Of a stretch of 64,000 nt of DNA, positions 1 to 64,000 are shown piece after piece. This stretch comes from CBDCXE01 sp965223725 [NCBI: Nitrospinota bacterium] (lineage in GTDB: Bacteria; Nitrospinota_A; UBA7883): the NCBI GenBank assembly GCA_965223725.1, contig CBDCXE010000001.1, positions 62,001 to 126,000 of the forward strand. The letters are read 5' to 3'. A program made the translations under genes and the position numbers. Each line of letters starts with the position of its first letter. The first letter of the stretch is position 1. A model generated the notes under the pieces. That model saw only the letters and a program-made list of their open reading frames with translations. It did not search any database and was not told the origin of the DNA.

Positions 1-2
1 TG

Positions 3-458
3 ATGACCAACATCGCCGGTGTATACTCGGCTGGTGACATAGCGGTCCGTGATGTGGGCGGGAAAAAAATACCGTGCCGGACCTGGCTGACCGCCGCCAT
101 GCAGGGCAAAGCGGCCGGGGCGAATATGGCCGACGCAAATGCGCCCTTCGAAGAGCAAGTGTTCTTCAACGCAAGCCACGCCTATAAATCGTTATACGCT
201 GTGATCGGCCAGTTCAATCACCCGGAAGGTGAAAAAGTGGAGCATGTCACGCTCGGCTGCAAAGCGGGCGAATATGGCAAAATAATCGTGGAAAACGGCA
301 GGGTGATCGGGGGCATGCTGGTGGGGCATGTGGCGCCGGCGTGGGACATATATAATGCCATAGAAAATAATGTGGAAGTGGATATCGAAAAATTGCGCGG
401 GTTGGACACAACACGGCTGTATGAAGCGCTGACGGGCGCGCCTGCGCTGCTTTTTTAA
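3..458 (+). CDS. FAD-dependent pyridine nucleotide oxidoreductase, C-terminal part (5' end outside window)
   Basis: This is the last 151 residues of a flavoprotein whose beginning lies upstream of the window; the first Met visible is probably internal. The opening GVYSAGDIA is the C-terminal FAD-binding motif of class I/II pyridine nucleotide-disulfide oxidoreductases, in which Asp contacts the flavin ribityl chain. It is followed by the usual helix with a QGKAAGANMA-like stretch. The tail resembles the C-terminal domain of nitrite reductase-like or rubredoxin reductase-like enzymes. The stop is 18 bp before the aldehyde dehydrogenase, so the two are likely co-transcribed and may act on linked redox steps. 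The substrate cannot be read from this fragment. Confidence 0.75.
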   Translation: MTNIAGVYSAGDIAVRDVGGKKIPCRTWLTAAMQGKAAGANMADANAPFEEQVFFNASHAYKSLYAVIGQFNHPEGEKVEHVTLGCKAGEYGKIIVENGRVIGGMLVGHVAPAWDIYNAIENNVEVDIEKLRGLDTTRLYEALTGAPALLF

Positions 459-476
459 TTTGCTCGGGGATCGAAA

Positions 477-1898
477 ATGAAAAAGTACAAAATTCTGATC
501 GGGTCGGAATGGATCGACACCGGCCAGAAAATGAAAGTGATCAACCCATACAACAATCGAGACATCGCCACCGTATGCGTCGGCGGCGAACGGGAGGTCG
601 ACCAGGCGATCAAGGTTGCTTTGCGGGCCTTCGAGACCACCAGGACCATGTCGAGCAAGGAAGTCTCCGGCCTGTTAAAGCGCGTATGCCACGGCATCAT
701 CCGCCGCCGCGAAGAGTTCGTAAACTCGATCATCGCCGAGGCGGGCAAACCGAAAGCGTTGGCGGAGCAGGAGGTGGACAGGAGCACCACCACATTCTCC
801 ATAGCCAGCGAGGAAGCGTCGCGCATCGTCGGCGAATATCTGCCCATCGATATCGACGACCGTTCGGAGGGACGTGTGGCGATCACACGGCGGTTTCCTG
901 TGGGTGTGGTGGGATGCATCACGCCGTTTAATTTTCCGCTGAACCTGGTGGCGCACAAGGTGGCCCCGGCCATCGCGGCGCGCAACTGCATCGTGCTGAA
1001 ACCGGCCAGCAAAACCCCGATCACTGCGCTGTTGCTGGGCGAAGTGCTGTTGGAAGCGGGCATGACGCCGGGGCAGCTCAACATCGTGCCGTGCAAAGGC
1101 AGCGTGGGCGAAGCATTGGCGACGGATAGCCGGGTGGCCAAGCTGACCTTCACCGGCAGCCCGGACGTGGGGTGGCGGCTGAAAAATATCGCGGGCAGGA
1201 AAAAGGTGACACTGGAGCTGGGGGGCAACGCCGCGGTGGTGGTGCACAGCGACGCCGACCTGAAATGGGCCGTGCCGCGGATCGTGGCGGGGGCGTATGG
1301 CTATGCGGGCCAGACCTGCATCAGCGTCCAGCGGATCCTGATCCACAAATCGATCTATGATAAAACAGTGAAGGCGTTGGTCAAGGAGATCAAAACCAAC
1401 GCCAGGACCGGCGCCCCGGCAAGCGACAAGGTGATGGCCGGACCGATGATCGACAAGGCGTCGCTGGATAAAATCGGCGAGTGGGTGCGCGAGGCGTGCG
1501 ACGATGGCGCGAAGATACTGGTCGGCGGCAAAAAGAAAGGGCGCGGCTATATGCCGACGTTGCTGTCGAACGTGAAGCGGAACATGCGCGTGGTGTGCAG
1601 CGAGGTGTTCGCGCCGGTGGCCACAGTGCAAAGTTACGGGACGTTCGATCAGGCGATGCGTATGATCAACGACTCTGATTTCGGGTTGCAGGCGGGGGTG
1701 TTCACTAACGACATAAACCTTGCGTTCCAGGCGTTTGAACAGGCGGATGTGGGCGGCGTGATCATCAACGACTTCCCCACGTTCCGGGTGGACAACATGC
1801 CGTATGGCGGCGTAAAGGATTCCGGCCTGGGCCGGGAGGGTGTGAAATACGCCATCGAGGAGATGACCGAGATGAAAGTTATGGTTATCAAAAAGTAG
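477..1898 (+). CDS. NAD(P)-dependent aldehyde dehydrogenase
   Basis: A 473-residue protein of the ALDH superfamily, which oxidises aldehydes to acids (or acyl intermediates) with NAD(P)+. Motifs in order: the cofactor-pocket segment ITPFNFPLN near residue 150, KPASKTP near 182, FTGSPDVGW near 225, the general-base motif LELGG with Glu247, and the nucleophile in GQTCIS with Cys281. The Glu-Cys spacing is normal. The last part has the usual PYGGVKDSGLGREG signature near residue 445. Full family length. It follows a flavin oxidoreductase closely. The sequence is closest in style to lactaldehyde or non-phosphorylating glyceraldehyde-3-phosphate dehydrogenases, but the substrate is not determined. 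Confidence 0.92.
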   Translation: MKKYKILIGSEWIDTGQKMKVINPYNNRDIATVCVGGEREVDQAIKVALRAFETTRTMSSKEVSGLLKRVCHGIIRRREEFVNSIIAEAGKPKALAEQEVDRSTTTFSIASEEASRIVGEYLPIDIDDRSEGRVAITRRFPVGVVGCITPFNFPLNLVAHKVAPAIAARNCIVLKPASKTPITALLLGEVLLEAGMTPGQLNIVPCKGSVGEALATDSRVAKLTFTGSPDVGWRLKNIAGRKKVTLELGGNAAVVVHSDADLKWAVPRIVAGAYGYAGQTCISVQRILIHKSIYDKTVKALVKEIKTNARTGAPASDKVMAGPMIDKASLDKIGEWVREACDDGAKILVGGKKKGRGYMPTLLSNVKRNMRVVCSEVFAPVATVQSYGTFDQAMRMINDSDFGLQAGVFTNDINLAFQAFEQADVGGVIINDFPTFRVDNMPYGGVKDSGLGREGVKYAIEEMTEMKVMVIKK

Positions 1899-1911
1899 GA
1901 AGTGTACTTCC
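1898..1911 (+). terminator. Small hairpin after aldehyde dehydrogenase
   Basis: GGAAGT-GT-ACTTCC is a perfect inverted repeat that begins on the last base of the ALDH stop codon and is followed by ATGTTTTA. The stem is only 6 bp and the T-run is imperfect, so it is a weak terminator candidate. Just downstream, 1931-1944 is a perfect AT-only palindrome (ATTAATATATTAAT), 12 bp before the next gene. Confidence 0.3.
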
Positions 1912-1955
1912 ATGTTTTACCTATAGTTATATTAATATATTAATGTTATTTATCG

Positions 1956-2690
1956 ATGTTTAGCAACAGAAGGCCTGGGCTGCTGTGGAACTCGAAGCTG
2001 CTCTACATTTGGCTTCCTGCTGTCATCTTTCTGTTCCCTCACCTGTTTTTAATTGTGGGTGGATATGACACGTGGATCATGCCGGACCCGAGGGAATACG
2101 GATTTGTGGAAAACGCGACTGCGTTCTTTTTCCTGGCGGCGGGTGTCTATGCGTTCTATCTGGCGATGGTTGTAACGGAGAAGCATACACCGCGATTGGT
2201 TCTTGCCGCCATGCTGTTCATAGGCGCCGGGGCGATCTTCGTGGCGCTGGAAGAGGTCAGCTATGGCCAGCACTGGATGAACTACAACACGCCGGAATGG
2301 TTCCTGGAGCATAACAAGAACAAGGAGCTGAACCTGCATAACCTGGGCGAGGACCTGCCGGCATACGCCATGCGCACCGTCGGATATATTGTGGTGACGC
2401 TGGCCGGGATCATTGCGCCGATGATCGGGTGGCTCATCGATATACGCTTGCGCCCCGGCGTCATCCTTTACTATTTCATACCCACATGCTGGATCATCGC
2501 GCCCAGCCTGTTCCACCTGTTCGCCAATCTGCCGAAGACATTGATCTCGCTCTTTCCGGGCGGCGCCGGTTTTGTCGAATCGAGCTACTATTTCAGCGAG
2601 TCGGGCGAGTATGAAGAATATATGCTGGGAGTATGGGTTTTTCTGTTCCTGGTGATGATTCACAGGGCAATAATACTGGCCAGAAAATAA
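1956..2690 (+). CDS. Polytopic membrane protein of unknown function
   Basis: A 244-residue protein with about six hydrophobic segments (roughly residues 15-35, 48-70, 80-100, 138-158, 170-188 and 220-240). Between the third and fourth lies a conserved-looking soluble stretch containing EEVSYGQHW, a TPEWFLEHN segment and LNLHNL. The combination of EE-x-S-x-GQ and LHNL is known to me from a widespread family of uncharacterised bacterial membrane proteins; no function is established. The stop codon overlaps the next start (TAATG at 2688-2692), so it is translationally coupled to the GT2 gene. It probably contributes to the same lipid-linked glycan process. Confidence 0.75.
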   Translation: MFSNRRPGLLWNSKLLYIWLPAVIFLFPHLFLIVGGYDTWIMPDPREYGFVENATAFFFLAAGVYAFYLAMVVTEKHTPRLVLAAMLFIGAGAIFVALEEVSYGQHWMNYNTPEWFLEHNKNKELNLHNLGEDLPAYAMRTVGYIVVTLAGIIAPMIGWLIDIRLRPGVILYYFIPTCWIIAPSLFHLFANLPKTLISLFPGGAGFVESSYYFSESGEYEEYMLGVWVFLFLVMIHRAIILARK

Positions 2691-3592
2691 TGAAATATAC
2701 GATCATCGCCCCGGCCTATAACGAAGCCGAAAACGTGGCGCCGCTGGTGGACAAGATCACCGAAGCGATGGAGAAGGTGGGCGGGAAGTATGAGATAATG
2801 ATCATCGACGACGGCTCCACCGACGAGACTTTTGAAAACCTGCGGCTGCTGCAGGAACGATACGACACCCTGACCGTGATCTCGCTGATGGAAAACAGCG
2901 GCCAGACCGTCGCCTATCAGGCAGGGTTCGACCATGCCAAAGGAGAGCGGATCGTCACCATGGACAGCGACCTGGAGAAAGACCCGGCCTATATCCTGGA
3001 TATGATCGAGAAGATGGACGCTGAAAACCTGGACATCGTATATTTCCGCAAGGAGTATGTGGATGTGCCGCTCAAGCGCAAGCTCGCATCGAAAGCGGCC
3101 AACGTGTTCCGGCGGATCGTCACCGGGGACGAGGCGGAGGATGTGGGCAGCACCTATCTGCTCTACCGCGAAAACTTTCTGAAGGGGCGCAACTATACCT
3201 CCGGCTTCCATCGGTTTTTCATCGGGTTTATGGAGGTGGAGGGGCGGACGATGGGCCATGTGGAGGGCAAGGTCTATGTGCGGCCCCACGGCGTGACCAA
3301 ATATACCAACTGGGGCCGGCTGAAGCAGGGGCTGTCCGACCTGTTCTTTTTCTATCTCTATAAAAATAAGCGGATCAATGCTATCCGGCTCATCATCGGC
3401 GCCTCGGTTATAACGGCGCTGGTGTTGGTGGCGCCCGTTCACTGGCTGATAAAGTCTTCTGTCCTGGCGCTGTTTCTGTTGATCATCGGTTTTCTGGCGG
3501 CGCTCTCTCTGCACTCCGTTCATCTGCTGGTCCAGATGCGCAGGCTGCCATATCGCATTAAAGAGGTCTGGCCATCACGAAACCGGAAATGA
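2690..3592 (+). CDS. GT2 family glycosyltransferase (polyprenyl-phosphate type) with C-terminal membrane helices
   Basis: Start chosen at ATG 2690 (MKYTIIAPAYNEAENV) because the GT-A fold begins immediately and the ATG overlaps the upstream stop; an in-frame upstream start at 2633 would add 19 residues inside the previous gene. The 300-residue protein has the nucleotide-sugar motif IIDDGSTDET near residue 40 and the metal-binding DSD near 88 (MDSDLEKDP). Two hydrophobic helices lie near residues 245-290. This is the architecture of DPM1/ArnC/GtrB-like enzymes that move a sugar from a nucleotide donor to polyprenyl phosphate at the inner membrane. The next gene is a GT39 transferase that would use such a lipid-linked donor. 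The sugar is unknown. Confidence 0.88.
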   Translation: MKYTIIAPAYNEAENVAPLVDKITEAMEKVGGKYEIMIIDDGSTDETFENLRLLQERYDTLTVISLMENSGQTVAYQAGFDHAKGERIVTMDSDLEKDPAYILDMIEKMDAENLDIVYFRKEYVDVPLKRKLASKAANVFRRIVTGDEAEDVGSTYLLYRENFLKGRNYTSGFHRFFIGFMEVEGRTMGHVEGKVYVRPHGVTKYTNWGRLKQGLSDLFFFYLYKNKRINAIRLIIGASVITALVLVAPVHWLIKSSVLALFLLIIGFLAALSLHSVHLLVQMRRLPYRIKEVWPSRNRK

Positions 3593-5172
3593 GAATCGAC
3601 GGGTTCCAGGCAGCCGCCATCGGCTTGATTATCGCCTCGTTGCTTATGGCGTTCATCGGCCTGGGCAGCAAGACGTTCTGGGCCAGCCACGCCGAATCGC
3701 GCCGGGCGGAGATCGCGCGGAACATGATCGACAGCAGCGACTATCTGGTCCCGCAGGTCAATGGCCAACCGATCCTGACCAAGCCTCCGCTCTATTACTG
3801 GACTGTGGCGCTTGCATTCAAGGGCGCCGGCCGGTTCACGGAGGGCATCGCCCGCATACCTTCGGCGGTGTTCGGGTTGATGACGTTGGCGCTGGTGTTC
3901 ATGCTGGGCGCTATGTTGTACGACCAGGCGGCGGGGCTCTATGCATCGGCGGTGTTGGCCACGTCATATCTTTTCTCGTTTTTCATGCGGTTTGCAGAGC
4001 TGGATATGACGTTCACTTTTTTTATCACGCTTTCGTTCTATTTCCTCGCGCGGCTTAATGGCGAGCCCACGACGATATGGGGCGTTCTGTTCTGGGTCGG
4101 CGCCGGGCTGGCGTTCATGGTCAAGGGCCCGTTCGCTCTGCTTTATCCGCTGGGGGGATATTTTGCGCTGTTGGTGTTGGAGAGGGATGGCGCGCTCTCA
4201 AAGCTGAAAGCGGTTTTTCAGCCGCGCGGGTTGCTGCTGTTCCTGGCTATCGTTGCCCCCTGGTTCCTCTACGTTCTTTTCTACACCGAGGCGGGCGCCG
4301 TGTTCATGGAGGAGGCGGCGCGCCGGGTGATCGACCGGAGGGGGCAGGACCGCGGCTATTTCTACTATTTCGAGAGCCTGGGCAATTTCGCACCCTGGGT
4401 TTTGCTACTGCCCTTCGCCATCTATTGGGCAATCCGGCGCGACTTTAGACAAAGCGGTTTCGCCCTGGCGTGGCTTGTCGTCGGGTTCGCGGTGGCATCG
4501 TTGATCAGCGCGAAGAACGCCCATTATATATTGCCGCTCTACCCTGCCATGGCGCTGCTGGTGGGGCGATACATCTCTGCGCAAACCGGGCGGAACAAAG
4601 CCTTACCGTGGGTTGCGCTGTTTTTCTGTATACTTTGCGCGATACTGCTCATCGCGCTTCCGTTCGCGCCATTAGTGAGCAACGAAGCGCCCGACGTTTC
4701 CATACCGCTCACCTTTTGTTTGGCGGCGGCTGCTGTCGCCCTGACCTGGTATGCCTATCAATACGCGAACGCTGGCGCCTTTCACCAAATGTGGGCCGCT
4801 GTATTTGCGGCGCTTTTCATATTGATCACCTTCGCCCACGCCCATGTGGTCCCCCGGCTCAACAACAGCAACTCGCACAAACCGTTCCTCCTCGAGGCGA
4901 AACGGATAGTCAAACCGGAAGATAAGCTCTGGATGTACAGGATCGAAAATTTTCAGGTGAGCTTCTATATGGAGCGTGTCGCGCCGGTGTTGTGGACCAA
5001 AGATGACCTGAAGCAAATATCGAAAGAGCCAAACAACGGCAAGCGCTATATAATAACGGAAGCCAGGTTTCGGGATGAGCTGGCCGGGGTCGAAGTATTG
5101 GAGGATAACGATTATAATGCGACGAGCCAGTCGAAGCGTGACGAAAAGTTTGTGATGATAGCAATAGACTGA
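3589..5172 (+). CDS. ArnT/PMT-type (GT39) integral membrane glycosyltransferase
   Basis: A 527-residue polytopic protein whose ATG overlaps the GT2 stop by 4 bp (ATGA). After the first helix comes the periplasmic loop with ESRRAEIARNM and QPILTKPPLYYW, the acidic/Arg/KPP pattern typical of ArnT and related GT39 enzymes. About ten to eleven transmembrane segments follow up to residue 430, then a C-terminal soluble domain of about 90 residues. Enzymes of this family transfer a sugar from a polyprenyl-phosphate carrier to lipid A or proteins on the periplasmic side. Paired with the GT2 gene, it forms a synthase-plus-transferase couple. The acceptor is not known; no arn biosynthesis genes are present here, so 4-aminoarabinose is not supported. 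Confidence 0.85.
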   Translation: MRIDGFQAAAIGLIIASLLMAFIGLGSKTFWASHAESRRAEIARNMIDSSDYLVPQVNGQPILTKPPLYYWTVALAFKGAGRFTEGIARIPSAVFGLMTLALVFMLGAMLYDQAAGLYASAVLATSYLFSFFMRFAELDMTFTFFITLSFYFLARLNGEPTTIWGVLFWVGAGLAFMVKGPFALLYPLGGYFALLVLERDGALSKLKAVFQPRGLLLFLAIVAPWFLYVLFYTEAGAVFMEEAARRVIDRRGQDRGYFYYFESLGNFAPWVLLLPFAIYWAIRRDFRQSGFALAWLVVGFAVASLISAKNAHYILPLYPAMALLVGRYISAQTGRNKALPWVALFFCILCAILLIALPFAPLVSNEAPDVSIPLTFCLAAAAVALTWYAYQYANAGAFHQMWAAVFAALFILITFAHAHVVPRLNNSNSHKPFLLEAKRIVKPEDKLWMYRIENFQVSFYMERVAPVLWTKDDLKQISKEPNNGKRYIITEARFRDELAGVEVLEDNDYNATSQSKRDEKFVMIAID

Positions 5173-5176
5173 CAGA

Positions 5177-6271
5177 ATGATAATGAAAGCAACTGACAGC
5201 GTCTGGATGGAGCGCGCCATCACCCTCGCCCGGAAGGGTAAAGGACGCACATCGCCCAACCCCGCCGTGGGCGCGGTGATCGTCAAAAAGGGCGCAATCA
5301 TCGGTGAGGGCTGGCACAAAAAAGCAGGCGCCCCGCACGCGGAGGCGGCGGCGTTGAAATCATGCAAAACCAGCCCACAAGGCGCCACCATTTATGTGAC
5401 CCTGGAGCCGTGCAACCATCATGGCAGAACGCCGCCCTGCGCGGAGGCAATCATCGAGTCAGGCATCCGTGAAGTGGTCATCGGGGCAAAAGATCGGTCA
5501 CCCAAAAAAGGGCGTAAAGGAATCGAGGCGCTCCGTCGCGCGGGTGTAAAAGTGCGCACCGCTGTTATGGAAGCTGAATGCGAACGGCTGATAGAAGATT
5601 TCAATAAACACTCGACCACCGCCCTCCCCTTTTTCACGTTGAAAGCCGCGCTGACACTGGATGGGAAGATCGCCACGCGGACCGGCGATTCGAAATGGAT
5701 AAGTTCGCCACAGTCGCGCCGACTGGTCCACCAGCTCCGTAATGAGTCGGACGCCATCATCGTCGGTGTCGATACTGTGATCGCCGATGATCCGCTGCTG
5801 ACGGTGCGGCATGGCCAGCCACGGAAAAACCCGCTCCGTGTTATTGTCGACAGCCAGCTTAAGATCCCTGCAAAATCAAAAATAGTTAAAACGGCAAACG
5901 GCGTGCCCACCTTGGTTGTTACCACCCATACCGCTCCAGCGATGAAGGTAAAAACATTGGGAAAGGCTGGAGTCGAAGTAGTCACACTCCCGGCAAAGGT
6001 AGGGCGCGTCAACCTGCGGAAGCTCGCCGAGCTGCTGGGCGAACGTAATGTCATGGGCGCCATGGTGGAAAGCGGCGGGCGACTGGCCTCGGCGTTCCTG
6101 GACGCCGGGCTGATCGACCGGGCGCTGTTTCATATCGCGCCGAAACTGGTTGGAGGAGACTACTGCGCTCTGAATGGCGCCGGTGTGGCGAAAATGGCGG
6201 AAGCGTGGCCCCTAACAAATATTGAAATCAGCAACTGTGGTGGTGACATTGTGGTTGAAGGAGTTTTATAG
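5177..6271 (+). CDS. ribD: RibD: bifunctional diaminohydroxyphosphoribosylaminopyrimidine deaminase / reductase
   Basis: Catalyses the second and third steps of riboflavin synthesis: deamination of the pyrimidine, then NADPH-dependent reduction of the ribose. The N-terminal zinc deaminase domain (residues 1-145) shows the HAEAAAL zinc/glutamate motif and PCNHHGRTPPC with two cysteine ligands. The C-terminal RibD_C reductase domain (about 150-364) begins with FFTLKAALTLDGKIA. The length of 364 is normal. Start ATG 5177 lies 4 bp after the GT39 stop; Met3 at 5183 is an equally possible start. It is separated from the other riboflavin genes (ribE-ribBA-ribH at 58.9-61.3 kb). Confidence 0.96.
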   Translation: MIMKATDSVWMERAITLARKGKGRTSPNPAVGAVIVKKGAIIGEGWHKKAGAPHAEAAALKSCKTSPQGATIYVTLEPCNHHGRTPPCAEAIIESGIREVVIGAKDRSPKKGRKGIEALRRAGVKVRTAVMEAECERLIEDFNKHSTTALPFFTLKAALTLDGKIATRTGDSKWISSPQSRRLVHQLRNESDAIIVGVDTVIADDPLLTVRHGQPRKNPLRVIVDSQLKIPAKSKIVKTANGVPTLVVTTHTAPAMKVKTLGKAGVEVVTLPAKVGRVNLRKLAELLGERNVMGAMVESGGRLASAFLDAGLIDRALFHIAPKLVGGDYCALNGAGVAKMAEAWPLTNIEISNCGGDIVVEGVL

Positions 6272-6310
6272 GGGAGAGAGGCTGGGTAATGGATCACCGG
6301 CCAGTTCCCC
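6271..6310 (+). terminator. Candidate terminator after ribD
   Basis: GGGGA (6271-6275) can pair with TCCCC (6306-6310). Inside, GGCTGG (6280-6285) can pair with CCGGCC (6297-6302) using one G-T wobble. CAGTTTTATTTAT follows. The asymmetric bulge makes this a moderate-to-weak rho-independent terminator. Confidence 0.35.
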
Positions 6311-6387
6311 CAGTTTTATTTATATCGATATATTGCTATTATTATCATATAGTTAATAATAATTATTAAAGCTGTTTAGATACCATT

Positions 6388-6441
6388 CCACAAATCCCTC
6401 AAATGCCTCATATGCCTCAAATGCTTCAAATCCCTCACCTG
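6388..6441. repeat. 9-bp tandem repeat, six imperfect units
   Basis: Consecutive 9-mers read CCACAAATC, CCTCAAATG, CCTCATATG, CCTCAAATG, CTTCAAATC and CCTCACCTG. The last unit is also the first 9 bases of the dispersed repeat at 6433. It lies in a gene-free region, so a coding explanation is unlikely. Confidence 0.8.
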
Positions 6442-6503
6442 CCATTTGCCTTTAACTTATTCTCTTGTAACCTTGTACTTAATGCGGCAAAGGCCGCAGA
6501 AAC
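6433..6503. repeat. Dispersed intergenic repeat, copy A, with hairpin
   Basis: Aligned without gaps to 58770-58840, about 43 of the first 52 bases are identical, including CTCTTGTAACC and TACTTAATG. Directly after this lies GCGGC-AAAG-GCCGC (6484-6497). At the same offset copy B has GCAAC-GCAA-GTTGC, so the stem is kept while two base pairs change from G-C to A-T. Beyond about 6503 the similarity fades. Confidence 0.75.
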
Positions 6504-6794
6504 GGAAACCAAATGGAAGTGGGCCGGTTGATATGGATAAGCAAACAGAAAGACAGTTCCATTTATCCCGGCAGTTCCATTGCCCTGGCCACGCCAGCGG
6601 CACGGGCTGCAGAGAGTCAGAATAGGAGAAAAATTATGACTATAAAGAAATATAGCTGCCGCGACCCGGCGTAACATGCGTGAAACATCTGTCGCGAATC
6701 GGGGCAGGTTAAGGTGGACAAACCATGAAACGGGTATATCCACCGATCCCGACACGGTATTTGCCCTGCCTGCTGCAGCGCAATCATGTAATAT

Positions 6795-8138
6795 ATGCGA
6801 ATGTTTTATATTGCGATTGTAGGAAGGCCCAATGTGGGCAAGTCGACACTGTTCAACAAGATAGTCGGCGCCCGGTCGGCTATTGTAGATGATATGCCCG
6901 GCGTGACCCGGGACCGGAACATCGCCATCACTGAAAGGGAAAACAGGCGTATTGGCGTGATCGATACCGGCGGGTTTGAGCCGGAATCAAAAGAGCTGAT
7001 CATGGCCCAGGCGCGGGAGCAGGCGATGATAGCCATAGAAGAAGCTGACGTTATCTTTCTGGTCGTCGACGGAGTTGAAGGCATGAACCCGGTGGATGAA
7101 GAGATCGCCCGGGTGTTGCGCAAATCGAACAAGCCTGTGCGGCTGGTGGTGAACAAGATCGATAACCCAGGCAGAGAACGGAATATCGATGAATTCAACC
7201 GGCTTGGGTTCGACACTGTCCATGCCGTCAGCGCAGAACACTCCATCGGCGTCGAAACGTTGTTGGAAGAAGTCGCCCTGCTCTATCCTGAAGAGGCGCA
7301 TCGCGCGGATGATGAAAAGAGCGGCGACCCAGTTCAGGTCGCGGTGGTGGGCAAGCCCAACGTAGGTAAATCGTCGCTGGTCAACAGCCTGATCGGCGCC
7401 GACCGGATGATGGTCAGCGATGCGGCGGGCACCACGCGCGACGCTGTCGATTCCGATATCGTCGTGGACGGGAAGCGCTATACCATCATAGACACTGCCG
7501 GTATTCGCAGGAAAGCGCGGGTGACCCAGAAGCTGGAGAAATATTCAGTGATCATGGCGATGAAAGCGATTGAACGCGCTGATGTGGTCATGCTGGTGAT
7601 CGACGCCACAGATGGTGTGGCCGCCCAGGAGGCGAAGATCGGTAGCTTGGTCGAGGACGCCGGCAAGGGCTGTGTGATCGTGGTGAACAAATGGGACGCC
7701 ATCGAAAAGGATGATAAAAGCACACTTCGATATGAGGAAGTCATTCGAGACCAGCTTGCTTTTCTGGCGCACGCGCCGATTGTTTTTGTATCGGCGGTCA
7801 CCGGCCAGCGCCTGGAGAATATATGGGGCGTGGTGGATGATGTGTATGCCCAGTGTAATAAACGAATAGGCTCTGGTCGACTGAACAGGTTGATGGAATC
7901 GTTTATCAAACGAAAACCGCTGTCGATGTATCACAACAAACGGGTGAAGATCTATTACGCGACGCAAGCCTCCGTTCGGCCGCCAACGTTTGTGTTCATG
8001 TCCAACCTGCCTAAGGGTATACACTTTTCATATAAGCGTTACCTGGCAAACAGATTGCGGGAAGATGCCGGGTTCGATAAATCCCCGGTACGCATGATAT
8101 TCAGAAAACCGCCGGGGCGCAGGACAGAGAAGCGTTAG
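6795..8138 (+). CDS. der: Der (EngA), tandem-domain ribosome biogenesis GTPase
   Basis: A 447-residue protein needed for 50S subunit maturation. Two GTPase domains in tandem are visible. The first has the P-loop GRPNVGKST near residue 10, switch DTGGF near 57 and NKID near 119; the second has GKPNVGKSS near 186, DTAG near 234 and NKWD near 300. A C-terminal KH-like domain (about 350-447) binds rRNA. Met1 at 6795 and Met3 at 6801 are both possible; the fold starts at FYIAIVG right after Met3. It is monocistronic as far as visible, and its stop abuts the stop of serS on the other strand. Confidence 0.97.
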   Translation: MRMFYIAIVGRPNVGKSTLFNKIVGARSAIVDDMPGVTRDRNIAITERENRRIGVIDTGGFEPESKELIMAQAREQAMIAIEEADVIFLVVDGVEGMNPVDEEIARVLRKSNKPVRLVVNKIDNPGRERNIDEFNRLGFDTVHAVSAEHSIGVETLLEEVALLYPEEAHRADDEKSGDPVQVAVVGKPNVGKSSLVNSLIGADRMMVSDAAGTTRDAVDSDIVVDGKRYTIIDTAGIRRKARVTQKLEKYSVIMAMKAIERADVVMLVIDATDGVAAQEAKIGSLVEDAGKGCVIVVNKWDAIEKDDKSTLRYEEVIRDQLAFLAHAPIVFVSAVTGQRLENIWGVVDDVYAQCNKRIGSGRLNRLMESFIKRKPLSMYHNKRVKIYYATQASVRPPTFVFMSNLPKGIHFSYKRYLANRLREDAGFDKSPVRMIFRKPPGRRTEKR

Positions 8139-9413
8139 CTATAGCCTTATTTCCTCAAGGCCACGCATATATGGCCGTAAGGCTTCCGGTATTTCTATGG
8201 AGCCGTCTTCCCTTTGGTAATTTTCGAATATTGCGACTATTGTTCGACCCACAGCCAACCCGGACCCGTTTATCGTATAGACGAACTCCGGTTTGCTTTT
8301 CTCCTCTTTACGATATCTCAGGTTGAGTCTTCTGGCTTGATAGTCGGTGAACAGCGAACATGATGATATCTCGCGGTATTTGTTCTGGCTGGGCACCCAT
8401 ACTTCCAGATCGTAGGTTTTGGTCGATGAAATACCCAGGTCGCCGGCGCACAGGTTGACGACCCGGTAAGGCAGCCCCAACCTTTGCAAAATCTCTTCGG
8501 CGTTACCGGTCAGTTTTTCCAGCTCGGCTTCTCCCTGGTCGGGGGTTACAATTTTAACCATCTCTACCTTGCTGAACTGGTGCTGGCGGATCAGCCCTGT
8601 TGTATCTTTTCCGTAAGAGCCAGCTTCCGCTCGAAAACATGGTGTATAGGCTGTCAGGAATAATGGCAGCGCAGCAGCGCTTAAAATCTCGCCTGAGTAA
8701 ATGTTTGTCAGGGGCACTTCGGCAGTCGGTATCAGCCAGTAATCGCTGTTTTCAATTTTAAACTGATCCTCCCTGAACTTTGGTAGCTGGCCTGTGCCAA
8801 GCATGGCGTCGCTGTTCACCATAAATGGTGGAGCTATTTCCGTGTAACCATGTTCCGTTGTATGTATATCCAGCATAAAACTGATCAACGCGCGCTCCAT
8901 TTGCGCCGCCGCCCCGCTCAGTATTGAAAACCGGGCTCCCGCGATCTTCGCCGCCCGGGCAAAGTCCATGGTTCCGGAATCAGCGCCAAGTTCGACATGA
9001 GATTTTGGTTTAAATGAAAACTCTGGAACCTCTCCCCATTTTCGAACCTCCACATTGTCCGCTTCTTCGGCGCCATCCGGCACACTGTCGTGGCACAGGT
9101 TAGGGGTCATCAGCAATGTCGTCCGGATATCCGATTCGATATTTTTCAGCCCGGTCTCAAGCTGTTTGGCCTTTTCGCTTAGCTTACGGGTTTGCTCCTG
9201 TATTTCGGCCGTATCTTCACCAGCTTTCTTTCTAGCGCCGATTAGTTTTGTCTTTTCATTACGGTCGCGCTTTAGGCTTTCGGTCTTCTTGATCGACTCT
9301 AGCCTCTGCATGTCCAGCTCCAGAATTTTATCGATCTGGTGTTCTCCCCCACGCCGGGCGAGGTTTTGCCGGACAGACTCCGGGTTCTCCCTGATTAATT
9401 TTATATCCAGCAT
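8139..9413 (-). CDS. serS: Seryl-tRNA synthetase
   Basis: A 424-residue class II aminoacyl-tRNA synthetase that charges tRNA-Ser (and tRNA-Sec where present). The N-terminal 100 residues form the long antiparallel coiled coil that grips the tRNA variable arm. Class II motif 2 is seen as FRAEAGSYGKDTTGLIRQHQ, and motif 3 as GSGLAVGRTIVAIFENYQ near residue 385. Its start is one base from the stop of the TPR lipoprotein, making it the last gene of a gyrA-lipoprotein-serS operon. Normal length for the bacterial type. Confidence 0.98.
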   Translation of the reverse strand: MLDIKLIRENPESVRQNLARRGGEHQIDKILELDMQRLESIKKTESLKRDRNEKTKLIGARKKAGEDTAEIQEQTRKLSEKAKQLETGLKNIESDIRTTLLMTPNLCHDSVPDGAEEADNVEVRKWGEVPEFSFKPKSHVELGADSGTMDFARAAKIAGARFSILSGAAAQMERALISFMLDIHTTEHGYTEIAPPFMVNSDAMLGTGQLPKFREDQFKIENSDYWLIPTAEVPLTNIYSGEILSAAALPLFLTAYTPCFRAEAGSYGKDTTGLIRQHQFSKVEMVKIVTPDQGEAELEKLTGNAEEILQRLGLPYRVVNLCAGDLGISSTKTYDLEVWVPSQNKYREISSCSLFTDYQARRLNLRYRKEEKSKPEFVYTINGSGLAVGRTIVAIFENYQREDGSIEIPEALRPYMRGLEEIRL

Positions 9414-9414
9414 T

Positions 9415-10212
9415 CTATTTTCGTTTTCTCAGTTTTAATCTTCTTTTTATCGAGTCGAGTTTTCTTGTTACCAGCTCTTTGTTCGGATATGTTTTCTTCA
9501 TTTTTGTATATATCTTTTTCGCTTCTTTGAGCTGATCCATTTCATCATAGCAAGCGGCGATGCCTAAAAGGATATCATATTCATATTTATTGCCGGGCGA
9601 GTCTTTAAGCATCTTGTTATATATCTCCATCGCTTCATTAAGCTTTCCTTGAATAAATTTACATGACGCTATCTGATACTGCGCGTCGAGGGCCAGCTCG
9701 CTCTTCGGAAACTCTTCCAGTAATATCTGATATTCGGTAACTGCTTGTTCATAATCACCCTTTCGATAATAGACGGAGCCGATACGCATACGATACTCAT
9801 CGGCGTTGATCAGGTGTGTATGCTCGTTCAGGATTTTCTGGTATTGCAATATGGCAAGGTCGTGCTCACCCAGGGATTGATCATATATCGCGGCAATATG
9901 CTCATGGGCCTCCAGCTTTTTTGTTTCGTCTGGTTCCCGCACGGTTGATTGGATAAAATAATCGAGGGCGACCTTATGATCTTCCAGGTTGTAATAATAA
10001 ATTTCACCTAGCTTGAACAACGCTCGTGAAAAATATTTGGAGTCTGGATATTCCTCAACCAGACGCTCGAGTTTTCCTGCGGCTTTTTCATAGTTATTGA
10101 TGTGCCATTGTAGTTCAGCGGATTCGAAAAGCGCCTTGTCGCCCTCCTGACAACCTGCCCCGATAATAACCGATGCGACGACGGCTGTAATGGCGAGGAA
10201 CCTTGCGCTCAC
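9415..10212 (-). CDS. TPR-repeat lipoprotein (BamD/CpoB-like)
   Basis: A 265-residue protein that begins with a hydrophobic signal sequence ending in VIIGAGC, a plausible lipobox with Cys21 as the lipidated residue (Gly rather than Leu at -3 makes it atypical). The remainder is a run of about six tetratricopeptide repeats from residue 28 to 250, for example [16 protein letters not shown] and [17 protein letters not shown]. Such proteins act as scaffolds in the outer-membrane or periplasmic space; BamD and YbgF/CpoB are the closest models, but 265 residues of pure TPR does not identify either. The GTG start overlaps the gyrA stop (GTGA), so it is coupled to gyrA. Confidence 0.8.
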
Positions 10213-12659
10213 TGCTCCTCTTCGTCGCTCTCTTCCAGGCGGCCGACAGAGACAACTTTGTCTCCCTCCCCCAGGTTAATGACGCGCACACCCATGGTGT
10301 TACGCCCAATAGCAGAGACATCGGAAGCGTTGATACGTATTACAACGCCGCTTTCACTGATGATCATCAGCTGCTCCGATTCGCGTATTCGCTTGATGGC
10401 AACGACTCCGCCAGAGTCTTTGTCACATTTAATATCGATCACACCCTTGCCACCGCGGCGATGCAGAGGATATTTATCCAGGGTGGAGCGTTTACCATAT
10501 CCATCCTCTTTGATGGTAAACATGGTATCGCCGTTATCTTCGCCCGCGGTTAGCGCGGACATCCCGATGATAGAATCATCATTGGCCAGCCGGATGGCTC
10601 TGACCCCGCGCGCGGTTCGCCCCATGGCCCTTATATCCTTTTCGTGGAAGCGGGCGGCCATGCCGTGGCGTGTGGCGATAAGGATGTGCTGATCGCCGTC
10701 GGTCACTTTCACGGATACGACACCGTCCCCCTCTTCCAGCGCAGTGGCTATTATCCCACCCGCATGGACCCGGGCAAAGGCGTCCAGCTTGGTTTTCTTG
10801 ATATAACCTTTCCGGGTGGCGATCACAAGATAGCGATCTTCTTCGAACTTGCCCACAGGAAACACAGTGGCCACTTTCTCTTCTGGCTGGAGCTGGACGA
10901 GGTTGACAACAGCCTTGCCCTTGGCCACACGGGAAACTTCTGGTATTTCGTATACTTTTTTCCGGAAGACGCGCCCAGTGTCGGTGAAAAACAGCAGGTT
11001 GGCATGGGTGGACGCAATGAACAGTTTATTTACTACGTCTTCAACTTTCATCTGCATCCCTTTAACGCCCTTACCGCCACGCTTCTGCGCTTTGTACAGG
11101 TTGATCGGGTTGCGCTTGATATAGCCGGACATGGATATTGTGACTACCATATCTTCTTCTGCTATCAGGTCTTCTATATCGACTTCGCTCTCTACAGGGA
11201 TAAGCTGGGTGCGCCGTCCGTCGCTGAATTTCTCCTTAAGCTCGGTCAGCTCTTCTTTGATGATCCTGTATTTTTCTTCTTCATGATCTCGGATATAGAT
11301 CAACTGCTCGATGGTTTTAAGCACCTCTTCGCGTTCATCGATTATCTTCTGCTGTTCCATGGCGGTCAGCCGTTGCAGTCTCAACTCCAGGATCGCCTTG
11401 GCCTGACGTTCTGAAAAATCGAAATTTTTCATAAGTCCGGTCTTGGCGTCTTCCGGGCTGGCGGCGCCTCTGATCAGTTTTATCACTTCGTCGATGCTGT
11501 CCAGCGCCTTGATAAATCCGGCCAGGATATGCTCGCGCTCCTCTGCCTTCGCCAGGTCGAACATGGTGCGGCGGGTTATGATCTCCCGGCGATGCTCGAT
11601 AAAATGGTAAAGCATCTCCTTCAAAGTCAGCTGCTTCGGCCTGCCATCCACCAGCGCAATCATCTGCACCCCGAATGTATCCTGCATCTGCGTATGCTTG
11701 TATAGATGGTTCAGCACCACTTGCGCCACAGCGTCTCTCTTAAGCTCGATCACGACACGGATGCCGTCGCGGTCAGATTCATCCCGAATATCGGCGATAC
11801 CGGTTACCCTTTTATCTTTAGTCAGCTCGGCGATCTTCTCGATCATCCGCGCTTTATTCACCTGATACGGAAGCTCTGTGACGACGATTCGCTCACGATC
11901 GCCCTTCCCTATCGGTTCGACCTCAGTGGCGGCTCTCGTAACCACCTGCCCCCTGCCGGTGGCGTAGGCCGCCCTTATCCCTGCGGAGCCATGTATCTCC
12001 CCCGCGGTGGGGAAATCTGGCCCTTTGACATACTCCATCAGATCAAACACAGAGCAGTCAGGGTTTTCTATCAGATATATGAGCGCTTCGGTGATTTCGC
12101 CAATATTGTGTGGTGGAATATTTGTCGCCATACCGACCGCGATACCACCGGAGCCGTTTACCATCAGGTTCGGGATCTTGGACGGCAGAACGGTCGGCTC
12201 CGTTTCGTTGTCATCATAGTTCGGGATGAAATCAACCGTTTCTTTCTCCAGATCCGCCAACATCTCGGCGCATATTCTGGAGAGGCGCGCCTCTGTATAT
12301 CTCATGGCGGCAGGCGCATCCTCCGTGGAGCCAAAATTACCCTGGCCATCCACCAGCGGGTACCTCAACGAAAAGTCCTGGGCCATCCGAACAAGCGCGT
12401 CGTAGACGGCGGTGTCTCCATGGGGATGGTACTTACCTATGACATCACCGACCGTTCTGGCCGATTTCTTGTATGCTTTATTGTGATGGGCGCCCATGGC
12501 GTTCATTGCGTATAGAATACGTCTGTGAACAGGCTTCAGCCCATCCCGGACATCGGGCAGCGCTCGAGAGACTATGACGCTCATCGAGTATTCCAGGAAA
12601 GACGATTTCATCTCGTCTTCTATAGTGACAGGAACTACATCCAGCAGTGCTTCATTCAT
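10209..12659 (-). CDS. gyrA: DNA gyrase subunit A
   Basis: An 816-residue type IIA topoisomerase A subunit. The breakage-reunion domain has the catalytic tyrosine at residue 121 ([11 protein letters not shown]). The quinolone-pocket residues are Thr83 and Asp87 (numbering happens to equal that of E. coli), i.e. without the common resistance changes. A coiled coil with [11 protein letters not shown] lies near residue 430, and the C-terminal six-bladed wrapping domain carries the GyrA box QKRGGKG near 540. That box marks it as gyrase rather than topoisomerase IV. gyrB is not in the window. It is first in an operon with the TPR lipoprotein and serS, and divergent from parC. Confidence 0.97.
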
Positions 12660-12822
12660 TACAACTCTTTGATAAATAAAATGTTTCTATATCATATGTT
12701 CAAGCTTTGTATTGTAACATTTTCCATGATTATTATCAGTTTTTTTTTGCGTTCATCGCTCAAGGTAACTTATTGTATTATTAGGCTTTACACACATCAT
12801 GGCAACATGTTTGAAAAGCTTG

Positions 12823-12851
12823 TTGACTGCTTTTTTCTACTGGGCTATAAA
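12823..12851 (+). promoter_or_regulatory. Sigma-70-type promoter for parC-parE
   Basis: TTGACT (12823-12828), exactly 17 bp of spacer, then TATAAA (12846-12851): a near-consensus housekeeping promoter. It lies about 105 bp before the parC start in the AT-rich 297-bp region divergent from gyrA. Nothing else was recognised in that region beyond an A/T-rich tract. Confidence 0.7.
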
Positions 12852-12956
12852 TAAGCCGATATGTTAAAAGAAATAAACTAATTTCAATATATTACATTCT
12901 AGGTTAAAGTAACACAATTACAGAAAATATCTAAATTTTGCAAACCAGAAAGATCA

Positions 12957-14495
12957 ATGGCAAAACGTGGAAGTAAAGCGCCAAAGGGCGAGGAGCCGAA
13001 GGATATAGCGCTCCGGGAAGAGCTGGAATCACGGTTCCTCTCATATGCTTTATCCACAATCGTATCTCGCGCCCTGCCAGATGTCCGTGACGGCCTCAAG
13101 CCTGTCCACCGGCGGGTGCTCTATTCCATGAACCAGCTAAAACTTTCCAACGAAGGCCGGTTTCGAAAATCGGCGGTGGTGGTGGGCGATGTGATAGGCA
13201 AATATCATCCGCATGGCGATCAGGCGTCATACGAAACCATGGTCCGCCTGGCCCAGGACTTCTCGCTCCGCTATCCGCTGGTGGAGGGGCAAGGCAACTT
13301 CGGTAATATCGACGGTGACCCTGCCGCCGCTATGCGTTATACAGAAGCCAAGTTGAGTGAAATAGCTGGCGAGCTTCTGACCGATCTGAAAAAGGAGACG
13401 GTCGATTTTGTCCCGACCTATGACGACACATCGCTGGAGCCTGCCCTTCTGCCTGCCAGGTTCCCGAACCTGTTGGTGAATGGATCGTCTGGAATTGCAG
13501 TCGGTATAGCCACCAACATTCCGCCTCACAATCTGACCGAAGTAATCGACGCCCTGGTGGCGCTGATCGATAAACCGGACCTGGAACTGAAAGATATACT
13601 CAAATATATAAAAGGCCCCGATTTTCCCACAGGCGGTTATCTGCTGGCTTCCAAAAAAGAGCTTAAGGATGTATATGAGTCTGGCCGTGGTCCTCTGAAA
13701 ATCCGGGGCGACTGGAGCGTCGAAAAACTGAGCCGAGGCAAATGGAACTTGATAATCAGCGCGATCCCCTACTCTGTGAATAAAACCAGCCTGATCGAAA
13801 AAATCGCAGACTTGATCATTACCAAAAAATTGCCGGCGCTGGTCGATGTGCGGGACGAATCGACAGAAGATATCCGGATCGTGTTGGAGCCGAAATCGCA
13901 GACTGTCGATCCAGCGAAGGTGATGATATTTCTGTTTAAGCATACCGACCTGCAGACCAACTTCGCAGTCAACCTGACCGCCCTGACACCAAGCTCCAAA
14001 CCGCTACGGCACTCCCTGCTGCAGATGTTAAAGTCGTTTCTGGGGTTTCGCTATCATACTATTGAAAAAAAGCTTGTTTATGAGCTTGGAGTTATTGAAG
14101 AGAGGCTCCACATTCTGGTTGCGTTGGCAAAGGTATATTCGAAACTGGATGAGGCTATTAAAATCATCAGAAGCTCGAAAACAAGGGACGAAGCGCGCAC
14201 TGGATTAATGAATCGGTTCAAGCTGGATGAGGTTCAGGCAAACGCAATTCTTGACCTTCGGCTCTCCGCCCTGGTCGGGCTGGAGATCAGCAAGATACGG
14301 AAAGAGAAAGCGGAAAAGGAAGCCGAGAGAGAGCTTATTAAATCGATATTGAGCAGCGAGAAAAAGCTGTGGAAACTAACCCGTAAAGAGCTGATCGAGA
14401 TACGTGACAAATATGGTGACAAACGATTGACCAAGGTCTCCTCATCGGCTAAGGACGAGCTGGAATATACGGCGGGAAGATTTTATCGAGCATGA
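12957..14495 (+). CDS. parC: DNA topoisomerase IV subunit A, N-terminal portion (reading frame broken by +1 insertion)
   Basis: The 512-residue frame contains the complete breakage-reunion domain with catalytic Tyr128 ([11 protein letters not shown]) and the coiled-coil gate up to about residue 505. It then runs into an out-of-frame tail (AGRFYRA) and a stop. The downstream frame, read from GAA 14476, continues naturally as [20 protein letters not shown], the expected start of the ParC C-terminal domain. One G too many in GGG (14474-14476) explains the break. At the position equivalent to E. coli ParC Ser80 there is Gln89 ([10 protein letters not shown]), while the Glu84 equivalent is kept. 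It lies upstream of parE, 1 bp beyond the C-terminal part, as in a parC-parE operon. Confidence 0.92.
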
Positions 14496-14538
14496 GTCAA
14501 CCCATCTCGTAGTCTCCCGGGACGGCTGGATCAGGCGC

Positions 14539-15333
14539 ATGAAAACCGTCACCAGCCCGGAGGCGCTCCGGTTCAAGCAGGGCGATAGTCTGCTCTCCTG
14601 GATACCTATGAACACCAGGGATCTGGTCTGCATTTTTACATCGGCAGGCAAAGTCTATTGCACGCGCGCGTTTGATATTACCCAGACCACGGGATTCGGC
14701 GACCCGATCCAGTCGCTATTCAAGTTCGCGGACAAGGAGCGGGTGGTCGCTGTTATGGGAGTTATTCAGCCAGACGAGAGCGCCAGACAGCCCGCCAACG
14801 ACACCAACCGCGCCAGGAAAGGCATGCAAGCAGGCTTGTTCGGCGCTATTGAAGAGAATGATTTCCGAAGCTCTTATGGCGAGACAATAAAACAAGGTGG
14901 CGGAGCCGAGCTGTTTGTCGCCACAGAATCTGGCATGGGTTTTCGGTTCTCCGGCGATACTTTGGTGGAGACGAACCGCAACGGCCGGAAGATCGCCAAC
15001 CTGCGTGGTGATGACGCAATTCTGAATGTAATTGTGGCTCGCCAACCGCTTCTGTTTACCCTCGCCAGCGACGGACGGGGCCTGCTGTGTGATATGGAGG
15101 AAGTGCCGCTGTTGGGCGGCCCCGGCGCAGGTGTCCGCTTGATCAAGCTGAAGCCGGGCGCGCGGCTGATGGCCTTCAGGAACGTTGATGCCAAGGATAA
15201 ACTGACGCTCACATATCTGTCGGGTAAAGATGATTCGTTCAAGGTCTCTGGTCTGGAAAAAGGCGCGCGCGGAACCGTGGGCCGGGTGCTGGGCGCCAAA
15301 CGCAAAAAGCTGGCCGGGTTGCTGAAGGGGTAA
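14539..15333 (+). CDS. parC: DNA topoisomerase IV subunit A, C-terminal domain (separated by frameshift)
   Basis: The first Met in this frame is at 14539, but the homologous reading begins at 14476. The roughly 280 residues form the degenerate beta-propeller of ParC: DGWIRRMK, AGKVYCTRAFDI, and GFRFSGDTLVE correspond to successive blades, and no GyrA box is present, as expected for topoisomerase IV. Together with 12957-14475 it would give a ParC of about 790 residues, the normal size. As drawn it has no ribosome-binding site of its own, so it is best treated as the continuation of parC: either an assembly/sequencing error or a real mutation. Confidence 0.85.
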   Translation: MKTVTSPEALRFKQGDSLLSWIPMNTRDLVCIFTSAGKVYCTRAFDITQTTGFGDPIQSLFKFADKERVVAVMGVIQPDESARQPANDTNRARKGMQAGLFGAIEENDFRSSYGETIKQGGGAELFVATESGMGFRFSGDTLVETNRNGRKIANLRGDDAILNVIVARQPLLFTLASDGRGLLCDMEEVPLLGGPGAGVRLIKLKPGARLMAFRNVDAKDKLTLTYLSGKDDSFKVSGLEKGARGTVGRVLGAKRKKLAGLLKG

Positions 15334-15334
15334 A

Positions 15335-17242
15335 ATGGCCAAGGATTATTCCGCCAAGGATATAGACGTACTGGAGGGGCTGGAGCCGGTGCGCAAGCGG
15401 CCCGGGATGTATATCGGCGGCACAGACCTGACAGGACTGCACCATCTGGTGTGGGAAGCGCTCGATAACAGCGTGGATGAAGCGATCAACGGCCATTGCA
15501 ACGCTATCACGGTCCGGCTCTGCGCCGATGGCTCGGTCTCGGTGGAGGATAACGGCCGGGGTATACCGGTGGACAAACACCCGAAACATAAAAAACCAGC
15601 GTTGGAAATCATTATGACCACGCTCCATTCCGGCGCCAAGTTCTCGAATAAAAGCTACTCATCATCCGGCGGCCTGCACGGGGTGGGCATCTCTGTGGTG
15701 AATGCGCTATCGGAGCAGCTGGAAGTGGCGGTGAAGCGTGAGGGGCATATATGGCGCCAAGAGTTCTCCCGCGGCAAACCTGTCTCAAAGCTGGTCAAAG
15801 GGAAAGCTGTGCGCGGCTCCGGCACGTTCATACAGTTTTATCCGGACAAGCAGATATTCAAAAAAATCAGATTCAACAAAAGCCAGATCCTTGAACGGGC
15901 GGAAACCAAGGCGTTCCTCAATTCCGGGTTGACCATAGAAGTGATCGATGAGGCGGAGAAAAGCTCGCAGAAATTTCATTACGAAAACGGTATCCGCGAT
16001 TATCTGGGTAAGCTGTTGGCGGAGAAAACAAGAATAGGTGAAGAAGCTTTCTATCATCACGATGCAAACGGACTGCAGGTGGAATGCGCGTTGCAATGGA
16101 CGGAACAGACCCAGTCGCAGATTTATTCGTTCGCCAACTCCGTCTATACATCCGACGGAGGCGCCCATGAGGCGGGACTTCGCAACGCGTTGACAAAAAC
16201 GATCCGCCAGCATATGGAACGGAAAAACGGCAAGGGCAAACCACCTGCCATCACCACCGACGATGTGAAGGAAGGGTTGACCGCGGTGTTGTCCGTGTTC
16301 CTGTCAAACCCCCAGTTCCAGGGCCAGACCAAGGAGAAGCTGAACAATCCGGAGGCTTCCGGCGCCGTGGAGTCCGCGGTGAAGCCTGCCTTTGAGCGGT
16401 TCCTGCTGGAGCACCCATCCCACGCTGACGCGATAATCAGCCGTGTATCCCTGGCGGCCCAGGCGCGGCTCGCCTCCCGGTCGGCCAAGGATGCGGTGAT
16501 GCGCAAAACGGCGATCAGCCATCGCCTTACCCTGCCGGGCAAGCTGGCTGATTGCGCCTCCACCAGCCCGGACGATAGCGAGCTTTTTATCGTGGAAGGC
16601 GATTCCGCCGGTGGATCGTCCAAGCAGGCGCGCGACAGAAAAACCCAGGCGGTGCTTCCATTGCGCGGCAAGATATTGAACGTGGAAAACGCCACGGCGG
16701 AACGGTTGGCAAACAATAATGAGCTAAAAGCGCTGGTCACATCCATCGGCGCCAGCATGGGCGAGACATTCGATTATTCAAAACTGCGCTATGGCAAAAT
16801 TATTATCATGACCGATGCCGATGTGGACGGCGCCCATATCAGCGCCCTGCTGCTTACCTTTTTCTACCGCTATATGCCGCAGCTAATCGAGAGGGGGCAT
16901 GTATACCTGGCCCAGCCACCGCTCTATAAAATCAGTTTCGGGCGCGATGAATTCTATGCCGTGGATGACGGGGAAAAGGATAGAATTCTGACCGGGACGA
17001 AAAGTAAATCGAAGCCGGAGATACAGCGCTATAAAGGATTGGGCGAGATGCCAGCGTCTGTATTGAAAGAGACAACCATGAACCCGGCCCGCCGCGCCCT
17101 GCTCCGGGTCACCATCACCGACGCCGAAGCGACCGACAACACGTTCACTCGGCTGATGGGCAAGGACGCCTCCGCCCGCTACGATTTTATCAAGGAAAAC
17201 TCGGAAACTTTCGTGAACAAAGGCGGCGCCCTGGACGTTTGA
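15335..17242 (+). CDS. parE: DNA topoisomerase IV subunit B
   Basis: A 635-residue GHKL ATPase plus TOPRIM subunit that partners ParC in decatenating daughter chromosomes. Visible motifs: EALDNSVDEA (catalytic Glu and Mg-Asn) near residue 42, DNGRGIPVD near 70, GGLHGVGISVVNAL near 110, the TOPRIM Glu in VEGDSAGGSSKQARDRK near 415, and DADVDGAHI near 495. The C-terminal end has the usual QRYKGLGEMP. The length is that of ParE, without the long insert of proteobacterial GyrB. The ATG is one base beyond the parC stop. Confidence 0.95.
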   Translation: MAKDYSAKDIDVLEGLEPVRKRPGMYIGGTDLTGLHHLVWEALDNSVDEAINGHCNAITVRLCADGSVSVEDNGRGIPVDKHPKHKKPALEIIMTTLHSGAKFSNKSYSSSGGLHGVGISVVNALSEQLEVAVKREGHIWRQEFSRGKPVSKLVKGKAVRGSGTFIQFYPDKQIFKKIRFNKSQILERAETKAFLNSGLTIEVIDEAEKSSQKFHYENGIRDYLGKLLAEKTRIGEEAFYHHDANGLQVECALQWTEQTQSQIYSFANSVYTSDGGAHEAGLRNALTKTIRQHMERKNGKGKPPAITTDDVKEGLTAVLSVFLSNPQFQGQTKEKLNNPEASGAVESAVKPAFERFLLEHPSHADAIISRVSLAAQARLASRSAKDAVMRKTAISHRLTLPGKLADCASTSPDDSELFIVEGDSAGGSSKQARDRKTQAVLPLRGKILNVENATAERLANNNELKALVTSIGASMGETFDYSKLRYGKIIIMTDADVDGAHISALLLTFFYRYMPQLIERGHVYLAQPPLYKISFGRDEFYAVDDGEKDRILTGTKSKSKPEIQRYKGLGEMPASVLKETTMNPARRALLRVTITDAEATDNTFTRLMGKDASARYDFIKENSETFVNKGGALDV

Positions 17243-17246
17243 GCTA

Positions 17247-17756
17247 TTAATTCGCAACCTTTGCTTTTGACTGAGCCTCGATGCCCAGCTTGTTCAGCTC
17301 TTGGATTGTCAGATCGATCATCTGATCCAACGCCGAACGGACAGTCTCTGTAAGCTCCATACCCCAGGTCTGATAATCCTCCGGTATCACGCCGATGACA
17401 GTGACGCTATCGGGTGTATACCCGTTAACCTCGGCGATGGTGACACACTCCACAAATCCGACGTCATGGGAGGAAAGCTTTTTCGGCACTGTCAGTTTAA
17501 AATCCTCAAGTGTATAGCGAGCCACGGACCCCGGCTCCCCCTTTCCCAGCACAGCGTCGAGGACAATCAGATGGTCACAATCCTCGATGATCGGCATCAG
17601 CCCCACCAGACCGGTCACCCCGCCGTCAAACAACTCCACATTCGCTGGAAATGACCACTCCTCCTTGAGACGCTCCACAGCGGCGACGCCCACGCCTTCA
17701 TCGGTCAACAGAACGTTGCCAATGCCCAACACCACAACCGAACCGGAGCGACTCAT
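17247..17756 (-). CDS. hyaD: [NiFe] hydrogenase maturation endopeptidase (HyaD/HybD family)
   Basis: A 169-residue protease that removes the C-terminal peptide of the large subunit after nickel insertion. The opening VVLGIGNVLLTDEGVGV is the family signature with the nickel-sensing Glu. The Asp of VLDAV near residue 63 and the His of SSHDVG near 95 complete the usual metal-binding triad. It is last in the hydrogenase operon and overlaps the preceding cytochrome b gene by 4 bp. Its expected substrate is the 15-residue tail of the large subunit encoded at 18458-20182. Confidence 0.94.
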   Translation of the reverse strand: MSRSGSVVVLGIGNVLLTDEGVGVAAVERLKEEWSFPANVELFDGGVTGLVGLMPIIEDCDHLIVLDAVLGKGEPGSVARYTLEDFKLTVPKKLSSHDVGFVECVTIAEVNGYTPDSVTVIGVIPEDYQTWGMELTETVRSALDQMIDLTIQELNKLGIEAQSKAKVAN

Positions 17757-18445
17757 TCGACATCCCGATATTTGTATCCGCCCACAATTGATGTGATATG
17801 CCCATCACGCCACACTATGGTCTTCGTGATCTGGATGTAAATATGAATCATGATGCCAACGATCATAATCCACAACATCGAGTGGTGAACCAGCCGCACC
17901 GCCTGATCGCTGCCGAACAGCCAGACGACCCAATCCGTCCCCAGATGAATCAGCTTCGACCACCAGTATTCCCGGGGCAACCCCTGGACAAACAGCTGGA
18001 ACCCGGTCAATAACTGCAACACCATAAACAGGTGCAACGCCAGAAATAGAAGCCCGTCGAACGGATCCACATGGCGATAAAACGGAGGTTTCGAAAAAGT
18101 GATATAACTTTTCATCACCCGAAAAGCGCCCATGATATTCGACGGCGTCGGCAGGATCTCGTACCAGTCGCGGTGATACAGGCTGAAAAACGCCAGATAA
18201 AACCTGATCATGATCGAAATGTCGAGCATCATGGCGGCATAGAAATGATACAGCCGGATGTTGCCCATTGTATAAGCTTGCCAAGGCTCGCCCTGGCCAT
18301 ATAGCGCCGTCGGGTTGCCGATATAATACCCGGTCGCCAGCAGCACAATCACAGAGAAAAACATTATCCAGTGCAACAGCCGGTTGGTGAAGTTACGGAC
18401 ATATACCAGCTCTTTCTTCTGCTCCGATATTACGCGTGTGGCCAT
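17753..18445 (-). CDS. hyaC: Hydrogenase b-type cytochrome subunit (downstream copy)
   Basis: A 230-residue integral membrane protein of the HyaC/HupC family with four main hydrophobic segments. It carries conserved histidines suited to two b haems: RLLHWIMFF near residue 24, LYHFYAAMM near 66, and VRLVHHSMLW plus MIHIYIQI toward the end. It would accept electrons from the distal Fe-S cluster of the small subunit and reduce quinone. The stop overlaps the protease start. A paralogue lies at the other end of the operon (21399-22160); this one has a long PTPSN loop and short termini. Confidence 0.92.
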   Translation of the reverse strand: MATRVISEQKKELVYVRNFTNRLLHWIMFFSVIVLLATGYYIGNPTALYGQGEPWQAYTMGNIRLYHFYAAMMLDISIMIRFYLAFFSLYHRDWYEILPTPSNIMGAFRVMKSYITFSKPPFYRHVDPFDGLLFLALHLFMVLQLLTGFQLFVQGLPREYWWSKLIHLGTDWVVWLFGSDQAVRLVHHSMLWIMIVGIMIHIYIQITKTIVWRDGHITSIVGGYKYRDVE

Positions 18446-18457
18446 GGCGCTCTCCTG

Positions 18458-20182
18458 TTAAACCGCTTTGACTGTATATGTCTCGTTGCCCTTCGGGTCG
18501 ATCACATGCACAGAACAGGCCAGGCACGGATCGAACGAATGGATCGTCCGCAATATCTCCACCGGCTGTTTCGGGTCCTCCACAGGCGTGCCGATCAGCG
18601 ACGATTCGAAGGCCGACCGAACGCCCTGCGCGTCCCTGGGCGAGCCGTTCCATGTGGTTGGAACCACCAGCTGATAATTCTTGATCTTGTCATCCTCGAT
18701 CTCTATCCAATGCCCCAACGACCCGCGGGGCGCCTCGGTCAACCCAAATCCTTTGGCGGTATCCGACGCGGAGTTTTTCCCTCCTCTGTTACGCTTGCGC
18801 TCGCGGGCGCCTGACCCGGAATGCGCCCCAGGATAATCAGCGCAGATCTCCAGATCACCCTTCTTAATGTTGGCCAGCAGCTCGTTTATCCAGTTCTCCA
18901 TTTCATCGGCGATAATCTTCGATTCGACCGCCCGGGCGGCTGTTCTGCCCAGGGTGGAAAACAGCACCTCCGGCCCGACGCCCAGCCTGCCCAGCAACGC
19001 GTTTACATTCTCCACCGTTGATTCGTGGCCCGCCACATAATTAACCAGCATCCTCGACAGCGGCCCAACCTCCATCGCCTTGTTGTCATAACGTGGTGTT
19101 TTCAGCCACGAATATTTGCCGCCGTCCTTGTCGGTCTCTATCCCGGTGAACCATGGATCGGTCTCGCCCACGCTGGGATGGAGCGCGCCCTCCTTCTCAT
19201 ATTTGTACCAGGAGTGGGTCACATCCTCGGTGATCTTGCTCACATCCACCGGGTGAACCTTTGTCAGGTCACGGTCCAGGATCATGCCTCTGGGGAACCA
19301 CAGGTTGTCCGGCTCCTCGCCACCCTTTTGCGGGAACATCCCGTATGAAAGATAATTGGTCAGCCCGCCGCCGATACCGGCCCAATCCAGATAAAACGGC
19401 GCCACCGCCACCACATCTGGGATGTAAACATTGTCAATAAAATCCTTCGCCTCACGCAACAGGAACAGAAACTCGCCTATCCTGTCCGCGTCCATATCGT
19501 TGATACAGGTCACACCGCCGACGGTATAGGTCTGGATATGCGGGTTCTTGGCGCCGAACACCGCATGCATCCGCGCCATGCGGCTCTGCAACGCAAGGGC
19601 GTCCAGATAGTGCGAGACCGCCATCAGGTTCGCCTCAGGTGGCAGTTTATACGCCTTGTGGCCCCAGTAGCCGTTGGCGAATGGACCCAGTTGGCCAGAC
19701 TCTACAAACTTTCTGATTTTGTCCTGCACAACCTTGAAATCGCCCGGGCCGCTTTTGGGTGAATTCGGGTTGACCGAGTTGGCCAGCTCCGATGTCTTTT
19801 TTGGATCAGCGCTCAGCGCGGATACAACATCCACCCAATCGAGGGCGTGCAAGTGATAGAAGTGGACCACATGATCGTGCAGATGCTGCGCGCCCATGAT
19901 CAGGTTGCGAATAAGCCGGGCGTTGTCCGGTATTTGTATGCCGACCGCGTTCTCCACCGCCTTCACCGAAGCGAGGGCATGAACCGTGGTACATACTCCA
20001 CATACACGCTGTGTTATTATCCAGGCGTCCCTCGGGTCACGGTTTTTCAAAAACACTTCGAACCCGCGCCACAACGTGCCGGTGCTCCATGCGTCTTTCA
20101 CCTTGCCATTTTCCAGCTCCACTTCTATCCGCAAATGCCCTTCTATCCTGGTAATCGGATCTATAACATGTCTCTCGCCCAT
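18458..20182 (-). CDS. hyaB: [NiFe] hydrogenase large subunit, group 1 membrane-bound type
   Basis: A 574-residue precursor holding the Ni-Fe(CN)2CO site. The N-terminal L1 motif RVCGVC provides Cys61 and Cys64, and the C-terminal L2 motif DPCLACSVH provides Cys553 and Cys556. Cleavage is expected after His559, releasing 15 residues ending in VKAV. The RIEGHLRIE segment near residue 12 is typical of uptake hydrogenases. It is translated 2 bp after the small subunit and exported with it through the Tat signal of the latter. Role: periplasmic H2 oxidation, feeding the membrane quinone pool through the cytochrome b subunits. Confidence 0.97.
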   Translation of the reverse strand: MGERHVIDPITRIEGHLRIEVELENGKVKDAWSTGTLWRGFEVFLKNRDPRDAWIITQRVCGVCTTVHALASVKAVENAVGIQIPDNARLIRNLIMGAQHLHDHVVHFYHLHALDWVDVVSALSADPKKTSELANSVNPNSPKSGPGDFKVVQDKIRKFVESGQLGPFANGYWGHKAYKLPPEANLMAVSHYLDALALQSRMARMHAVFGAKNPHIQTYTVGGVTCINDMDADRIGEFLFLLREAKDFIDNVYIPDVVAVAPFYLDWAGIGGGLTNYLSYGMFPQKGGEEPDNLWFPRGMILDRDLTKVHPVDVSKITEDVTHSWYKYEKEGALHPSVGETDPWFTGIETDKDGGKYSWLKTPRYDNKAMEVGPLSRMLVNYVAGHESTVENVNALLGRLGVGPEVLFSTLGRTAARAVESKIIADEMENWINELLANIKKGDLEICADYPGAHSGSGARERKRNRGGKNSASDTAKGFGLTEAPRGSLGHWIEIEDDKIKNYQLVVPTTWNGSPRDAQGVRSAFESSLIGTPVEDPKQPVEILRTIHSFDPCLACSVHVIDPKGNETYTVKAV

Positions 20183-20184
20183 AG

Positions 20185-21354
20185 CTATTCACCACCTTCC
20201 TTCGTATCTTCATCTTTCGGTTTTTCGTCTTCATCCTGCAATGTATCGTCAAACTTTTTCCTATTGGCAAACGTGTAGGCAGCATGGGCCGCGATACCTA
20301 CACCAGCGGCGCCCACCAGGGCCATACCGACGTTGTCCGCCGATGTCTCCACCCCGGGCAGGGTCACATTCGGCAGACGTTCATAGAACGGCTGCATATT
20401 GTCCCAGAACTGTGGCTCGGAGCATCCGATGCATCCATGCCCGCCCTTGATCGGCCATGACGTGCTGTCGTTATACTCCACCCATGCGCAGTTATGATAG
20501 GTCTGCGGCCCTTTGCACCCGACCTTGTAGAGGCACCATTTGTCCTGCGACGCCTGATCGCCGAATTTCTCCACAAACTGACCTGCGTCGAAATGCGCCC
20601 GGCGCTGGCAGTTGTCATGGATACGCTTGCCATAGGCGAACAACGGACGGCCCAGCCGATCAGTCTTCGGCAAAGAGCCAAGCAGAAGGAAGTTGACTAT
20701 GGTCGCCACGGAGTTGACCACATTATGCGGACAACCGGGAATTTTCAATGTCGGCACGCCGATGGCGTCTTCCACACCCATGGCGCCGGTGGGGTTCGGT
20801 TTCTGCGCCTGTACACCGCCAAACGATGAGCAAGTGCCGACACATACAACAGCCGCCGCGTCCGCGCATACCTCCTCGGCCAGCTGCATACCGGTTTTGC
20901 CGCCAATAGTAAGGTAGTCGCCCTGCTTACCCGCCGGGCCAGGTGGCGTGCCTGTCGGTATGGCGCCTTCACAGATTACCAGATATTTGCCCTTGTTCTC
21001 CCGCATCGCCTGCTCCAGCGAAGCTTCGGCGGCATGACCGGATGTGGTCATAATCGTCTCATGATAATCAATAGACAAAATGTTCAGCACCAACTCTTCC
21101 GTCGAGGGATAGGTCGACCGGATAAACGCTTCCGAGTCGCCGGAGCATTCCGCGAAATGCAGCCATATCACCGATGGCCGTCGAGCGCCTTCTTCAATCG
21201 CATCGGCTATTTGCGGGACCATGGAAGCGGAAAGCCCCAACGTCCCCGCGATCTGGGCGCAGAAAGTCATAAAATCGCGCCGGTTCACCTTGCCCAGCGC
21301 TTCTAGCTTCTCTTCTGGCGACGCCCCCATCAGCTCAGTCCGGTTCTGACACAT
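20185..21354 (-). CDS. hyaA: [NiFe] hydrogenase small subunit with Tat signal and unusual proximal-cluster ligand
   Basis: A 389-residue electron-transfer subunit. The twin-arginine signal NRRDFMTF (Arg25-Arg26) is followed by a hydrophobic stretch. Fe-S ligands: Cys70, Cys175 (VGTCSS) and Cys208 (IPGCPHN) for the proximal cluster; His246, Cys249, Cys274 and Cys280 for the distal one; Cys289, Cys308 and Cys311 for the medial one. The fourth proximal ligand, normally Cys in an E-C-x-G-C-S-E motif, is Asp73 here (ECSGDSEAF). The extra cysteines of classical O2-tolerant enzymes are absent. A C-terminal anchor helix (about 342-361) is followed by a strongly charged tail rich in Asp, Glu and Lys. 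It lies 44 bp downstream of a cytochrome b gene. Confidence 0.96.
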   Translation of the reverse strand: MCQNRTELMGASPEEKLEALGKVNRRDFMTFCAQIAGTLGLSASMVPQIADAIEEGARRPSVIWLHFAECSGDSEAFIRSTYPSTEELVLNILSIDYHETIMTTSGHAAEASLEQAMRENKGKYLVICEGAIPTGTPPGPAGKQGDYLTIGGKTGMQLAEEVCADAAAVVCVGTCSSFGGVQAQKPNPTGAMGVEDAIGVPTLKIPGCPHNVVNSVATIVNFLLLGSLPKTDRLGRPLFAYGKRIHDNCQRRAHFDAGQFVEKFGDQASQDKWCLYKVGCKGPQTYHNCAWVEYNDSTSWPIKGGHGCIGCSEPQFWDNMQPFYERLPNVTLPGVETSADNVGMALVGAAGVGIAAHAAYTFANRKKFDDTLQDEDEKPKDEDTKEGGE

Positions 21355-21398
21355 TTCACAACTCCTAATTATAAATATTTTTAAATATTATATTCCTG

Positions 21399-22160
21399 TT
21401 AACTATTCGCCTTGTTCTCCGGCGCGGCCTTGTCGGCGCCCACACCATATATATCTCCAAATTTCCCGAACAACCGCTCCGGGAAAATCTTGTATCCACT
21501 GACCACCGATGTGATGTCAGACTCTGTAAACATCGACGCTTTCCATATCTGCATGTACACATGAATCATCACGACAACTGCCAGGCAATACATGGCGACG
21601 TGATGAACCAGCCGCACCCCCTGGTTGCCGCCCAGCATGCCCTCCATCAGGTTGCGTATCCAGTAGGCCCACCACCACGTATCCGGGTTGGCGCCTTCCA
21701 GATACATGGCGGCGCCGGTGAAGATCTGGACCAGGAACAGCAGTGACATTGTGAATATACCAATGCCGCCCAAAGGGTTGACGAACCTGTAATGTTCGTG
21801 TTTGCCTCGGAGGGTAATGTAGAAATACGCCAGCTTAACCGCCCCGACAACGTTACGTGGTGTTGGGAAAAACTGCTTTATATCCTTGTTGCAAGAGATG
21901 GTAAACGCAAGATACAGACGACCAAGGGCGCCCACAATCAAGCCCCATGCAGCGATAAAATGATAATACCTGATATCAGCCATGGCAAACGCCTGCCACG
22001 CTTCACCCTGCCCAAACAGAAACTTCGGATGTCCTATATAAAGGCCGGTGATTGTTAATATAACAACAGAGAAAAACAGAATCCAGTGCAGGAAGCAGGC
22101 GAGCACAGAGCGAACCCTTACAAGCAAATATCGTTCTTTTACTACCGCTTCCCCTGCCAC
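21399..22160 (-). CDS. Hydrogenase b-type cytochrome subunit (upstream copy)
   Basis: A 253-residue HyaC-like membrane protein that opens the hydrogenase operon. Four hydrophobic helices carry haem histidines in FLHWILFFSV near residue 24, RYYHFIAAWG near 66, and VRLVHHVAMY and MIHVYMQI near 200. It aligns along its length with the downstream copy at 17753-18445 (shared HWI-FFSV, GQGE-WQA, NQ/DQAVRLVHH patterns) but has a longer C-terminal tail ending in KAAPENKANS. Start is GTG 22160 with a good AAGGAG (22170-22175, minus strand) nine bases upstream. Having a cytochrome b both before and after the structural genes is unusual. Confidence 0.9.
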   Translation of the reverse strand: MAGEAVVKERYLLVRVRSVLACFLHWILFFSVVILTITGLYIGHPKFLFGQGEAWQAFAMADIRYYHFIAAWGLIVGALGRLYLAFTISCNKDIKQFFPTPRNVVGAVKLAYFYITLRGKHEHYRFVNPLGGIGIFTMSLLFLVQIFTGAAMYLEGANPDTWWWAYWIRNLMEGMLGGNQGVRLVHHVAMYCLAVVVMIHVYMQIWKASMFTESDITSVVSGYKIFPERLFGKFGDIYGVGADKAAPENKANS

Positions 22161-22315
22161 AATAACAGGCTCCTTAAAACGTCAGGTAAGATATTTCGCT
22201 AATATGCTTTAGATACGCCTTCTGTCTAAGTTTGAATATAGTACCTTTCCAGGTTAAAGGCAACCAAATTCCGGCCATATATATTTTAGTGTATATTGTA
22301 GTGAATAAACATTGC

Positions 22316-22320
22316 TGGAG
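22316..22320 (+). promoter_or_regulatory. Ribosome-binding site deciding the hypA TTG start
   Basis: TGGAG ends 7 bases before TTG 22328. Starting here gives Met-His-Glu-Met-Ser, matching the invariant HypA N-terminus in which the amino group and His2 bind nickel. A longer reading from 22232 would bury this motif behind 32 non-conserved residues. Confidence 0.65.
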
Positions 22321-22327
22321 CATTGTC

Positions 22328-22666
22328 TTGCACGAAATGTCCATCGCCATGAGCGTTATCGAAATTGCGGAGAAACATGCCATCGAGAATAACGTAAAAA
22401 AAATATTAAGCGTCACCGTCGATATAGGCGATCTGGCGGGTGTGATGGCGGATTCGCTACTGTTCTGCTACGATGCGTGCGCCACCGGCGAGCTGGTGAC
22501 CGGCTCCCGGCTGCATATCAACAGGATAGAAGCGCTGGCCCACTGCCCCACCTGTGATTCTGATTTTGTTCCAGATAACAATTACCTGATCTGCCCTGCC
22601 TGCTCCGGGCCATGCGGTATCCTGCAAGGTGAAGAACTGCAAGTCAGGAATATAGAAGCGATATGA
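22328..22666 (+). CDS. hypA: HypA, hydrogenase nickel incorporation protein
   Basis: A 112-residue nickel metallochaperone that, with HypB, loads Ni into the large subunit. The start is TTG 22328, chosen because it yields the conserved MHEMS N-terminus with His2, a nickel ligand. The zinc site is two CxxC pairs, CPTC near residue 72 and CPAC near 89. First gene of the plus-strand hyp operon, with a 167-bp divergent region separating it from the hydrogenase operon. Its TGA overlaps the hypB ATG (ATGA). The CCTTT-N8-AAAGG inverted repeat at about 22240-22260 in the divergent region is a possible regulatory site, unproven. Confidence 0.93.
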   Translation: MHEMSIAMSVIEIAEKHAIENNVKKILSVTVDIGDLAGVMADSLLFCYDACATGELVTGSRLHINRIEALAHCPTCDSDFVPDNNYLICPACSGPCGILQGEELQVRNIEAI

Positions 22667-23322
22667 GCAAGCCACGCCGGATAGAGGTCAAAAAAAATAT
22701 TCTGGCCAAAAACGATAATCTGGCAAACGAAAACAGAACCATGCTGAGAGATCACAATGTCACAACTTTTAATTTCATGAGCTCGCCTGGGTCTGGCAAA
22801 ACATCGCTGTTGGTAAGAACCATATTCGATCTGCGAGAGAAATTAAATATCGTAGTGATAGAAGGCGATCAGCAAACCGACAATGACGCAAAACGCATTA
22901 TGGAGACCGGGGTTCCGGTGGTTCAGCTCAACACTGTAAACGCTTGCCACCTGGATGCGGATATGACCCGCAAGGCGCTGGATCAGCTTGACCTCGATGA
23001 AACAGATATTCTGTTTATAGAAAACGTAGGCAACCTTGTATGCCCTGCGTCGTACGACCTGGGTGAGGAGATGAAAATCGCCCTGCTCTCTGTCACCGAA
23101 GGGGAAGACAAACCAGCCAAGTATCCAAAAATGTTTCGTGAATCCTCTATACTACTGATCACCAAAACCGATCTGGCGCCATATGTCGAGTTTGACATTG
23201 ATAAGTGCATCGGTTACGCCAAAGCGGTGAATCCTAAAATCGAAACCATTGCTTTGTCAGCAAAAACGGGCGATGGGATGGATGAATGGTACCGCTGTAT
23301 TACTGAACTGACCCGGGAATGA
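22663..23322 (+). CDS. hypB: HypB, hydrogenase nickel incorporation GTPase
   Basis: A 219-residue SIMIBI-class GTPase. P-loop SSPGSGKTSLL near residue 40; nickel/zinc-binding NACHLDADM near 94; base-recognition TKTD near 165. The N-terminus has neither the His-rich nickel store nor the CxxCGC motif seen in some HypB proteins, so it is the minimal form. It powers nickel transfer from HypA to the hydrogenase large subunit. Overlaps hypA by 4 bp; hypF starts 9 bp after its stop. Confidence 0.96.
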   Translation: MSKPRRIEVKKNILAKNDNLANENRTMLRDHNVTTFNFMSSPGSGKTSLLVRTIFDLREKLNIVVIEGDQQTDNDAKRIMETGVPVVQLNTVNACHLDADMTRKALDQLDLDETDILFIENVGNLVCPASYDLGEEMKIALLSVTEGEDKPAKYPKMFRESSILLITKTDLAPYVEFDIDKCIGYAKAVNPKIETIALSAKTGDGMDEWYRCITELTRE

Positions 23323-23331
23323 TCAATAACA

Positions 23332-25623
23332 ATGTCGGTGACTGCTAAAGAAATATCTGTCCGGGGCATAGTGCAGGGGGTTGGGTTCCGCCCATTTGTT
23401 TACCGGTTGGCGACAGAAAAGGGCCTGCGCGGCTGGGTACAAAACAATGGTAGTGGTGTGGCAGCCTTCATCGAAGGGGGCGAAGCCAGCGTCGATTCGT
23501 TTGAGATGGATCTTGCCAGGCTTGCGCCGCCGATCGCCCATATCCTCGATATCTGTTCAGTAGCCGCAGCCCCTGTTGGGGCAAAAGGATTCGCAATCAG
23601 GCAAAGCGACAATGATAACGAAAAAAGCGCCCTGGTCAGCCCTGATTATGATGTATGCGATGAATGCCTCGAAGAAATGCTCGATCCAGGCGACCGCAGG
23701 TATCGCTATCCATTTATCAACTGCACCAACTGCGGCCCTAGGTACAGCATCGTCACCACTATCCCATACGACAGGGCGAACACAACCATGGCCCGTTTCG
23801 AGATGTGCCGCCAATGCCGCATGGAATATGAAAACCCGGATAACAGAAGGTTCCATGCGCAACCTGTCGCCTGCCCAGTGTGTGGGCCATCGCTGGCGTT
23901 GCGCGATGGGACGTTCAATCGTATAGATATAAAAGACCCGATAAGCGAAGCCATCGGTCATCTGGCCGACGGGCGCATCGTGGCCGTTAAGGGAATCGGC
24001 GGTTATCATCTGGCGGTGGACGCTGCGCAGGAAAAGGCGGTGGCGCGCCTGCGCGATCAAAAGCGTCGGGATGAAAAACCGTTCGCCCTTATGTTGCCGT
24101 CGATCGATATCGCCAGGCAGTACGCAATTATTGACGACACAGAAGCGGCTCTCTTGCAAAGCGTACAACACCCGATCACCCTTGTTGAGAAGCTGGACTT
24201 GTCCGCATTACCGGGCGTGGCCCCTGGTGTGCGCCGGTTTGGAATAATGCTCCCCTACACACCTGTTCACCATCTTTTGTTCACCGACGATCGTCTGGCG
24301 GCGCTCGTGATGACATCGGCCAATATCTCCGACGATCCAATCGTCCATACCGAAGACGACGCAAAAGTGAAACTTTATGGGATCGCCGATTACTACCTGA
24401 CCCATGACAGGCCGATCGAACACAGGACAGACGACTCCATTGAAACAGTGATGGATCACGGCCCGGTTCTATTGCGCCGGGCAAGGGGGTACACACCGAT
24501 ACCGATACTTCTCGACAGAGAATACCCGCCCACGCTGGCGCTGGGCGCTGATTTGAAAAATACGTTCTGCTATATAAAGTGCGACCGCGCCTTTGTCAGC
24601 CAGCATATCGGCGACCTGAAATATGAAAGTTCATTTGATTACCTGGAATCGTCTATAGACAATTTTCTCGAGCTGATCGAAGCGGACGAGCCGGCAATCG
24701 TCGCCCATGACAAGCATCCTGATTCGTATGCGGCCAGGATCGCGAAACGAAAGTATAAGGATAGAAAGCTGACGGCTATCCAGCACCATCACGCCCACAT
24801 GGTCTCGGCGATGACGGAGGCTGGGGCTATGGATCGGCAGGCTATCGGAATTATTTTCGACGGCACAGGTTATGGCGATGATGGATCAATCTGGGGTGGC
24901 GAGTTCCTGCTGGGTAGCGCTGATGGTTACAGGAGGGTCGGTCATACTGCGCCGCTGGCTCTGCCGGGTGGCGACAAGGCGATACGGGAGCCATGGAGGA
25001 TAGCGCTGGCTGTTCTGGATAAAATATATGGGGATGATAGTTTTCATTTAAAACTGGATTGGGTTGCAAAATTTCCTGAGGAGAACCGAAAACTTGTTGT
25101 TGAAATGGTCAGAAAAAAAATAAACTCTCCTTTATCCCATGGGGTCGGCCGGTTGTTCGACGCGGCGTCGGCGCTGATGGGTCTGCGCCACACAGTTACA
25201 TTTGAAGGACAGGCGGCCATGGAGCTGGAAAGTATAATCCGAAAAAATGTTGATGGTCATTATAATGCCAGGCAGGAGCAGGATAGTGATAAATTCATCC
25301 TCGACTTTTTTCCATCATTCAGGGAGCTGATCGACGATGTTGTTAATAAAGTCCCTGCTGATATCATCTCCGCAAAGTTTCATAACACAATCGCCCATTC
25401 GGCCTGTTCAGCCGCAAAAATGATACGCGACAGGTTTGGAGCTGACACTGTGGTGTTGTCAGGTGGCGTGTTCCAGAATCGCTATCTTTCCGACCGGCTT
25501 GGTAGTATGCTGGAGGCAGGTGGTTTTAACTTGATCAGACACAGCAGGATACCACCCAACGACGGTGGTATATCGCTGGGGCAGGCCGTTGTGGCCGCCC
25601 GGCTTGCCGCAGATGGAAATTAA
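23332..25623 (+). CDS. hypF: HypF, carbamoyltransferase for the hydrogenase cyanide ligands
   Basis: A 763-residue multidomain enzyme that turns carbamoyl phosphate into a carbamoyl adenylate and passes the carbamoyl group to HypE. Domains in order: acylphosphatase-like (1-90, RGIVQGVGFRPFVYR); two zinc fingers (about 105-190: CDEC/CTNC, then CRQC/CPVC); YrdC-like ATP-binding domain (about 200-385, KGIGGYHLAVDA); Kae1-like domain (about 400-763) with the metal motif HHHAH near 485. The length is typical. Third gene of the hyp operon. Confidence 0.97.
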   Translation: MSVTAKEISVRGIVQGVGFRPFVYRLATEKGLRGWVQNNGSGVAAFIEGGEASVDSFEMDLARLAPPIAHILDICSVAAAPVGAKGFAIRQSDNDNEKSALVSPDYDVCDECLEEMLDPGDRRYRYPFINCTNCGPRYSIVTTIPYDRANTTMARFEMCRQCRMEYENPDNRRFHAQPVACPVCGPSLALRDGTFNRIDIKDPISEAIGHLADGRIVAVKGIGGYHLAVDAAQEKAVARLRDQKRRDEKPFALMLPSIDIARQYAIIDDTEAALLQSVQHPITLVEKLDLSALPGVAPGVRRFGIMLPYTPVHHLLFTDDRLAALVMTSANISDDPIVHTEDDAKVKLYGIADYYLTHDRPIEHRTDDSIETVMDHGPVLLRRARGYTPIPILLDREYPPTLALGADLKNTFCYIKCDRAFVSQHIGDLKYESSFDYLESSIDNFLELIEADEPAIVAHDKHPDSYAARIAKRKYKDRKLTAIQHHHAHMVSAMTEAGAMDRQAIGIIFDGTGYGDDGSIWGGEFLLGSADGYRRVGHTAPLALPGGDKAIREPWRIALAVLDKIYGDDSFHLKLDWVAKFPEENRKLVVEMVRKKINSPLSHGVGRLFDAASALMGLRHTVTFEGQAAMELESIIRKNVDGHYNARQEQDSDKFILDFFPSFRELIDDVVNKVPADIISAKFHNTIAHSACSAAKMIRDRFGADTVVLSGGVFQNRYLSDRLGSMLEAGGFNLIRHSRIPPNDGGISLGQAVVAARLAADGN

Positions 25624-25637
25624 AGGGGTAATGTAAA

Positions 25638-25871
25638 ATGTGCGTTGCAGTTCCAATGAAGGTTGTGGAGCTTCATGAATACTCCTGTATTTGTGAAATC
25701 GATGGCGTGCGCAAATCGGTCAGCCTGATGGCGCTGGATGGGGTGGAGTTGGGCGATTATGTGATGGCCCACGCCGGGTTGGCTATCGCCAGGATAGATG
25801 AAGCCGAGGCGGAGAAAACAATACAGTTGATGCGCGATATAACAGAGAAAACCGACGATGAAGCATATTAG
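25638..25871 (+). CDS. hypC: HypC, hydrogenase assembly chaperone
   Basis: A 77-residue HypC/HupF protein. The N-terminal MCVAVPMKV provides Cys2, which binds the iron being decorated with CN and CO; this Cys motif is the family hallmark. It carries the Fe(CN)2CO unit between HypD and the large subunit. Its 3' end overlaps hypD by 14 bp, in keeping with a HypC-HypD complex made in fixed ratio. Confidence 0.96.
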   Translation: MCVAVPMKVVELHEYSCICEIDGVRKSVSLMALDGVELGDYVMAHAGLAIARIDEAEAEKTIQLMRDITEKTDDEAY

Positions 25872-26967
25872 CGAGTTCCGCGACGGCCAACTGGCGACAA
25901 AGCTCGGGGCGGAGCTTCAGCGACAAGCGGCCAGGCTCGACAGAAGCATAACCTTGATGGAAGTGTGCGGCACCCATACCATGTCGATATACCGCCACGG
26001 AATCCGGTCCACCTTCGTGCCGGATAATATCCGGCTGGTCTCCGGCCCTGGTTGTCCTGTCTGCGTCACACCCAAAAACTATGTGGACGCCGCGCTGGAG
26101 CTGGCCCGCAAAGGCAATGTTATCATCACCACGTTTGGCGATATGCTGCGGGTGCCCGGCTCCACCACATCACTACAGAAGGAACGAGCCCGCGGCGCCG
26201 ATGTGCGGGTTGTCTATTCACCCCTGGACGCGGTTGATATCGCAAAAGGCGAGCGGGAAAAAGAGGTGGTCTTCCTGGGTGTCGGGTTCGAGACCACAGC
26301 GCCAACGGTGGCCGCAGCGATCAAGACCGCCCAGCGGGATGGGGTCACCAACTTTTCCGCCCTCACATCGCTGAAGGTCATGCCGGAGCCTATGGACGCG
26401 CTGACCGATGGTGAGTTGGCGATTGATGGTTATATCTGTCCCGCCCATGTCTCCGCTATCATCGGCGAAGCTGGCTATCGGAAAATCGTTGAGAAGCGGC
26501 ATCTGCCCTGCGTCATCACAGGGTTCGAGCCGCTCGATATACTGCGCGGCATCACCATGCTGGTTGCGCAAATCGCCGATGGTCGGGCGGAAGTGGAAAA
26601 CGAATATAGCCGTGTGGTTTTGCCCGAGGGGAACGTCACGGCGCTGGAGTTGCTGGCGGATGTTTTCGAAAAGTGTGACGCGCAATGGCGCGGGCTGGGG
26701 GATATCCCGCAAAGCGGGTTGAAAATATCAAGCCGTTATGCGGAATTTGATTCGGTTGAAAAGTTCGGGATAAAATTTTCTGATGTGAAGGATAACCCCG
26801 CCTGTCTCTGCGGAGCCATATTGAAGGGCCTGAACCAGCCGGAGGATTGCGCGCTGTTCGGGACGACCTGCCGGCCCGACAATCCGATCGGGGCTTGCAT
26901 GGTCTCCTCCGAAGGGACATGCGCGGCGCAGTATCGTTATGGCAGCCGGATGACGATAGATGCCTGA
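25858..26967 (+). CDS. hypD: HypD, Fe(CN)2CO cofactor assembly protein
   Basis: A 369-residue Fe-S protein that, with HypC and HypE, builds the Fe(CN)2CO group. Recognisable motifs: MEVCGTHT near residue 37, GPGCPVCVT near 63, the GFETTAP segment near 143, and C-terminal cysteines for the [4Fe-4S] cluster (CLCGAI, GTTCRPDNPIGACMVSSEGTC). Overlaps hypC by 14 bp and hypE by 8 bp, showing tight coupling. Confidence 0.97.
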   Translation: MKHISEFRDGQLATKLGAELQRQAARLDRSITLMEVCGTHTMSIYRHGIRSTFVPDNIRLVSGPGCPVCVTPKNYVDAALELARKGNVIITTFGDMLRVPGSTTSLQKERARGADVRVVYSPLDAVDIAKGEREKEVVFLGVGFETTAPTVAAAIKTAQRDGVTNFSALTSLKVMPEPMDALTDGELAIDGYICPAHVSAIIGEAGYRKIVEKRHLPCVITGFEPLDILRGITMLVAQIADGRAEVENEYSRVVLPEGNVTALELLADVFEKCDAQWRGLGDIPQSGLKISSRYAEFDSVEKFGIKFSDVKDNPACLCGAILKGLNQPEDCALFGTTCRPDNPIGACMVSSEGTCAAQYRYGSRMTIDA

Positions 26968-27976
26968 GAAACTGGTTCTGCTGGCCCACGGTTCCGGCGG
27001 AGAGTTGACAAGGAAGCTGATAGAAGAAATTATCGTCCCATCACTGCATGATGGAAACGAAGCGCCAGACCTGGAGGACGCCGCGCTGATCGACCCGCCA
27101 TCGGGCAAACTTTTCTTCACCACAGACAGTTATGTGATCGATCCATTCATTTTTCCCGGTGGCGACATAGGGTCGCTGGCGGTACATGGAACGGTGAACG
27201 ACCTTGCCATGCGCGGGGCCATGCCGGTGGCGCTCAGCGTAGGGCTGATCCTGGAGGAGGGCCTGCCTGTCGATGATCTGAAAACTGTCATGCGATCGAT
27301 GGGCGACGCGGCGAAATCGGCCGGTGTAAAAATCGTCTGCGGTGATACCAAGGTGGCGCCCAAAGGATTTGCGGACAAGATTTTTATAAACACAGCGGGC
27401 GTTGGTGTGGCTGATGGCCAGCTTGATATAAACTCGCGCTCGGCCAAACCGGGCGATGTTGTGATTGTAAATGGAACCATCGGCGACCATGGCGCGGCGG
27501 TGATGCTGGCCCGGGAGGAGCTCGATTTCTCCGCGCCTGTACAGAGCGATTCAGCGGCATTGCATAAAATCGTCCAGGATCTGATCGATAACGAAATAGA
27601 GATGCACACCATGCGTGACCCGACCCGTGGTGGGCTGGCCACCGCCATAGTCGAGATTGCAGAAAGTTCACAGGTCTCGATCAAGCTGGATGAACGGCTG
27701 GTTCCCATATCGAATCCTGTGGCGGCGGTTTGCGAAATTCTGGGGCTCGACCCGATGTACGTTGCCAACGAAGGGAAGATGATAGTCATCGTACCGGAAA
27801 GGGATGCTGATAAGGCAGTGTCGATAATGAAAACGCACAAACAAGGGAAAGAAGCTGCCATCATAGGAGCGGTGACCGATGGACAGCCGGGGGGAAAGGT
27901 GGCCATCCAGTCATCCGTCGGCGGCTCGCGTATTGTCACAGCCTTGGAGGGGGAGCTGCTCCCCAGGATCTGCTAG
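26960..27976 (+). CDS. hypE: HypE, carbamoyl dehydratase for hydrogenase maturation
   Basis: A 338-residue PurM-like ATPase. It accepts carbamoyl from HypF on its C-terminal cysteine and dehydrates it to thiocyanate; the C-terminal PRIC-stop with that Cys is intact. The N-terminal half has HGSGGELTRKLI and the ATP-binding FTTDSYVIDPFIFPGGDIG region. Final gene of the hyp operon. Its TAG stop shares CTAG with the stop of the convergent cysteine desulfurase gene. Confidence 0.97.
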   Translation: MPEKLVLLAHGSGGELTRKLIEEIIVPSLHDGNEAPDLEDAALIDPPSGKLFFTTDSYVIDPFIFPGGDIGSLAVHGTVNDLAMRGAMPVALSVGLILEEGLPVDDLKTVMRSMGDAAKSAGVKIVCGDTKVAPKGFADKIFINTAGVGVADGQLDINSRSAKPGDVVIVNGTIGDHGAAVMLAREELDFSAPVQSDSAALHKIVQDLIDNEIEMHTMRDPTRGGLATAIVEIAESSQVSIKLDERLVPISNPVAAVCEILGLDPMYVANEGKMIVIVPERDADKAVSIMKTHKQGKEAAIIGAVTDGQPGGKVAIQSSVGGSRIVTALEGELLPRIC

Positions 27977-29097
27977 CCGATCGCCTTCTCTACAGCTTTC
28001 AGAAAATAGTTGATTTCAGATTTTTTGGTGAAGGGTCCGGGGCTCACCCGTACTGCACCCTTCGGAAATGTACCCATGAATTTATGCGCTTCCGGTGAAC
28101 AGTGCAGCCCGACCCGGCTTATGACCCCTCCCCTGTCAAGCTTGGTCCAAAGCTCGGATGGGTCGGTTCCTGTCGCGTTAAAAGAGACCAGACTGGCCCG
28201 ACGTTCGGCGTCATATGGCGGATATAGCTCTATCTTCGGATTATTGCCCAGCCGCTCCAGCATCATCTTGCACAGGTTCAGTTCATGCTCCCTGATCGCT
28301 TCGATGGTTCTCCTTTTCAGATACTTGAGAGCCGCCCTCAACCCTGCGATTCCAGGTGTGTTCATGGTGCCGGCCTCCATCCGGTCGGGATAGAAGTCAG
28401 GCATAGCCGCAGATTCGGAGCGCGATCCTGTCCCCCCCGCCAGCAGAGGCTCCGGGTCAACGGTAGGCGCGAACCAGACAAACCCTGTACCTTGAGGACC
28501 CAGCAGACCCTTATGGCCGGGGCAGACCAGAATGTCCACTTTAGAGTAGTCCATGGGAATGGACCCTGCCGTCTGGGCGGCGTCCACCATAAACAGTGTT
28601 CCGCTTTTACGGCATCTGGCGGACAACGTATCGATATCCGCCAGCGCCCCGGTCACATTGCTCCCGGCGACAGACGCCAACATTTTTACTTTGGTAAGTT
28701 TTTTTACGTCAGGCGTTCCATACTTGTCGCACGCTGCATGATCGATTTTTACTCCCGCCTTCTTCAACGATGCGAGTGGACGGACAACCGAATTATGCTC
28801 CAGCCGGGAGATGGCGACTTCATCACCCCGCTTCAATATGCCTTTCAGCGCCAGGTTCAGCCCTTCTGTTGCGTTTTTGGTGAAGATTATTCTCTCTGGA
28901 TGCTCCAGGTTAAACAGGTCCGCAATCGCCATCCTGGTCTCGAATATAATTCGATCCGCTTTCAGCCCCATGGTATGGGCGGACCTACCCGGATTCGCGC
29001 CAAGTAAATCGATGGCGTTTGCGACCGATCTGGATACCGCAGGATGTTTGGGAAACGATGTGGCGGCGTTGTCCAGATATACAGGGGCGCGCTTCAC
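27973..29097 (-). CDS. Cysteine desulfurase family protein (class V aminotransferase fold)
   Basis: A 374-residue PLP enzyme. YLDNAATSFPKHP opens the fold, the PLP-binding lysine is in CPGHKGLLGPQGTG near residue 210, VDAAQTAG near 178 contains the Asp that binds the pyridine nitrogen, and a candidate catalytic Cys lies in GLHCSPEAHK near 335. The pattern fits the NifS/SufS-related family often annotated as cysteine desulfurase family protein rather than IscS. It would supply sulfane sulfur, perhaps for Fe-S clusters of the nearby hydrogenase and cytochrome machinery, but it is on the opposite strand and no scaffold gene adjoins it. Physiological role uncertain. Confidence 0.85.
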   Translation of the reverse strand: MKRAPVYLDNAATSFPKHPAVSRSVANAIDLLGANPGRSAHTMGLKADRIIFETRMAIADLFNLEHPERIIFTKNATEGLNLALKGILKRGDEVAISRLEHNSVVRPLASLKKAGVKIDHAACDKYGTPDVKKLTKVKMLASVAGSNVTGALADIDTLSARCRKSGTLFMVDAAQTAGSIPMDYSKVDILVCPGHKGLLGPQGTGFVWFAPTVDPEPLLAGGTGSRSESAAMPDFYPDRMEAGTMNTPGIAGLRAALKYLKRRTIEAIREHELNLCKMMLERLGNNPKIELYPPYDAERRASLVSFNATGTDPSELWTKLDRGGVISRVGLHCSPEAHKFMGTFPKGAVRVSPGPFTKKSEINYFLKAVEKAIG

Positions 29098-29334
29098 CGG
29101 CTAACCCGGAGGCAAGCGGCCAAGATTGATTTTGTCATCGTGCTTTTTATAGTAGTTCTATATTATTTAAGCGTTTACAATTGCCATGTCCGTCTATATA
29201 TACATATGGGTTATATAGAAACAATCTGTTTTGTGAATATTATTTTAATGTTTTTTCATCTATTGGTTCAACATTCCAGTGACCGGTATGTTATCATTTT
29301 CTCCAACACAAAAGGTTATCTGTAGGGAATAAAC

Positions 29335-29889
29335 ATGCGCATAATTCTGTTTTTATCTATCTTTGTTTTAACACTCGTTTTTGTATCCTCCGCCAATGCC
29401 AGTAAGTTTGGTTATGTAGGCAATAAAGCTTGTGAAGAGTGCCACAAGGAAATATATGACTCCTGGAAAGGGGCTTCCCATACAAAAGTATTTGAATTGC
29501 TGGCCCCTGGGCAACGCGATAAAGAAAAAAAGGAAGCTGCGCTCGATCCAAAAATCGATTATCGGAAAGACAAATCATGCATGAAATGTCATGTGACCGG
29601 ATTCGAAGAAGGCGGCTTTACGCTTGAAGATAAACCGGATGAATGGAAGGGCATCGGTTGTGAAGAGTGCCATGGTGGCGCGGAAAAATGGCTCGATCTG
29701 CATGCAAAGAAAAACCTGAAAAAACGTGACCGCAAACTGAAGCAAGCTGGTTTGATCAAACCGTTCAAGGGCAAAACCGTATGCTATAAATGCCATACCA
29801 ACGTGAACAGCCCATACAGATACCGGGACTATAGCGATAGGGACTGGACCAGCCTGGAATTCGCAAAATCGTATCACATCCTGCCATAG
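29335..29889 (+). CDS. Periplasmic tetraheme cytochrome c (cytochrome c554-like)
   Basis: A 184-residue exported protein. The signal peptide covers about residues 1-22 (hydrophobic core then SSANA). Four CxxCH haem motifs follow: CEECH near residue 34, CMKCH near 79, CEECH near 105 and CYKCH near 143. YDSWKGASHTKVF after the first motif is the pattern found in c554/NapC-associated multihaem proteins. Likely a soluble electron carrier in the periplasm. TAGGGA stands 6 bases before the ATG. The 237-bp region upstream is AT-rich with no clear promoter. Followed after 39 bp by birA, with which it may share a transcript by chance rather than function. Confidence 0.9.
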   Translation: MRIILFLSIFVLTLVFVSSANASKFGYVGNKACEECHKEIYDSWKGASHTKVFELLAPGQRDKEKKEAALDPKIDYRKDKSCMKCHVTGFEEGGFTLEDKPDEWKGIGCEECHGGAEKWLDLHAKKNLKKRDRKLKQAGLIKPFKGKTVCYKCHTNVNSPYRYRDYSDRDWTSLEFAKSYHILP

Positions 29890-29928
29890 CATCTAGTCAG
29901 CAACACAGCAGGGTCAGGGTCTCTTGCA

Positions 29929-30729
29929 ATGGCTCTATTCGATGTTTCAGCCTATAAGTCACATCTTAAAACAGAACTATTAGGCGCCACGCCGCTGGTT
30001 CTGGAAAAGACAGACTCCACCAACAACTGGATCGCCCGAAACCTGGGCAAGGATAACATAACCAGTGCAGTAGTAATCGCCGAACGGCAGACTGCCGGGA
30101 GGGGCCGGCAGGGCCGCAAGTGGTTAGCCAGGCCGGAGCTGGACCTGACGTTTAGCCTCTGCTGCAATGTTGGGAAACAAATGGGGTCCACCAGCATGAC
30201 AACCCTTGCCGCCGGTGTGGCGCTGGCGGAGGCAGCCGATGTAATATCCCGTGTGAAGCCAACCCTAAAATATCCGAACGATCTGCTTGTTTCCGGCAAA
30301 AAGATGGCGGGCATTCTGTCTGAGTTCAAACAGTCTGGCGCCGCCAGCTATGTGGTGATTGGCGTGGGTGTGAACGTCAACAGCGCCACGCATATGTTTG
30401 CGGACGATCTGAAAAGCATCGCCACATCAATCTATATTGAAGATGGCGCGCCGAAAAGCAGAGAGCGCCTGCTGGCCCTGTTTCTCAATCGGCTGGAGCC
30501 ACTGCTGGGCGAACTGGGCGATGGCAAAACCGGCGGTGTGATAAACGGTTTCCGCAAATATGCTCAAAACTGGTTCGGCAGAACCGTCACCATTAAAAAT
30601 GGCGACAACTCTGCCACTGGCAAAGCGATAGATATCTCTGAAAAAGGCGCGTTGCTGGTAGAGACGGATACGGGTGAGGTGTTGGAAATAATTTCTGGCG
30701 AAACTATTTTACAAAACGGCGCCGGATGA
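29929..30729 (+). CDS. birA: Biotin--[acetyl-CoA carboxylase] ligase, non-repressor type
   Basis: A 266-residue enzyme that attaches biotin to the biotin carrier protein. Catalytic motif GRGRQGRKW near residue 60 binds biotinyl-AMP; KYPNDLLVSGKKMAGIL near 120 carries the catalytic Lys. The C-terminal SH3-like domain starts near residue 210. No N-terminal helix-turn-helix exists, so it is a class I ligase without repressor function. The 3' end overlaps rlmN of the opposite strand by 21 bp. Confidence 0.95.
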   Translation: MALFDVSAYKSHLKTELLGATPLVLEKTDSTNNWIARNLGKDNITSAVVIAERQTAGRGRQGRKWLARPELDLTFSLCCNVGKQMGSTSMTTLAAGVALAEAADVISRVKPTLKYPNDLLVSGKKMAGILSEFKQSGAASYVVIGVGVNVNSATHMFADDLKSIATSIYIEDGAPKSRERLLALFLNRLEPLLGELGDGKTGGVINGFRKYAQNWFGRTVTIKNGDNSATGKAIDISEKGALLVETDTGEVLEIISGETILQNGAG

Positions 30730-31752
30730 TTCCTTATCCCATAGTTGGCCGCAAGCGGCCATGATGTCGCCACCGCGGCTCTGCCGGATAAAAACCGAAT
30801 GGCCAAGCTTGATCAAAGTCTGTTGGAATTTTTCTACGCTCTCCATTGCCGGCGCGGCATAATCGATACCTGGGCATTCATTAAATGGGATAAGGTTAAT
30901 TTTGGATGGGAACCCCTTGGCAAAATCGCTCAGCTCCAGCGCCGCTTTTGATGAGTCGTTTACGCCAGACAACATCACATACTCTATGGTTATTCTCCGC
31001 CCCTTAGGCAGAGGAAATTTTGCTAATGCCGTTCTTAATTTCGTCAGCGGATATTTTTTGTTTATCGGCATCAGTCGATCGCGGATTTTTTCATCCCCGG
31101 AGCTGACCGAAACCGCAAGTTTGACCTTCGGAAAATCGTCGGCCAACCGAAGTATGCCAGGTACGATTCCTGCCGTGGACAATGTTATTTTCCGTAAACC
31201 GATCAATTTTATATCTGGCTCTGCCAGCACTCTCAACGCCTGGGTAACGTTATCAAAGTTGTCCAGCGGCTCGCCCATGCCCATTAACACAACATTGGTC
31301 ACCCGGTTGTCAGGCGCCAGCTTTACGGCCTGCACAACCTGATCAATAATTTCCACCGGCGTGAGGTCCCGGATAAATCCACCTTTGCCGGTGAGGCAAA
31401 AATCGCAGTTTAACTTGCAGCCCACCTGGGATGAAACGCACAGCGTCCTGCGCGAGCCGTCCGGGATCAGCACACTCTCCAGGGTCAGCCCATCACTCAG
31501 TTTGAACAGCCGTTTCACTGTGCCATCGGTCGATTGCAGGCTGGTCACTTCTTCCAGTTCCGTCACTTTGGCTATTTCATCCAAGCGTGCCCTTAATGGC
31601 TTGGATAGGTCGCTCATAAGGCCAAAGTCCGCCACCTGCTTCGCAAAAATCCATTTGCGGACCTGCCCGGCTCTAAACGGCTTTTCACCCAGGCCCTCAA
31701 AAAACTTGATTGTCTGCTCAAGCGTGGCTTGTTTTAAATCTGTTTTGGCCAT
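30709..31752 (-). CDS. rlmN: RlmN, dual-specificity 23S rRNA/tRNA adenine-C2 methyltransferase
   Basis: A 347-residue radical-SAM enzyme that methylates A2503 of 23S rRNA and A37 of some tRNAs. The radical-SAM cluster motif CKLNCDFC lies near residue 113. The methyl-carrying C-terminal Cys lies in GGDIMAACGQL near 335. SxGxGEPL-like MGMGEPLDN near 160 binds SAM. Normal length. Convergent and overlapping with birA. Confidence 0.97.
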   Translation of the reverse strand: MAKTDLKQATLEQTIKFFEGLGEKPFRAGQVRKWIFAKQVADFGLMSDLSKPLRARLDEIAKVTELEEVTSLQSTDGTVKRLFKLSDGLTLESVLIPDGSRRTLCVSSQVGCKLNCDFCLTGKGGFIRDLTPVEIIDQVVQAVKLAPDNRVTNVVLMGMGEPLDNFDNVTQALRVLAEPDIKLIGLRKITLSTAGIVPGILRLADDFPKVKLAVSVSSGDEKIRDRLMPINKKYPLTKLRTALAKFPLPKGRRITIEYVMLSGVNDSSKAALELSDFAKGFPSKINLIPFNECPGIDYAAPAMESVEKFQQTLIKLGHSVFIRQSRGGDIMAACGQLWDKESSGAVL

Positions 31753-31843
31753 AAACCTCCTTGACGTTTAGCTCACATTGTCTTCTAATATTTAACAGCT
31801 TATACCAGAAGGCCAGGAACCGTAAATTCTCATATATGGAAAT

Positions 31844-32167
31844 ATGATTAAAACTGTTTTGCTATTGATAACTGTTTGCATCGCTCTCGTTCTGGCCGCT
31901 TGCGCGACCAAGCCGCTGGACAAGGCTTTCAAGGGCTATATGGAGCCATACGAAGAGACCAAAACCATCGTCGATTATTGCCAGAGCTGTCATGTTCACA
32001 GAAAGCATAACACGACGTTGCACCTATCAAGCATTAACCAAAAATATGATGCTGAGCCATATAAATCGGCCAAAAGATGCGCCACATGTCATAAAATGCG
32101 GCGTAACTGGTGGAACGATATAATCCGGGAAACCCACTTCCCCAAAGGTAAGTTAATAAGCCAATAA
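31844..32167 (+). CDS. Small diheme c-type lipoprotein
   Basis: A 107-residue protein with a lipoprotein signal (core VLLLITVCIALVLAAC, lipidated Cys20) and two CxxCH motifs: CQSCH near residue 47 and CATCH near 84. It has no other known domain. By design it would sit on the periplasmic face of a membrane and pass electrons. It is divergent from rlmN and convergent with the glutamate synthase operon; no partner is adjacent. It resembles small cytochromes found beside multihaem complexes, but the match is to the motif pattern only. Confidence 0.82.
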   Translation: MIKTVLLLITVCIALVLAACATKPLDKAFKGYMEPYEETKTIVDYCQSCHVHRKHNTTLHLSSINQKYDAEPYKSAKRCATCHKMRRNWWNDIIRETHFPKGKLISQ

Positions 32168-32177
32168 CGGGCTGGAT

Positions 32178-33281
32178 CTACAGTTCAGGATTCGGGAACG
32201 GGGCGGTTGGCCGAATCCCTTTATAATCAGCGTCTTTGTCTTCCATATCGATCGGAACAATTTTTGTGAATGTGTCCAGCATATCATCACGGCTGTTATT
32301 AAACCGCTCCGCCGTGGCGGATAGATGTTGCATATACTGGCCAAGGTCCACACGGCTATCAAACGTTTTGAAAAACCCTTCCAGTTGTTTGCCGAGAAAC
32401 TCCCGGTCGTTGTCGTTCAGTTTGCCAAACTTCACATTTACACCTAGCTGATCCTTGCTTATCTGGCCCCTGATAAACGCCGTGCCCGCTGTCATGCCAG
32501 AGCAGATATAGTAACCAGCCGGATTGGGCACATCATAGATATTGACGATGATGCCGATGGTCCCTTGCGCATATTCCATAAAATAGTCGCGCACTCGCCT
32601 GCCGAACATGATAATTGGAGGCTCACGATCAATAACCTTCTTTTTAAACTCTTGCAATATATTTTTGAAGCCGATCTTGTTCAGGCGCGCTTTACGGAGC
32701 TGATATTTGTATAACAGGTCTTGAGCAATTTCCTTGTCGCTCATATCCTCAAACTCGGAGTAATCAATCTCTCTCCATATATGCGGAATCCCCGCGCCTG
32801 CCCGCAATCCACAACGGTTGCCCCCCTGCCCCGCCACACGAAAAATCCCGGATGGACAATAGCTGGCAAAAAGGTCATCCACTGACCCGCCGATATTCAT
32901 CTCCGTCGGGTTGGATGTGTTGCCGATGGCTACCTGCGCGTCACCCGGGCAAATAATGTTATTCGGAAACAGGGTTGGATATGTGTTCAGCTCTATCTGA
33001 TCGATAAACGCTGCCGAATGGTTGCCCATAATGCCGTATACATCTATTTTCGCTGGCCCTTGCACACCGGTGCCGATCAGATCCTGACCGCAGACATTGA
33101 TCAGTTTGAACTCGGTCACACCTTTGGCGCGCGCCGCTTTCATCATGCGGTTCAACGTCTCGCCGGTCATCTCCATCACACCACAATCGATGGTGACCTT
33201 GGTATGCCCCTTTACGGCGCTCCCGACTGATTCAACCGGTGTTGTATTGTTTAATACCAGTTCTTTCAATTTTTCTCCCAC
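32178..33281 (-). CDS. Glutamate synthase GXGXG-domain subunit (archaeal-type split enzyme)
   Basis: A 367-residue protein corresponding to the C-terminal GXGXG beta-helix domain of GltB, made as a separate subunit. The helix region includes GVQGPAKIDVYGIMGNHS, AGQGGNRCGLRAGAG and NIYDVPNPAGYYICSGMTAG, giving repeated short Gly-rich turns. In glutamate synthase this domain is structural and supports the ammonia tunnel and FMN domain. Last gene of a four-gene minus-strand operon; the FMN subunit ends 5 bp upstream. About 130 residues after the helix (GRRVRDYFMEYAQ onward) extend beyond the minimal domain. Confidence 0.85.
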   Translation of the reverse strand: MGEKLKELVLNNTTPVESVGSAVKGHTKVTIDCGVMEMTGETLNRMMKAARAKGVTEFKLINVCGQDLIGTGVQGPAKIDVYGIMGNHSAAFIDQIELNTYPTLFPNNIICPGDAQVAIGNTSNPTEMNIGGSVDDLFASYCPSGIFRVAGQGGNRCGLRAGAGIPHIWREIDYSEFEDMSDKEIAQDLLYKYQLRKARLNKIGFKNILQEFKKKVIDREPPIIMFGRRVRDYFMEYAQGTIGIIVNIYDVPNPAGYYICSGMTAGTAFIRGQISKDQLGVNVKFGKLNDNDREFLGKQLEGFFKTFDSRVDLGQYMQHLSATAERFNNSRDDMLDTFTKIVPIDMEDKDADYKGIRPTAPFPNPEL

Positions 33282-33286
33282 AATTA

Positions 33287-34864
33287 CTAGAAAGGTTCGC
33301 GTCCGAATGCTTCATACAGGGCAGGGTTTTTGCCATGGTACCGGAACTTGCGCGATCCCACCACATCCTCATGGGTTGTGAATCCAAGCCCAGCCGCCAG
33401 CCCTTCCATACCACGCTTCCAGGAGATCATCATGTTGACTATCCGCTGGCATCCCTCCTCCGGGTCTATCCGGTGGCCGTACGGCCTTGCGGTGATACCC
33501 CAGGAACATTGCCCGGTGTGGCACCGCCTGCACATGGTGCACCCCAGCGGTATCAGATGGCGCGTGCCTGTGCCTATCAGGTCATACCCCACCATCAGCC
33601 CCAGCAGAGCCATCTTCGGGTTCAGAAAAGCGCCCTCCCCTATGAGGGAAACCGATTCGCGCAGACCCTCCCGCACCAGCGCGTCGTGGGCCAGTTTGCC
33701 AATATAGAGGGTGTTCAGTCCGCGGTTTTGCAGGTCGGACATGGACGCCGCGCCGGTGCCGCCACCGCCGCCACGCAATGTAATATAGTCAAACCCGGCC
33801 CTGGCCAGGGCAACGACGATATGGTCCACGTTCCAGATGGTGCCGTATATATCGGCGCCCACCAGCTTGTCCGGACCCAGCGCCGCGCGCAGGCTGGCGA
33901 TCCTCATCCGCAGCTCCTCGATGGAATATTGCAGATGCTGAGGGTTAGGCGAGTTCACATCCCGGTACGGTTCGATACACCGGATCAATGCGATCTCCCA
34001 ATCGTTTTTAGGCGCTGGCAGTTTGCCGCCCTTACCTTTTTTAGCGTCCTGCCCATATTTCATGGAGACGCCCATAAACTGGTTCAAATCAACCCATGGC
34101 CCGAAACCACCAGTGCCAAACTGCAATATACAATGCTTGTATGCGGATGCAAAATCGGGATGCAAATAGCCTTCCCCCACAAAAAACGGACGGCCAAGCT
34201 CTATGGAGGCCATCAACCTGGCAAGAAACGCTTCGTGGCTGTTAGATCCATAGCTCATATGCGAATCGAAAACAGGGGTGCCCACTTTCACACGCCGGCC
34301 CTCCCGTTTGCCCAGATAGCAGTTGCTCAGCTGACCCGCAAACTCGTTTCTGTTGTCCCTGGGTGGGTTCAAAATTATCGAGGCGTCGATATGAAAATCT
34401 TCATAGTCTGGCGGCTGATTATACTCCATCATGGAGCTGGTCATGGTCTTCCCTTCCGATCGCTTCAGGTTATGAAAGATCGTGGTGGCGCCATGGTCCG
34501 GTGTGCCGATCACATGGAAGTTTGGGTTGTTGTCCACCGTAATAGCGTTGGTGGGGCACATGGCCACGCACCGTTTGCAGTTACAGCAATCGATATCCAT
34601 TATCCGAAGCTCCTGGCTCAGATATTCACCCTCATCCGCACTCTCCGGTAGCCGCCGGTTCTTCTCATCAAAAAATATATCCCGCCCTTCGAACACACCG
34701 GTCTTCCGTTCCGGCACGGTCAGGTTATGGGTGCACTCGATCACACAGGTGTAACACCACACGCATTTATCCGGGTCCACCGTAACCTTGTATGGGCCGC
34801 CCATCTGGCCGATGCCAACCTTGGTGGGCCGGTCGTATACTACTTTTCTATCTAATAGTTTCAT
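33287..34864 (-). CDS. Glutamate synthase FMN-domain subunit with N-terminal ferredoxin clusters
   Basis: A 525-residue protein equal to the central FMN/synthase domain of GltB, preceded by a 2[4Fe-4S] ferredoxin domain (CVWCYTCVIEC near residue 34 and CCNCKRCVAMCP near 95). The synthase part shows AGFDYITLRGGGGGTGA near 360 (phosphate/FMN binding, catalytic loop) and the Fe-S cysteines GCTMCRRCHTGQC near 450. It condenses 2-oxoglutarate with ammonia and reduces the imine with FMNH2. The N-terminal clusters suggest it can take electrons from ferredoxin or from the FAD subunit. Third gene of the operon. Confidence 0.9.
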   Translation of the reverse strand: MKLLDRKVVYDRPTKVGIGQMGGPYKVTVDPDKCVWCYTCVIECTHNLTVPERKTGVFEGRDIFFDEKNRRLPESADEGEYLSQELRIMDIDCCNCKRCVAMCPTNAITVDNNPNFHVIGTPDHGATTIFHNLKRSEGKTMTSSMMEYNQPPDYEDFHIDASIILNPPRDNRNEFAGQLSNCYLGKREGRRVKVGTPVFDSHMSYGSNSHEAFLARLMASIELGRPFFVGEGYLHPDFASAYKHCILQFGTGGFGPWVDLNQFMGVSMKYGQDAKKGKGGKLPAPKNDWEIALIRCIEPYRDVNSPNPQHLQYSIEELRMRIASLRAALGPDKLVGADIYGTIWNVDHIVVALARAGFDYITLRGGGGGTGAASMSDLQNRGLNTLYIGKLAHDALVREGLRESVSLIGEGAFLNPKMALLGLMVGYDLIGTGTRHLIPLGCTMCRRCHTGQCSWGITARPYGHRIDPEEGCQRIVNMMISWKRGMEGLAAGLGFTTHEDVVGSRKFRYHGKNPALYEAFGREPF

Positions 34865-34884
34865 CGAGTAATCTCGCTATATAT

Positions 34885-36150
34885 CTATATTTGCGCCTGC
34901 TCTTCTTCGCTTACAGGTGTCAGTGTCTCGCCAAACGCATCGGAGACTTCCCCATTTTCACCCAGCTCAAACGCCACCAGCTTGCCCGGCTCGCAGTTGA
35001 CCGATCGAAAATCGCATTCGCTGATAAAACCGGTCTGGTATATCACCTTCTCTTCCGATCCCCAGATCACCGTACCCCCATCATGCGATCGGCCCATCCA
35101 CAGTTGCCTTAGCCCGTCCCGGTCCCTGCCTGCGATCACTTTATTGTTCAGGATTGCGATAAACGACGATGGCCCGCTCATTTTATATCTGGCCAGCACC
35201 GGGTTGCTGAGCAGCTTTGTATATTTTTCCCTTTCGGCGGGCTCCATGGTCCCCATCTCTTTCGGAAACTTCTGGCACATCACCCACTCCACCTGCTGGT
35301 AGTTCAGCTGCTTTTTGAACAAAAGGTCGTCCACCTCCAGCAACATCGCCTCGGAGTCTGTCCCCACCATCCTGTCCACATCGGCCGCCTCCAGCCCTTG
35401 CCTGTTTGATGGGGATGAAGAGAGGTCACCATTATGAACAATGGCGGAATTCATGAAGCTGATCGGATGTGAACCCCACCAGATTCCAGAATCCACGATG
35501 CTGGTCGGCCATCGCATATGGACCATCATGGCGGTCAGCGGGCTGTTCTGATACTGATACAGGTCGAACGCCTCTATCGTATTCTCCAGCTCCATTGCCG
35601 TCAGGAACGTGCCGACATTCTTGCCGGAGGAAAAAATCCTGGAGTCGCCCATGTACCGCTCGTTATAATCTTCCACAATCGCGCGGGTATAGTCATGCTC
35701 CACGCTAGTATGTTTCCGGAGCAGCATCTCATCAATAGTCGGGGGCGACAGAAAATATCTGCGCATCTCCGGCAGGTCATATTTTCTGTACGACTCCGGC
35801 GTCACCAGCGGCTCCATCTCGCCAAAATGACGCATGCCGAGCTGCCCCTCGGTGAACATCGGCTCCAGATCCTTGGCGATCTTCCGATTTCGGTAAAGCA
35901 CATGGAACGCATAATAGTCGCTGCGCCTCGGGTATATGCCACGCAGCAGCACACCAGCGCCGAAGGTGCCCCGCGCCTGCATGGTCCCGGCCGCTTCCAG
36001 GCCGGCGTGCAGGTTGATCTGCCCAATGGCCGCATATAATCCGCATGCGCCCGGCGATATTCCAGCCGACCCGCAATCCATTCGACTCAGGCCTTTGGAG
36101 CTCTCATCGTCAGAGACCACCGGCCAGTTGATCGTTCCGTCATTTTCCAT
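34885..36150 (-). CDS. Class II glutamine amidotransferase subunit of split glutamate synthase
   Basis: A 421-residue Ntn-type amidotransferase that would release ammonia from glutamine. The probable nucleophile is the Cys of GACGLYAAIGQINLHAG near residue 37, not at the extreme N-terminus, so about 36 residues must be removed or the start lies downstream. SFMNSAIVHNGDLSS near 230 and VGTDSEAM near 265 match the glutamine-pocket region (NGD and D of class II enzymes). The ATG overlaps the previous stop (TAATG). Second gene of the operon, consistent with delivery of ammonia to the FMN subunit. Confidence 0.87.
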   Translation of the reverse strand: MENDGTINWPVVSDDESSKGLSRMDCGSAGISPGACGLYAAIGQINLHAGLEAAGTMQARGTFGAGVLLRGIYPRRSDYYAFHVLYRNRKIAKDLEPMFTEGQLGMRHFGEMEPLVTPESYRKYDLPEMRRYFLSPPTIDEMLLRKHTSVEHDYTRAIVEDYNERYMGDSRIFSSGKNVGTFLTAMELENTIEAFDLYQYQNSPLTAMMVHMRWPTSIVDSGIWWGSHPISFMNSAIVHNGDLSSSPSNRQGLEAADVDRMVGTDSEAMLLEVDDLLFKKQLNYQQVEWVMCQKFPKEMGTMEPAEREKYTKLLSNPVLARYKMSGPSSFIAILNNKVIAGRDRDGLRQLWMGRSHDGGTVIWGSEEKVIYQTGFISECDFRSVNCEPGKLVAFELGENGEVSDAFGETLTPVSEEEQAQI

Positions 36151-37730
36151 TATTGATTATCCTCAACTACCATCGGGCGGACAACATACCGTGGGCAATC
36201 TTCCCAGCAGCGACCGCACGTGTCACAATCATCCTTTCGCTCAAACAGCGGGCCTTCCGGGTTCCAATCCACCATCAGCTTGTTGATTCCATCCTTTGAA
36301 CTGCACGCCTTGAAACACCAGTCACAGTTGGAGTCCAGGCCGCCTATACATAGCCCACAACGAAAACATCGATCCGCCTCCACCACCGCTTCTTCCAGGC
36401 TGGCGACCCGCTCCACCAGGTTAAAGTTTTTGCGGCGCTTCGCCGGTTTTTCCCGATACGGTATCAGACGCATACCCGGTGTGAAATAGCGGTCGATATT
36501 CATCTTCTCATAGGTGACCTCCTCCCGGAGTGAGCTAAATAACTGTTTGCCCACAAGGGCGTTGCTCACTTCGTCGGCCACCATTTTGCCGCTGGCGACT
36601 GCATGGATCACGGTACCCACCGACTCTGGATCGACATCGCCGGCCATATATACTTTATCCCTCGCGGCGATTTCCCAGGCGTGCGGCTCCTGCCCTATGG
36701 CCATGATAAGGGCGTCGGCTTTAAAATCCACAATCTCATCTGTGCTTACCGGGGTTTGCCGGCCGGAATAATCTGGCTCGCCCAGCTCCATTTTTCTTAT
36801 TTTCAGAGTGGTTCCGTCGTATGATTCCGGTGAAAGGAGAAATTTAAACTCCACACCCTCCGCTTTGGCGTCCTCCACTTCATAATCGTGGGCGGGCATC
36901 ATCTCTTCTGTTCTGCGATACATGATGCTGACCGATTTGGCGCCCAGCCGGACCGCGCTCCTGCACGCGTCCATGGCCACATTGCCGCCACCGATCACCA
37001 CAACTTCCTTGCCTTTAAACTCGCTCTTCTTGTATGCGCCGGAGTTCACGCCTTTCAGGAACTCCAGTCCATTCAACGCGTTCTTTTCGCCATCGATACC
37101 AGCGGTTCTGCCCTTGCCTGCGCCGGTGGATATGATGACAGAGTCACACTCACCCGATTCGAGGAAGCTGACTATATCGTCATGGGTAAGTTTTCTGCCT
37201 TTGTTTATCTTTACTCCGGAGGCTTCTATCAGCCCTATCTCCCTGTCCAGGGTCTCCCTTTCGAGCCGATAGGTGGGGATGCCGTAACGCAACATGCCAC
37301 CCGGCTTCTCTTCAGCCTCGAATATCTCCACATTGAAGCCAGCAATGTTCAAAAACCAGCCAGCGGTCAGGCCGCATGGACCGGAGCCAACTATATATAC
37401 GGTTTTGCCGTTCGGTTCCGCAATTTCGGGCCGCCAATCCGGGTCGAACCCATAATCGCCTATGACAGCTTCCAGCTTCTGGATAGATATCGGCTTGTCG
37501 AAGGAGCCCCTGTTACAAGGCGTTTCGCAGAAACCATAACAGACCCTTCCCAGCACAGCGCGCAGCGGATGGCTCTCCATCATGATCCGCCAGGCCTGGC
37601 CCACATCGTTTGTGGCAAGCGCGTGCAGAGCAGCCGCTATATTTGTGTATGCCGGGCATCCGACCAGCCCGCCGCATGGCGCTGTCCGGTTTTCCCAGAC
37701 TGGCGTCACGTATCCGGTTTTATCGGACAT
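36150..37730 (-). CDS. gltD: NADPH-dependent glutamate synthase small-chain-like FAD oxidoreductase with extra Fe-S clusters
   Basis: A 526-residue GltD-type flavoprotein. The N-terminal Fe-S region has CxxxxC motifs (APCGGLVGCPAY; CYGFCETPC near 65). FAD binding: VGSGPCGLTAG near residue 112; NADPH binding: VIGGGNVAMDACR near 247; the second FAD motif GDVDPESVGTVIHA near 370. After residue 440 come further ferredoxin cysteines, CFRCGLC, CDWCFKAC and CDTCGRCWEDCP. It supplies reducing equivalents to the split GltB-like subunits encoded downstream. First gene of the operon, preceded by a hairpin-rich 140-bp leader. Confidence 0.9.
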   Translation of the reverse strand: MSDKTGYVTPVWENRTAPCGGLVGCPAYTNIAAALHALATNDVGQAWRIMMESHPLRAVLGRVCYGFCETPCNRGSFDKPISIQKLEAVIGDYGFDPDWRPEIAEPNGKTVYIVGSGPCGLTAGWFLNIAGFNVEIFEAEEKPGGMLRYGIPTYRLERETLDREIGLIEASGVKINKGRKLTHDDIVSFLESGECDSVIISTGAGKGRTAGIDGEKNALNGLEFLKGVNSGAYKKSEFKGKEVVVIGGGNVAMDACRSAVRLGAKSVSIMYRRTEEMMPAHDYEVEDAKAEGVEFKFLLSPESYDGTTLKIRKMELGEPDYSGRQTPVSTDEIVDFKADALIMAIGQEPHAWEIAARDKVYMAGDVDPESVGTVIHAVASGKMVADEVSNALVGKQLFSSLREEVTYEKMNIDRYFTPGMRLIPYREKPAKRRKNFNLVERVASLEEAVVEADRCFRCGLCIGGLDSNCDWCFKACSSKDGINKLMVDWNPEGPLFERKDDCDTCGRCWEDCPRYVVRPMVVEDNQ

Positions 37731-37740
37731 ATCTATTAAT

Positions 37741-37870
37741 TCCCCTTTACAACAACTAGTTAAATTTCCGCGGTCCGACCAAAGTTACCGCAAGATAGCT
37801 ACAAAGACAACGCTCCATTTCAGGAGCGAGCATTCGACTCTTTACGAGTGGGGCGCTTTTTAAAGCGTAT
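37741..37870 (-). promoter_or_regulatory. Hairpin-rich region between the DUF1858 gene and gltD
   Basis: On the minus strand it contains, in order: AAGCGT/ACGCTT (37879-37863, spanning the upstream stop codon); CGCTTT/AAAGCG (37867-37854), which shares bases with the first and so excludes it; ACTC/GAGT (37849-37837); CGCTCC-TGAAAT-GGAGCG (37828-37811), followed by TTGTCTTTG; and GCGGT/ACCGC (37791-37770). The fourth hairpin with its T-rich tail is a candidate terminator of the upstream gene. The mutually exclusive pair looks like an attenuation device. No match to the glnA-type glutamine riboswitch consensus was recognised. Confidence 0.45.
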
Positions 37871-38839
37871 TCAACGCTTCAAGGTAGTTTCAATGATACC
37901 GTTGATTTCGTCAAGTATTTTTTGAGGCGGCATACCGTGCATTCCGGCGGTTTGCTCAATATTTTCAGTGGCTTGCCCTGGGCAGGTGAAGCATGCGCTG
38001 CCGTAGTGTTTTTCGAACACAGCGGTGGTTTCCGGGTAGATTTCCAGCAATGGCCCGATTTTGGTTTTGAAGTGGGCGAGCTCTCCACGTTTGATTATCT
38101 CACCGTCGGTGGAGGCGCCGGAGCCGTTCGAAGGAGTTGCTGGTTGTTCGTTGGACGCATCGTCGGTGGTGACGATTTTCTTTCCTTCCAGCCTGGCGAT
38201 CAACGGGAACAGCTCCTTGCCCGCTTTTTTGGCCGCCATTTCCAGGGTAACTATCTGCGCCACAGAATCCCTGACCGCAGAATTGGCCAGGTCGCCCAAT
38301 CCTTCCTCGGTCATGGTTTCTTCCAGATGAGGATACTTCTCCAGTATCTCGGCGATTTTCATGCCGGGGGCAACCTTAACATCCGGCAAAGGAGCGGCAG
38401 GCGTTGGCGCCGCGGAGGCTGGTTCCTCGACAATTTCCGGCTCATCCTTCAGCACACTTAGCATGTTGACAATAAAGATCAATATGGAAACGCCTTCGAT
38501 AAGCCCGAATAGGCCGAACAGCATCCTCGGTGCGCCGCTGGTGTAGAAAGCGCCGAACCCGTACAGCACGATCAGCCCGACAAGCCCGGCGTTGGCCAGC
38601 CAGTAATGGACCGGCACCATCGATGGATATGGCAATTGCCTTGCATTGAACCGTGGCAAAATGTGGTAAGCCACGCCATAGATGAACATCGCCATGAACC
38701 CGATGAGCATCAGGTGAACATGAATGAACCTGATTTCCGCCATGGCATGATCCGCGAAGGACATGTGTATGCCCATCAGCATACCGAGCCCAAGGTATAT
38801 CAGTGATACTCTTATAAACTTCTTTCCATATTTATCCAT
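37871..38839 (-). CDS. CcoN-like four-helix membrane protein fused to two DUF1858-type domains
   Basis: A 322-residue fusion. Residues 1-135 contain four transmembrane helices with histidines in the pattern HMSFADH, IHVHLMLIGF and YHILPRF, resembling the helices of cbb3-type oxidase subunit I or small relatives of it. After an Ala/Pro-rich linker come two DUF1858-like domains: one at about 155-215 (PGMKIAEILEKYPHLEET), lacking cysteines, and a C-terminal one at about 260-322 with CFTC (ACFTCPGQATENIEQTA), as in hybrid-cluster-protein-associated proteins. It may bind haem and use a dithiol for redox or nitrogen-oxide sensing. Divergent from the Tat redox cluster. Confidence 0.75.
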   Translation of the reverse strand: MDKYGKKFIRVSLIYLGLGMLMGIHMSFADHAMAEIRFIHVHLMLIGFMAMFIYGVAYHILPRFNARQLPYPSMVPVHYWLANAGLVGLIVLYGFGAFYTSGAPRMLFGLFGLIEGVSILIFIVNMLSVLKDEPEIVEEPASAAPTPAAPLPDVKVAPGMKIAEILEKYPHLEETMTEEGLGDLANSAVRDSVAQIVTLEMAAKKAGKELFPLIARLEGKKIVTTDDASNEQPATPSNGSGASTDGEIIKRGELAHFKTKIGPLLEIYPETTAVFEKHYGSACFTCPGQATENIEQTAGMHGMPPQKILDEINGIIETTLKR

Positions 38840-39011
38840 TACCTAACCTTTCCGGTGTTTTGTCTATACACTTTTATTTACAATATCGCAGCCGCTGGCA
38901 GTTCCATATGACAAATATCATGTTTCGCTGGCAAAATCTAATTTAGTCAATATTGTATCAATTGATGTAAACTAACGTAGGTAGAGTAAAAATCTATGGA
39001 GCGCAAATCTC
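38840..39011. promoter_or_regulatory. Divergent intergenic region
   Basis: This 172-bp AT-rich gap must hold promoters for the DUF1858 fusion gene (minus) and the aldo/keto reductase cluster (plus). It includes the perfect palindrome ATCAATTGAT (38957-38966), 46 bp before the plus-strand start, and a looser ATGA-N6-TCAT (38908-38921). Neither is an exact FNR (TTGAT-N4-ATCAA) site. No good -35/-10 pair was found. Confidence 0.25.
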
Positions 39012-40205
39012 ATGAAACGACGTGATTTCATCAAAACGACAAGCATCGGCGCTGTGGCTGGCCTGGGCGGTATCAGGATAGCCAGCCAGGAAGCGAACGC
39101 CAGCGAGCCTGTCTCGATAAAAAAATATGGAACCCTGGGCCGTACCGGTCTGAAAATCAGCGATATCTCATTCGGTGGTGGCGCGCTGAACTCACCCACG
39201 TTGATGGCGAAGGCGGTGGAGATGGGTGTGAACTATTTCGACACCGCCCCCGACTATGGCCCCTCGGAGAAGACCATCGGGAAATATCTGAAAAAATCTG
39301 GCGGGCGCGACAAGGTGCATATCGCCACCAAGTTTTGCGATAAAGAGTTCTATCCGGGCCATCTGGACGCCGACGCGCCGGAGAGCAGATATATCGAGGT
39401 GGTTGAAGAAAGCCTGGGCCGGATGAACACCGACTATGTGGATCTGGTATTCGTGCATGCCATGGGTGAAGAGAGCCGCGAGTATGAAAGCCGGCTGTTA
39501 TCGGAAAATATGCTCAATGCGTTTGCAAAGCTGAAAAAAGCTGGCAAGGCGCGGTTCCTGGCGGTCTCGTCCCACGGCCCTGTCCGGATGGAAGAGTTAA
39601 TGATGAAAGCTGTCAAGTCGGGTCATTACGATGTGATCATGCCAGCGCACAATTTCATGAAGTTCCCGAAGGCGCCGGATGTGATTGAAGAAGCCGGAAA
39701 GCGCAACATAGGTGTGGTCGCCATGAAGACCCTGGCCGGCGCCAAGGAGATGAAGCTCGACACAAAAGGCGACGACTTCGCCCATGCAGCGTTCAAATGG
39801 GTTCTGCAGAATCCGAACATTGCCGGGCTGGTGGTGACGATCAAAAACTTTCAAAGCTTGTCGCACTATGTCAAGGCGTCCGGCAAAACTTTTACCAAAG
39901 AATCGCAATACACCCTTGATCAGTACAAAACGGCCTACTCCACCGAATATTGCCGCACCGGTTGCGGCGACTGCCTCGGCGCCTGTCCGGAAGGGCTGAA
40001 CATCGCGGGCGTGTTACGACAGCAAATGTATTTCACCGATTATCACGAAGAGAAAAAGGCGATGACCGGATATGCAAGGATGTCGCCCAACGCTGATGTG
40101 TGCGCCAGTTGTTCATCCGCCCCGTGCGAGTCGGCCTGCGGTTACAATCTGCCGGTCAAGGCGCTGTTGACACGGGCAAAGGAAAGTTTAACCTTCCGGG
40201 TGTAA
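39012..40205 (+). CDS. Tat-exported aldo/keto reductase with C-terminal ferredoxin-type cysteines
   Basis: A 397-residue protein. A twin-arginine signal MKRRDFIKT with a hydrophobic stretch to about residue 30 sends it to the periplasm. The aldo/keto reductase barrel starts at YGTLGRTGLKISDI; the catalytic tetrad is visible as Asp and Tyr in YFDTAPDYG, Lys in IATKF and His in VFVHAM. The C-terminal 90 residues carry two cysteine groups, CRTGCGDCLGACPEG near 317 and CASCSSAPCESACGYN near 360, likely two Fe-S clusters. An exported member cannot rely on cytoplasmic NADPH, so the cofactor is an open point. First gene of a four-gene cluster; the stop overlaps the next start (TAATG). Confidence 0.88.
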   Translation: MKRRDFIKTTSIGAVAGLGGIRIASQEANASEPVSIKKYGTLGRTGLKISDISFGGGALNSPTLMAKAVEMGVNYFDTAPDYGPSEKTIGKYLKKSGGRDKVHIATKFCDKEFYPGHLDADAPESRYIEVVEESLGRMNTDYVDLVFVHAMGEESREYESRLLSENMLNAFAKLKKAGKARFLAVSSHGPVRMEELMMKAVKSGHYDVIMPAHNFMKFPKAPDVIEEAGKRNIGVVAMKTLAGAKEMKLDTKGDDFAHAAFKWVLQNPNIAGLVVTIKNFQSLSHYVKASGKTFTKESQYTLDQYKTAYSTEYCRTGCGDCLGACPEGLNIAGVLRQQMYFTDYHEEKKAMTGYARMSPNADVCASCSSAPCESACGYNLPVKALLTRAKESLTFRV

Positions 40206-41125
40206 TGATCAGGGCTGGGCTGGTGGCGCTGTTGCCTGTAATAGCGCTGGTGATCTATATCGACGGGCAAAACTTCGACCCGGAAAAGCTCGATTTTTCG
40301 AAATCCGCCGGGGGTGATCTGGAACAGTTTTTCCCCGAAAGTGTGAAAGGACTGCAGAGGGAACGGACCGTCCGTGTGTTCAACAAGGATAACCTTTTTG
40401 AATATGTAAACGGCCATGCGGAGTTTTTCATCTCATCCGGGTTCAAGGCGGTGGCGGTGGCTGGCTATTACGAAAAAGAAGGCGACCCGAACCAGCCCGA
40501 TTTCATGGTGGACATATACGATATGGGCTCCACTGATAACGCTTTCGGCGTGCTAAGCGCAGAGAGCGATGGGACGGAGCCTTTGCAAGTCGGCTTCATG
40601 GGATACCAGACAAAGAGCAACCTGCTGTTTATCAAAGGTCCATATTACGTAAAGATCACATCCTTTAATCCGGGCAACAAAAATAGTATCGCGCTGGCCA
40701 ACAATGTCTCCGATACAATGGGTGATGTAGATACTGCCATATCGCAGTTCCGGCTGTTTCCATCGGATGGCGCCATAAAATCTGGCCGCAGTTTTGTTCG
40801 GCAAGATTATATGGGGCTCGATTTTATGACGGACGTTTATGAGCAGGAGTACAAGCGAACCGAAGGTGAGTTCACCGCGTTTCTGGTCTCGCCAAAGGAT
40901 AAGCTGGCCAAGCTGGTGGCATTCTATAAAGATAATGGTACCGAGGTCATGCCGGTGAAGATAGAGGGCAATGAAGGATATATAATAAATGATGAGTATG
41001 AGGGGGCGTTGGGTGTTGTGCAGGTTGGCGCAAACGTTATCGGCGTCCGCGGAATCGAGGAGAGCGGGAAATTGCGGGCGTTCCTGAAAGAAGCGATTGA
41101 GGTGAACGATGACCTCGAGGAATAA
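40205..41125 (+). CDS. DUF6599-like exported protein
   Basis: Start placed at ATG 40205, overlapping the upstream stop; a longer reading from 40100 would run 106 bp into the aldo/keto reductase gene. The 306-residue product has an N-terminal membrane segment (LVALLPVIALVIYI) that is a signal anchor, then a soluble domain. FPESVKGL, FNKDNLFEYVNGHAEFFISSGF and DIYDMGSTDNAFGVL match the pattern I associate with the DUF6599 family, for which no biochemical function is known. It is coupled on both sides (1-bp and 17-bp overlaps) to exported redox proteins, so it probably works with them outside the cytoplasm. Confidence 0.72.
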   Translation: MIRAGLVALLPVIALVIYIDGQNFDPEKLDFSKSAGGDLEQFFPESVKGLQRERTVRVFNKDNLFEYVNGHAEFFISSGFKAVAVAGYYEKEGDPNQPDFMVDIYDMGSTDNAFGVLSAESDGTEPLQVGFMGYQTKSNLLFIKGPYYVKITSFNPGNKNSIALANNVSDTMGDVDTAISQFRLFPSDGAIKSGRSFVRQDYMGLDFMTDVYEQEYKRTEGEFTAFLVSPKDKLAKLVAFYKDNGTEVMPVKIEGNEGYIINDEYEGALGVVQVGANVIGVRGIEESGKLRAFLKEAIEVNDDLEE

Positions 41126-42101
41126 TAAAGTCGATAACAAACTGCTGAACAGGCGTCGTTTTATAAAAACAGTCGCCCAGGGTTGCGCCGGGGTGGTCGG
41201 TGTGTCAGCCGTCACATATTTGGCATATGGGGAGAAGCCGGTCTATCACGCGCCGGAGAAAATATATAAGCTGAACGATTTTCGGGTCGATACATCCGGC
41301 CTACCACGGTTAATAATCACCCACGGCGATGACCCTTTCATGATGGTGAAAGCGGCCACGGAAAAGCTGGGCGGGATCGACAGGTTCATCAAACCGGGCG
41401 ACCGTGTGGTGATCAAGCCGAACGTGGCGTGGGACCGTCTGCCGGAGCAGGCGGCAAACACCAACCCGGATGTGGTTCTGGCAGTGGCGAAGCTGGTGAT
41501 GGGCGCCAAGCCTGCCAGCGTCACGGTGACCGATGTATCGCTGAACGATCCATATCGATCCTTCGCCCGGTCCGGGATAGAGAAAGCCGCAGGCGAGGCT
41601 GGCGCGAAGCTATGGATACCCGGTGTTAACGATTTTCGTCAGGCGGACCTGAACGGCTCGCTTCTGAAAGTGTGGCCGGTCAGTCGCGCGTTTCTGGAGG
41701 CGGACAAGGTTATCAACATCCCGGTGGTCAAACATCACAGCCTTAGCCGGGCCACGCTGGCGCAGAAAAACTGGTACGGCATACTGGGTGGCCGGCGCAA
41801 CCAGCTTCATCAGGATATCCATACATCGATCGCCGATCTGGCCAGCGCTGTCCGCCCTACCCTGACGGTGATGGACGCGACCCGCGTGTTGATGAAAAAC
41901 GGGCCCACCGGCGGTTCGTTGAGCGACGTAAAGGTTTTCAACACCATTGTCGTCGGGCTGGATGAGGTGGCCATCGACTCCTATTCGCTGGGCCTGCTGG
42001 GCGCAAAGCCGGATGATGTGGGCTATATGAAGCTGTCGCAGGAGCGCGGACTGGGCGAGCCGGACTGGAAGTCTATCCGTTACGAAGAGCTGAACGTCTG
42101 A
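41109..42101 (+). CDS. Tat-exported DUF362 protein
   Basis: A 330-residue protein with twin-arginine signal NRRRFIKTVAQG at residues 14-25 followed by a hydrophobic run. The mature part is a DUF362 domain: GDRVVIKPNVAWDR near residue 98, VTVTDVSLND near 138, VINIPVVKHHSLSRATLAQKNWYG near 200 and GVDEVAIDSYSLGLLG-like text near 285. DUF362 proteins lack an established reaction and often sit with ferredoxins. There are no CxxC clusters in this copy, so the Fe-S function is likely in the neighbours. Overlaps the DUF6599 gene by 17 bp. Confidence 0.85.
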   Translation: MTSRNNKVDNKLLNRRRFIKTVAQGCAGVVGVSAVTYLAYGEKPVYHAPEKIYKLNDFRVDTSGLPRLIITHGDDPFMMVKAATEKLGGIDRFIKPGDRVVIKPNVAWDRLPEQAANTNPDVVLAVAKLVMGAKPASVTVTDVSLNDPYRSFARSGIEKAAGEAGAKLWIPGVNDFRQADLNGSLLKVWPVSRAFLEADKVINIPVVKHHSLSRATLAQKNWYGILGGRRNQLHQDIHTSIADLASAVRPTLTVMDATRVLMKNGPTGGSLSDVKVFNTIVVGLDEVAIDSYSLGLLGAKPDDVGYMKLSQERGLGEPDWKSIRYEELNV

Positions 42102-42103
42102 CC

Positions 42104-43627
42104 GTGAATGATCCATTGAACAAACGCCTCACGCTGAAAACCCTCCGTCGGATCTGGTCGATATTTTTCGTCCTGCTGTTTCTGCTCTTGATCTACATCA
42201 CTGACTTTCGACACATGAAAGGTTACGAGGTCGCGCTGTTTCTGGAGACCGATCCGCTGGTCTGGCTGACCGGGTTGATGAGCGGCTGGACCGTATACAA
42301 AGGGATGGCGCTGGCGCTGTTGATTATCATCCCGACCCTGTTCCTCGGCCGGTTTTTCTGTTCATGGATCTGCCCGTTGGGGATCATGAACCAGTGGGCC
42401 AGCAAAGTACTGCATGCCAAAAAACCGACAGACGAATACGAAATAAATGAGTATCGTGAAGTATATCGCTTCAAATATTATCTGTTGGCCGTGTTGTTGA
42501 TCCTCGCTCTGTTCGGGTCTTTGCAGACAGGGTTGTTCGACCCTATCGCTCTGGTTCATCGGACATTTATCACTTCCGTTTTCCCTGCCGTCGATTATTT
42601 TCTTAACCTTGCTTATCTTCGCCCCCCGGTGTTCCTGGGCGGCGTGTTGATCAGCTTTCTGTTCCTGGCGATCATTCTGGCCAACCGGTTTATCACCCGG
42701 TTATGGTGCCGGTTGCTCTGCCCGCTTGGCGCGCTGCTCGGTCTGTTATCGCTCGGCTCGATCATGCGGATCCGGCGTAATGTAGAAAAATGCACAGATT
42801 GCCAAAAATGCCTCAGCTCCTGCCAGGGCGCCTCCGACCCGCAGTCGGAGCTGCGCCCGTCGGAATGTCTGGTCTGCATGAACTGTATATCGGACTGCCC
42901 GGAGGACGCGCTGCATTATGGTTTGCCGGAGAGTTTGTCATCGGCGCATAAACCGCTCGATATCAACCGCCGACGGCTGGTGGAGACCGGCCTTGCCGGC
43001 CTGATAGCGTTCCCGATGCTCAAAAGCTCCCTCACCGGAGAGACCACCGATCAGGCGCTGGTGATCCGTCCACCCGGCAGCCTGCCAGAGCCAGATTTTC
43101 TGCGGCGATGCATCAAATGCTCCGAGTGTATGCGGGTCTGCCCGACCAACGTGTTGCAACCGGCCCTGCTGGAGTCGGGGTTCGAAGGGCTCTGGACGCC
43201 GATCCTGGTGAACAAGATAGGGTATTGCGAGCATCAATGCACCCTGTGCGGCCAGGTCTGCCCCACCGGCGCCATAGAGCAGATCTCCATCATCGACAAG
43301 ATCGGCTCCGCGACGGTTAAGCCACTGGTGATCGGCACCGCTTTTTTTGATCGTGGCAGATGCCTTCCGTGGGCCATGGGTGTGCAGTGCATCGTATGCG
43401 AGGAGGTCTGCCCTACATCGCCAAAAGCTATCTGGTTCCACGAATCGACCATCACTGCAAGGGACGGATCACGCAAAAGGCTGAAGTATCCTTATCTCGA
43501 CCCGAAGCTATGCATCGGATGTGGGATATGTGAAAATAAATGTCCGGTGCGCGATCTGGCCGCCATCCGGGTCACCTCCGTGGGCGAGACCCGATCGAAA
43601 ACCAACAAGATGATCCTGAAAAGCTGA
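42104..43627 (+). CDS. Membrane-bound polyferredoxin (NapH/CcoG-like) with many Fe-S motifs
   Basis: A 507-residue protein starting at GTG 42104, 2 bp after the DUF362 stop. The N-terminal 215 residues hold about five transmembrane helices with two CxxxCP motifs on loops (CSWICPLG near residue 88, CRLLCPLG near 204), as in NapH/YccM/CcoG. Then follow CTDCQKCLSSC, CLVCMNCISDCP, CIKCSECMRVCP, CEHQCTLCGQVCP, CIVCEEVCP and CIGCGICENKCP: enough for about six [4Fe-4S] clusters. It likely transfers electrons from menaquinol across the membrane to the periplasmic partners encoded upstream. A TGA at 43625-43627 ends the cluster. Confidence 0.87.
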   Translation: MNDPLNKRLTLKTLRRIWSIFFVLLFLLLIYITDFRHMKGYEVALFLETDPLVWLTGLMSGWTVYKGMALALLIIIPTLFLGRFFCSWICPLGIMNQWASKVLHAKKPTDEYEINEYREVYRFKYYLLAVLLILALFGSLQTGLFDPIALVHRTFITSVFPAVDYFLNLAYLRPPVFLGGVLISFLFLAIILANRFITRLWCRLLCPLGALLGLLSLGSIMRIRRNVEKCTDCQKCLSSCQGASDPQSELRPSECLVCMNCISDCPEDALHYGLPESLSSAHKPLDINRRRLVETGLAGLIAFPMLKSSLTGETTDQALVIRPPGSLPEPDFLRRCIKCSECMRVCPTNVLQPALLESGFEGLWTPILVNKIGYCEHQCTLCGQVCPTGAIEQISIIDKIGSATVKPLVIGTAFFDRGRCLPWAMGVQCIVCEEVCPTSPKAIWFHESTITARDGSRKRLKYPYLDPKLCIGCGICENKCPVRDLAAIRVTSVGETRSKTNKMILKS

Positions 43628-43670
43628 CCGGCGATATAAAACTGCAGCTCCGGACCTTCCAAGTTTCAGC

Positions 43671-43726
43671 TTGACAATACCCGGTGAATATATTATCTTG
43701 ATATCAAGATACAATGTATCAAGATA
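43671..43726 (+). promoter_or_regulatory. marR promoter with overlapping 18-bp palindromic operator
   Basis: TTGACA (43671-43676), a 17-bp spacer, then TATCTT (43694-43699). The -10 lies inside TATCTTGATATCAAGATA (43694-43711), a perfect palindrome. A further half-site TATCAAGATA follows at 43717-43726. The palindrome has the outer TATCT/AGATA arms of the published MhqR box of Bacillus subtilis. Its position fits autorepression by the MarR protein encoded 20 bp downstream. Confidence 0.75.
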
Positions 43727-43745
43727 TTTATTTTATGGATATGAG

Positions 43746-44195
43746 ATGAACGAAAATATCAAGGGAGTGAAATTGTGGCTGGTGCTGGCACGGGCAAGCT
43801 CTGCTGTTCGGGCCCACGCGGACAGGCATATCGCATCGCTCGGCCTTTGCTCTTCTGATTTTGGAGTGCTGGAAATTTTATTGCACAAGGGCCCGCTGCC
43901 GGTGAATATTATCGGCAGAAAAATTCTTCTGACCAGTGGCTCCATAACCACAGCCATCGATCGGCTGGAAAAGAAAAAGCTGATCCGCAGACATAACGAG
44001 GGCAGGGACAGGCGGATCAAAACCGTTCGGCTGACCCCGGCTGGGCGCACATTTATCACCCAGGCGTTCAAGGAGCACGAGAAGGCAATGGAACAGGCCG
44101 TTGAGGGAATGAGCCAGAGAGAGAGACGCGAACTTGTGGCGCTGCTGAAAAAGCTGGGCAAAACGGCGGAAAGTAAAGAAAGGAAACAACAATGA
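43746..44195 (+). CDS. MarR family transcriptional regulator
   Basis: A 149-residue winged helix-turn-helix protein. The start is ATG 43746 (MNENIKGVKLWL), because a start at 43671 would place the promoter and operator inside the gene. The DNA-binding helices are around residues 55-85 (NIIGRKILLTSGSITTAIDRLEKKKLI) and the wing is RRHNEGRDRRIKTVRLT. SDFGVLEILLHKG at 35-48 matches the MhqR/SarZ-like branch. There is a Cys at about residue 35 (GLCSSDF), which could sense electrophiles. ATGA overlap with the pirin gene indicates a two-gene autoregulated operon. Confidence 0.9.
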   Translation: MNENIKGVKLWLVLARASSAVRAHADRHIASLGLCSSDFGVLEILLHKGPLPVNIIGRKILLTSGSITTAIDRLEKKKLIRRHNEGRDRRIKTVRLTPAGRTFITQAFKEHEKAMEQAVEGMSQRERRELVALLKKLGKTAESKERKQQ

Positions 44196-45043
44196 AAACA
44201 TTAAGCAAATATAAAGGTATCGACAAGATATATATGCCTGTGAAAACTTCTGATGGGGCCGGGGTCCGGTTGCAAAGGAGCATCGGCTCCATGGAGCTGG
44301 ATAACCTCGACCCGTTTCTTCTGCTGGATGAATTCAAGTCGGACAACCCGGACGATTATATCGCCGGTTTCCCCAGCCATCCACATCGTGGTTTCGAGAC
44401 AGTGACATATATGCTGGCCGGCAGCATGAAACATAAAGACAGCACCGGCGCCGAAGGGGAACTGGAGGCAGGATCTGTGCAATGGATGACGGCCGGGCGT
44501 GGCGTTATCCACTCCGAAATACCGATCCAGAAGGATGGCCTGATCTGGGGGTTTCAGCTGTGGGTCAACCTGCCTGCGAAGGATAAGATGACAAACCCAC
44601 GATACCAGAATATCGAGCCAGATCAGGTACCCGAGGTCAAAAACGACGATGGAACAGTTACCCGGGTCATTGCTGGCGACTACAACGGCGTAAAGGGCGC
44701 TGTATGTGGCATTACCACAGACCCGCTCTATCTTGATGTACACCTGAGCGCTGGCGGCAATTTTCAGGAACCAATACCAGATGAGCACACAGTTTTTGCT
44801 TATGTATACGATGGTAGCGTCCGGTTTGGAGACTCCTCAGAACCTGCAAAGGCGTCGAGCCTGGTGACATTTGGCGCTGGCGAGTCGATTAGAGCCACTT
44901 CCGCTGATGGCGGCCGGTTCCTCCTGATCGCGGGCCATCCGATCAAAGAACCAATCGCCCGCGGTGGCCCGTTTGTCATGAACACACAGGAAGAGATTAT
45001 GCAAGCCTTTGCAGATTACCGGGACGGCACGCTGACAAAGTAG
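44192..45043 (+). CDS. Pirin family protein
   Basis: A 283-residue bicupin. The N-terminal cupin holds the metal site HPHRGFETVTYML (His66, His68 by count), H..E-x-H-S residues in VIHSEIP near 108, and WGFQLWVNLP near 122. The C-terminal cupin lacks the metal ligands, as in most pirins. Bacterial pirins have been linked to quercetinase activity or oxidative stress, but this copy's role is unknown. It is controlled with the MarR gene upstream; the same association of a MarR-type regulator with aromatic-electrophile or quinone detoxification genes is known from the MhqR system. Confidence 0.9.
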   Translation: MKTLSKYKGIDKIYMPVKTSDGAGVRLQRSIGSMELDNLDPFLLLDEFKSDNPDDYIAGFPSHPHRGFETVTYMLAGSMKHKDSTGAEGELEAGSVQWMTAGRGVIHSEIPIQKDGLIWGFQLWVNLPAKDKMTNPRYQNIEPDQVPEVKNDDGTVTRVIAGDYNGVKGAVCGITTDPLYLDVHLSAGGNFQEPIPDEHTVFAYVYDGSVRFGDSSEPAKASSLVTFGAGESIRATSADGGRFLLIAGHPIKEPIARGGPFVMNTQEEIMQAFADYRDGTLTK

Positions 45044-45132
45044 ACAGCATATAGACCGACGTTTGGAGTAAAAATAACTGGTCATCATCTGTTTAAGATG
45101 GTATACCGAGCCGAGGAATTGACTTTAATTAA

Positions 45133-46647
45133 TTGCAAAACACGTATCGATTTAAAAAGATTGCGGGCATATTTATTGCCCTGATAATAGCGGTCTGCCT
45201 GCTGTTGATCGGTTATCAGCTCACCTATGGCCCTTTGGGGAAACCGATACCTGGTTCTGAAGCGCTTTTCAAAATTATGTTCGTTGCTATCATCTGCTGG
45301 GGTTTGCTTTTATTCCGGCCCGGCAAATACCAGATCTTTGCCATTATCACCATAACGGTATCCATTTTATTCACCCTGCTATTGGGTGAGGTTTATATGC
45401 GGTTGTTCCGTGGTGATCACTTTACAGAGATTGATTATACGATCAACGATGAATCAAGGCAGGATATAAGCGCCAGGGGCCCGGCGGTTTATGGCCCAAA
45501 GCGGCCAGGGGTCAACAGAATCCTTATACAGGGTGATTCCATAACCTGGGGCGCGGGAGTGCTCGATTGGAAAATGCTCTATCCATATCAATTACTAAAA
45601 ATGTTGAACAAAGACGCCGAACAGTACGAAATGATAACCTTGGCAAACCCTGGCATGGAGATTAACAATCATGAGATCATGCTGAAAAAATATATAAAAA
45701 CCATCGATCCTGATACGGTTGTTTATCAGTGGTACATCAACGATCTGGAGGTAATCAAAAACAGGGCGCGCCCTCCCGAAACATTATGGAGCTTCCTTCC
45801 ATTTCATTCCGTACTGGCCGAATATTCGTATCTGTACTACTTTACCGACCATCGCTTGACACAGCTAATATATAAACCAGGCATTGATTACCTCGACTAT
45901 CTGAATAAAGATTTTGCCGAGGGCGCCGCAGGCTGGCAACGATTTAAAACTTTATTCCACAACTGGGCCACCATCGCCGCCACCCATGCCGATGGAATAG
46001 TTTTGGTTATGTATCCTAATGTTCCATATACAGGCCAATACAAACTAAAGGCTCTGTCGGACAACGTAAAAAAAATAGTATCTGATAAGTGGTTGACGAT
46101 ATACGCTCATCTGTTGCCGAACAAGGTTGGAGGAAGTTTCAAGGATAAGACGGCCAGCGCTGGCGTGGCAAGGGTCGCCATTGAAGGACAGACACCTAAA
46201 GGAGTAATGATGTATGGCCCTCATGTTACTCTTCCTGAAGGAGAGCAGGTCGCCATATTAAGGATGAAAAGCGGTAAAGAATACGCGGAAGAGGTTGCCA
46301 ACATTTTGGTGGTTAGCGAGTATGGCAAGGTTATCCATGCGAAAAAATCTGTTTCTGGCGCCGATTTTCCTGAAAAGGACCAATGGACTGAATTTGAGTT
46401 ATCGTTTACCCTGGATAAAGAAATCACCGAAAATATAGGGTTCCAGGTCCACTACACAGGGCGCGGGACCTTGTCAGTCGACAAGATCGCCATCGCCGTG
46501 GACCACAATATCGAGATCATCGACATGCTTGATATACTAAAAAATTTTGACACCCACGCCAGCATGTTCGACCCCCATCCAAACGCCAGGGCCCACAAGG
46601 TCATCGCGGAAACGATATACCAGACGCTGACAAACCCAGCCCAATAG
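45133..46647 (+). CDS. Membrane-anchored SGNH hydrolase with inserted beta-sandwich domain
   Basis: A 504-residue protein starting at TTG 45133, directly after an in-frame TAA; no convincing Shine-Dalgarno sequence is seen. Two or three hydrophobic segments occupy residues 10-85. The SGNH core begins at ILIQGDSITWG with nucleophile Ser136, has a block-III-like YINDLE near 203 and ends with DPHPNARAH (Asp480, His482). Between the catalytic Asn region and the Asp-His pair lies an insertion of about 125 residues (roughly 330-455) with beta-strand character (GKEYAEEVANILVVSEYGK, FQVHYTGRGTLSVDKIAIAV), resembling a jelly roll or carbohydrate-binding module. It may act on acylated envelope glycans. 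It stands before the MoxR operon, 81 bp away. Confidence 0.8.
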   Translation: MQNTYRFKKIAGIFIALIIAVCLLLIGYQLTYGPLGKPIPGSEALFKIMFVAIICWGLLLFRPGKYQIFAIITITVSILFTLLLGEVYMRLFRGDHFTEIDYTINDESRQDISARGPAVYGPKRPGVNRILIQGDSITWGAGVLDWKMLYPYQLLKMLNKDAEQYEMITLANPGMEINNHEIMLKKYIKTIDPDTVVYQWYINDLEVIKNRARPPETLWSFLPFHSVLAEYSYLYYFTDHRLTQLIYKPGIDYLDYLNKDFAEGAAGWQRFKTLFHNWATIAATHADGIVLVMYPNVPYTGQYKLKALSDNVKKIVSDKWLTIYAHLLPNKVGGSFKDKTASAGVARVAIEGQTPKGVMMYGPHVTLPEGEQVAILRMKSGKEYAEEVANILVVSEYGKVIHAKKSVSGADFPEKDQWTEFELSFTLDKEITENIGFQVHYTGRGTLSVDKIAIAVDHNIEIIDMLDILKNFDTHASMFDPHPNARAHKVIAETIYQTLTNPAQ

Positions 46648-46728
46648 CAGACGATACTTGAACAAACAGCCATAACAAATATAATTAACACTTTCACAGT
46701 TGTATCCAAAACAGATGGAGGATGAATC

Positions 46729-47715
46729 ATGGGCGCGGATATAAGCGCTGTTAATGAACTCGTTAAAGAAAAGTCTGCGTTTGTAGATCTGCTGATCCGC
46801 GAGATGGGCCGCGTAATCGTGGGCCAGAAAAACATGCTGGAGGGTATGCTCACCGGCCTGCTGTGCGATGGGCATATTCTGCTGGAAGGGGTCCCCGGGC
46901 TGGCCAAGACCTTGTCGGTCCAGTCGATGGCAAAAGCGATAGATCTCGGTTTCAAGCGTATTCAGTTCACGCCGGACCTGCTGCCGGCCGACCTGGTCGG
47001 GTCGGAGATATATAACGCCAAAACGGCTGACTTTTCCATTAGGAAAGGACCGTTGTTCACCAATATCATCCTGGCCGATGAGATCAACAGGGCCCCGGCG
47101 AAAGTGCAAAGCGCCCTGCTGGAGGCGATGCAGGAACGGCAGATAACCATAGGATCGGAGACTTTTCCTCTGCCGGAGCCTTTCATAGTCCTGGCCACAC
47201 AAAACCCGATCGAACAGGAGGGGACATATCCACTGCCGGAGGCGCAGGTCGATCGCTTCATGCTGAAGCTGAAGATCGATTATCCGACAAAAGAGGAAGA
47301 GGTCGATATCGTCACCCGGATGACATCCAGCGATAATACGGATATCAACCGTGTGATCAGCCCCGATGATATCCAGGAAGCCAAAAAAGTTATCGACCAG
47401 ATATATATCGATCAGCGGATCATCCGTTATATCGTCGATGTGGTCGACGCATCGAGGGCGCCGGAAAACTGTGGGCTTGATATCGGCCATCTCATCGAGT
47501 ATGGCGCCTCTCCACGCGCCTCGATCTATCTGACAAAAATCGCCAAGGCGCAGGCGTTTCTGCGTCATCGCGGTTATGTCACGCCGGACGATGTGAAGCT
47601 GGCGGGCATGGATGTTTTGCGGCATCGGGTGATACCCTCCTACGAAGCGGACGCGGAAAATATCACTCCGGAAAACCTGATCTCAAAAATCTTCGACAGC
47701 GTGGAAGTGCCATAG
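46729..47715 (+). CDS. MoxR-family AAA+ ATPase
   Basis: A 328-residue AAA+ protein. Walker A GVPGLAKT near residue 48, Walker B IILADEINRAP near 110, sensor 1 VLATQNPIEQEGTYPLPEAQ near 152 and a C-terminal lid domain from about 215. MoxR ATPases assist the assembly of metal-containing or membrane complexes together with VWA-domain proteins. The DUF58, BatD-like, BatA and BatB genes follow immediately in the same direction. Start ATG 46729 is the first residue of the conserved N-terminal region. Confidence 0.95.
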   Translation: MGADISAVNELVKEKSAFVDLLIREMGRVIVGQKNMLEGMLTGLLCDGHILLEGVPGLAKTLSVQSMAKAIDLGFKRIQFTPDLLPADLVGSEIYNAKTADFSIRKGPLFTNIILADEINRAPAKVQSALLEAMQERQITIGSETFPLPEPFIVLATQNPIEQEGTYPLPEAQVDRFMLKLKIDYPTKEEEVDIVTRMTSSDNTDINRVISPDDIQEAKKVIDQIYIDQRIIRYIVDVVDASRAPENCGLDIGHLIEYGASPRASIYLTKIAKAQAFLRHRGYVTPDDVKLAGMDVLRHRVIPSYEADAENITPENLISKIFDSVEVP

Positions 47716-47721
47716 TGATCA

Positions 47722-48609
47722 ATGACTATCCCCAGTGACCTGCTAAGGAAAATCCGTCACATAGAAATCCGCGCCCGCAAGGCGGTGAACAACGTTTTTT
47801 CCGGCGAATATCATTCCATCTTCAAGGGGCGCGGCATGGAGTTTGCCGAGGTGCGTCCGTATCAGCCGGGGGATGATATCCGCAGCATGGACTGGAAGGT
47901 GACCGCGCGAACCGGCCAGCCGTTCATCAAGGTTTTCCATGAGGAGCGGGAGCTTACGCTGATGTTATTGGTCGATCTTTCCGGTTCCGAAAGCTTTGGC
48001 TCGGTTAAAAATTTCAAATCGGAAACGGCGGCGGAGCTGTGCGCGGCGCTGGCTTTCTCCGCCATCAGAAACAAGGACAAGGTGGGCCTGATAGCCTTCA
48101 CAGACAAGGTGGAGCTGTATATAGCGCCGAAAAAAGGAAGGGCGCATGTGCTGCGCCTTATCCGCGAGGTCCTCTATTTCCAGCCGGAGCGCAAGGGCAC
48201 CGATATCGCCGCGGCGCTCGATTATCTGAGCAATGCCTTGAACAAAAAAGCCATCCTGTTTCTGGTCTCCGATTTCAAGGATGAAGATTTTGAAAAGCCG
48301 CTGAGGGCCACCGCCCGCGCCCACGACCTTATCGCGGTGAAGATCCGTGACCCGAGGGAGGAGGCGTTGCCGGATGTGGGTCTGATCACGTTAAATGACC
48401 CAGAGACTGGTGACACTGTTGCGGTCGATACATCAAGCAAAGCGCTAAGACAAGAATATGCAAGCTCTGTGGCGCAAGATACTGCGGAGCTTTCAAAGCT
48501 ATTTCGCGGCGCTGGTATCGACGAGATCGACATTCGGACCGATCAATCGTATATAGAGCCGCTTATACGGTTCTTCAAGCAACGGGAAAAAAGGTTGAAG
48601 GCGGGATGA
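47722..48609 (+). CDS. DUF58 protein with VWA-like fold
   Basis: A 295-residue protein of the MoxR-associated DUF58 family. GRGMEFAEVRPYQPGDDIRSMDW (residues about 32-55) is the family hallmark, followed by a VWA-like domain with MIDAS-type DLSGS at about 82. It probably transfers the MoxR signal to the VWA proteins BatA and BatB. Starts 6 bp after the moxR stop and overlaps the next gene by 4 bp. Confidence 0.93.
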   Translation: MTIPSDLLRKIRHIEIRARKAVNNVFSGEYHSIFKGRGMEFAEVRPYQPGDDIRSMDWKVTARTGQPFIKVFHEERELTLMLLVDLSGSESFGSVKNFKSETAAELCAALAFSAIRNKDKVGLIAFTDKVELYIAPKKGRAHVLRLIREVLYFQPERKGTDIAAALDYLSNALNKKAILFLVSDFKDEDFEKPLRATARAHDLIAVKIRDPREEALPDVGLITLNDPETGDTVAVDTSSKALRQEYASSVAQDTAELSKLFRGAGIDEIDIRTDQSYIEPLIRFFKQREKRLKAG

Positions 48610-49514
48610 TCCGGGCTATCGTCATTGCAGTGTCTATATTCACAGCAGGGCTTGCCAATGCAGACACGCTGACCGTCATACCGGATAAAACAACCATAGG
48701 CACGCCATTCATACTTAGGCTCTCCATCGATCTGCAACCGGGCGAGATGCCGCTTCTCCCGAAAGAAATACCGTTGCCGGAGGGCGCAGAATTGCTGGCC
48801 GTCAAACAGGTTCCGAGCGAGGGCATGTTGGCCATCGTCGAGTATGAAATCGAATCGTATAAAGTTGGTGTACACGAAATCCCTCAGCTGGAATACGAAT
48901 TAAAAGGCTTTACCACCACTTTAACCCAGCGCGCCGTGGGCCCTGTCTCGTTTGAGATCGTCTCTGTCCGTACCGATCCGGAATCAGCCGACAAGTTAAA
49001 AGAGATAAAACCCCCCATAGATATCCCGATCAAACTACAGAAATTTTTGCCGATCGTGTTGTTGCTGTTGGCGGTGGCTATAGCGGCGATCCTGCTCTGG
49101 CGCTGGTTCGCAAAAAAGCGGAAGATGAAGCCAACACCCCACAAGCCACCACCTCTTGCCCACGAAATCGCATATGAACAGCTCGACAAGCTGAAATCTG
49201 AAAACCCGTTCGGTCATGGCAGAGAGCAGGAGCACTTCTTTCGTGTATCAGAAATTGTGCGTGGCTATATGGAGCAAAGGTTCGGCATGCTGGCACTGGA
49301 GAGGACGACATGTGAGCTGAAAGAAGAGCTAATTAATTGCAGGCGTGCTTCCACAGACAACGATTTGCTATTTGATCTGCTGGAGGAGTGCGACATTGTG
49401 AAGTTCGCCAAGCGTAAAGCTTCGCAGAAAAACGCTGACGACTCTATAGCCAATGCAAAAGAATATATTAATCGAACAAGACAGCGGCCAGCGCCGCCGG
49501 AGGGTGAACAATGA
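48606..49514 (+). CDS. BatD/DUF4381-like membrane protein
   Basis: A 302-residue protein with a signal peptide (cleaved after about residue 19, ANA), a periplasmic beta-rich domain to about 135 (LTVIPDKTTIGTPFILRLSIDL), one transmembrane helix at about 140-162 (FLPIVLLLLAVAIAAILLW) and a cytoplasmic helical domain (about 170-302) with EHFFRVSEIVRGYMEQRF. This combines a short BatD-like N-terminus with the DUF4381-type cytoplasmic tail. It likely anchors the VWA complex. Overlaps DUF58 and BatA genes by 4 bp each. Confidence 0.78.
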   Translation: MIRAIVIAVSIFTAGLANADTLTVIPDKTTIGTPFILRLSIDLQPGEMPLLPKEIPLPEGAELLAVKQVPSEGMLAIVEYEIESYKVGVHEIPQLEYELKGFTTTLTQRAVGPVSFEIVSVRTDPESADKLKEIKPPIDIPIKLQKFLPIVLLLLAVAIAAILLWRWFAKKRKMKPTPHKPPPLAHEIAYEQLDKLKSENPFGHGREQEHFFRVSEIVRGYMEQRFGMLALERTTCELKEELINCRRASTDNDLLFDLLEECDIVKFAKRKASQKNADDSIANAKEYINRTRQRPAPPEGEQ

Positions 49515-50497
49515 GATTCGCCAACCCTTGGGTTCTGCTGGCCCTTTTCGCCCTGCCCTTCTGGGCGCGGCACTATATAAAAAGCCGGGCGGCCACCAGA
49601 CATAGCGTTCGATTTTCCGATATCGGCTCCATTACAAAACTCGCCAGCTACAGGAATCCGTTGGCTGTCCATAGCCCGTTTATATTGCGGATAGTGGCCG
49701 CCGCCTTGATAATCATCGCCATCGCCCGCCCGCAGACCGGGTTCAGCGAAGAGGAAATCATTTCCAAAGGGATCGACATTATGCTCACACTGGACCTGTC
49801 ATCATCCATGAGCGCCACCGATCTCGCCCCCAGCCGTATCGCCGCCGCCAAACGGGTCATCGGCAAATTTGTGCAGGGCAGGAAAAACGACCGGATCGGC
49901 TTGGTGGTTTTTGCTGCGGCCGGTTATACCCAATGTCCACTGACGTTGGATTATCCTGTTTTGCAAAAATTCCTGGTGCGATCGAAAATCGGGCTGATCG
50001 AGGATGGCACTGCCATCGGCTTGGCCCTGGCCACCGCCAGCAACCGGCTCAAGGACTCGACCGCAAAATCGAAAATAGCCATACTACTGACCGACGGGGT
50101 GAACAACCGTGGCGCCATCGACCCGATCACCGCGGCGCAGATGGCCAAGGCTGTCGATGTGAAAGTCTATACCATCGGCGTCGGACGGGAGGGTACATAT
50201 ATGCAAACCATCGATGACCCGGTCTATGGAAAGCAACGGGTCCCAGCCCGGACAGAGATCGATGAGAAGCTGCTACAGCAGATCGCGGAAACCACCGGCG
50301 GCCAATATTTCCGCGCCGAGGATGAGAGCACACTGCTGGCCATATATGAACATATCAACAAGCTGGAGAAAACCGATATAAAGTCTAAAGTATACATGCG
50401 CTACAGCGACTGGTTCATGTATCTGCTGGCCCCTGCCCTGGCATTGATAATGCTTGAGCTGCTAATGCCTGTGACCCGATGGAGCACGCTGCCATGA
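49511..50497 (+). CDS. BatA-like VWA-domain membrane protein
   Basis: A 328-residue protein with an N-terminal Bat-type membrane anchor (FANPWVLLALFALPFW), a second helix near residue 60 and a C-terminal helix near 300. The VWA domain (about 90-290) has a complete MIDAS: LDLSSSMS, the Thr of GTAIG and LTDG near 198. It would bind a divalent metal and a partner protein in the periplasm. ATGA overlaps at both ends. The next gene is a paralogue. Confidence 0.93.
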   Translation: MRFANPWVLLALFALPFWARHYIKSRAATRHSVRFSDIGSITKLASYRNPLAVHSPFILRIVAAALIIIAIARPQTGFSEEEIISKGIDIMLTLDLSSSMSATDLAPSRIAAAKRVIGKFVQGRKNDRIGLVVFAAAGYTQCPLTLDYPVLQKFLVRSKIGLIEDGTAIGLALATASNRLKDSTAKSKIAILLTDGVNNRGAIDPITAAQMAKAVDVKVYTIGVGREGTYMQTIDDPVYGKQRVPARTEIDEKLLQQIAETTGGQYFRAEDESTLLAIYEHINKLEKTDIKSKVYMRYSDWFMYLLAPALALIMLELLMPVTRWSTLP

Positions 50498-51507
50498 GGT
50501 TTCACGATCCGATCTGGATATGGGGCTTTCTGCTGATACCGGTCCTGGGGTTTGTCTCGTGGAAGGCCATAAAGTTCAAAACATCGGCTCTCCACCGGTT
50601 CATCTCCGCCGATTCGGCCAAACGGCTTGTGACGGAAGGGATTTCCCGGAAGCGAACCATTCGTTCTGTCATGTTGATATGCGCCGCGGCGCTCGTTCTG
50701 TTCGCCCTCGCCCGCCCACAGTACGGCGTTAAACCGACGGAGGTGAAGCGCTCTGGCATCGACCTTATGATACTGCTTGACGTCTCCAACAGCATGGCGG
50801 CCCGCGACGTGAAACCGAGCAGGCTGGAGCGCGCGAAAATAGAAATAAAACGGCTGATTAACACCCTGGAGGGCAACCGTATCGGCCTGATCGCCTTCGC
50901 CGGCGCCAGTTTTGTGGAGAGCCCTCTGACTCTGGATATCGGCGCGACCCGGATGATTCTGGATAGCATGGAAGTGGGGTCTATACCGAAGCAAGGAACG
51001 GCCATCGACCAGGCTATCTATGAAGCGATCAAAGCCTTCAATACCAGCAAGGCCAACAGTAAAGCGGTGATCCTGATCACGGACGGCGAGAGCCTGACCG
51101 GCAATGTTGCGCGGGCGGCAGAAGCGGCCAAAGATGAGGGCTTGAAAATATCTACTATCGGGATTGGATCAACATCTGGCGCCCCGATACCACAGGTCGA
51201 TAAACCAGGCGGTATAACGGGCTACAAAACCGACAGCAGTGGTAAAATTATCCTGACAAAACTGGATACAGAAACCTTACGAACAATCGCAGAAACAACC
51301 GGCGGCGTGTTCTACACATCGCAAGGTGAAAGCCTTGATCTGACCGACTTGATCGAAACGATTCAAGGTATGGAGAAAGTGGATATCACTTCGTTCGAAT
51401 ATACAGAATTCGAGGAGCGCTATATTCCACTGGCTATTGCGGCGCTCCTTCTGCTGGTAAGCGAGTATTTCTACTTCACTCGTTCCCCTGCAAAAGTGTC
51501 TGCCTAG
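50494..51507 (+). CDS. BatA/BatB-like VWA-domain membrane protein, second copy
   Basis: Start taken at ATG 50494 (MRFHDPIWIWG), which gives the same ATGA coupling as its neighbours and aligns with the BatA N-terminus; a reading from 50479 would add five residues. The 337-residue product repeats the anchor-VWA-anchor layout: MIDAS LDVSNSMA near 93 and ITDG near 190. Its last 80 residues hold a GGVFYTSQGESL segment typical of BatA/B. Adjacent paralogues suggest a heteromeric pair with BatA. It converges with the SPFH gene, overlapping by 4 bp. Confidence 0.92.
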   Translation: MRFHDPIWIWGFLLIPVLGFVSWKAIKFKTSALHRFISADSAKRLVTEGISRKRTIRSVMLICAAALVLFALARPQYGVKPTEVKRSGIDLMILLDVSNSMAARDVKPSRLERAKIEIKRLINTLEGNRIGLIAFAGASFVESPLTLDIGATRMILDSMEVGSIPKQGTAIDQAIYEAIKAFNTSKANSKAVILITDGESLTGNVARAAEAAKDEGLKISTIGIGSTSGAPIPQVDKPGGITGYKTDSSGKIILTKLDTETLRTIAETTGGVFYTSQGESLDLTDLIETIQGMEKVDITSFEYTEFEERYIPLAIAALLLLVSEYFYFTRSPAKVSA

Positions 51508-52475
51508 TCCGACTTGTCCGACTTGTCCGGCGGCGGCTGGATCGGTTTATTTAGCTGATCCGGCTTTTTGCTGATGGAATCGTACACTGCCAGCGCCTGA
51601 GCAATCATCGATCCGGCCGATCCGGTCTCCGCTGGTAGCAAAATCGTATTGCTCTCCTTTGCCAGCTTGGCAAACGCCTCCACATACTGCTCCGCCACGC
51701 GAAGCGATACAGCATCATTCCCGCCCGGCTTCTGGATCGACTGGGCGACTTTCTCAATACCTTGCGCAGTCGCGTCCGCCACGGCCAGGATCGCCTCCGC
51801 TTCACCCTTGGCGCGGTTAACCTGATCGGTCAACGCCGCCTCCGATGTCAGTACAACCTCACGTTTCTGTCCCTCGGCGATATTGATCTGGGCCTGACGC
51901 TTACCTTCGGAGTCGAGCACCTCCGCCCTCTTCTGCCGCTCCGCCGCCACCTGCAGCTCCATGGCCCGGCGTACATTGTCTGGCGGTGTGATATCTTTTA
52001 TTTCGTACCGCAGGCACTGGATACCCCACACGTTGGAGGCCTCGTTGATCGCCCGGACTATGTTGGCGTTCAGCGCTTCCCTTTCTTCGAAGGTTTTGTC
52101 CAGGGTGATCTTGCCGATCTCGGAGCGCATGGTGGTCTGGGCCAGCTGGCTTATGGCGAAATTCGGATCGGTCACGCCATACGACGCCTGTTTCGCGTCG
52201 GTGATCTTCAGGTACAGCACTCCGTCGATCAGCAGGCTGACGTTATCTTTCGTGATGGCGGTCTGGCTCGGTATATCAGTGGCTCGCTCCTTTAGCGAAT
52301 GCTTATAAGCCACGCTGTCCACATAAGGGATTATTATGTTCAACCCTGCGTTCAGAACCCTGTTAAACCGGCCCATCCGTTCGATTACCCAGGCCTGTTG
52401 CTGCGGCACCATCTTGGCGCCCTTGAAAATGGTCAACAGAACCAGAAAACCAATTACCAGTGTTAACAGTTCCAT
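51504..52475 (-). CDS. SPFH/Band 7 family membrane protein (stomatin/QmcA-like)
   Basis: A 323-residue protein: one N-terminal helix (about 3-20), an SPFH domain (about 24-190, QAWVIERMGRFNRVLNAGL), then a long coiled coil with Ala/Glu repeats (about 190-240) and a Pro/Lys/Asp-rich tail. It forms ring-like microdomains in the membrane and is usually partnered by NfeD, which is the upstream gene here. Start ATG 52475. Confidence 0.94.
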   Translation of the reverse strand: MELLTLVIGFLVLLTIFKGAKMVPQQQAWVIERMGRFNRVLNAGLNIIIPYVDSVAYKHSLKERATDIPSQTAITKDNVSLLIDGVLYLKITDAKQASYGVTDPNFAISQLAQTTMRSEIGKITLDKTFEEREALNANIVRAINEASNVWGIQCLRYEIKDITPPDNVRRAMELQVAAERQKRAEVLDSEGKRQAQINIAEGQKREVVLTSEAALTDQVNRAKGEAEAILAVADATAQGIEKVAQSIQKPGGNDAVSLRVAEQYVEAFAKLAKESNTILLPAETGSAGSMIAQALAVYDSISKKPDQLNKPIQPPPDKSDKSD

Positions 52476-52508
52476 CCGCTATTCCCCCTTATATTTTATA
52501 TTGACCAG

Positions 52509-52964
52509 CTATTTACCAGGCTTTGGCGCCACGTCCAGAATGCCGCCAGATATTTTCACTATGGTTACTTCGGAGCCGGAATCCACCTTGTCAACCCAGC
52601 TCTCCTCGACCAGCCGGGCGTTCATGATGGCGCCAGACCAGTGGACATCGCCAACTTTTCCTTTGCTCAACCCTGTGGCGCCCACCACTGCTGTCTCTCC
52701 CACCATGTCGCTATACCCGGTGCCAGGTGTGGAGTGAGATTTCATTAACGGTTTCCACAGGATAATGGTCCAGAGTGTGGATATGATAAAAAATGATGTC
52801 CATTGCATTAAGACGCTATCGATCAGCCCGATCAGCAATATCGCGCCGACGGTTATGGCGCCAAGGCCTGCGAATATGATGCCCATGCCAGGCAACGCCA
52901 GGGCCTCCACCGCCAACAAAGCTCCGCCTGCGATCATCCATAATGTTGCGCCAGAAATTTCCAT
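52509..52964 (-). CDS. NfeD-like membrane protein
   Basis: A 151-residue NfeD-type protein: about three hydrophobic segments in residues 5-75 and a C-terminal OB-fold domain (about 85-150, GETAVVGATGLSKGKVGDVHW). It lacks the ClpP-like protease domain of long NfeD forms. NfeD/SPFH pairs are common and thought to work together in membrane quality control; the SPFH gene follows 33 bp downstream. Confidence 0.9.
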   Translation of the reverse strand: MEISGATLWMIAGGALLAVEALALPGMGIIFAGLGAITVGAILLIGLIDSVLMQWTSFFIISTLWTIILWKPLMKSHSTPGTGYSDMVGETAVVGATGLSKGKVGDVHWSGAIMNARLVEESWVDKVDSGSEVTIVKISGGILDVAPKPGK

Positions 52965-53076
52965 AGCTTTGCATTATTACATAATCACAGTAGCGCTTAA
53001 AGTGTTTTCTGGGCACAAACCCCACTGCTTTGACAGTTAAAGTCACGCATAAATAAACGCTGTCAATCTAATGTTT

Positions 53077-55515
53077 TTATTGTGCTTTTTCAAAATAGTC
53101 AGTGATTTCTATCGATACACCATCGGTTTTCAGAATTATCTCTCCATCTATATCCGTTCTGTGCGTTTCTATCCCTGCATCCTCTAGCCGTCCCAATACA
53201 TCCGGGTGCGGGTGGCCGAACCAGTTGCCATGTCCAGCGCTGATTGCTGCATATTTGGGATCAACCGCTTCTAAAAATTCTGCGGATGATGAACTGTTGG
53301 AACCGTGATGACCAACTTTCAGAACATCGGCGCGCAGATCGGCGCCGGAGTTGATCATCCATTCTTCAACACTGCTGTCAATATCCCCGGTGAACAAAAT
53401 CGAAACAGAGCCATAGATAAGCTTGACTACCAATGAACTATTGTTTTCATTATCGGCATAGGGCGCTTCTCCCGCCGGGGGATTCAGTATCACTGCGTAC
53501 AACCCTTCGCCCAGGTCAACCCGGTCACCCTGACTGACAGCGTGATATATACCTCGATCGGTCATATCAATACGGATCTGCTCATACCGTTTGTCACGAT
53601 AACTCCTTCCATTATCGTACAGCTTGCCGGCCCCTGCTCTTCCCAGCAAGCCGTATACACCGCCGGAATGGTCATTATTATCGTGGGTCGCAAATACAGC
53701 ATCCAGCCGCGTGCGTTGGGCGTCCCACAAAACAGGGGCCACAATAGACCGGCCGATGTCGAAATCCTGATAGTAACCACCGGCGTCGATCGCAATCGCC
53801 CCGCCCGGCCAGGTTACGATTGCGCTGTCGCCCTGCCCCACATCGATGAACCTGACTGTCAGATCCTTATCAAAATGTGATGCGACCTTGCCAGCGGTCG
53901 ATGAAACAATCAGCCCTGCGATGGCGCATATTATCAACACATTTTTCCTTTTCCCTTTGCCCATCACGAAAAATAAAAATATGGCCAAATAGTAAGATAG
54001 CAACGCCAACCAGTGGACCGAGGGAACATGGAAATAAGAGAATGGCGCCCGCTCCACCATATACGACAGGTCGGTGATCGCCTCCATCAGCAGCGTTGAT
54101 ACGCCGATGATCAGCTCGCTATTAAGTAACAAACCAAGAATCCCGGCCGGGACCGCCAGCGACGCCATCGGCACCGCAACGATGTTTACCAGAATTCCGG
54201 AGAGCGGGACTGTGTTGAAATGATAGGCGACCAGCGGCGTGGTCCCTATCGCCGCAAACAGCGATATAGCAGCATACGAGGCAAGGATCGGGACCTTGTT
54301 TATCAACTTCATCCACCATGGCTCAATTAGATCTTCCACCCGCTCCGCTTCCCTCGCCCTTTTCCAGTATCGCTCCAGAAACAGTGATATAAACAGAACC
54401 GCCGTAAAGCTGAGCTGAAACCCGGCGGTGAACAGCGTCCACGGCATGGCTATCAATATCAACGCCATGGCCAGAGCGAACGCGCCATAAAACTCCTTGC
54501 CGCGCCCCAACGCCACCGCGCCCAGATAGACGCCGATCATGATGGTGGCGCGCATAGCCGGCAGCCGAGGGCCGGTGAACAGCGCAAACAATATTACAGC
54601 CATTAGCGCTCCCACAGCCGCAATCCGGACCGGCGCGCCGGCGGAAGCCCAGCGGTAGCGAACAGGATAGATGAGCCAGAAAGAAACCAGCTTTAACAGA
54701 AAATAACAGGCGGTCGCTATAAACCCGACATGCAGACCGGACACCGCCAGCAGATGCGCCGTGCCCGCCCTCGCAAAAGTGTCCCGCAATTCCCCGCTGA
54801 CCTGGCCGGCGTCGCCTAGCAGCATTGCGCGCATGACCGCGGTCACATCTGCTCTGTCGTTGATCAGCAGGGCGCCGGCTTTCCGCTTGATTATCTCGAA
54901 CGGTCTGCGCCAGGTCCAGCCAGGTTGAGTGATGGTAATGCCGGTCTTGTCAGAAACGCTGAGCTTTGCGGATATACCGCGATTATACATATACCGCTCA
55001 TAATCCCAGCCGCCGACATTTTTGAGCCCATATATTTCGCGAAGTCTGGCGCTTTTGATCTCCACCTGATCACCCGGCAGCGCTTTCATAAGCCCTGACT
55101 TATAATCCACAGAAGCCTGGACAACGCCACCCGCTTCAACACCGTCCACCGATCTGACATTCAGCAGCGCCCGGGCACGCTGGATCTTGTGCGAATCGGT
55201 TCGCAAAAATTCGGCTTCGATCACAGATCGTTCGCCGGTAATCATGTTTGAAACGTCGTTGGCCGGTCGAGGATAGCTATCGTGGTAAACGATCAAAACA
55301 AAGCCGACAATGGCTGACACGATGAAGAAGAAGCGCAAGGCCGGCCGGGTGGTTCGCCATAATATATAGAGCGTCACTACAGCGCATATGACCATCATGG
55401 CTGTGTCGGCGCCACGGCCCTGTATGATGCCGATAACAAGCATGGCGAGCGCTGTCAGACCTGGGTTGGTCTCTATCAGATCGGTCGCTTTGTCTGGTTT
55501 GCTGTTTTCTGTCAT
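53077..55515 (-). CDS. comEC: ComEC/Rec2 family DNA-internalisation channel
   Basis: An 812-residue protein. Start taken at ATG 55515 (MTENSKPDK) because a reading from 55614 extends into the divergent aspS leader and lies in non-conserved sequence. Domains: N-terminal membrane segments and an OB-like DUF4131 region (about 30-215), the competence membrane domain (about 240-510, LLAVSGLHVG is the hallmark near 265) and a C-terminal metallo-beta-lactamase domain (about 560-800) with FIDVGQGDSAIV, ATHDNNDHSGG and KVGHHGS. In naturally competent bacteria it moves single-stranded DNA across the inner membrane. No other com gene is present, so competence is not shown. Confidence 0.93.
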   Translation of the reverse strand: MTENSKPDKATDLIETNPGLTALAMLVIGIIQGRGADTAMMVICAVVTLYILWRTTRPALRFFFIVSAIVGFVLIVYHDSYPRPANDVSNMITGERSVIEAEFLRTDSHKIQRARALLNVRSVDGVEAGGVVQASVDYKSGLMKALPGDQVEIKSARLREIYGLKNVGGWDYERYMYNRGISAKLSVSDKTGITITQPGWTWRRPFEIIKRKAGALLINDRADVTAVMRAMLLGDAGQVSGELRDTFARAGTAHLLAVSGLHVGFIATACYFLLKLVSFWLIYPVRYRWASAGAPVRIAAVGALMAVILFALFTGPRLPAMRATIMIGVYLGAVALGRGKEFYGAFALAMALILIAMPWTLFTAGFQLSFTAVLFISLFLERYWKRAREAERVEDLIEPWWMKLINKVPILASYAAISLFAAIGTTPLVAYHFNTVPLSGILVNIVAVPMASLAVPAGILGLLLNSELIIGVSTLLMEAITDLSYMVERAPFSYFHVPSVHWLALLSYYLAIFLFFVMGKGKRKNVLIICAIAGLIVSSTAGKVASHFDKDLTVRFIDVGQGDSAIVTWPGGAIAIDAGGYYQDFDIGRSIVAPVLWDAQRTRLDAVFATHDNNDHSGGVYGLLGRAGAGKLYDNGRSYRDKRYEQIRIDMTDRGIYHAVSQGDRVDLGEGLYAVILNPPAGEAPYADNENNSSLVVKLIYGSVSILFTGDIDSSVEEWMINSGADLRADVLKVGHHGSNSSSSAEFLEAVDPKYAAISAGHGNWFGHPHPDVLGRLEDAGIETHRTDIDGEIILKTDGVSIEITDYFEKAQ

Positions 55516-55572
55516 GAAAAATAATAAATCAATATCATGAATTACACTATAATATGTGATTTTGATTTTAAC

Positions 55573-55580
55573 GAGGAGAG
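55573..55580 (+). promoter_or_regulatory. Shine-Dalgarno deciding the aspS start
   Basis: GAGGAGAG ends 1 base before TATG, with AGGAG (55574-55578) 3 bases from ATG 55582 at its 3' edge and the core about 7 from the start by its first base. This supports 55582 over the in-frame ATG 55537, which would add 15 residues not matching AspRS. Confidence 0.5.
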
Positions 55581-55581
55581 T

Positions 55582-57354
55582 ATGCCGCAGTTTTCGAATC
55601 AGTGCCGCAGTCACAATTGTGGTCAGTTACGCGCGTCAGATATAGGCGACACCGTCCGCCTTGCCGGCTGGGTGAGCAAACGGCGCGATCACGGCGGGCT
55701 GGTCTTTGTCGATCTGCGCGACCGGTTCGGCATGACCCAGGTGGCGCTCAACCCGCAGATCGACGAACAGGCCCACGACCTAGCCCACTCTGTGCGGACC
55801 GAATATATCCTGCAAGTGCAGGGCAAGGTTGCGGCGCGGCCGGATGGAACGGTCAACGAAAAGCTGGCCACCGGCGCCATAGAGGTCTACGCAGATAAAG
55901 CGTCCATACTCAACCGCTCCAACACGCCGCCGTTCGTCCTGGACGATGAGCCGAGCGAGATGATGAAGCTGAAGTATCGTTATCTGGAGATCCGACGCGG
56001 CCCGCTGATGGACCGGCTGGCCACCCGTCACAAAATCAACATGGCCACCCGCGCCTATCTCGACAGTCAGGGATTCATCGAAGTGGAAACACCGGTACTG
56101 ACAAAAAGCACACCGGAGGGCGCCCGCGATTATCTGGTGCCCAGCCGTGTCAACCCCGGCAGTTTTTATGCCCTGCCCCAGTCGCCGCAGCTCTTCAAGC
56201 AGATGCTGATGGTGGGCGGGGTGGATCGCTATTTCCAGATCGTGCGCTGTTTCCGGGATGAGGACCTGCGGGCCGACCGGCAGCCGGAGTTCACCCAGAT
56301 CGATATGGAGATGTCGTTTGTGGAAGAGAGCGACGTGCAGTCAATCTGCGAAGGGATGGTCAAAACTATTTTCAGTGAAGTCACCGGAACCGAACTGGAA
56401 GCACCCTTCCCGCGGATGGAATATTCCGAGGCCATCCAACGGTTCGGTGTGGACCGGCCGGACACCCGGTTCGGGATGGAGCTGGCCGATGTTTCCGAGC
56501 TGGCGGGCGGGTCCGATTTCAAGGTCTTCAAAGACGCCATCGCCAGCGGCGGCGCAGTACGCGCCATGGCGGCCACCGGGTGCGCCAGTTTTTCCCGAAA
56601 GGACCTGGACAACCTGACGCAGGAAGCGATCGATCTGGGCGCCAAAGGCCTTGCCTGGATCAAGGTTACCGACGAAGGGTTTGTCAGCCCGATCACAAAA
56701 TTTTTTAAGCCGGAAACCCTGGACGGATTCAAGACTGCCACCGGCGCAGCAGTTGGCGACCTGATGGTGTTCGTGGCGGATAAAACCGAGGTCGGGTTCG
56801 ATGTGCTGGGCGCCTTGCGGTTGAGCCTGGCTAAGCGGCTGAACCTTATCGACGAATCGAAGTTGAATTTCGTCTGGATCGTCGATTTCCCGCTGTTCGA
56901 ATATGATGACGAGGCAAAACGCAACGTCGCCCTGCATCACCCGTTCACTGCACCGGTGGAGGAAGATAAACCGCTGTTCGAGTCGGACGCCTTGAAAATG
57001 CGGGCCCGCGCCTATGACCTGGTGCTGAACGGTGTGGAGATCGGCGGCGGCTCCGTCCGCATCCATGACAGGGAAACGCAGAACAGGATGTTCACAGCGC
57101 TCGGCATAGACAGCGACGAGGCAAAAGAAAAATTCGGGTTCCTGCTGGAGGCGCTGGAGTATGGCGCGCCGCCCCATGGCGGGATTGCGTTCGGGCTGGA
57201 CCGGTTGACGGCGATCATCACCGGCGTCGACTCCATCCGCGACGTGATCGCGTTTCCGAAAACCCAGAAGGCGCAATGTATGCTCACCGAGGCGCCATCA
57301 GAGGTTGATAAGAAACAACTGCGCGAGCTGGGCCTGAAGCGCGATCTCTCCTGA
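55582..57354 (+). CDS. aspS: Aspartyl-tRNA synthetase, bacterial type with GAD domain
   Basis: A 590-residue class IIb synthetase. N-terminal OB anticodon-binding domain (GWVSKRRDHGGLVFVDLRD near residue 30), motif 1 around 140, motif 2 FRDEDLRADRQPEFTQ near 220, the GAD insertion (about 280-420), and motif 3 GGIAFGLDRL near 535. The anticodon-binding loop reads RRDHGG. In studied enzymes His-Gly at this place goes with non-discriminating AspRS, which also charges tRNA-Asn for later amidation by GatCAB; Leu is common in the strictly specific type. Convergent with efp. Confidence 0.96.
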   Translation: MPQFSNQCRSHNCGQLRASDIGDTVRLAGWVSKRRDHGGLVFVDLRDRFGMTQVALNPQIDEQAHDLAHSVRTEYILQVQGKVAARPDGTVNEKLATGAIEVYADKASILNRSNTPPFVLDDEPSEMMKLKYRYLEIRRGPLMDRLATRHKINMATRAYLDSQGFIEVETPVLTKSTPEGARDYLVPSRVNPGSFYALPQSPQLFKQMLMVGGVDRYFQIVRCFRDEDLRADRQPEFTQIDMEMSFVEESDVQSICEGMVKTIFSEVTGTELEAPFPRMEYSEAIQRFGVDRPDTRFGMELADVSELAGGSDFKVFKDAIASGGAVRAMAATGCASFSRKDLDNLTQEAIDLGAKGLAWIKVTDEGFVSPITKFFKPETLDGFKTATGAAVGDLMVFVADKTEVGFDVLGALRLSLAKRLNLIDESKLNFVWIVDFPLFEYDDEAKRNVALHHPFTAPVEEDKPLFESDALKMRARAYDLVLNGVEIGGGSVRIHDRETQNRMFTALGIDSDEAKEKFGFLLEALEYGAPPHGGIAFGLDRLTAIITGVDSIRDVIAFPKTQKAQCMLTEAPSEVDKKQLRELGLKRDLS

Positions 57355-57359
57355 CCTGG

Positions 57360-57929
57360 CTATTTTACCCGTTCCAGGTACTTTCCTTCCGCGGTGTCGA
57401 TCCGCAGTTTCTCGCCAACGTTTATAAACTGCGGGACGGAGATAACTTTACCGGTCTCCAGTGTGGCCGGTTTGGGTGATCCGGTCACCGTGGCGGTTTT
57501 CAGTCCCGGCTCGGTTTCGGTCACCTCCAGCTCCACCACCCTGGGCAGTTCTATGCCGATTGGAGTGCCCTCGTAATACTCCACTTTCACTTTTGTGTTT
57601 GGTGTCAGATACTCGATGGCGCCCTCCAGGAAATCCGGTGGCAAAAAGACCTGTTCATAAGTTTCAGAGTTCATAAAACAATGGCCGGCCTGGTCCTCAT
57701 ACAGATATTCCATCTCCACCTGCTCCAGCGCGGCCCGCTCCACCTTCTCCTCCGTGCGCATCCGCACATCGGTCTGGTTGCCCTGGATGATGTTGCGCAG
57801 CTTCAACTGGGCGTAGGCGCCGCCCTTGCCCGGCTTCACGGTCTCCAGCGTCATCACACGCCAAAGCTGATCGTTATACTTTATGATATGGCCGACCCGA
57901 ACCGAACCGGCGTTAATATATACTGCCAT
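57360..57929 (-). CDS. efp: Translation elongation factor P
   Basis: A 189-residue three-domain protein that rescues ribosomes stalled at polyproline. The tip of domain I is VKPGKGGAYAQ with Lys35, the position modified in lysine-type EF-P. SDIS-like features of domain III appear in GKVISVPQFINVGEKLRIDT. Start ATG 57929 with AAGGG upstream on the minus strand. The leader carries a small hairpin GCTCC-ACA-GGAGC (57959-57971). No epmA/epmB or earP gene adjoins. Confidence 0.97.
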   Translation of the reverse strand: MAVYINAGSVRVGHIIKYNDQLWRVMTLETVKPGKGGAYAQLKLRNIIQGNQTDVRMRTEEKVERAALEQVEMEYLYEDQAGHCFMNSETYEQVFLPPDFLEGAIEYLTPNTKVKVEYYEGTPIGIELPRVVELEVTETEPGLKTATVTGSPKPATLETGKVISVPQFINVGEKLRIDTAEGKYLERVK

Positions 57930-58031
57930 TGGATTTTACCCTTTCTGGTATTTATCTGGCTCCACAGGAGCATGTCTGATGAGTCGAGATGATAACCAAC
58001 CGGCGCAGATATCTCAAGCAGTATTCAACTT

Positions 58032-58775
58032 TCAGTTTAGTTTACTCTCCAGTTTCGCCAAGCGCGCCTCCAGGCGAGCGATCTTCTCCTCTTTCTCCCT
58101 CACCACATCTTTCACCACGTCGTACAACCCCTGGATGGCGGCGAGAGCCACACCATCAATATCAATCGTGTTGATATGTTTGTCGCTGGTTCCCAAGCCA
58201 TAGACCGAATAGAAATCCTGGGCCATCGGGCCGATATGTCGAATTGAATCATCCTGTGACTTATAGTTCCACGAAGATATATCCATCTTGGCAATCCTGG
58301 CCAGCACATCACGGCCATCAACCTTGACGATATTCTCTTTCACGTTCCGGTCGCTGTAATTGTTCCAGCCACCGCCGCCGGCAGTAATATACGATCCGGC
58401 GGTGGGCACGCCTGTGGTTGTGTTGATGGCAGTTATTATTCTAAACCCGCCATCAGCCTTGAAAGTCACTTCATTATTAGCCGTTGATTTTGCGGTTGTA
58501 CGCACATTTGGTGTGACAGCAGTATCGATAAAAGTGGATCCACTGCCCCAAACAAACGACTCCCCGTGATACGCTTTGGCATAGTTGCCCGCCGCGAAAC
58601 CCCTGGCGCCTTGAGCAGTGTTGCTTTGCCCTCCTGGCACAGTAGAATAGTATCCGCTTGCTATGTTGGAATATCCACCGCTGACGGTGGCCCACTGCCT
58701 GTCCGAAACAGACCCAGCCCCATTTCCAGCGCGGTTCTTGGAACCGCCAGCAACTGTTCCAAAGTTATCCCTCAC
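58032..58775 (-). CDS. Tail-fibre / trimeric adhesin-like protein with C-terminal S74 chaperone domain, probably 5'-truncated
   Basis: A 247-residue product from GTG 58775. Residues 1-70 are head-type repeats in the style of YadA-like trimeric proteins (GTVAGGSKNRAG, ATVSGGYSNIASG, STVPGGQSNTAQG), with no signal peptide. Residues 135-225 form a peptidase S74/intramolecular chaperone domain: YSDRNVKENIVKVDG, then HIGPMAQDFYSVYGLG and ALAAIQGLYD, and a final coiled coil. The domain folds a trimer and can cut itself off; the Ser-Asp (SD) pair typical of the cleavage site is present. An in-frame TAG two codons before the start suggests the gene lost its 5' part, replaced there by the dispersed repeat. 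Confidence 0.7.
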   Translation of the reverse strand: MRDNFGTVAGGSKNRAGNGAGSVSDRQWATVSGGYSNIASGYYSTVPGGQSNTAQGARGFAAGNYAKAYHGESFVWGSGSTFIDTAVTPNVRTTAKSTANNEVTFKADGGFRIITAINTTTGVPTAGSYITAGGGGWNNYSDRNVKENIVKVDGRDVLARIAKMDISSWNYKSQDDSIRHIGPMAQDFYSVYGLGTSDKHINTIDIDGVALAAIQGLYDVVKDVVREKEEKIARLEARLAKLESKLN

Positions 58776-58840
58776 CTGCTATTTGTTTTTAACAATTCCT
58801 CTTGTAACCTCATACTTAATGCAACGCAAGTTGCAAAAGA
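58770..58840. repeat. Dispersed intergenic repeat, copy B, with hairpin
   Basis: Partner of 6433-6503. Shared: CCTCACCTGC, CTCTTGTAACC and TACTTAATG. The hairpin GCAAC-GCAA-GTTGC (58821-58834) sits at the same offset as GCGGC-AAAG-GCCGC in copy A, with compensatory changes. The repeat overlaps the first codon of the S74 fragment by a few bases and ends within the ribE leader. Confidence 0.75.
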
Positions 58841-58908
58841 GAAGTTGTTGATAAGGAGTGTGCTAACATGTTGGATTGGATGAAAGTTATAGTTGGAGCT
58901 GTTATAGA

Positions 58909-59553
58909 ATGTTCACAGGTATTATAGAAGGAATTGGCGTAATCGCATCGGTGCAGCGTAATGTGGAGGACATTGCCATTGATGTAGACACCCATTCGCT
59001 CATCGATAACCCGGTAATTGGCGAAAGTATCGCGTTGAACGGTGTATGCCTGACCGTGGTGAAGATCAACGGCCCCATCCTGACCTTTGACCTGTCGGCG
59101 GAGACTATTAAACGAACCACATTCGCCAACGTAAAATATGGCGCGAGGATGAACCTGGAGCGAGCCATGCGGCTGGGCGACCGGATGGGTGGGCATTATG
59201 TGCAGGGGCATGTGGACTGTGTCGGAACGATCACACGAATCACCCCTTCCGGAGAGGGTTATCTGGTGGAAATCAAACTGCCCACTGAAGGTATGAGATA
59301 TGTAATCGAAAAAGGCTCCATTGCCATCAGCGGTATCAGCCTGACGGTGGCGGACAAACTGGAAAGCTCTATTACAATCGCGGTGATCCCACATACCTGG
59401 GATGTAACATCGCTGAAGGAGCTGTCTTCCGGTTCGACTGTTAACGTGGAATATGATATCATCGCTAAGTATGTCGAAAACATGGTGTTACCTTTCAACA
59501 AACCCGGTAATGGAAATATAGACGAGGACTTTTTGAATCGTCACGGATTTTAA
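58909..59553 (+). CDS. ribE: Riboflavin synthase alpha chain
   Basis: A 214-residue enzyme that dismutates two lumazines to riboflavin. Start is ATG 58909, giving the conserved MFTGIIEG; TTG 58876 would add 11 residues. Two homologous lumazine-binding repeats (about 1-95 and 96-190) are seen: VCLTVV near residue 47 and ISLTVAD near 145, with MGGHYVQGHVDC between. First gene of ribE-ribBA-ribH-nusB. A 19-codon reading frame at 58868-58927 with AAGGAG upstream overlaps the ribE start and may couple translation. No FMN riboswitch consensus is present upstream. Confidence 0.96.
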   Translation: MFTGIIEGIGVIASVQRNVEDIAIDVDTHSLIDNPVIGESIALNGVCLTVVKINGPILTFDLSAETIKRTTFANVKYGARMNLERAMRLGDRMGGHYVQGHVDCVGTITRITPSGEGYLVEIKLPTEGMRYVIEKGSIAISGISLTVADKLESSITIAVIPHTWDVTSLKELSSGSTVNVEYDIIAKYVENMVLPFNKPGNGNIDEDFLNRHGF

Positions 59554-59574
59554 AAACTGAAATATAATGGAAAT

Positions 59575-60801
59575 ATGGATATAGAAAACAGAAAATTTCA
59601 TTCCATCCACGAAGCGGCCGAGCAGTTGCGGCAAGGCAAGATGGTGATAATGATAGATGATGAAGACCGGGAAAACGAGGGCGACCTGGTTATCGCGGCG
59701 GAGCATGTTTCTCCAGAGTCTGTAAACTTCATGGCGAAGGAAGGGCGTGGTTTAATTTGTCTTTCCCTCACGCCGGAGCGGTGCGATGAGCTGGACCTGC
59801 CGCCGATGGTAAACGACAACACATCCTCCTTCGGCACGGGTTTCACGGTTTCGATTGAGGCTCGCAAAGGTGTAACCACAGGGATATCCGCGGCGGACAG
59901 ATGCCAAACAATCAGAACTGCGATAGATCCTGAAACCAGACCAGGAGACCTGGCAAAACCGGGGCATGTGTTTCCGTTGCGTTCTAAAGCTGGTGGGGTG
60001 CTGGTGCGGATCGGGCAGACGGAAGGCTCTGTTGATCTGTGCAAAATCGCCAAGCTGCGACCAGCAGCGGTTATCTGCGAAATCATGAATGAAGATGGCT
60101 CTATGGCGCGGGTGCCTGATCTGATCAAGTTTTCTGAAAAGCATGATATAAAAATCATCACGGTGAAGGATATTGTCGAGTTTCGGCTGAACAACGAGCA
60201 TTTTGTCCATCGCGCCGCCACCACCAGGATCCCCACCGCGCATGGTGACTTCACCGCGATCTGTTTCGAAAACAGCGTCAACCCGGATGTGCATATGGCC
60301 CTGACTATGGGTGATTATGACAATGGAGAGCCGTGCCTGGTGCGGGTGCATTCGCAATGCCTGACCGGCGACGTGTTCGGGTCGGAGCGATGCGATTGTG
60401 GCGAGCAACTGGACTATGCGTTGGAAAAAATCGCCGAAGAAGGTCGAGGTGTCCTGCTCTATCTGGCTCAGGAGGGCCGGGGCATCGGGCTGGTCAACAA
60501 GCTGAAAGCTTATGCATTGCAGGATGAGGGGAAAGACACGGTAGAAGCGAACCATTCGCTCGGGTTCAAGGACGATTTGCGAGACTATGGCCTGGGCGCG
60601 CAGATGTTGCGCGACCTGGGTATTCGGGAGCTGAAGCTGCTGACCAACAACCCGAGGAAGATTGTGGGGCTGGACGGCTATGGGCTGGAAATAACCGAAA
60701 GGGTACCGATAGTCTGTGAGCCGAAATCGAATAACCTTCGTTACCTGAAGGCCAAACAGAACAAGCTTGGGCATCTGCTGGATATAAAAAAGAACAGTTA
60801 A
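59575..60801 (+). CDS. ribBA: RibBA: 3,4-dihydroxy-2-butanone 4-phosphate synthase / GTP cyclohydrolase II
   Basis: A 408-residue bifunctional enzyme feeding both branches of riboflavin synthesis. The N-terminal DHBP synthase (about 1-205) shows [13 protein letters not shown] and [12 protein letters not shown]. The C-terminal cyclohydrolase II (about 206-400) has the zinc cysteines in [15 protein letters not shown] near 260 and the [12 protein letters not shown] motif near 300. Both active sites look intact. It starts 22 bp after ribE. Confidence 0.98.
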
Positions 60802-60826
60802 TTAATTTACGAGGAAATCAAAACTT

Positions 60827-61291
60827 ATGGCGAATATAATTGAAGGATCGCTGGATGGTAAAGGCGCCAAGATCGCTATTGTCGTGAGCAGGTTCAATGA
60901 CTTTATAAACTCCAAGCTGGTGGATGGAGCGCTCGACTGCCTGGCGCGGCATGGGGTGAAGGATAATAATATAGACATCTACAAGGTTCCCGGCGCGTTC
61001 GAAATACCGTTTGTGGCGAAGAAGCTGGCCGCCTCACCCGATTATGACGCTGTTATCTGTTTAGGCTCTGTTATCCGGGGCGCGACGTCGCACTATCAAT
61101 ATATCGCTTCGGAGGTGACCAAAGGCTGCGCCCAGGTGATGCTGGATACCGGCAAGCCTGTGTTGTTTGGCGTTTTGACAGTAGAGACGCTGGAGCAAGG
61201 GATAGAGCGGGCCGGATCCAAGTCTGGCAACAAAGGTTGGGACGCGGCGCTGTCTGCGGTTGAGATGATCAACCTGAACAAAAAACTTTAG
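60827..61291 (+). CDS. ribH: 6,7-dimethyl-8-ribityllumazine synthase
   Basis: A 154-residue capsid-forming enzyme that joins the RibBA and RibD products. Motifs: [10 protein letters not shown] near residue 20, VPGAFEIPF near 55, [17 protein letters not shown] near 80 (catalytic His), and [11 protein letters not shown] near 113. It overlaps no neighbour and ends 16 bp before nusB. With ribE, ribBA and the distant ribD it completes the visible riboflavin pathway. Confidence 0.98.
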
Positions 61292-61307
61292 AATAATTAA
61301 TAAAAAG

Positions 61308-61742
61308 GTGGCGCCCAGGCGCAAATCGCGCGAGACAGTAATAAAAATCCTTTATCAAGCTGACCTGGATACAAATACAGAGATTGATGAGGTTCTGGAT
61401 CAATATCTGTCCGATGATATAAAAAGTAAAGATCTTGCTCAGGGCGCCGATTCAAATGATTTTATAGGTGAATTGGTGTCTGGTGTATCGAATAATCAGG
61501 TTGAGATCGACTACCTTATAGAGAAAGCGCTGGATAACTGGACATTATCAAGGCTTGGTTATCTTGAACGCGCAATATTGCGTCTTGGCTGTTTTGAAAT
61601 AGCGTATTGGCCCGACACACCGGACAAGGTGGCGATACATGAAGCGGTAGAGCTTGCTAAAACCTTTTGCGAGGAAGACTCTTGCGGACTGGTGAATGGA
61701 GTTTTGGATAAAATAATGAAAGATAAAAACGCGGTTCCGTAG
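61308..61742 (+). CDS. nusB: Transcription antitermination protein NusB
   Basis: A 144-residue all-helical protein that binds boxA RNA with NusE to allow processive rRNA transcription. Start GTG 61308 (MAPRRKSRETVIKILYQ) puts the basic, Arg-rich RNA-binding N-terminus first. SRLGYLERAILRLGCFEIAY near residue 80 and AIHEAVELAKTFCEEDSCGLVNGVLDKI form the conserved core. The ribH-nusB order is common in bacteria. Confidence 0.95.
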   Translation: MAPRRKSRETVIKILYQADLDTNTEIDEVLDQYLSDDIKSKDLAQGADSNDFIGELVSGVSNNQVEIDYLIEKALDNWTLSRLGYLERAILRLGCFEIAYWPDTPDKVAIHEAVELAKTFCEEDSCGLVNGVLDKIMKDKNAVP

Positions 61743-61798
61743 AGCATAACTGTTTTTATCCTGAATGTAACTTGTAAACTGGAAAGTTTTTATCATAT

Positions 61799-62527
61799 AT
61801 GTTATATGCGTTGATTTCAGACGTGCACGCCAACCTAGAAGCGTTTGAAGCGGTGATAGAAGATATCAAGAAAGTAAGCCCGGACCGTATTCTATTCCTG
61901 GGTGATATCGTGGGCTATGGACCGAACCCGAACGAATGCCTGGAGCTGTTGCTGAAAATTGCTGATGTGACCCTGGGCGGCAACCACGACTGGGCCATGG
62001 TCGGGAAAACATCCATGGACTATTTCAACCCGTTCGCCAAAGCTTCCGCCACCTGGACGGAGAAACAGCTGAAAGATGAACATAAGGATTTCCTTTCACG
62101 CACCCGCTCGATCGACATGTTCGACGGCTTTCAGCTGGCGCACTCATCACCTTATAACCCTGATGAATGGAGGTATATTCTCTCCCAGACAGACGCCCAG
62201 GAAAACTATCCGCACATCGAAGGGAACCTATGTTTTATAGGCCACTCGCATCAGCCAATTGTTATAGAGTTCGACGACGAAGGCGAGGCGCTGGCATACA
62301 GGGAGCCTATGATGACGTTGAATCCTGACAAAAAATATATCGTCAATGTTGGCTCCATCGGCCAACCGAGGGACGCCAACCCAAAGGCCTGCTGGGCCGT
62401 ATACGACTCTGAGATAGGCAGGATAGAATACCGCAGGGTCGAATACAATATAAACGAAACACAAAGAAAAATGCACGGGCACGGCCTGCCCCGCTATTTG
62501 ATCAACCGGTTGGCGGAGGGGCGCTAG
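61799..62527 (+). CDS. Metallophosphoesterase (calcineurin-like, YfcE-type fold)
   Basis: A 242-residue dinuclear-metal phosphoesterase. Metal motifs in order: ISDVHAN near residue 7, LGDIVGYGPNP near 38, GGNHDWA near 60 and GHSHQP near 143, plus VNVGSIGQPRD near 178. The architecture fits diadenosine polyphosphatase or phosphodiesterase relatives; the substrate cannot be told from sequence. It starts 56 bp after nusB and ends 20 bp before holA, so it likely shares their transcript. Confidence 0.9.
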   Translation: MLYALISDVHANLEAFEAVIEDIKKVSPDRILFLGDIVGYGPNPNECLELLLKIADVTLGGNHDWAMVGKTSMDYFNPFAKASATWTEKQLKDEHKDFLSRTRSIDMFDGFQLAHSSPYNPDEWRYILSQTDAQENYPHIEGNLCFIGHSHQPIVIEFDDEGEALAYREPMMTLNPDKKYIVNVGSIGQPRDANPKACWAVYDSEIGRIEYRRVEYNINETQRKMHGHGLPRYLINRLAEGR

Positions 62528-62547
62528 GTTAATGATCTGGCTATCGC

Positions 62548-63615
62548 ATGGCTCAACTTTGCAGCAGTGAGCTGGCCAAGGGCCTGAAGAGCGGAAAGCT
62601 CGCTGAAAACAGACACGCCGTATACCTGCTTTACGGCATGGAAGCCGCCCGGGTGAAAAGCGCGGCCAACATGATAAAACAAGCCGTTGTTCAACAGCTC
62701 GGTGGCGAGCAGAACTATTTTCGCTATATCAAGCCTGGCTCTGGCGGCGATGAACCGGGCATTGGTGATATTACCGCCTCCCTGAATACGGTTTCCATGT
62801 TCGGTGGGGGCAAGCTGGTTTGGATCGGCCCTTTGGAAAATCTGGATAAGGCTAACAGTGTCGCCCTTTTGTCATATATCCAAAATCCTAATATGGAGTC
62901 GACCCTTCTTATCACTGTCGTGTTTCCAAAAGACAATGCCAAAGCGCTCAAGGTTTTCGAAAACACTGCTTTTGTGAAAACTGTTTCCGGTATTGATTCT
63001 TGCGCAGTTGTAAAGTTCGCCCCGCCCAGCCGCAGCGAGCTGGGAAAATGGCTAAAAGGCCGGGCGCGCTCTTGCAACCTGGAATTCGACAATCATGCCG
63101 AGGAACTATTGTTCGAGCTATGCGACAACGATCTGGACAGGTTAGACGGCGAGGTTGAAAAACTGGCTTCATATGCTGGCGCCAACCATAAAGTGACAGT
63201 TGAAGATGTTGAAGTTGTTGTGGGCAATTACCAGGCTGATAAAATCTGGGACCTGACAAGGGCGTTTGGTCGGCAGGATATAGTCAAGTCGGAAGCTGCG
63301 CTGGCGAATCTGTTAAAACATAATGTGCCGGCGCAGATGATCCTGAAGATGCTCGGCAAAGAAATTGGGCGCATATCGGCCGCCCTGGACGCCCGGACGA
63401 GCGGGCTCGATTTTTCCGCCTACTCAAGCGAACTGGGCGACAACCCATATACAGTAAAGGAAGCCTGGTCAGCGGGCAAAATATGGACCAGAGACCAGGT
63501 AAAAAACTGCCTGAAAAATGTGCTGAAAGCTAATATGGATATGATGCGAGGCGGTGTGTCAGCGGAGACCGCTTTATATGGCCTGTTGATAGCAACCTGT
63601 GGCAAATCAAGTTAG
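62548..63615 (+). CDS. holA: DNA polymerase III delta subunit (HolA)
   Basis: A 355-residue protein of the clamp-loader family that opens the sliding clamp. The N-terminal domain (HAVYLLYGMEAARVKSAANMIKQ), the clamp-binding and middle domain, and the C-terminal collar (from about residue 215, DIVKSEAALANLLKH) follow the HolA layout; no Walker motif is expected. It ends nine bases inside the 3' end of the convergent zinc-ribbon gene. Confidence 0.88.
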   Translation: MAQLCSSELAKGLKSGKLAENRHAVYLLYGMEAARVKSAANMIKQAVVQQLGGEQNYFRYIKPGSGGDEPGIGDITASLNTVSMFGGGKLVWIGPLENLDKANSVALLSYIQNPNMESTLLITVVFPKDNAKALKVFENTAFVKTVSGIDSCAVVKFAPPSRSELGKWLKGRARSCNLEFDNHAEELLFELCDNDLDRLDGEVEKLASYAGANHKVTVEDVEVVVGNYQADKIWDLTRAFGRQDIVKSEAALANLLKHNVPAQMILKMLGKEIGRISAALDARTSGLDFSAYSSELGDNPYTVKEAWSAGKIWTRDQVKNCLKNVLKANMDMMRGGVSAETALYGLLIATCGKSS

Positions 63616-63999
63616 CGACGGGCGGTCTGCCTCTTGCTTCGCGCCACAGGAAGAGCAGAACTTGTGTTCTTCTTTAATACTTGCTCCACATTGATGACAA
63701 AATTTTGTTTCTGAATTACCAGCGCTTGCGTCTTCTGTGGTTTCGGGGCTTCGGTTCCCTTTATCGAAGTTTTCTATCTGGTCTAGCAGGATAATCGCAT
63801 CCGCTTCCAGCTGAGCTTTCACAGACTCATAATCACTATCGTTTATCTTCCCGGTTTTGTGATCGAAATCAAGGTCTGTCAGGGCTATGTAGGCCGCCTC
63901 TTTTTTGTATAGCAGATCGGAGTATTCACTTTCGGTCAGTGTTGCCCCTGACGCATCGGCCAATTTATCACGATAAAGCGGATATGCAATGACGAACAT
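63607..63999 (-). CDS. Zinc-ribbon protein, CcmI-like N-terminal region (5' end outside window)
   Basis: At least 130 residues; the Met at 63999 is probably internal, since a transmembrane helix is expected before YPLYR. Residues 25-75 (LTESEYSDLLYKKEAAYIAL, then a TGKINDSDYESVKAQL stretch) follow the pattern of the CcmI/CycH-associated N-terminal helix pair found in cytochrome c assembly. A C-terminal zinc ribbon has CHQC and CSSC near 101-118. Its link to the c-type cytochromes earlier in the window is suggestive but unproven. It overlaps holA by 9 bp at the 3' end. Confidence 0.7.
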   Translation of the reverse strand: MFVIAYPLYRDKLADASGATLTESEYSDLLYKKEAAYIALTDLDFDHKTGKINDSDYESVKAQLEADAIILLDQIENFDKGNRSPETTEDASAGNSETKFCHQCGASIKEEHKFCSSCGAKQEADRPSLT

Positions 64000-64000
64000 A

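What the first reader, a model, noticed from the sequence alone, without database searches (positions are those of the whole stretch)
39012..43627. Four-gene exported redox cluster: Tat-AKR with Fe-S, DUF6599, Tat-DUF362, membrane polyferredoxin
The genes overlap or nearly touch, two products carry Tat signals, one is anchored, and one is a membrane protein with about six [4Fe-4S] motifs. An aldo/keto reductase outside the cytoplasm has no NADPH, so electrons may come from the polyferredoxin through its own C-terminal clusters. DUF6599 and DUF362 have no known reactions. This is the best candidate here for an undescribed system, perhaps a periplasmic reductase drawing on quinol.
Basis: partly seen in the sequence, partly recalled or inferred. 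Interest (0 to 1): 0.8.

Follow-up and report, generated by a model that had tools for sequence, protein, structure and literature searches.

The report
Exported LarA-fold protein with polyferredoxin
Four bacterial genes that travel together appear to encode a redox machine on the outer face of the cell membrane, and one part has the fold of nickel-pincer racemases and may be one of the long-sought other users of that rare nickel cofactor.

Summary
The four genes are real and form one unit. AKR, DUF6599, Tat-DUF362 and a NapH-NapG fusion polyferredoxin (PFD) lie on one strand with overlapping or 2-nt junctions. All four recur together in 12 of 83 collected loci, in two gene orders. The core is DUF362+PFD (72 of 83); AKR and DUF6599 are optional. 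The PFD belongs to a Sec/Tat dual-targeted type described in 2017, so quinone-linked electron exchange with the periplasm is plausible.

The surprise is DUF362. Its predicted structure matches the cofactor domain of nickel-pincer (NPN) racemases (Z 14.8-17.5; next fold 5.2). Its invariant His210 and Lys220 align with LarA His174 and the cofactor-tethering Lys184, though each profile score is weak. Complete NPN biosynthesis genes sit beside the cluster in two genomes without detected LarA. In Nitrospirota, LarC is in 38 of 39 genomes with this DUF362 versus 69 of 109 others.

Against: 9 of 80 PFD genomes lack LarB, LarC and LarE; LarA Arg75 and His108 are not conserved; some NPN-making genomes have neither LarA nor DUF362. 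Best reading: an exported, quinone-coupled NPN (or NPN-like) redox system, confidence 0.5. Substrate and direction are unknown.

The parts
39012..40205 (+). Tat-exported aldo/keto reductase with two C-terminal four-Cys motifs; catalytic tetrad kept, last third of the AKR domain not recognisable
   Evidence: Pfam AKR 2.1e-33, profile 24-194 of 291; tetrad invariant in 17 of 17; RRx[FLIVM] in 24 of 25 homologues with uncut start
40205..41125 (+). DUF6599: membrane-anchored protein of two sandwich domains
   Evidence: PF20244 2.7e-34; model pLDDT 91.8; VIA Z 12.5 for 37-175 and 11.5 for 178-306
41109..42101 (+). Tat-exported DUF362 with the fold of the LarA N-domain; invariant K208, H210, K220, H234
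   Evidence: PF04015 1.6e-45; model pLDDT 88.4; VIA Z 14.8-17.5 to 12 LarA-family entries; residue counts in 69 sequences
42104..43627 (+). PFD: NapH-NapG fusion polyferredoxin, internal twin arginine, six [4Fe-4S] motifs
   Evidence: TIGR02163 NapH 1.5e-27 for 13-272 and PRK09476 NapG 1.9e-28 for 286-493, both below their curated cut-offs; motif counts in 120 homologues

Best explanation
A membrane-bound, periplasm-facing redox module. The PFD exchanges electrons between the quinone pool and its periplasmic [4Fe-4S] clusters, as NapGH does. DUF362 is the conserved partner: a LarA N-domain homologue that most likely carries the nickel-pincer nucleotide (NPN), or a close relative, on Lys220, with His234 as nickel ligand and His210 as acid/base. 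The cofactor would be made by LarB, LarE and LarC and loaded in the cytoplasm before folded export by Tat. In LarA the hydride returns to the same carbon; here the PFD would take up or supply the two electrons, giving net oxidation or reduction of an external hydroxy/oxo compound. DUF6599 is an anchored, probably non-catalytic partner. The Fe-S AKR is an optional second catalytic subunit. Shown: co-inheritance, Tat motifs, cluster motifs, predicted fold match, lar-gene linkage. Inferred: cofactor, nickel ligation, electron path. Unknown: substrate and direction.
For: DUF362 beside PFD in 72 of 83 loci and all four families in 12 of 83, in two orders; in a second set anchored on DUF362, PFD within 6 kb in 35 of 39. 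DUF362 model matches LarA-family structures at Z 14.8-17.5, next fold 5.2, Foldseek top 19 rows all LarA family. H210/K220 fall on LarA H174/K184 in hhalign and in HMMER both ways (7 of 9 DUF362 sequences listed at E<=1 place H210 on H174, and where the alignment runs on, K on K; 5 of 8 LarA sequences in the reverse direction). H210, K220, H234 are 69 of 69. Three weak Pfam Lar_N hits lie inside DUF362 genes of another type. L024 holds larC-larE-larB-DUF6599-DUF362-PFD-AKR, and L006 AKR-DUF6599-DUF362-PFD-larC then larE-larB; the lar genes exceed NCBIfam cut-offs; neither genome has a Lar_N match. LarC in 38 of 39 Nitrospirota genomes with this DUF362 against 69 of 109 others, Fisher 8e-6, kinship not corrected. 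24 of 80 PFD genomes have LarB, LarC and LarE but no LarA match. PFD targeting and NapGH likeness: PMC5449189.
Against: 9 of 80 PFD genomes show none of LarB, LarC, LarE; 4 of the 9 also lack LarA, and the 7 of the 9 with rows in the DUF362 alignment keep H210, K220, H234. Among 14 controls B. ihuae has DUF362 without LarB, LarC or LarE, and M. jannaschii (LarB, C, E) and C. glutamicum (LarB, C) have neither LarA nor DUF362. In Nitrospirota 26 of 94 LarC+ LarA- genomes have no DUF362 at 1e-20. LarA R75 and H108 have no counterpart at the aligned positions and the LarA C-terminal domain is absent. Profile scores are weak (E 0.03-0.9) and hhalign in -glob mode gave another alignment. None of the 39 further loci has a nearby lar gene; pooling them weakens the linkage statistic from P 0.002 to 0.019. 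The H234-H200 match is by spacing only.
Confidence: 0.5

Rival explanations
1. A quinone-linked periplasmic oxidoreductase in which DUF362 has the LarA fold but binds something else (another nucleotide, a metal or the substrate); LarB, LarC and LarE serve other proteins in these genomes.
For: 9 of 80 PFD genomes and B. ihuae have no LarB, LarC or LarE; R75 and H108 are not conserved; the window protein has a single Cys, so a cofactor other than Fe-S is needed if it is redox-active.
Against: Two loci carry complete larBCE beside the cluster without LarA in the genome; Nitrospirota association; invariant His/Lys register.
Confidence: 0.3
2. One reading: the Fe-S AKR is the main enzyme, a periplasmic carbonyl reductase fed from quinol through the PFD; DUF362 and DUF6599 are assembly factors.
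For: AKR-PFD pairs without DUF362 exist in Bacteroidota (L001, L003); tetrad invariant; NADPH third not recognisable.
Against: AKR is in only 16 of 83 loci while DUF362 is in 72, and in 7 of the 39 further loci; several AKRs lack the second Cys motif.
Confidence: 0.1
3. A periplasmic reductive repair or maturation device, analogous to MsrPQ: the PFD supplies electrons that keep an exported metal site or damaged component reduced.
For: No recurring catabolic or transport neighbour was seen: apart from the four families and their antisense ORFs, no gene cluster reached more than 6 of 83 loci; six window flanks are not conserved.
Against: Nothing specific to repair was found; an AKR subunit suggests a carbonyl/alcohol reaction.
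Confidence: 0.1

Closest known systems
Polytopic polyferredoxin, MLMS-1 Q1NSB0 type (Tooke 2017, PMC5449189; abstract, passages and section 9 read)
   Same: NapH-NapG fusion with a twin arginine before the last membrane helix; clusters on both sides of the membrane
   Different: That paper predicts seven clusters where I count six motifs plus two CxxxCP pairs; in what I read no gene partner or function is given
LarA family, nickel-pincer lactate/malate racemases
   Same: Fold of the cofactor domain; His-x9-Lys; probably cofactor biosynthesis genes
   Different: Exported; no C-terminal domain; R75 and H108 absent; tied to an electron-transfer protein
NapGH quinol dehydrogenase
   Same: Homologous electron-input module
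   Different: Fused; no NapA seen in the window ORFs; different partner
Fe-S aldo/keto reductases (COG1453-like; name recalled)
   Same: AKR domain plus C-terminal Cys motifs
   Different: Tat-exported; last third of the AKR domain not recognisable in the DUF362-linked group
MsrPQ (as described in the Tooke 2017 discussion)
   Same: Membrane protein passing respiratory-chain electrons to a Tat-exported enzyme
   Different: Haem and molybdenum instead of Fe-S and a LarA-fold protein; no homology claimed

Membership tests
LarA (NPN racemase) family | Fold of the N-terminal cofactor domain | tested here: met
   VIA Z 14.8-17.5 over 201-209 residues, next fold 5.2; predicted model only
LarA (NPN racemase) family | Lys184 tether and His174 | tested here: inconclusive
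   K220 and H210 in register and 69 of 69, but single scores are E 0.03 or worse
LarA (NPN racemase) family | His200 nickel ligand | tested here: inconclusive
   H234 is 69 of 69 and 14 residues after K220 (16 in LarA); not reached by the profile alignments
LarA (NPN racemase) family | Arg75 and His108 | tested here: not met
   No Arg or His at the positions aligned by hhalign
LarA (NPN racemase) family | C-terminal domain (LarA beyond about 270) | tested here: not met
   330 residues; matched range 72..300 to 35..269 of 5huq
LarA (NPN racemase) family | Pfam Lar_N match over cut-off | tested here: not met
   Window protein matches only PF04015. It is therefore not filed as a LarA
LarA (NPN racemase) family | NPN bound; 2-hydroxyacid isomerisation | not testable with these tools
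   Needs protein
Dual Sec/Tat polyferredoxin (Tooke 2017) | NapH-NapG fusion with twin arginine before the last membrane helix and Fe-S motifs on both halves | tested here: met
   NCBIfam NapH 13-272 and NapG 286-493; RR 289-290 in 114 and 119 of 120; six motifs
NapGH | Score over the curated NapG/NapH cut-offs | tested here: not met
   99.3 bits against 269 and 96.8 against 213
NADPH-dependent aldo/keto reductase | Catalytic Asp/Tyr/Lys/His | tested here: met
   D77, Y82, K107, H149 invariant in 17 of 17; identification as tetrad recalled
NADPH-dependent aldo/keto reductase | Complete domain including the NADPH phosphate/adenosine part | tested here: not met
   Match ends at 194-203 of 291 in the window and 7 of 7 others tested from DUF362 loci; two Bacteroidota AKRs match to 289 and 286. 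Non-recognition is not proof of loss
DUF6599 (PF20244) | Pfam gathering score | tested here: met
   118.8 bits against 27
DUF362 (PF04015) | Pfam gathering score | tested here: met
   156 bits against 24

The most novel reading that the evidence does not exclude
Tat-exported DUF362 proteins are a missing class of non-LarA nickel-pincer proteins: the cofactor is loaded in the cytoplasm, exported inside the folded protein and wired through a NapGH-type polyferredoxin to the quinone pool. It would be an NPN enzyme doing net redox chemistry outside the cytoplasm, and would explain part of the genomes that have larB, larC and larE but no larA, possibly cyanobacteria too: the control Synechococcus elongatus has LarB, LarC, LarE and DUF362 and no LarA.
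Probability: 0.45. Interest if true: 0.95.

Novelty: categorically new. Interest (0 to 1): 0.85.

Why it matters
NPN is, as far as I know, a cofactor shown only in LarA-type isomerases. PMC11796402 (passage read) says about 15% of more than 1,000 genomes have larB, larE and larC but no larA, and infers unknown NPN-binding proteins. This finding names a concrete candidate family, gives two loci that carry the cofactor genes beside it (L024, L006), and gives residues to mutate. It also gives a partner to a polyferredoxin family whose targeting, but (in what I read) not function, was described in 2017. The electron-input half is of a known kind (NapGH); I know of no system in which an exported LarA-fold protein is joined to it. 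If the NPN reading fails, a widespread exported redox unit without a description in the papers searched remains.

Tried and rejected
DUF6599 by sequence: a one-sequence scan of genome contigs gave no relative, tblastn of plasmids none, a PDB profile search only poor scores. Its Foldseek hits are weak; VIA shows two sandwich domains of a common type, read as non-enzymatic. A fifth recurring gene: in the neighbour clustering of 83 loci one group of 16 loci turned out to be antisense ORFs of the four genes (20 of 20 members); no other group outside the four families exceeded 6 loci. Lar genes in the window: none found in its 64 kb with profiles built from L006 and L024. DUF362 relatives in the PDB by sequence: none for the single sequence, four poor matches, none LarA, for the profile. 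More linked cases in Gammaproteobacteria: 4 of 369 genomes had this DUF362 at 1e-60; the three new ones were fetched, one on a 5.3 kb contig, none with lar genes. Papers: DUF6599 0 hits; 'DUF362' 9 papers, passages read in 4, of which 2 matched only longer numbers such as DUF3623, 1 uses DUF362 as an outgroup and 1 mentions nested Fe-S motifs, the other 5 seen as listing only; 'nickel-pincer' with 'DUF362' 1 paper, the outgroup one; Npun_F2552 0; AKR with twin-arginine, iron-sulfur and quinol 0; AKR/iron-sulfur cluster/COG1453 2, unrelated by listing; led to the polyferredoxin paper; two searches listed LarA and other papers. PMC7583248, PMC11796402 and PMC12611868: passages only. The library lacks most subscription papers and bioRxiv. 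The window's organism was not determined. The LarA count of 49 of 80 includes weak matches that may be DUF362 genes, so it is an upper bound.
Full report
OBSERVATION. The four genes exist as described. The AKR stop overlaps the DUF6599 ATG, DUF362 starts 17 nt before the DUF6599 end, and the PFD starts 2 nt after the DUF362 stop. The PFD has six [4Fe-4S] motifs (Cys 230-240, 255-265, 336-346, 375-386, 420-436, 470-480; each Cys in 119-120 of 120 homologues), two CxxxCP pairs (118-119 of 120) and an internal RR at 289-290 (114 and 119 of 120).

DO THEY BELONG TOGETHER? With three Bacteroidota loci from plasmid records, 83 loci were searched with profiles grown from the window proteins (recount in 133). 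PFD is in 83 by construction, DUF362 in 72, DUF6599 in 24, AKR in 16. All four are in 12: AKR-6599-362-PFD in L004, L005, L006, L010, L047 and L076, and 6599-362-PFD-AKR in L011, L013, L019, L020, L021 and L024. Record titles name Nitrospirae/Thermodesulfovibrionia, Gammaproteobacteria/Chromatiales, Magnetococcales, Verrucomicrobia, Gemmatimonadetes, Myxococcales/Polyangiaceae, Planctomycetota and one unnamed bacterium. Nine loci showed only the PFD; in 5 of these the PFD touches the start of the locus. A second set anchored on DUF362 (36 Nitrospirota regions and 3 from Gammaproteobacteria) has a PFD within 6 kb in 35 of 39, AKR in 7 and DUF6599 in 6. So DUF362-PFD is the core and the other two are optional. 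By genome, DUF6599 is in 34 of 37 and 21 of 43 PFD genomes (55 of 80) and in 0 of 14 controls. Some unlinked copies sit near other DUF362 genes (L101-L104, L108) or an AKR (L096). Six window flanking genes had no match in 119 loci, which marks the unit as these four genes.

EXPORT AND ELECTRON INPUT. Tat motifs (RRx[FLIVM]) occur in 105 of 114 DUF362 and 24 of 25 AKR sequences with an uncut start. The PFD is of the family that Tooke and colleagues reported in 2017 (PMC5449189; abstract, passages and section 9 read): a fusion of NapH and NapG whose last membrane helix follows a twin arginine. Fusions of its membrane part to reporters were exported in E. coli in their tests. They describe NapGH as a quinol dehydrogenase. 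Quinone-linked exchange with the periplasm is inferred from this homology.

THE AKR. The tetrad D77, Y82, K107, H149 (recalled) is invariant in 17 of 17. The Pfam AKR match stops at profile position 194-203 of 291 in the window and in 7 of 7 other AKRs tested from DUF362 loci, while two of the three Bacteroidota AKRs that sit beside a PFD but no DUF362 were tested and match to 289 and 286. The unmatched third is where, from recall, NADPH phosphate and adenosine are bound. The two C-terminal Cys motifs are complete in the window group, but the second is lost in several other lineages, so Fe-S feeding of the AKR is not universal.

DUF362 HAS A LARA FOLD. A model from 69 sequences (mean pLDDT 88.4; residues 1-42 under 50) matches lactate and malate racemases of the LarA family: VIA Z 14.8 to 17.5 for 12 entries over 201-209 residues, next fold 5.2; Foldseek best E 1.2e-5, first 19 rows LarA family. 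The matched part of LarA (35-269) holds the NPN site. DUF362 and DUF2088 are in one Pfam clan (PMC11770544, passages). In LarA, NPN is tethered to a lysine by a thioamide, a histidine completes the nickel plane, and His108 and His174 act as acid and base (PMC12611868 and PMC11770544, passages); numbering was carried over with the alignment to 5huq. hhalign (and three of four settings; the global setting gave something else) puts H210 on H174 and K220 on K184. HMMER with a LarA profile against DUF362 gives the H210-H174 register in 7 of 9 sequences listed at E<=1, and in reverse in 5 of 8; several alignments run on to place Lys on Lys. Each score is weak (E 0.03 or worse), but the register agrees with the structural ranges (72..300 to 35..269 of 5huq). 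H234, 14 residues after K220, is the likely partner of H200 (16 after K184), by spacing only. H210, K220 and H234 are in 69 of 69. Three weak Pfam Lar_N matches in Nitrospirota (G115, G097, G122; profile 144-190; one over the cut-off) fall inside DUF362 genes of another type. R75 and H108 have no counterpart. The window protein has one Cys, at residue 26.

LINK TO NICKEL-PINCER BIOSYNTHESIS. In L024 (Chromatiales MAG) the order is larC, larE, larB, DUF6599, DUF362, PFD, AKR on one strand with overlapping or short junctions. In L006 (gammaproteobacterial MAG) AKR, DUF6599, DUF362, PFD, larC are followed about 3 kb later by larE and larB. All six lar genes exceed NCBIfam equivalog cut-offs, and neither genome has a Lar_N match. 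One or two lar genes also lie near the core in L020, L045 and L051. Five of 80 loci against 0.84 expected gives Poisson P 0.002; with the 39 further loci, which have none, 5 against 1.51 gives 0.019. The linkage claim therefore rests mainly on the two complete sets. By genome, LarC is in 66, LarB in 63, LarE in 70 and LarA in at most 49 of 80 PFD genomes; 60 have all of LarBCE, and 24 of those have no LarA match. The eight of the 80 with the closest PFDs (L004-L010, L076; 60-63% identity) have LarB, LarC and LarE 8 of 8 and LarA 0 of 8. In 148 Nitrospirota genomes LarC is in 38 of 39 with this DUF362 type (one as a fragment) and 69 of 109 others (Fisher 8e-6), and in 79 of 83 with any DUF362 at 1e-20 against 28 of 65 (7e-13); kinship is not corrected. 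PMC11796402 (passage) reports about 15% of more than 1,000 genomes with larB, larE and larC but no larA, many of them cyanobacteria, and infers unknown NPN-binding proteins. Among the 14 controls Synechococcus elongatus fits: LarB, LarC, LarE and DUF362 present, LarA not found.

WHAT SPEAKS AGAINST. Nine of 80 PFD genomes show none of LarB, LarC and LarE. Five of the nine have a LarA match, which suggests assembly gaps or divergent genes, but four have neither. Seven of the nine have a row in the DUF362 alignment and all keep the three residues. Among controls B. ihuae has DUF362 without LarBCE; M. jannaschii and C. glutamicum have LarB and LarC (M. jannaschii also LarE) with neither LarA nor DUF362. 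A Parabacteroides DUF362-PFD pair (L002) keeps the His-Lys spacing; its lar genes were not looked for. In Nitrospirota 26 of 94 LarC+ LarA- genomes have no DUF362 at 1e-20. Some DUF362 may use another cofactor, or the residues may serve another end.

HOW IT MOST LIKELY WORKS. Shown: co-inheritance, Tat motifs, cluster motifs, predicted fold, lar linkage. Inferred: NPN on K220, nickel on H234, export of the loaded protein by Tat (which carries folded cofactor proteins, recalled), hydride exchange with an external hydroxy/oxo substrate, electron transfer through the periplasmic clusters, and exchange with the quinone pool through the NapH half. DUF6599 (two sandwich domains) is probably a scaffold.

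NOVELTY. The papers found hold no description of this cluster or of DUF362 as an NPN protein (five of the nine DUF362 papers seen as listing only). The library is incomplete. The parts come from known families, and the electron-input half is of a known kind; the system as a whole fits no kind I know.

Noticed in passing
L001:5818-11812; L003:5854-8782: Bacteroidota records have PFD-AKR pairs without DUF362 (two back to back, in mirrored order, in L001); the AKRs have a twin arginine followed by a Cys that looks like a lipobox, and a full AKR domain.
   Followed up: partly
L101-L104, L108: DUF6599 copies outside the PFD cluster lie near other, more distant DUF362 genes, so the DUF6599-DUF362 link is wider than this system.
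   Followed up: partly
L160, L161, L163, L165, L167, L065: Two DUF362 genes in tandem or close together beside one PFD (5 of 36 fetched Nitrospirota regions, and L065).
   Followed up: no
genomes G060, G062, G063, G069, G076 (loci L063, L065, L066, L072, L079): LarA matches (several copies in G062 and G069) without LarB, LarC or LarE at the thresholds used: assembly gaps, divergent genes or another source of the cofactor.
   Followed up: no
control genome Synechococcus elongatus: LarB, LarC and LarE without LarA, but with a DUF362 that also matches the Npun_F2552 family: a candidate NPN protein for cyanobacteria.
   Followed up: partly
L169, L170: Two gammaproteobacterial genomes carry a Tat-DUF362 close to this type with no PFD within about 9 kb.
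   Followed up: no
window 32178-38839: Divergent minus-strand genes of a glutamate synthase-like set (Glu_synthase with Fe-S, pyridine nucleotide oxidoreductase with Fer4_20) and a DUF1858 protein with a short COX1-like region; no match near the cluster in the 119 loci for the two genes tested.
   Followed up: partly
window 17753-27976: A [NiFe] hydrogenase (large and small subunit confirmed by Pfam) with cytochrome b-like and Hyp-like genes (named from reading the ORFs); ordinary, but shows that the organism handles nickel.
   Followed up: partly
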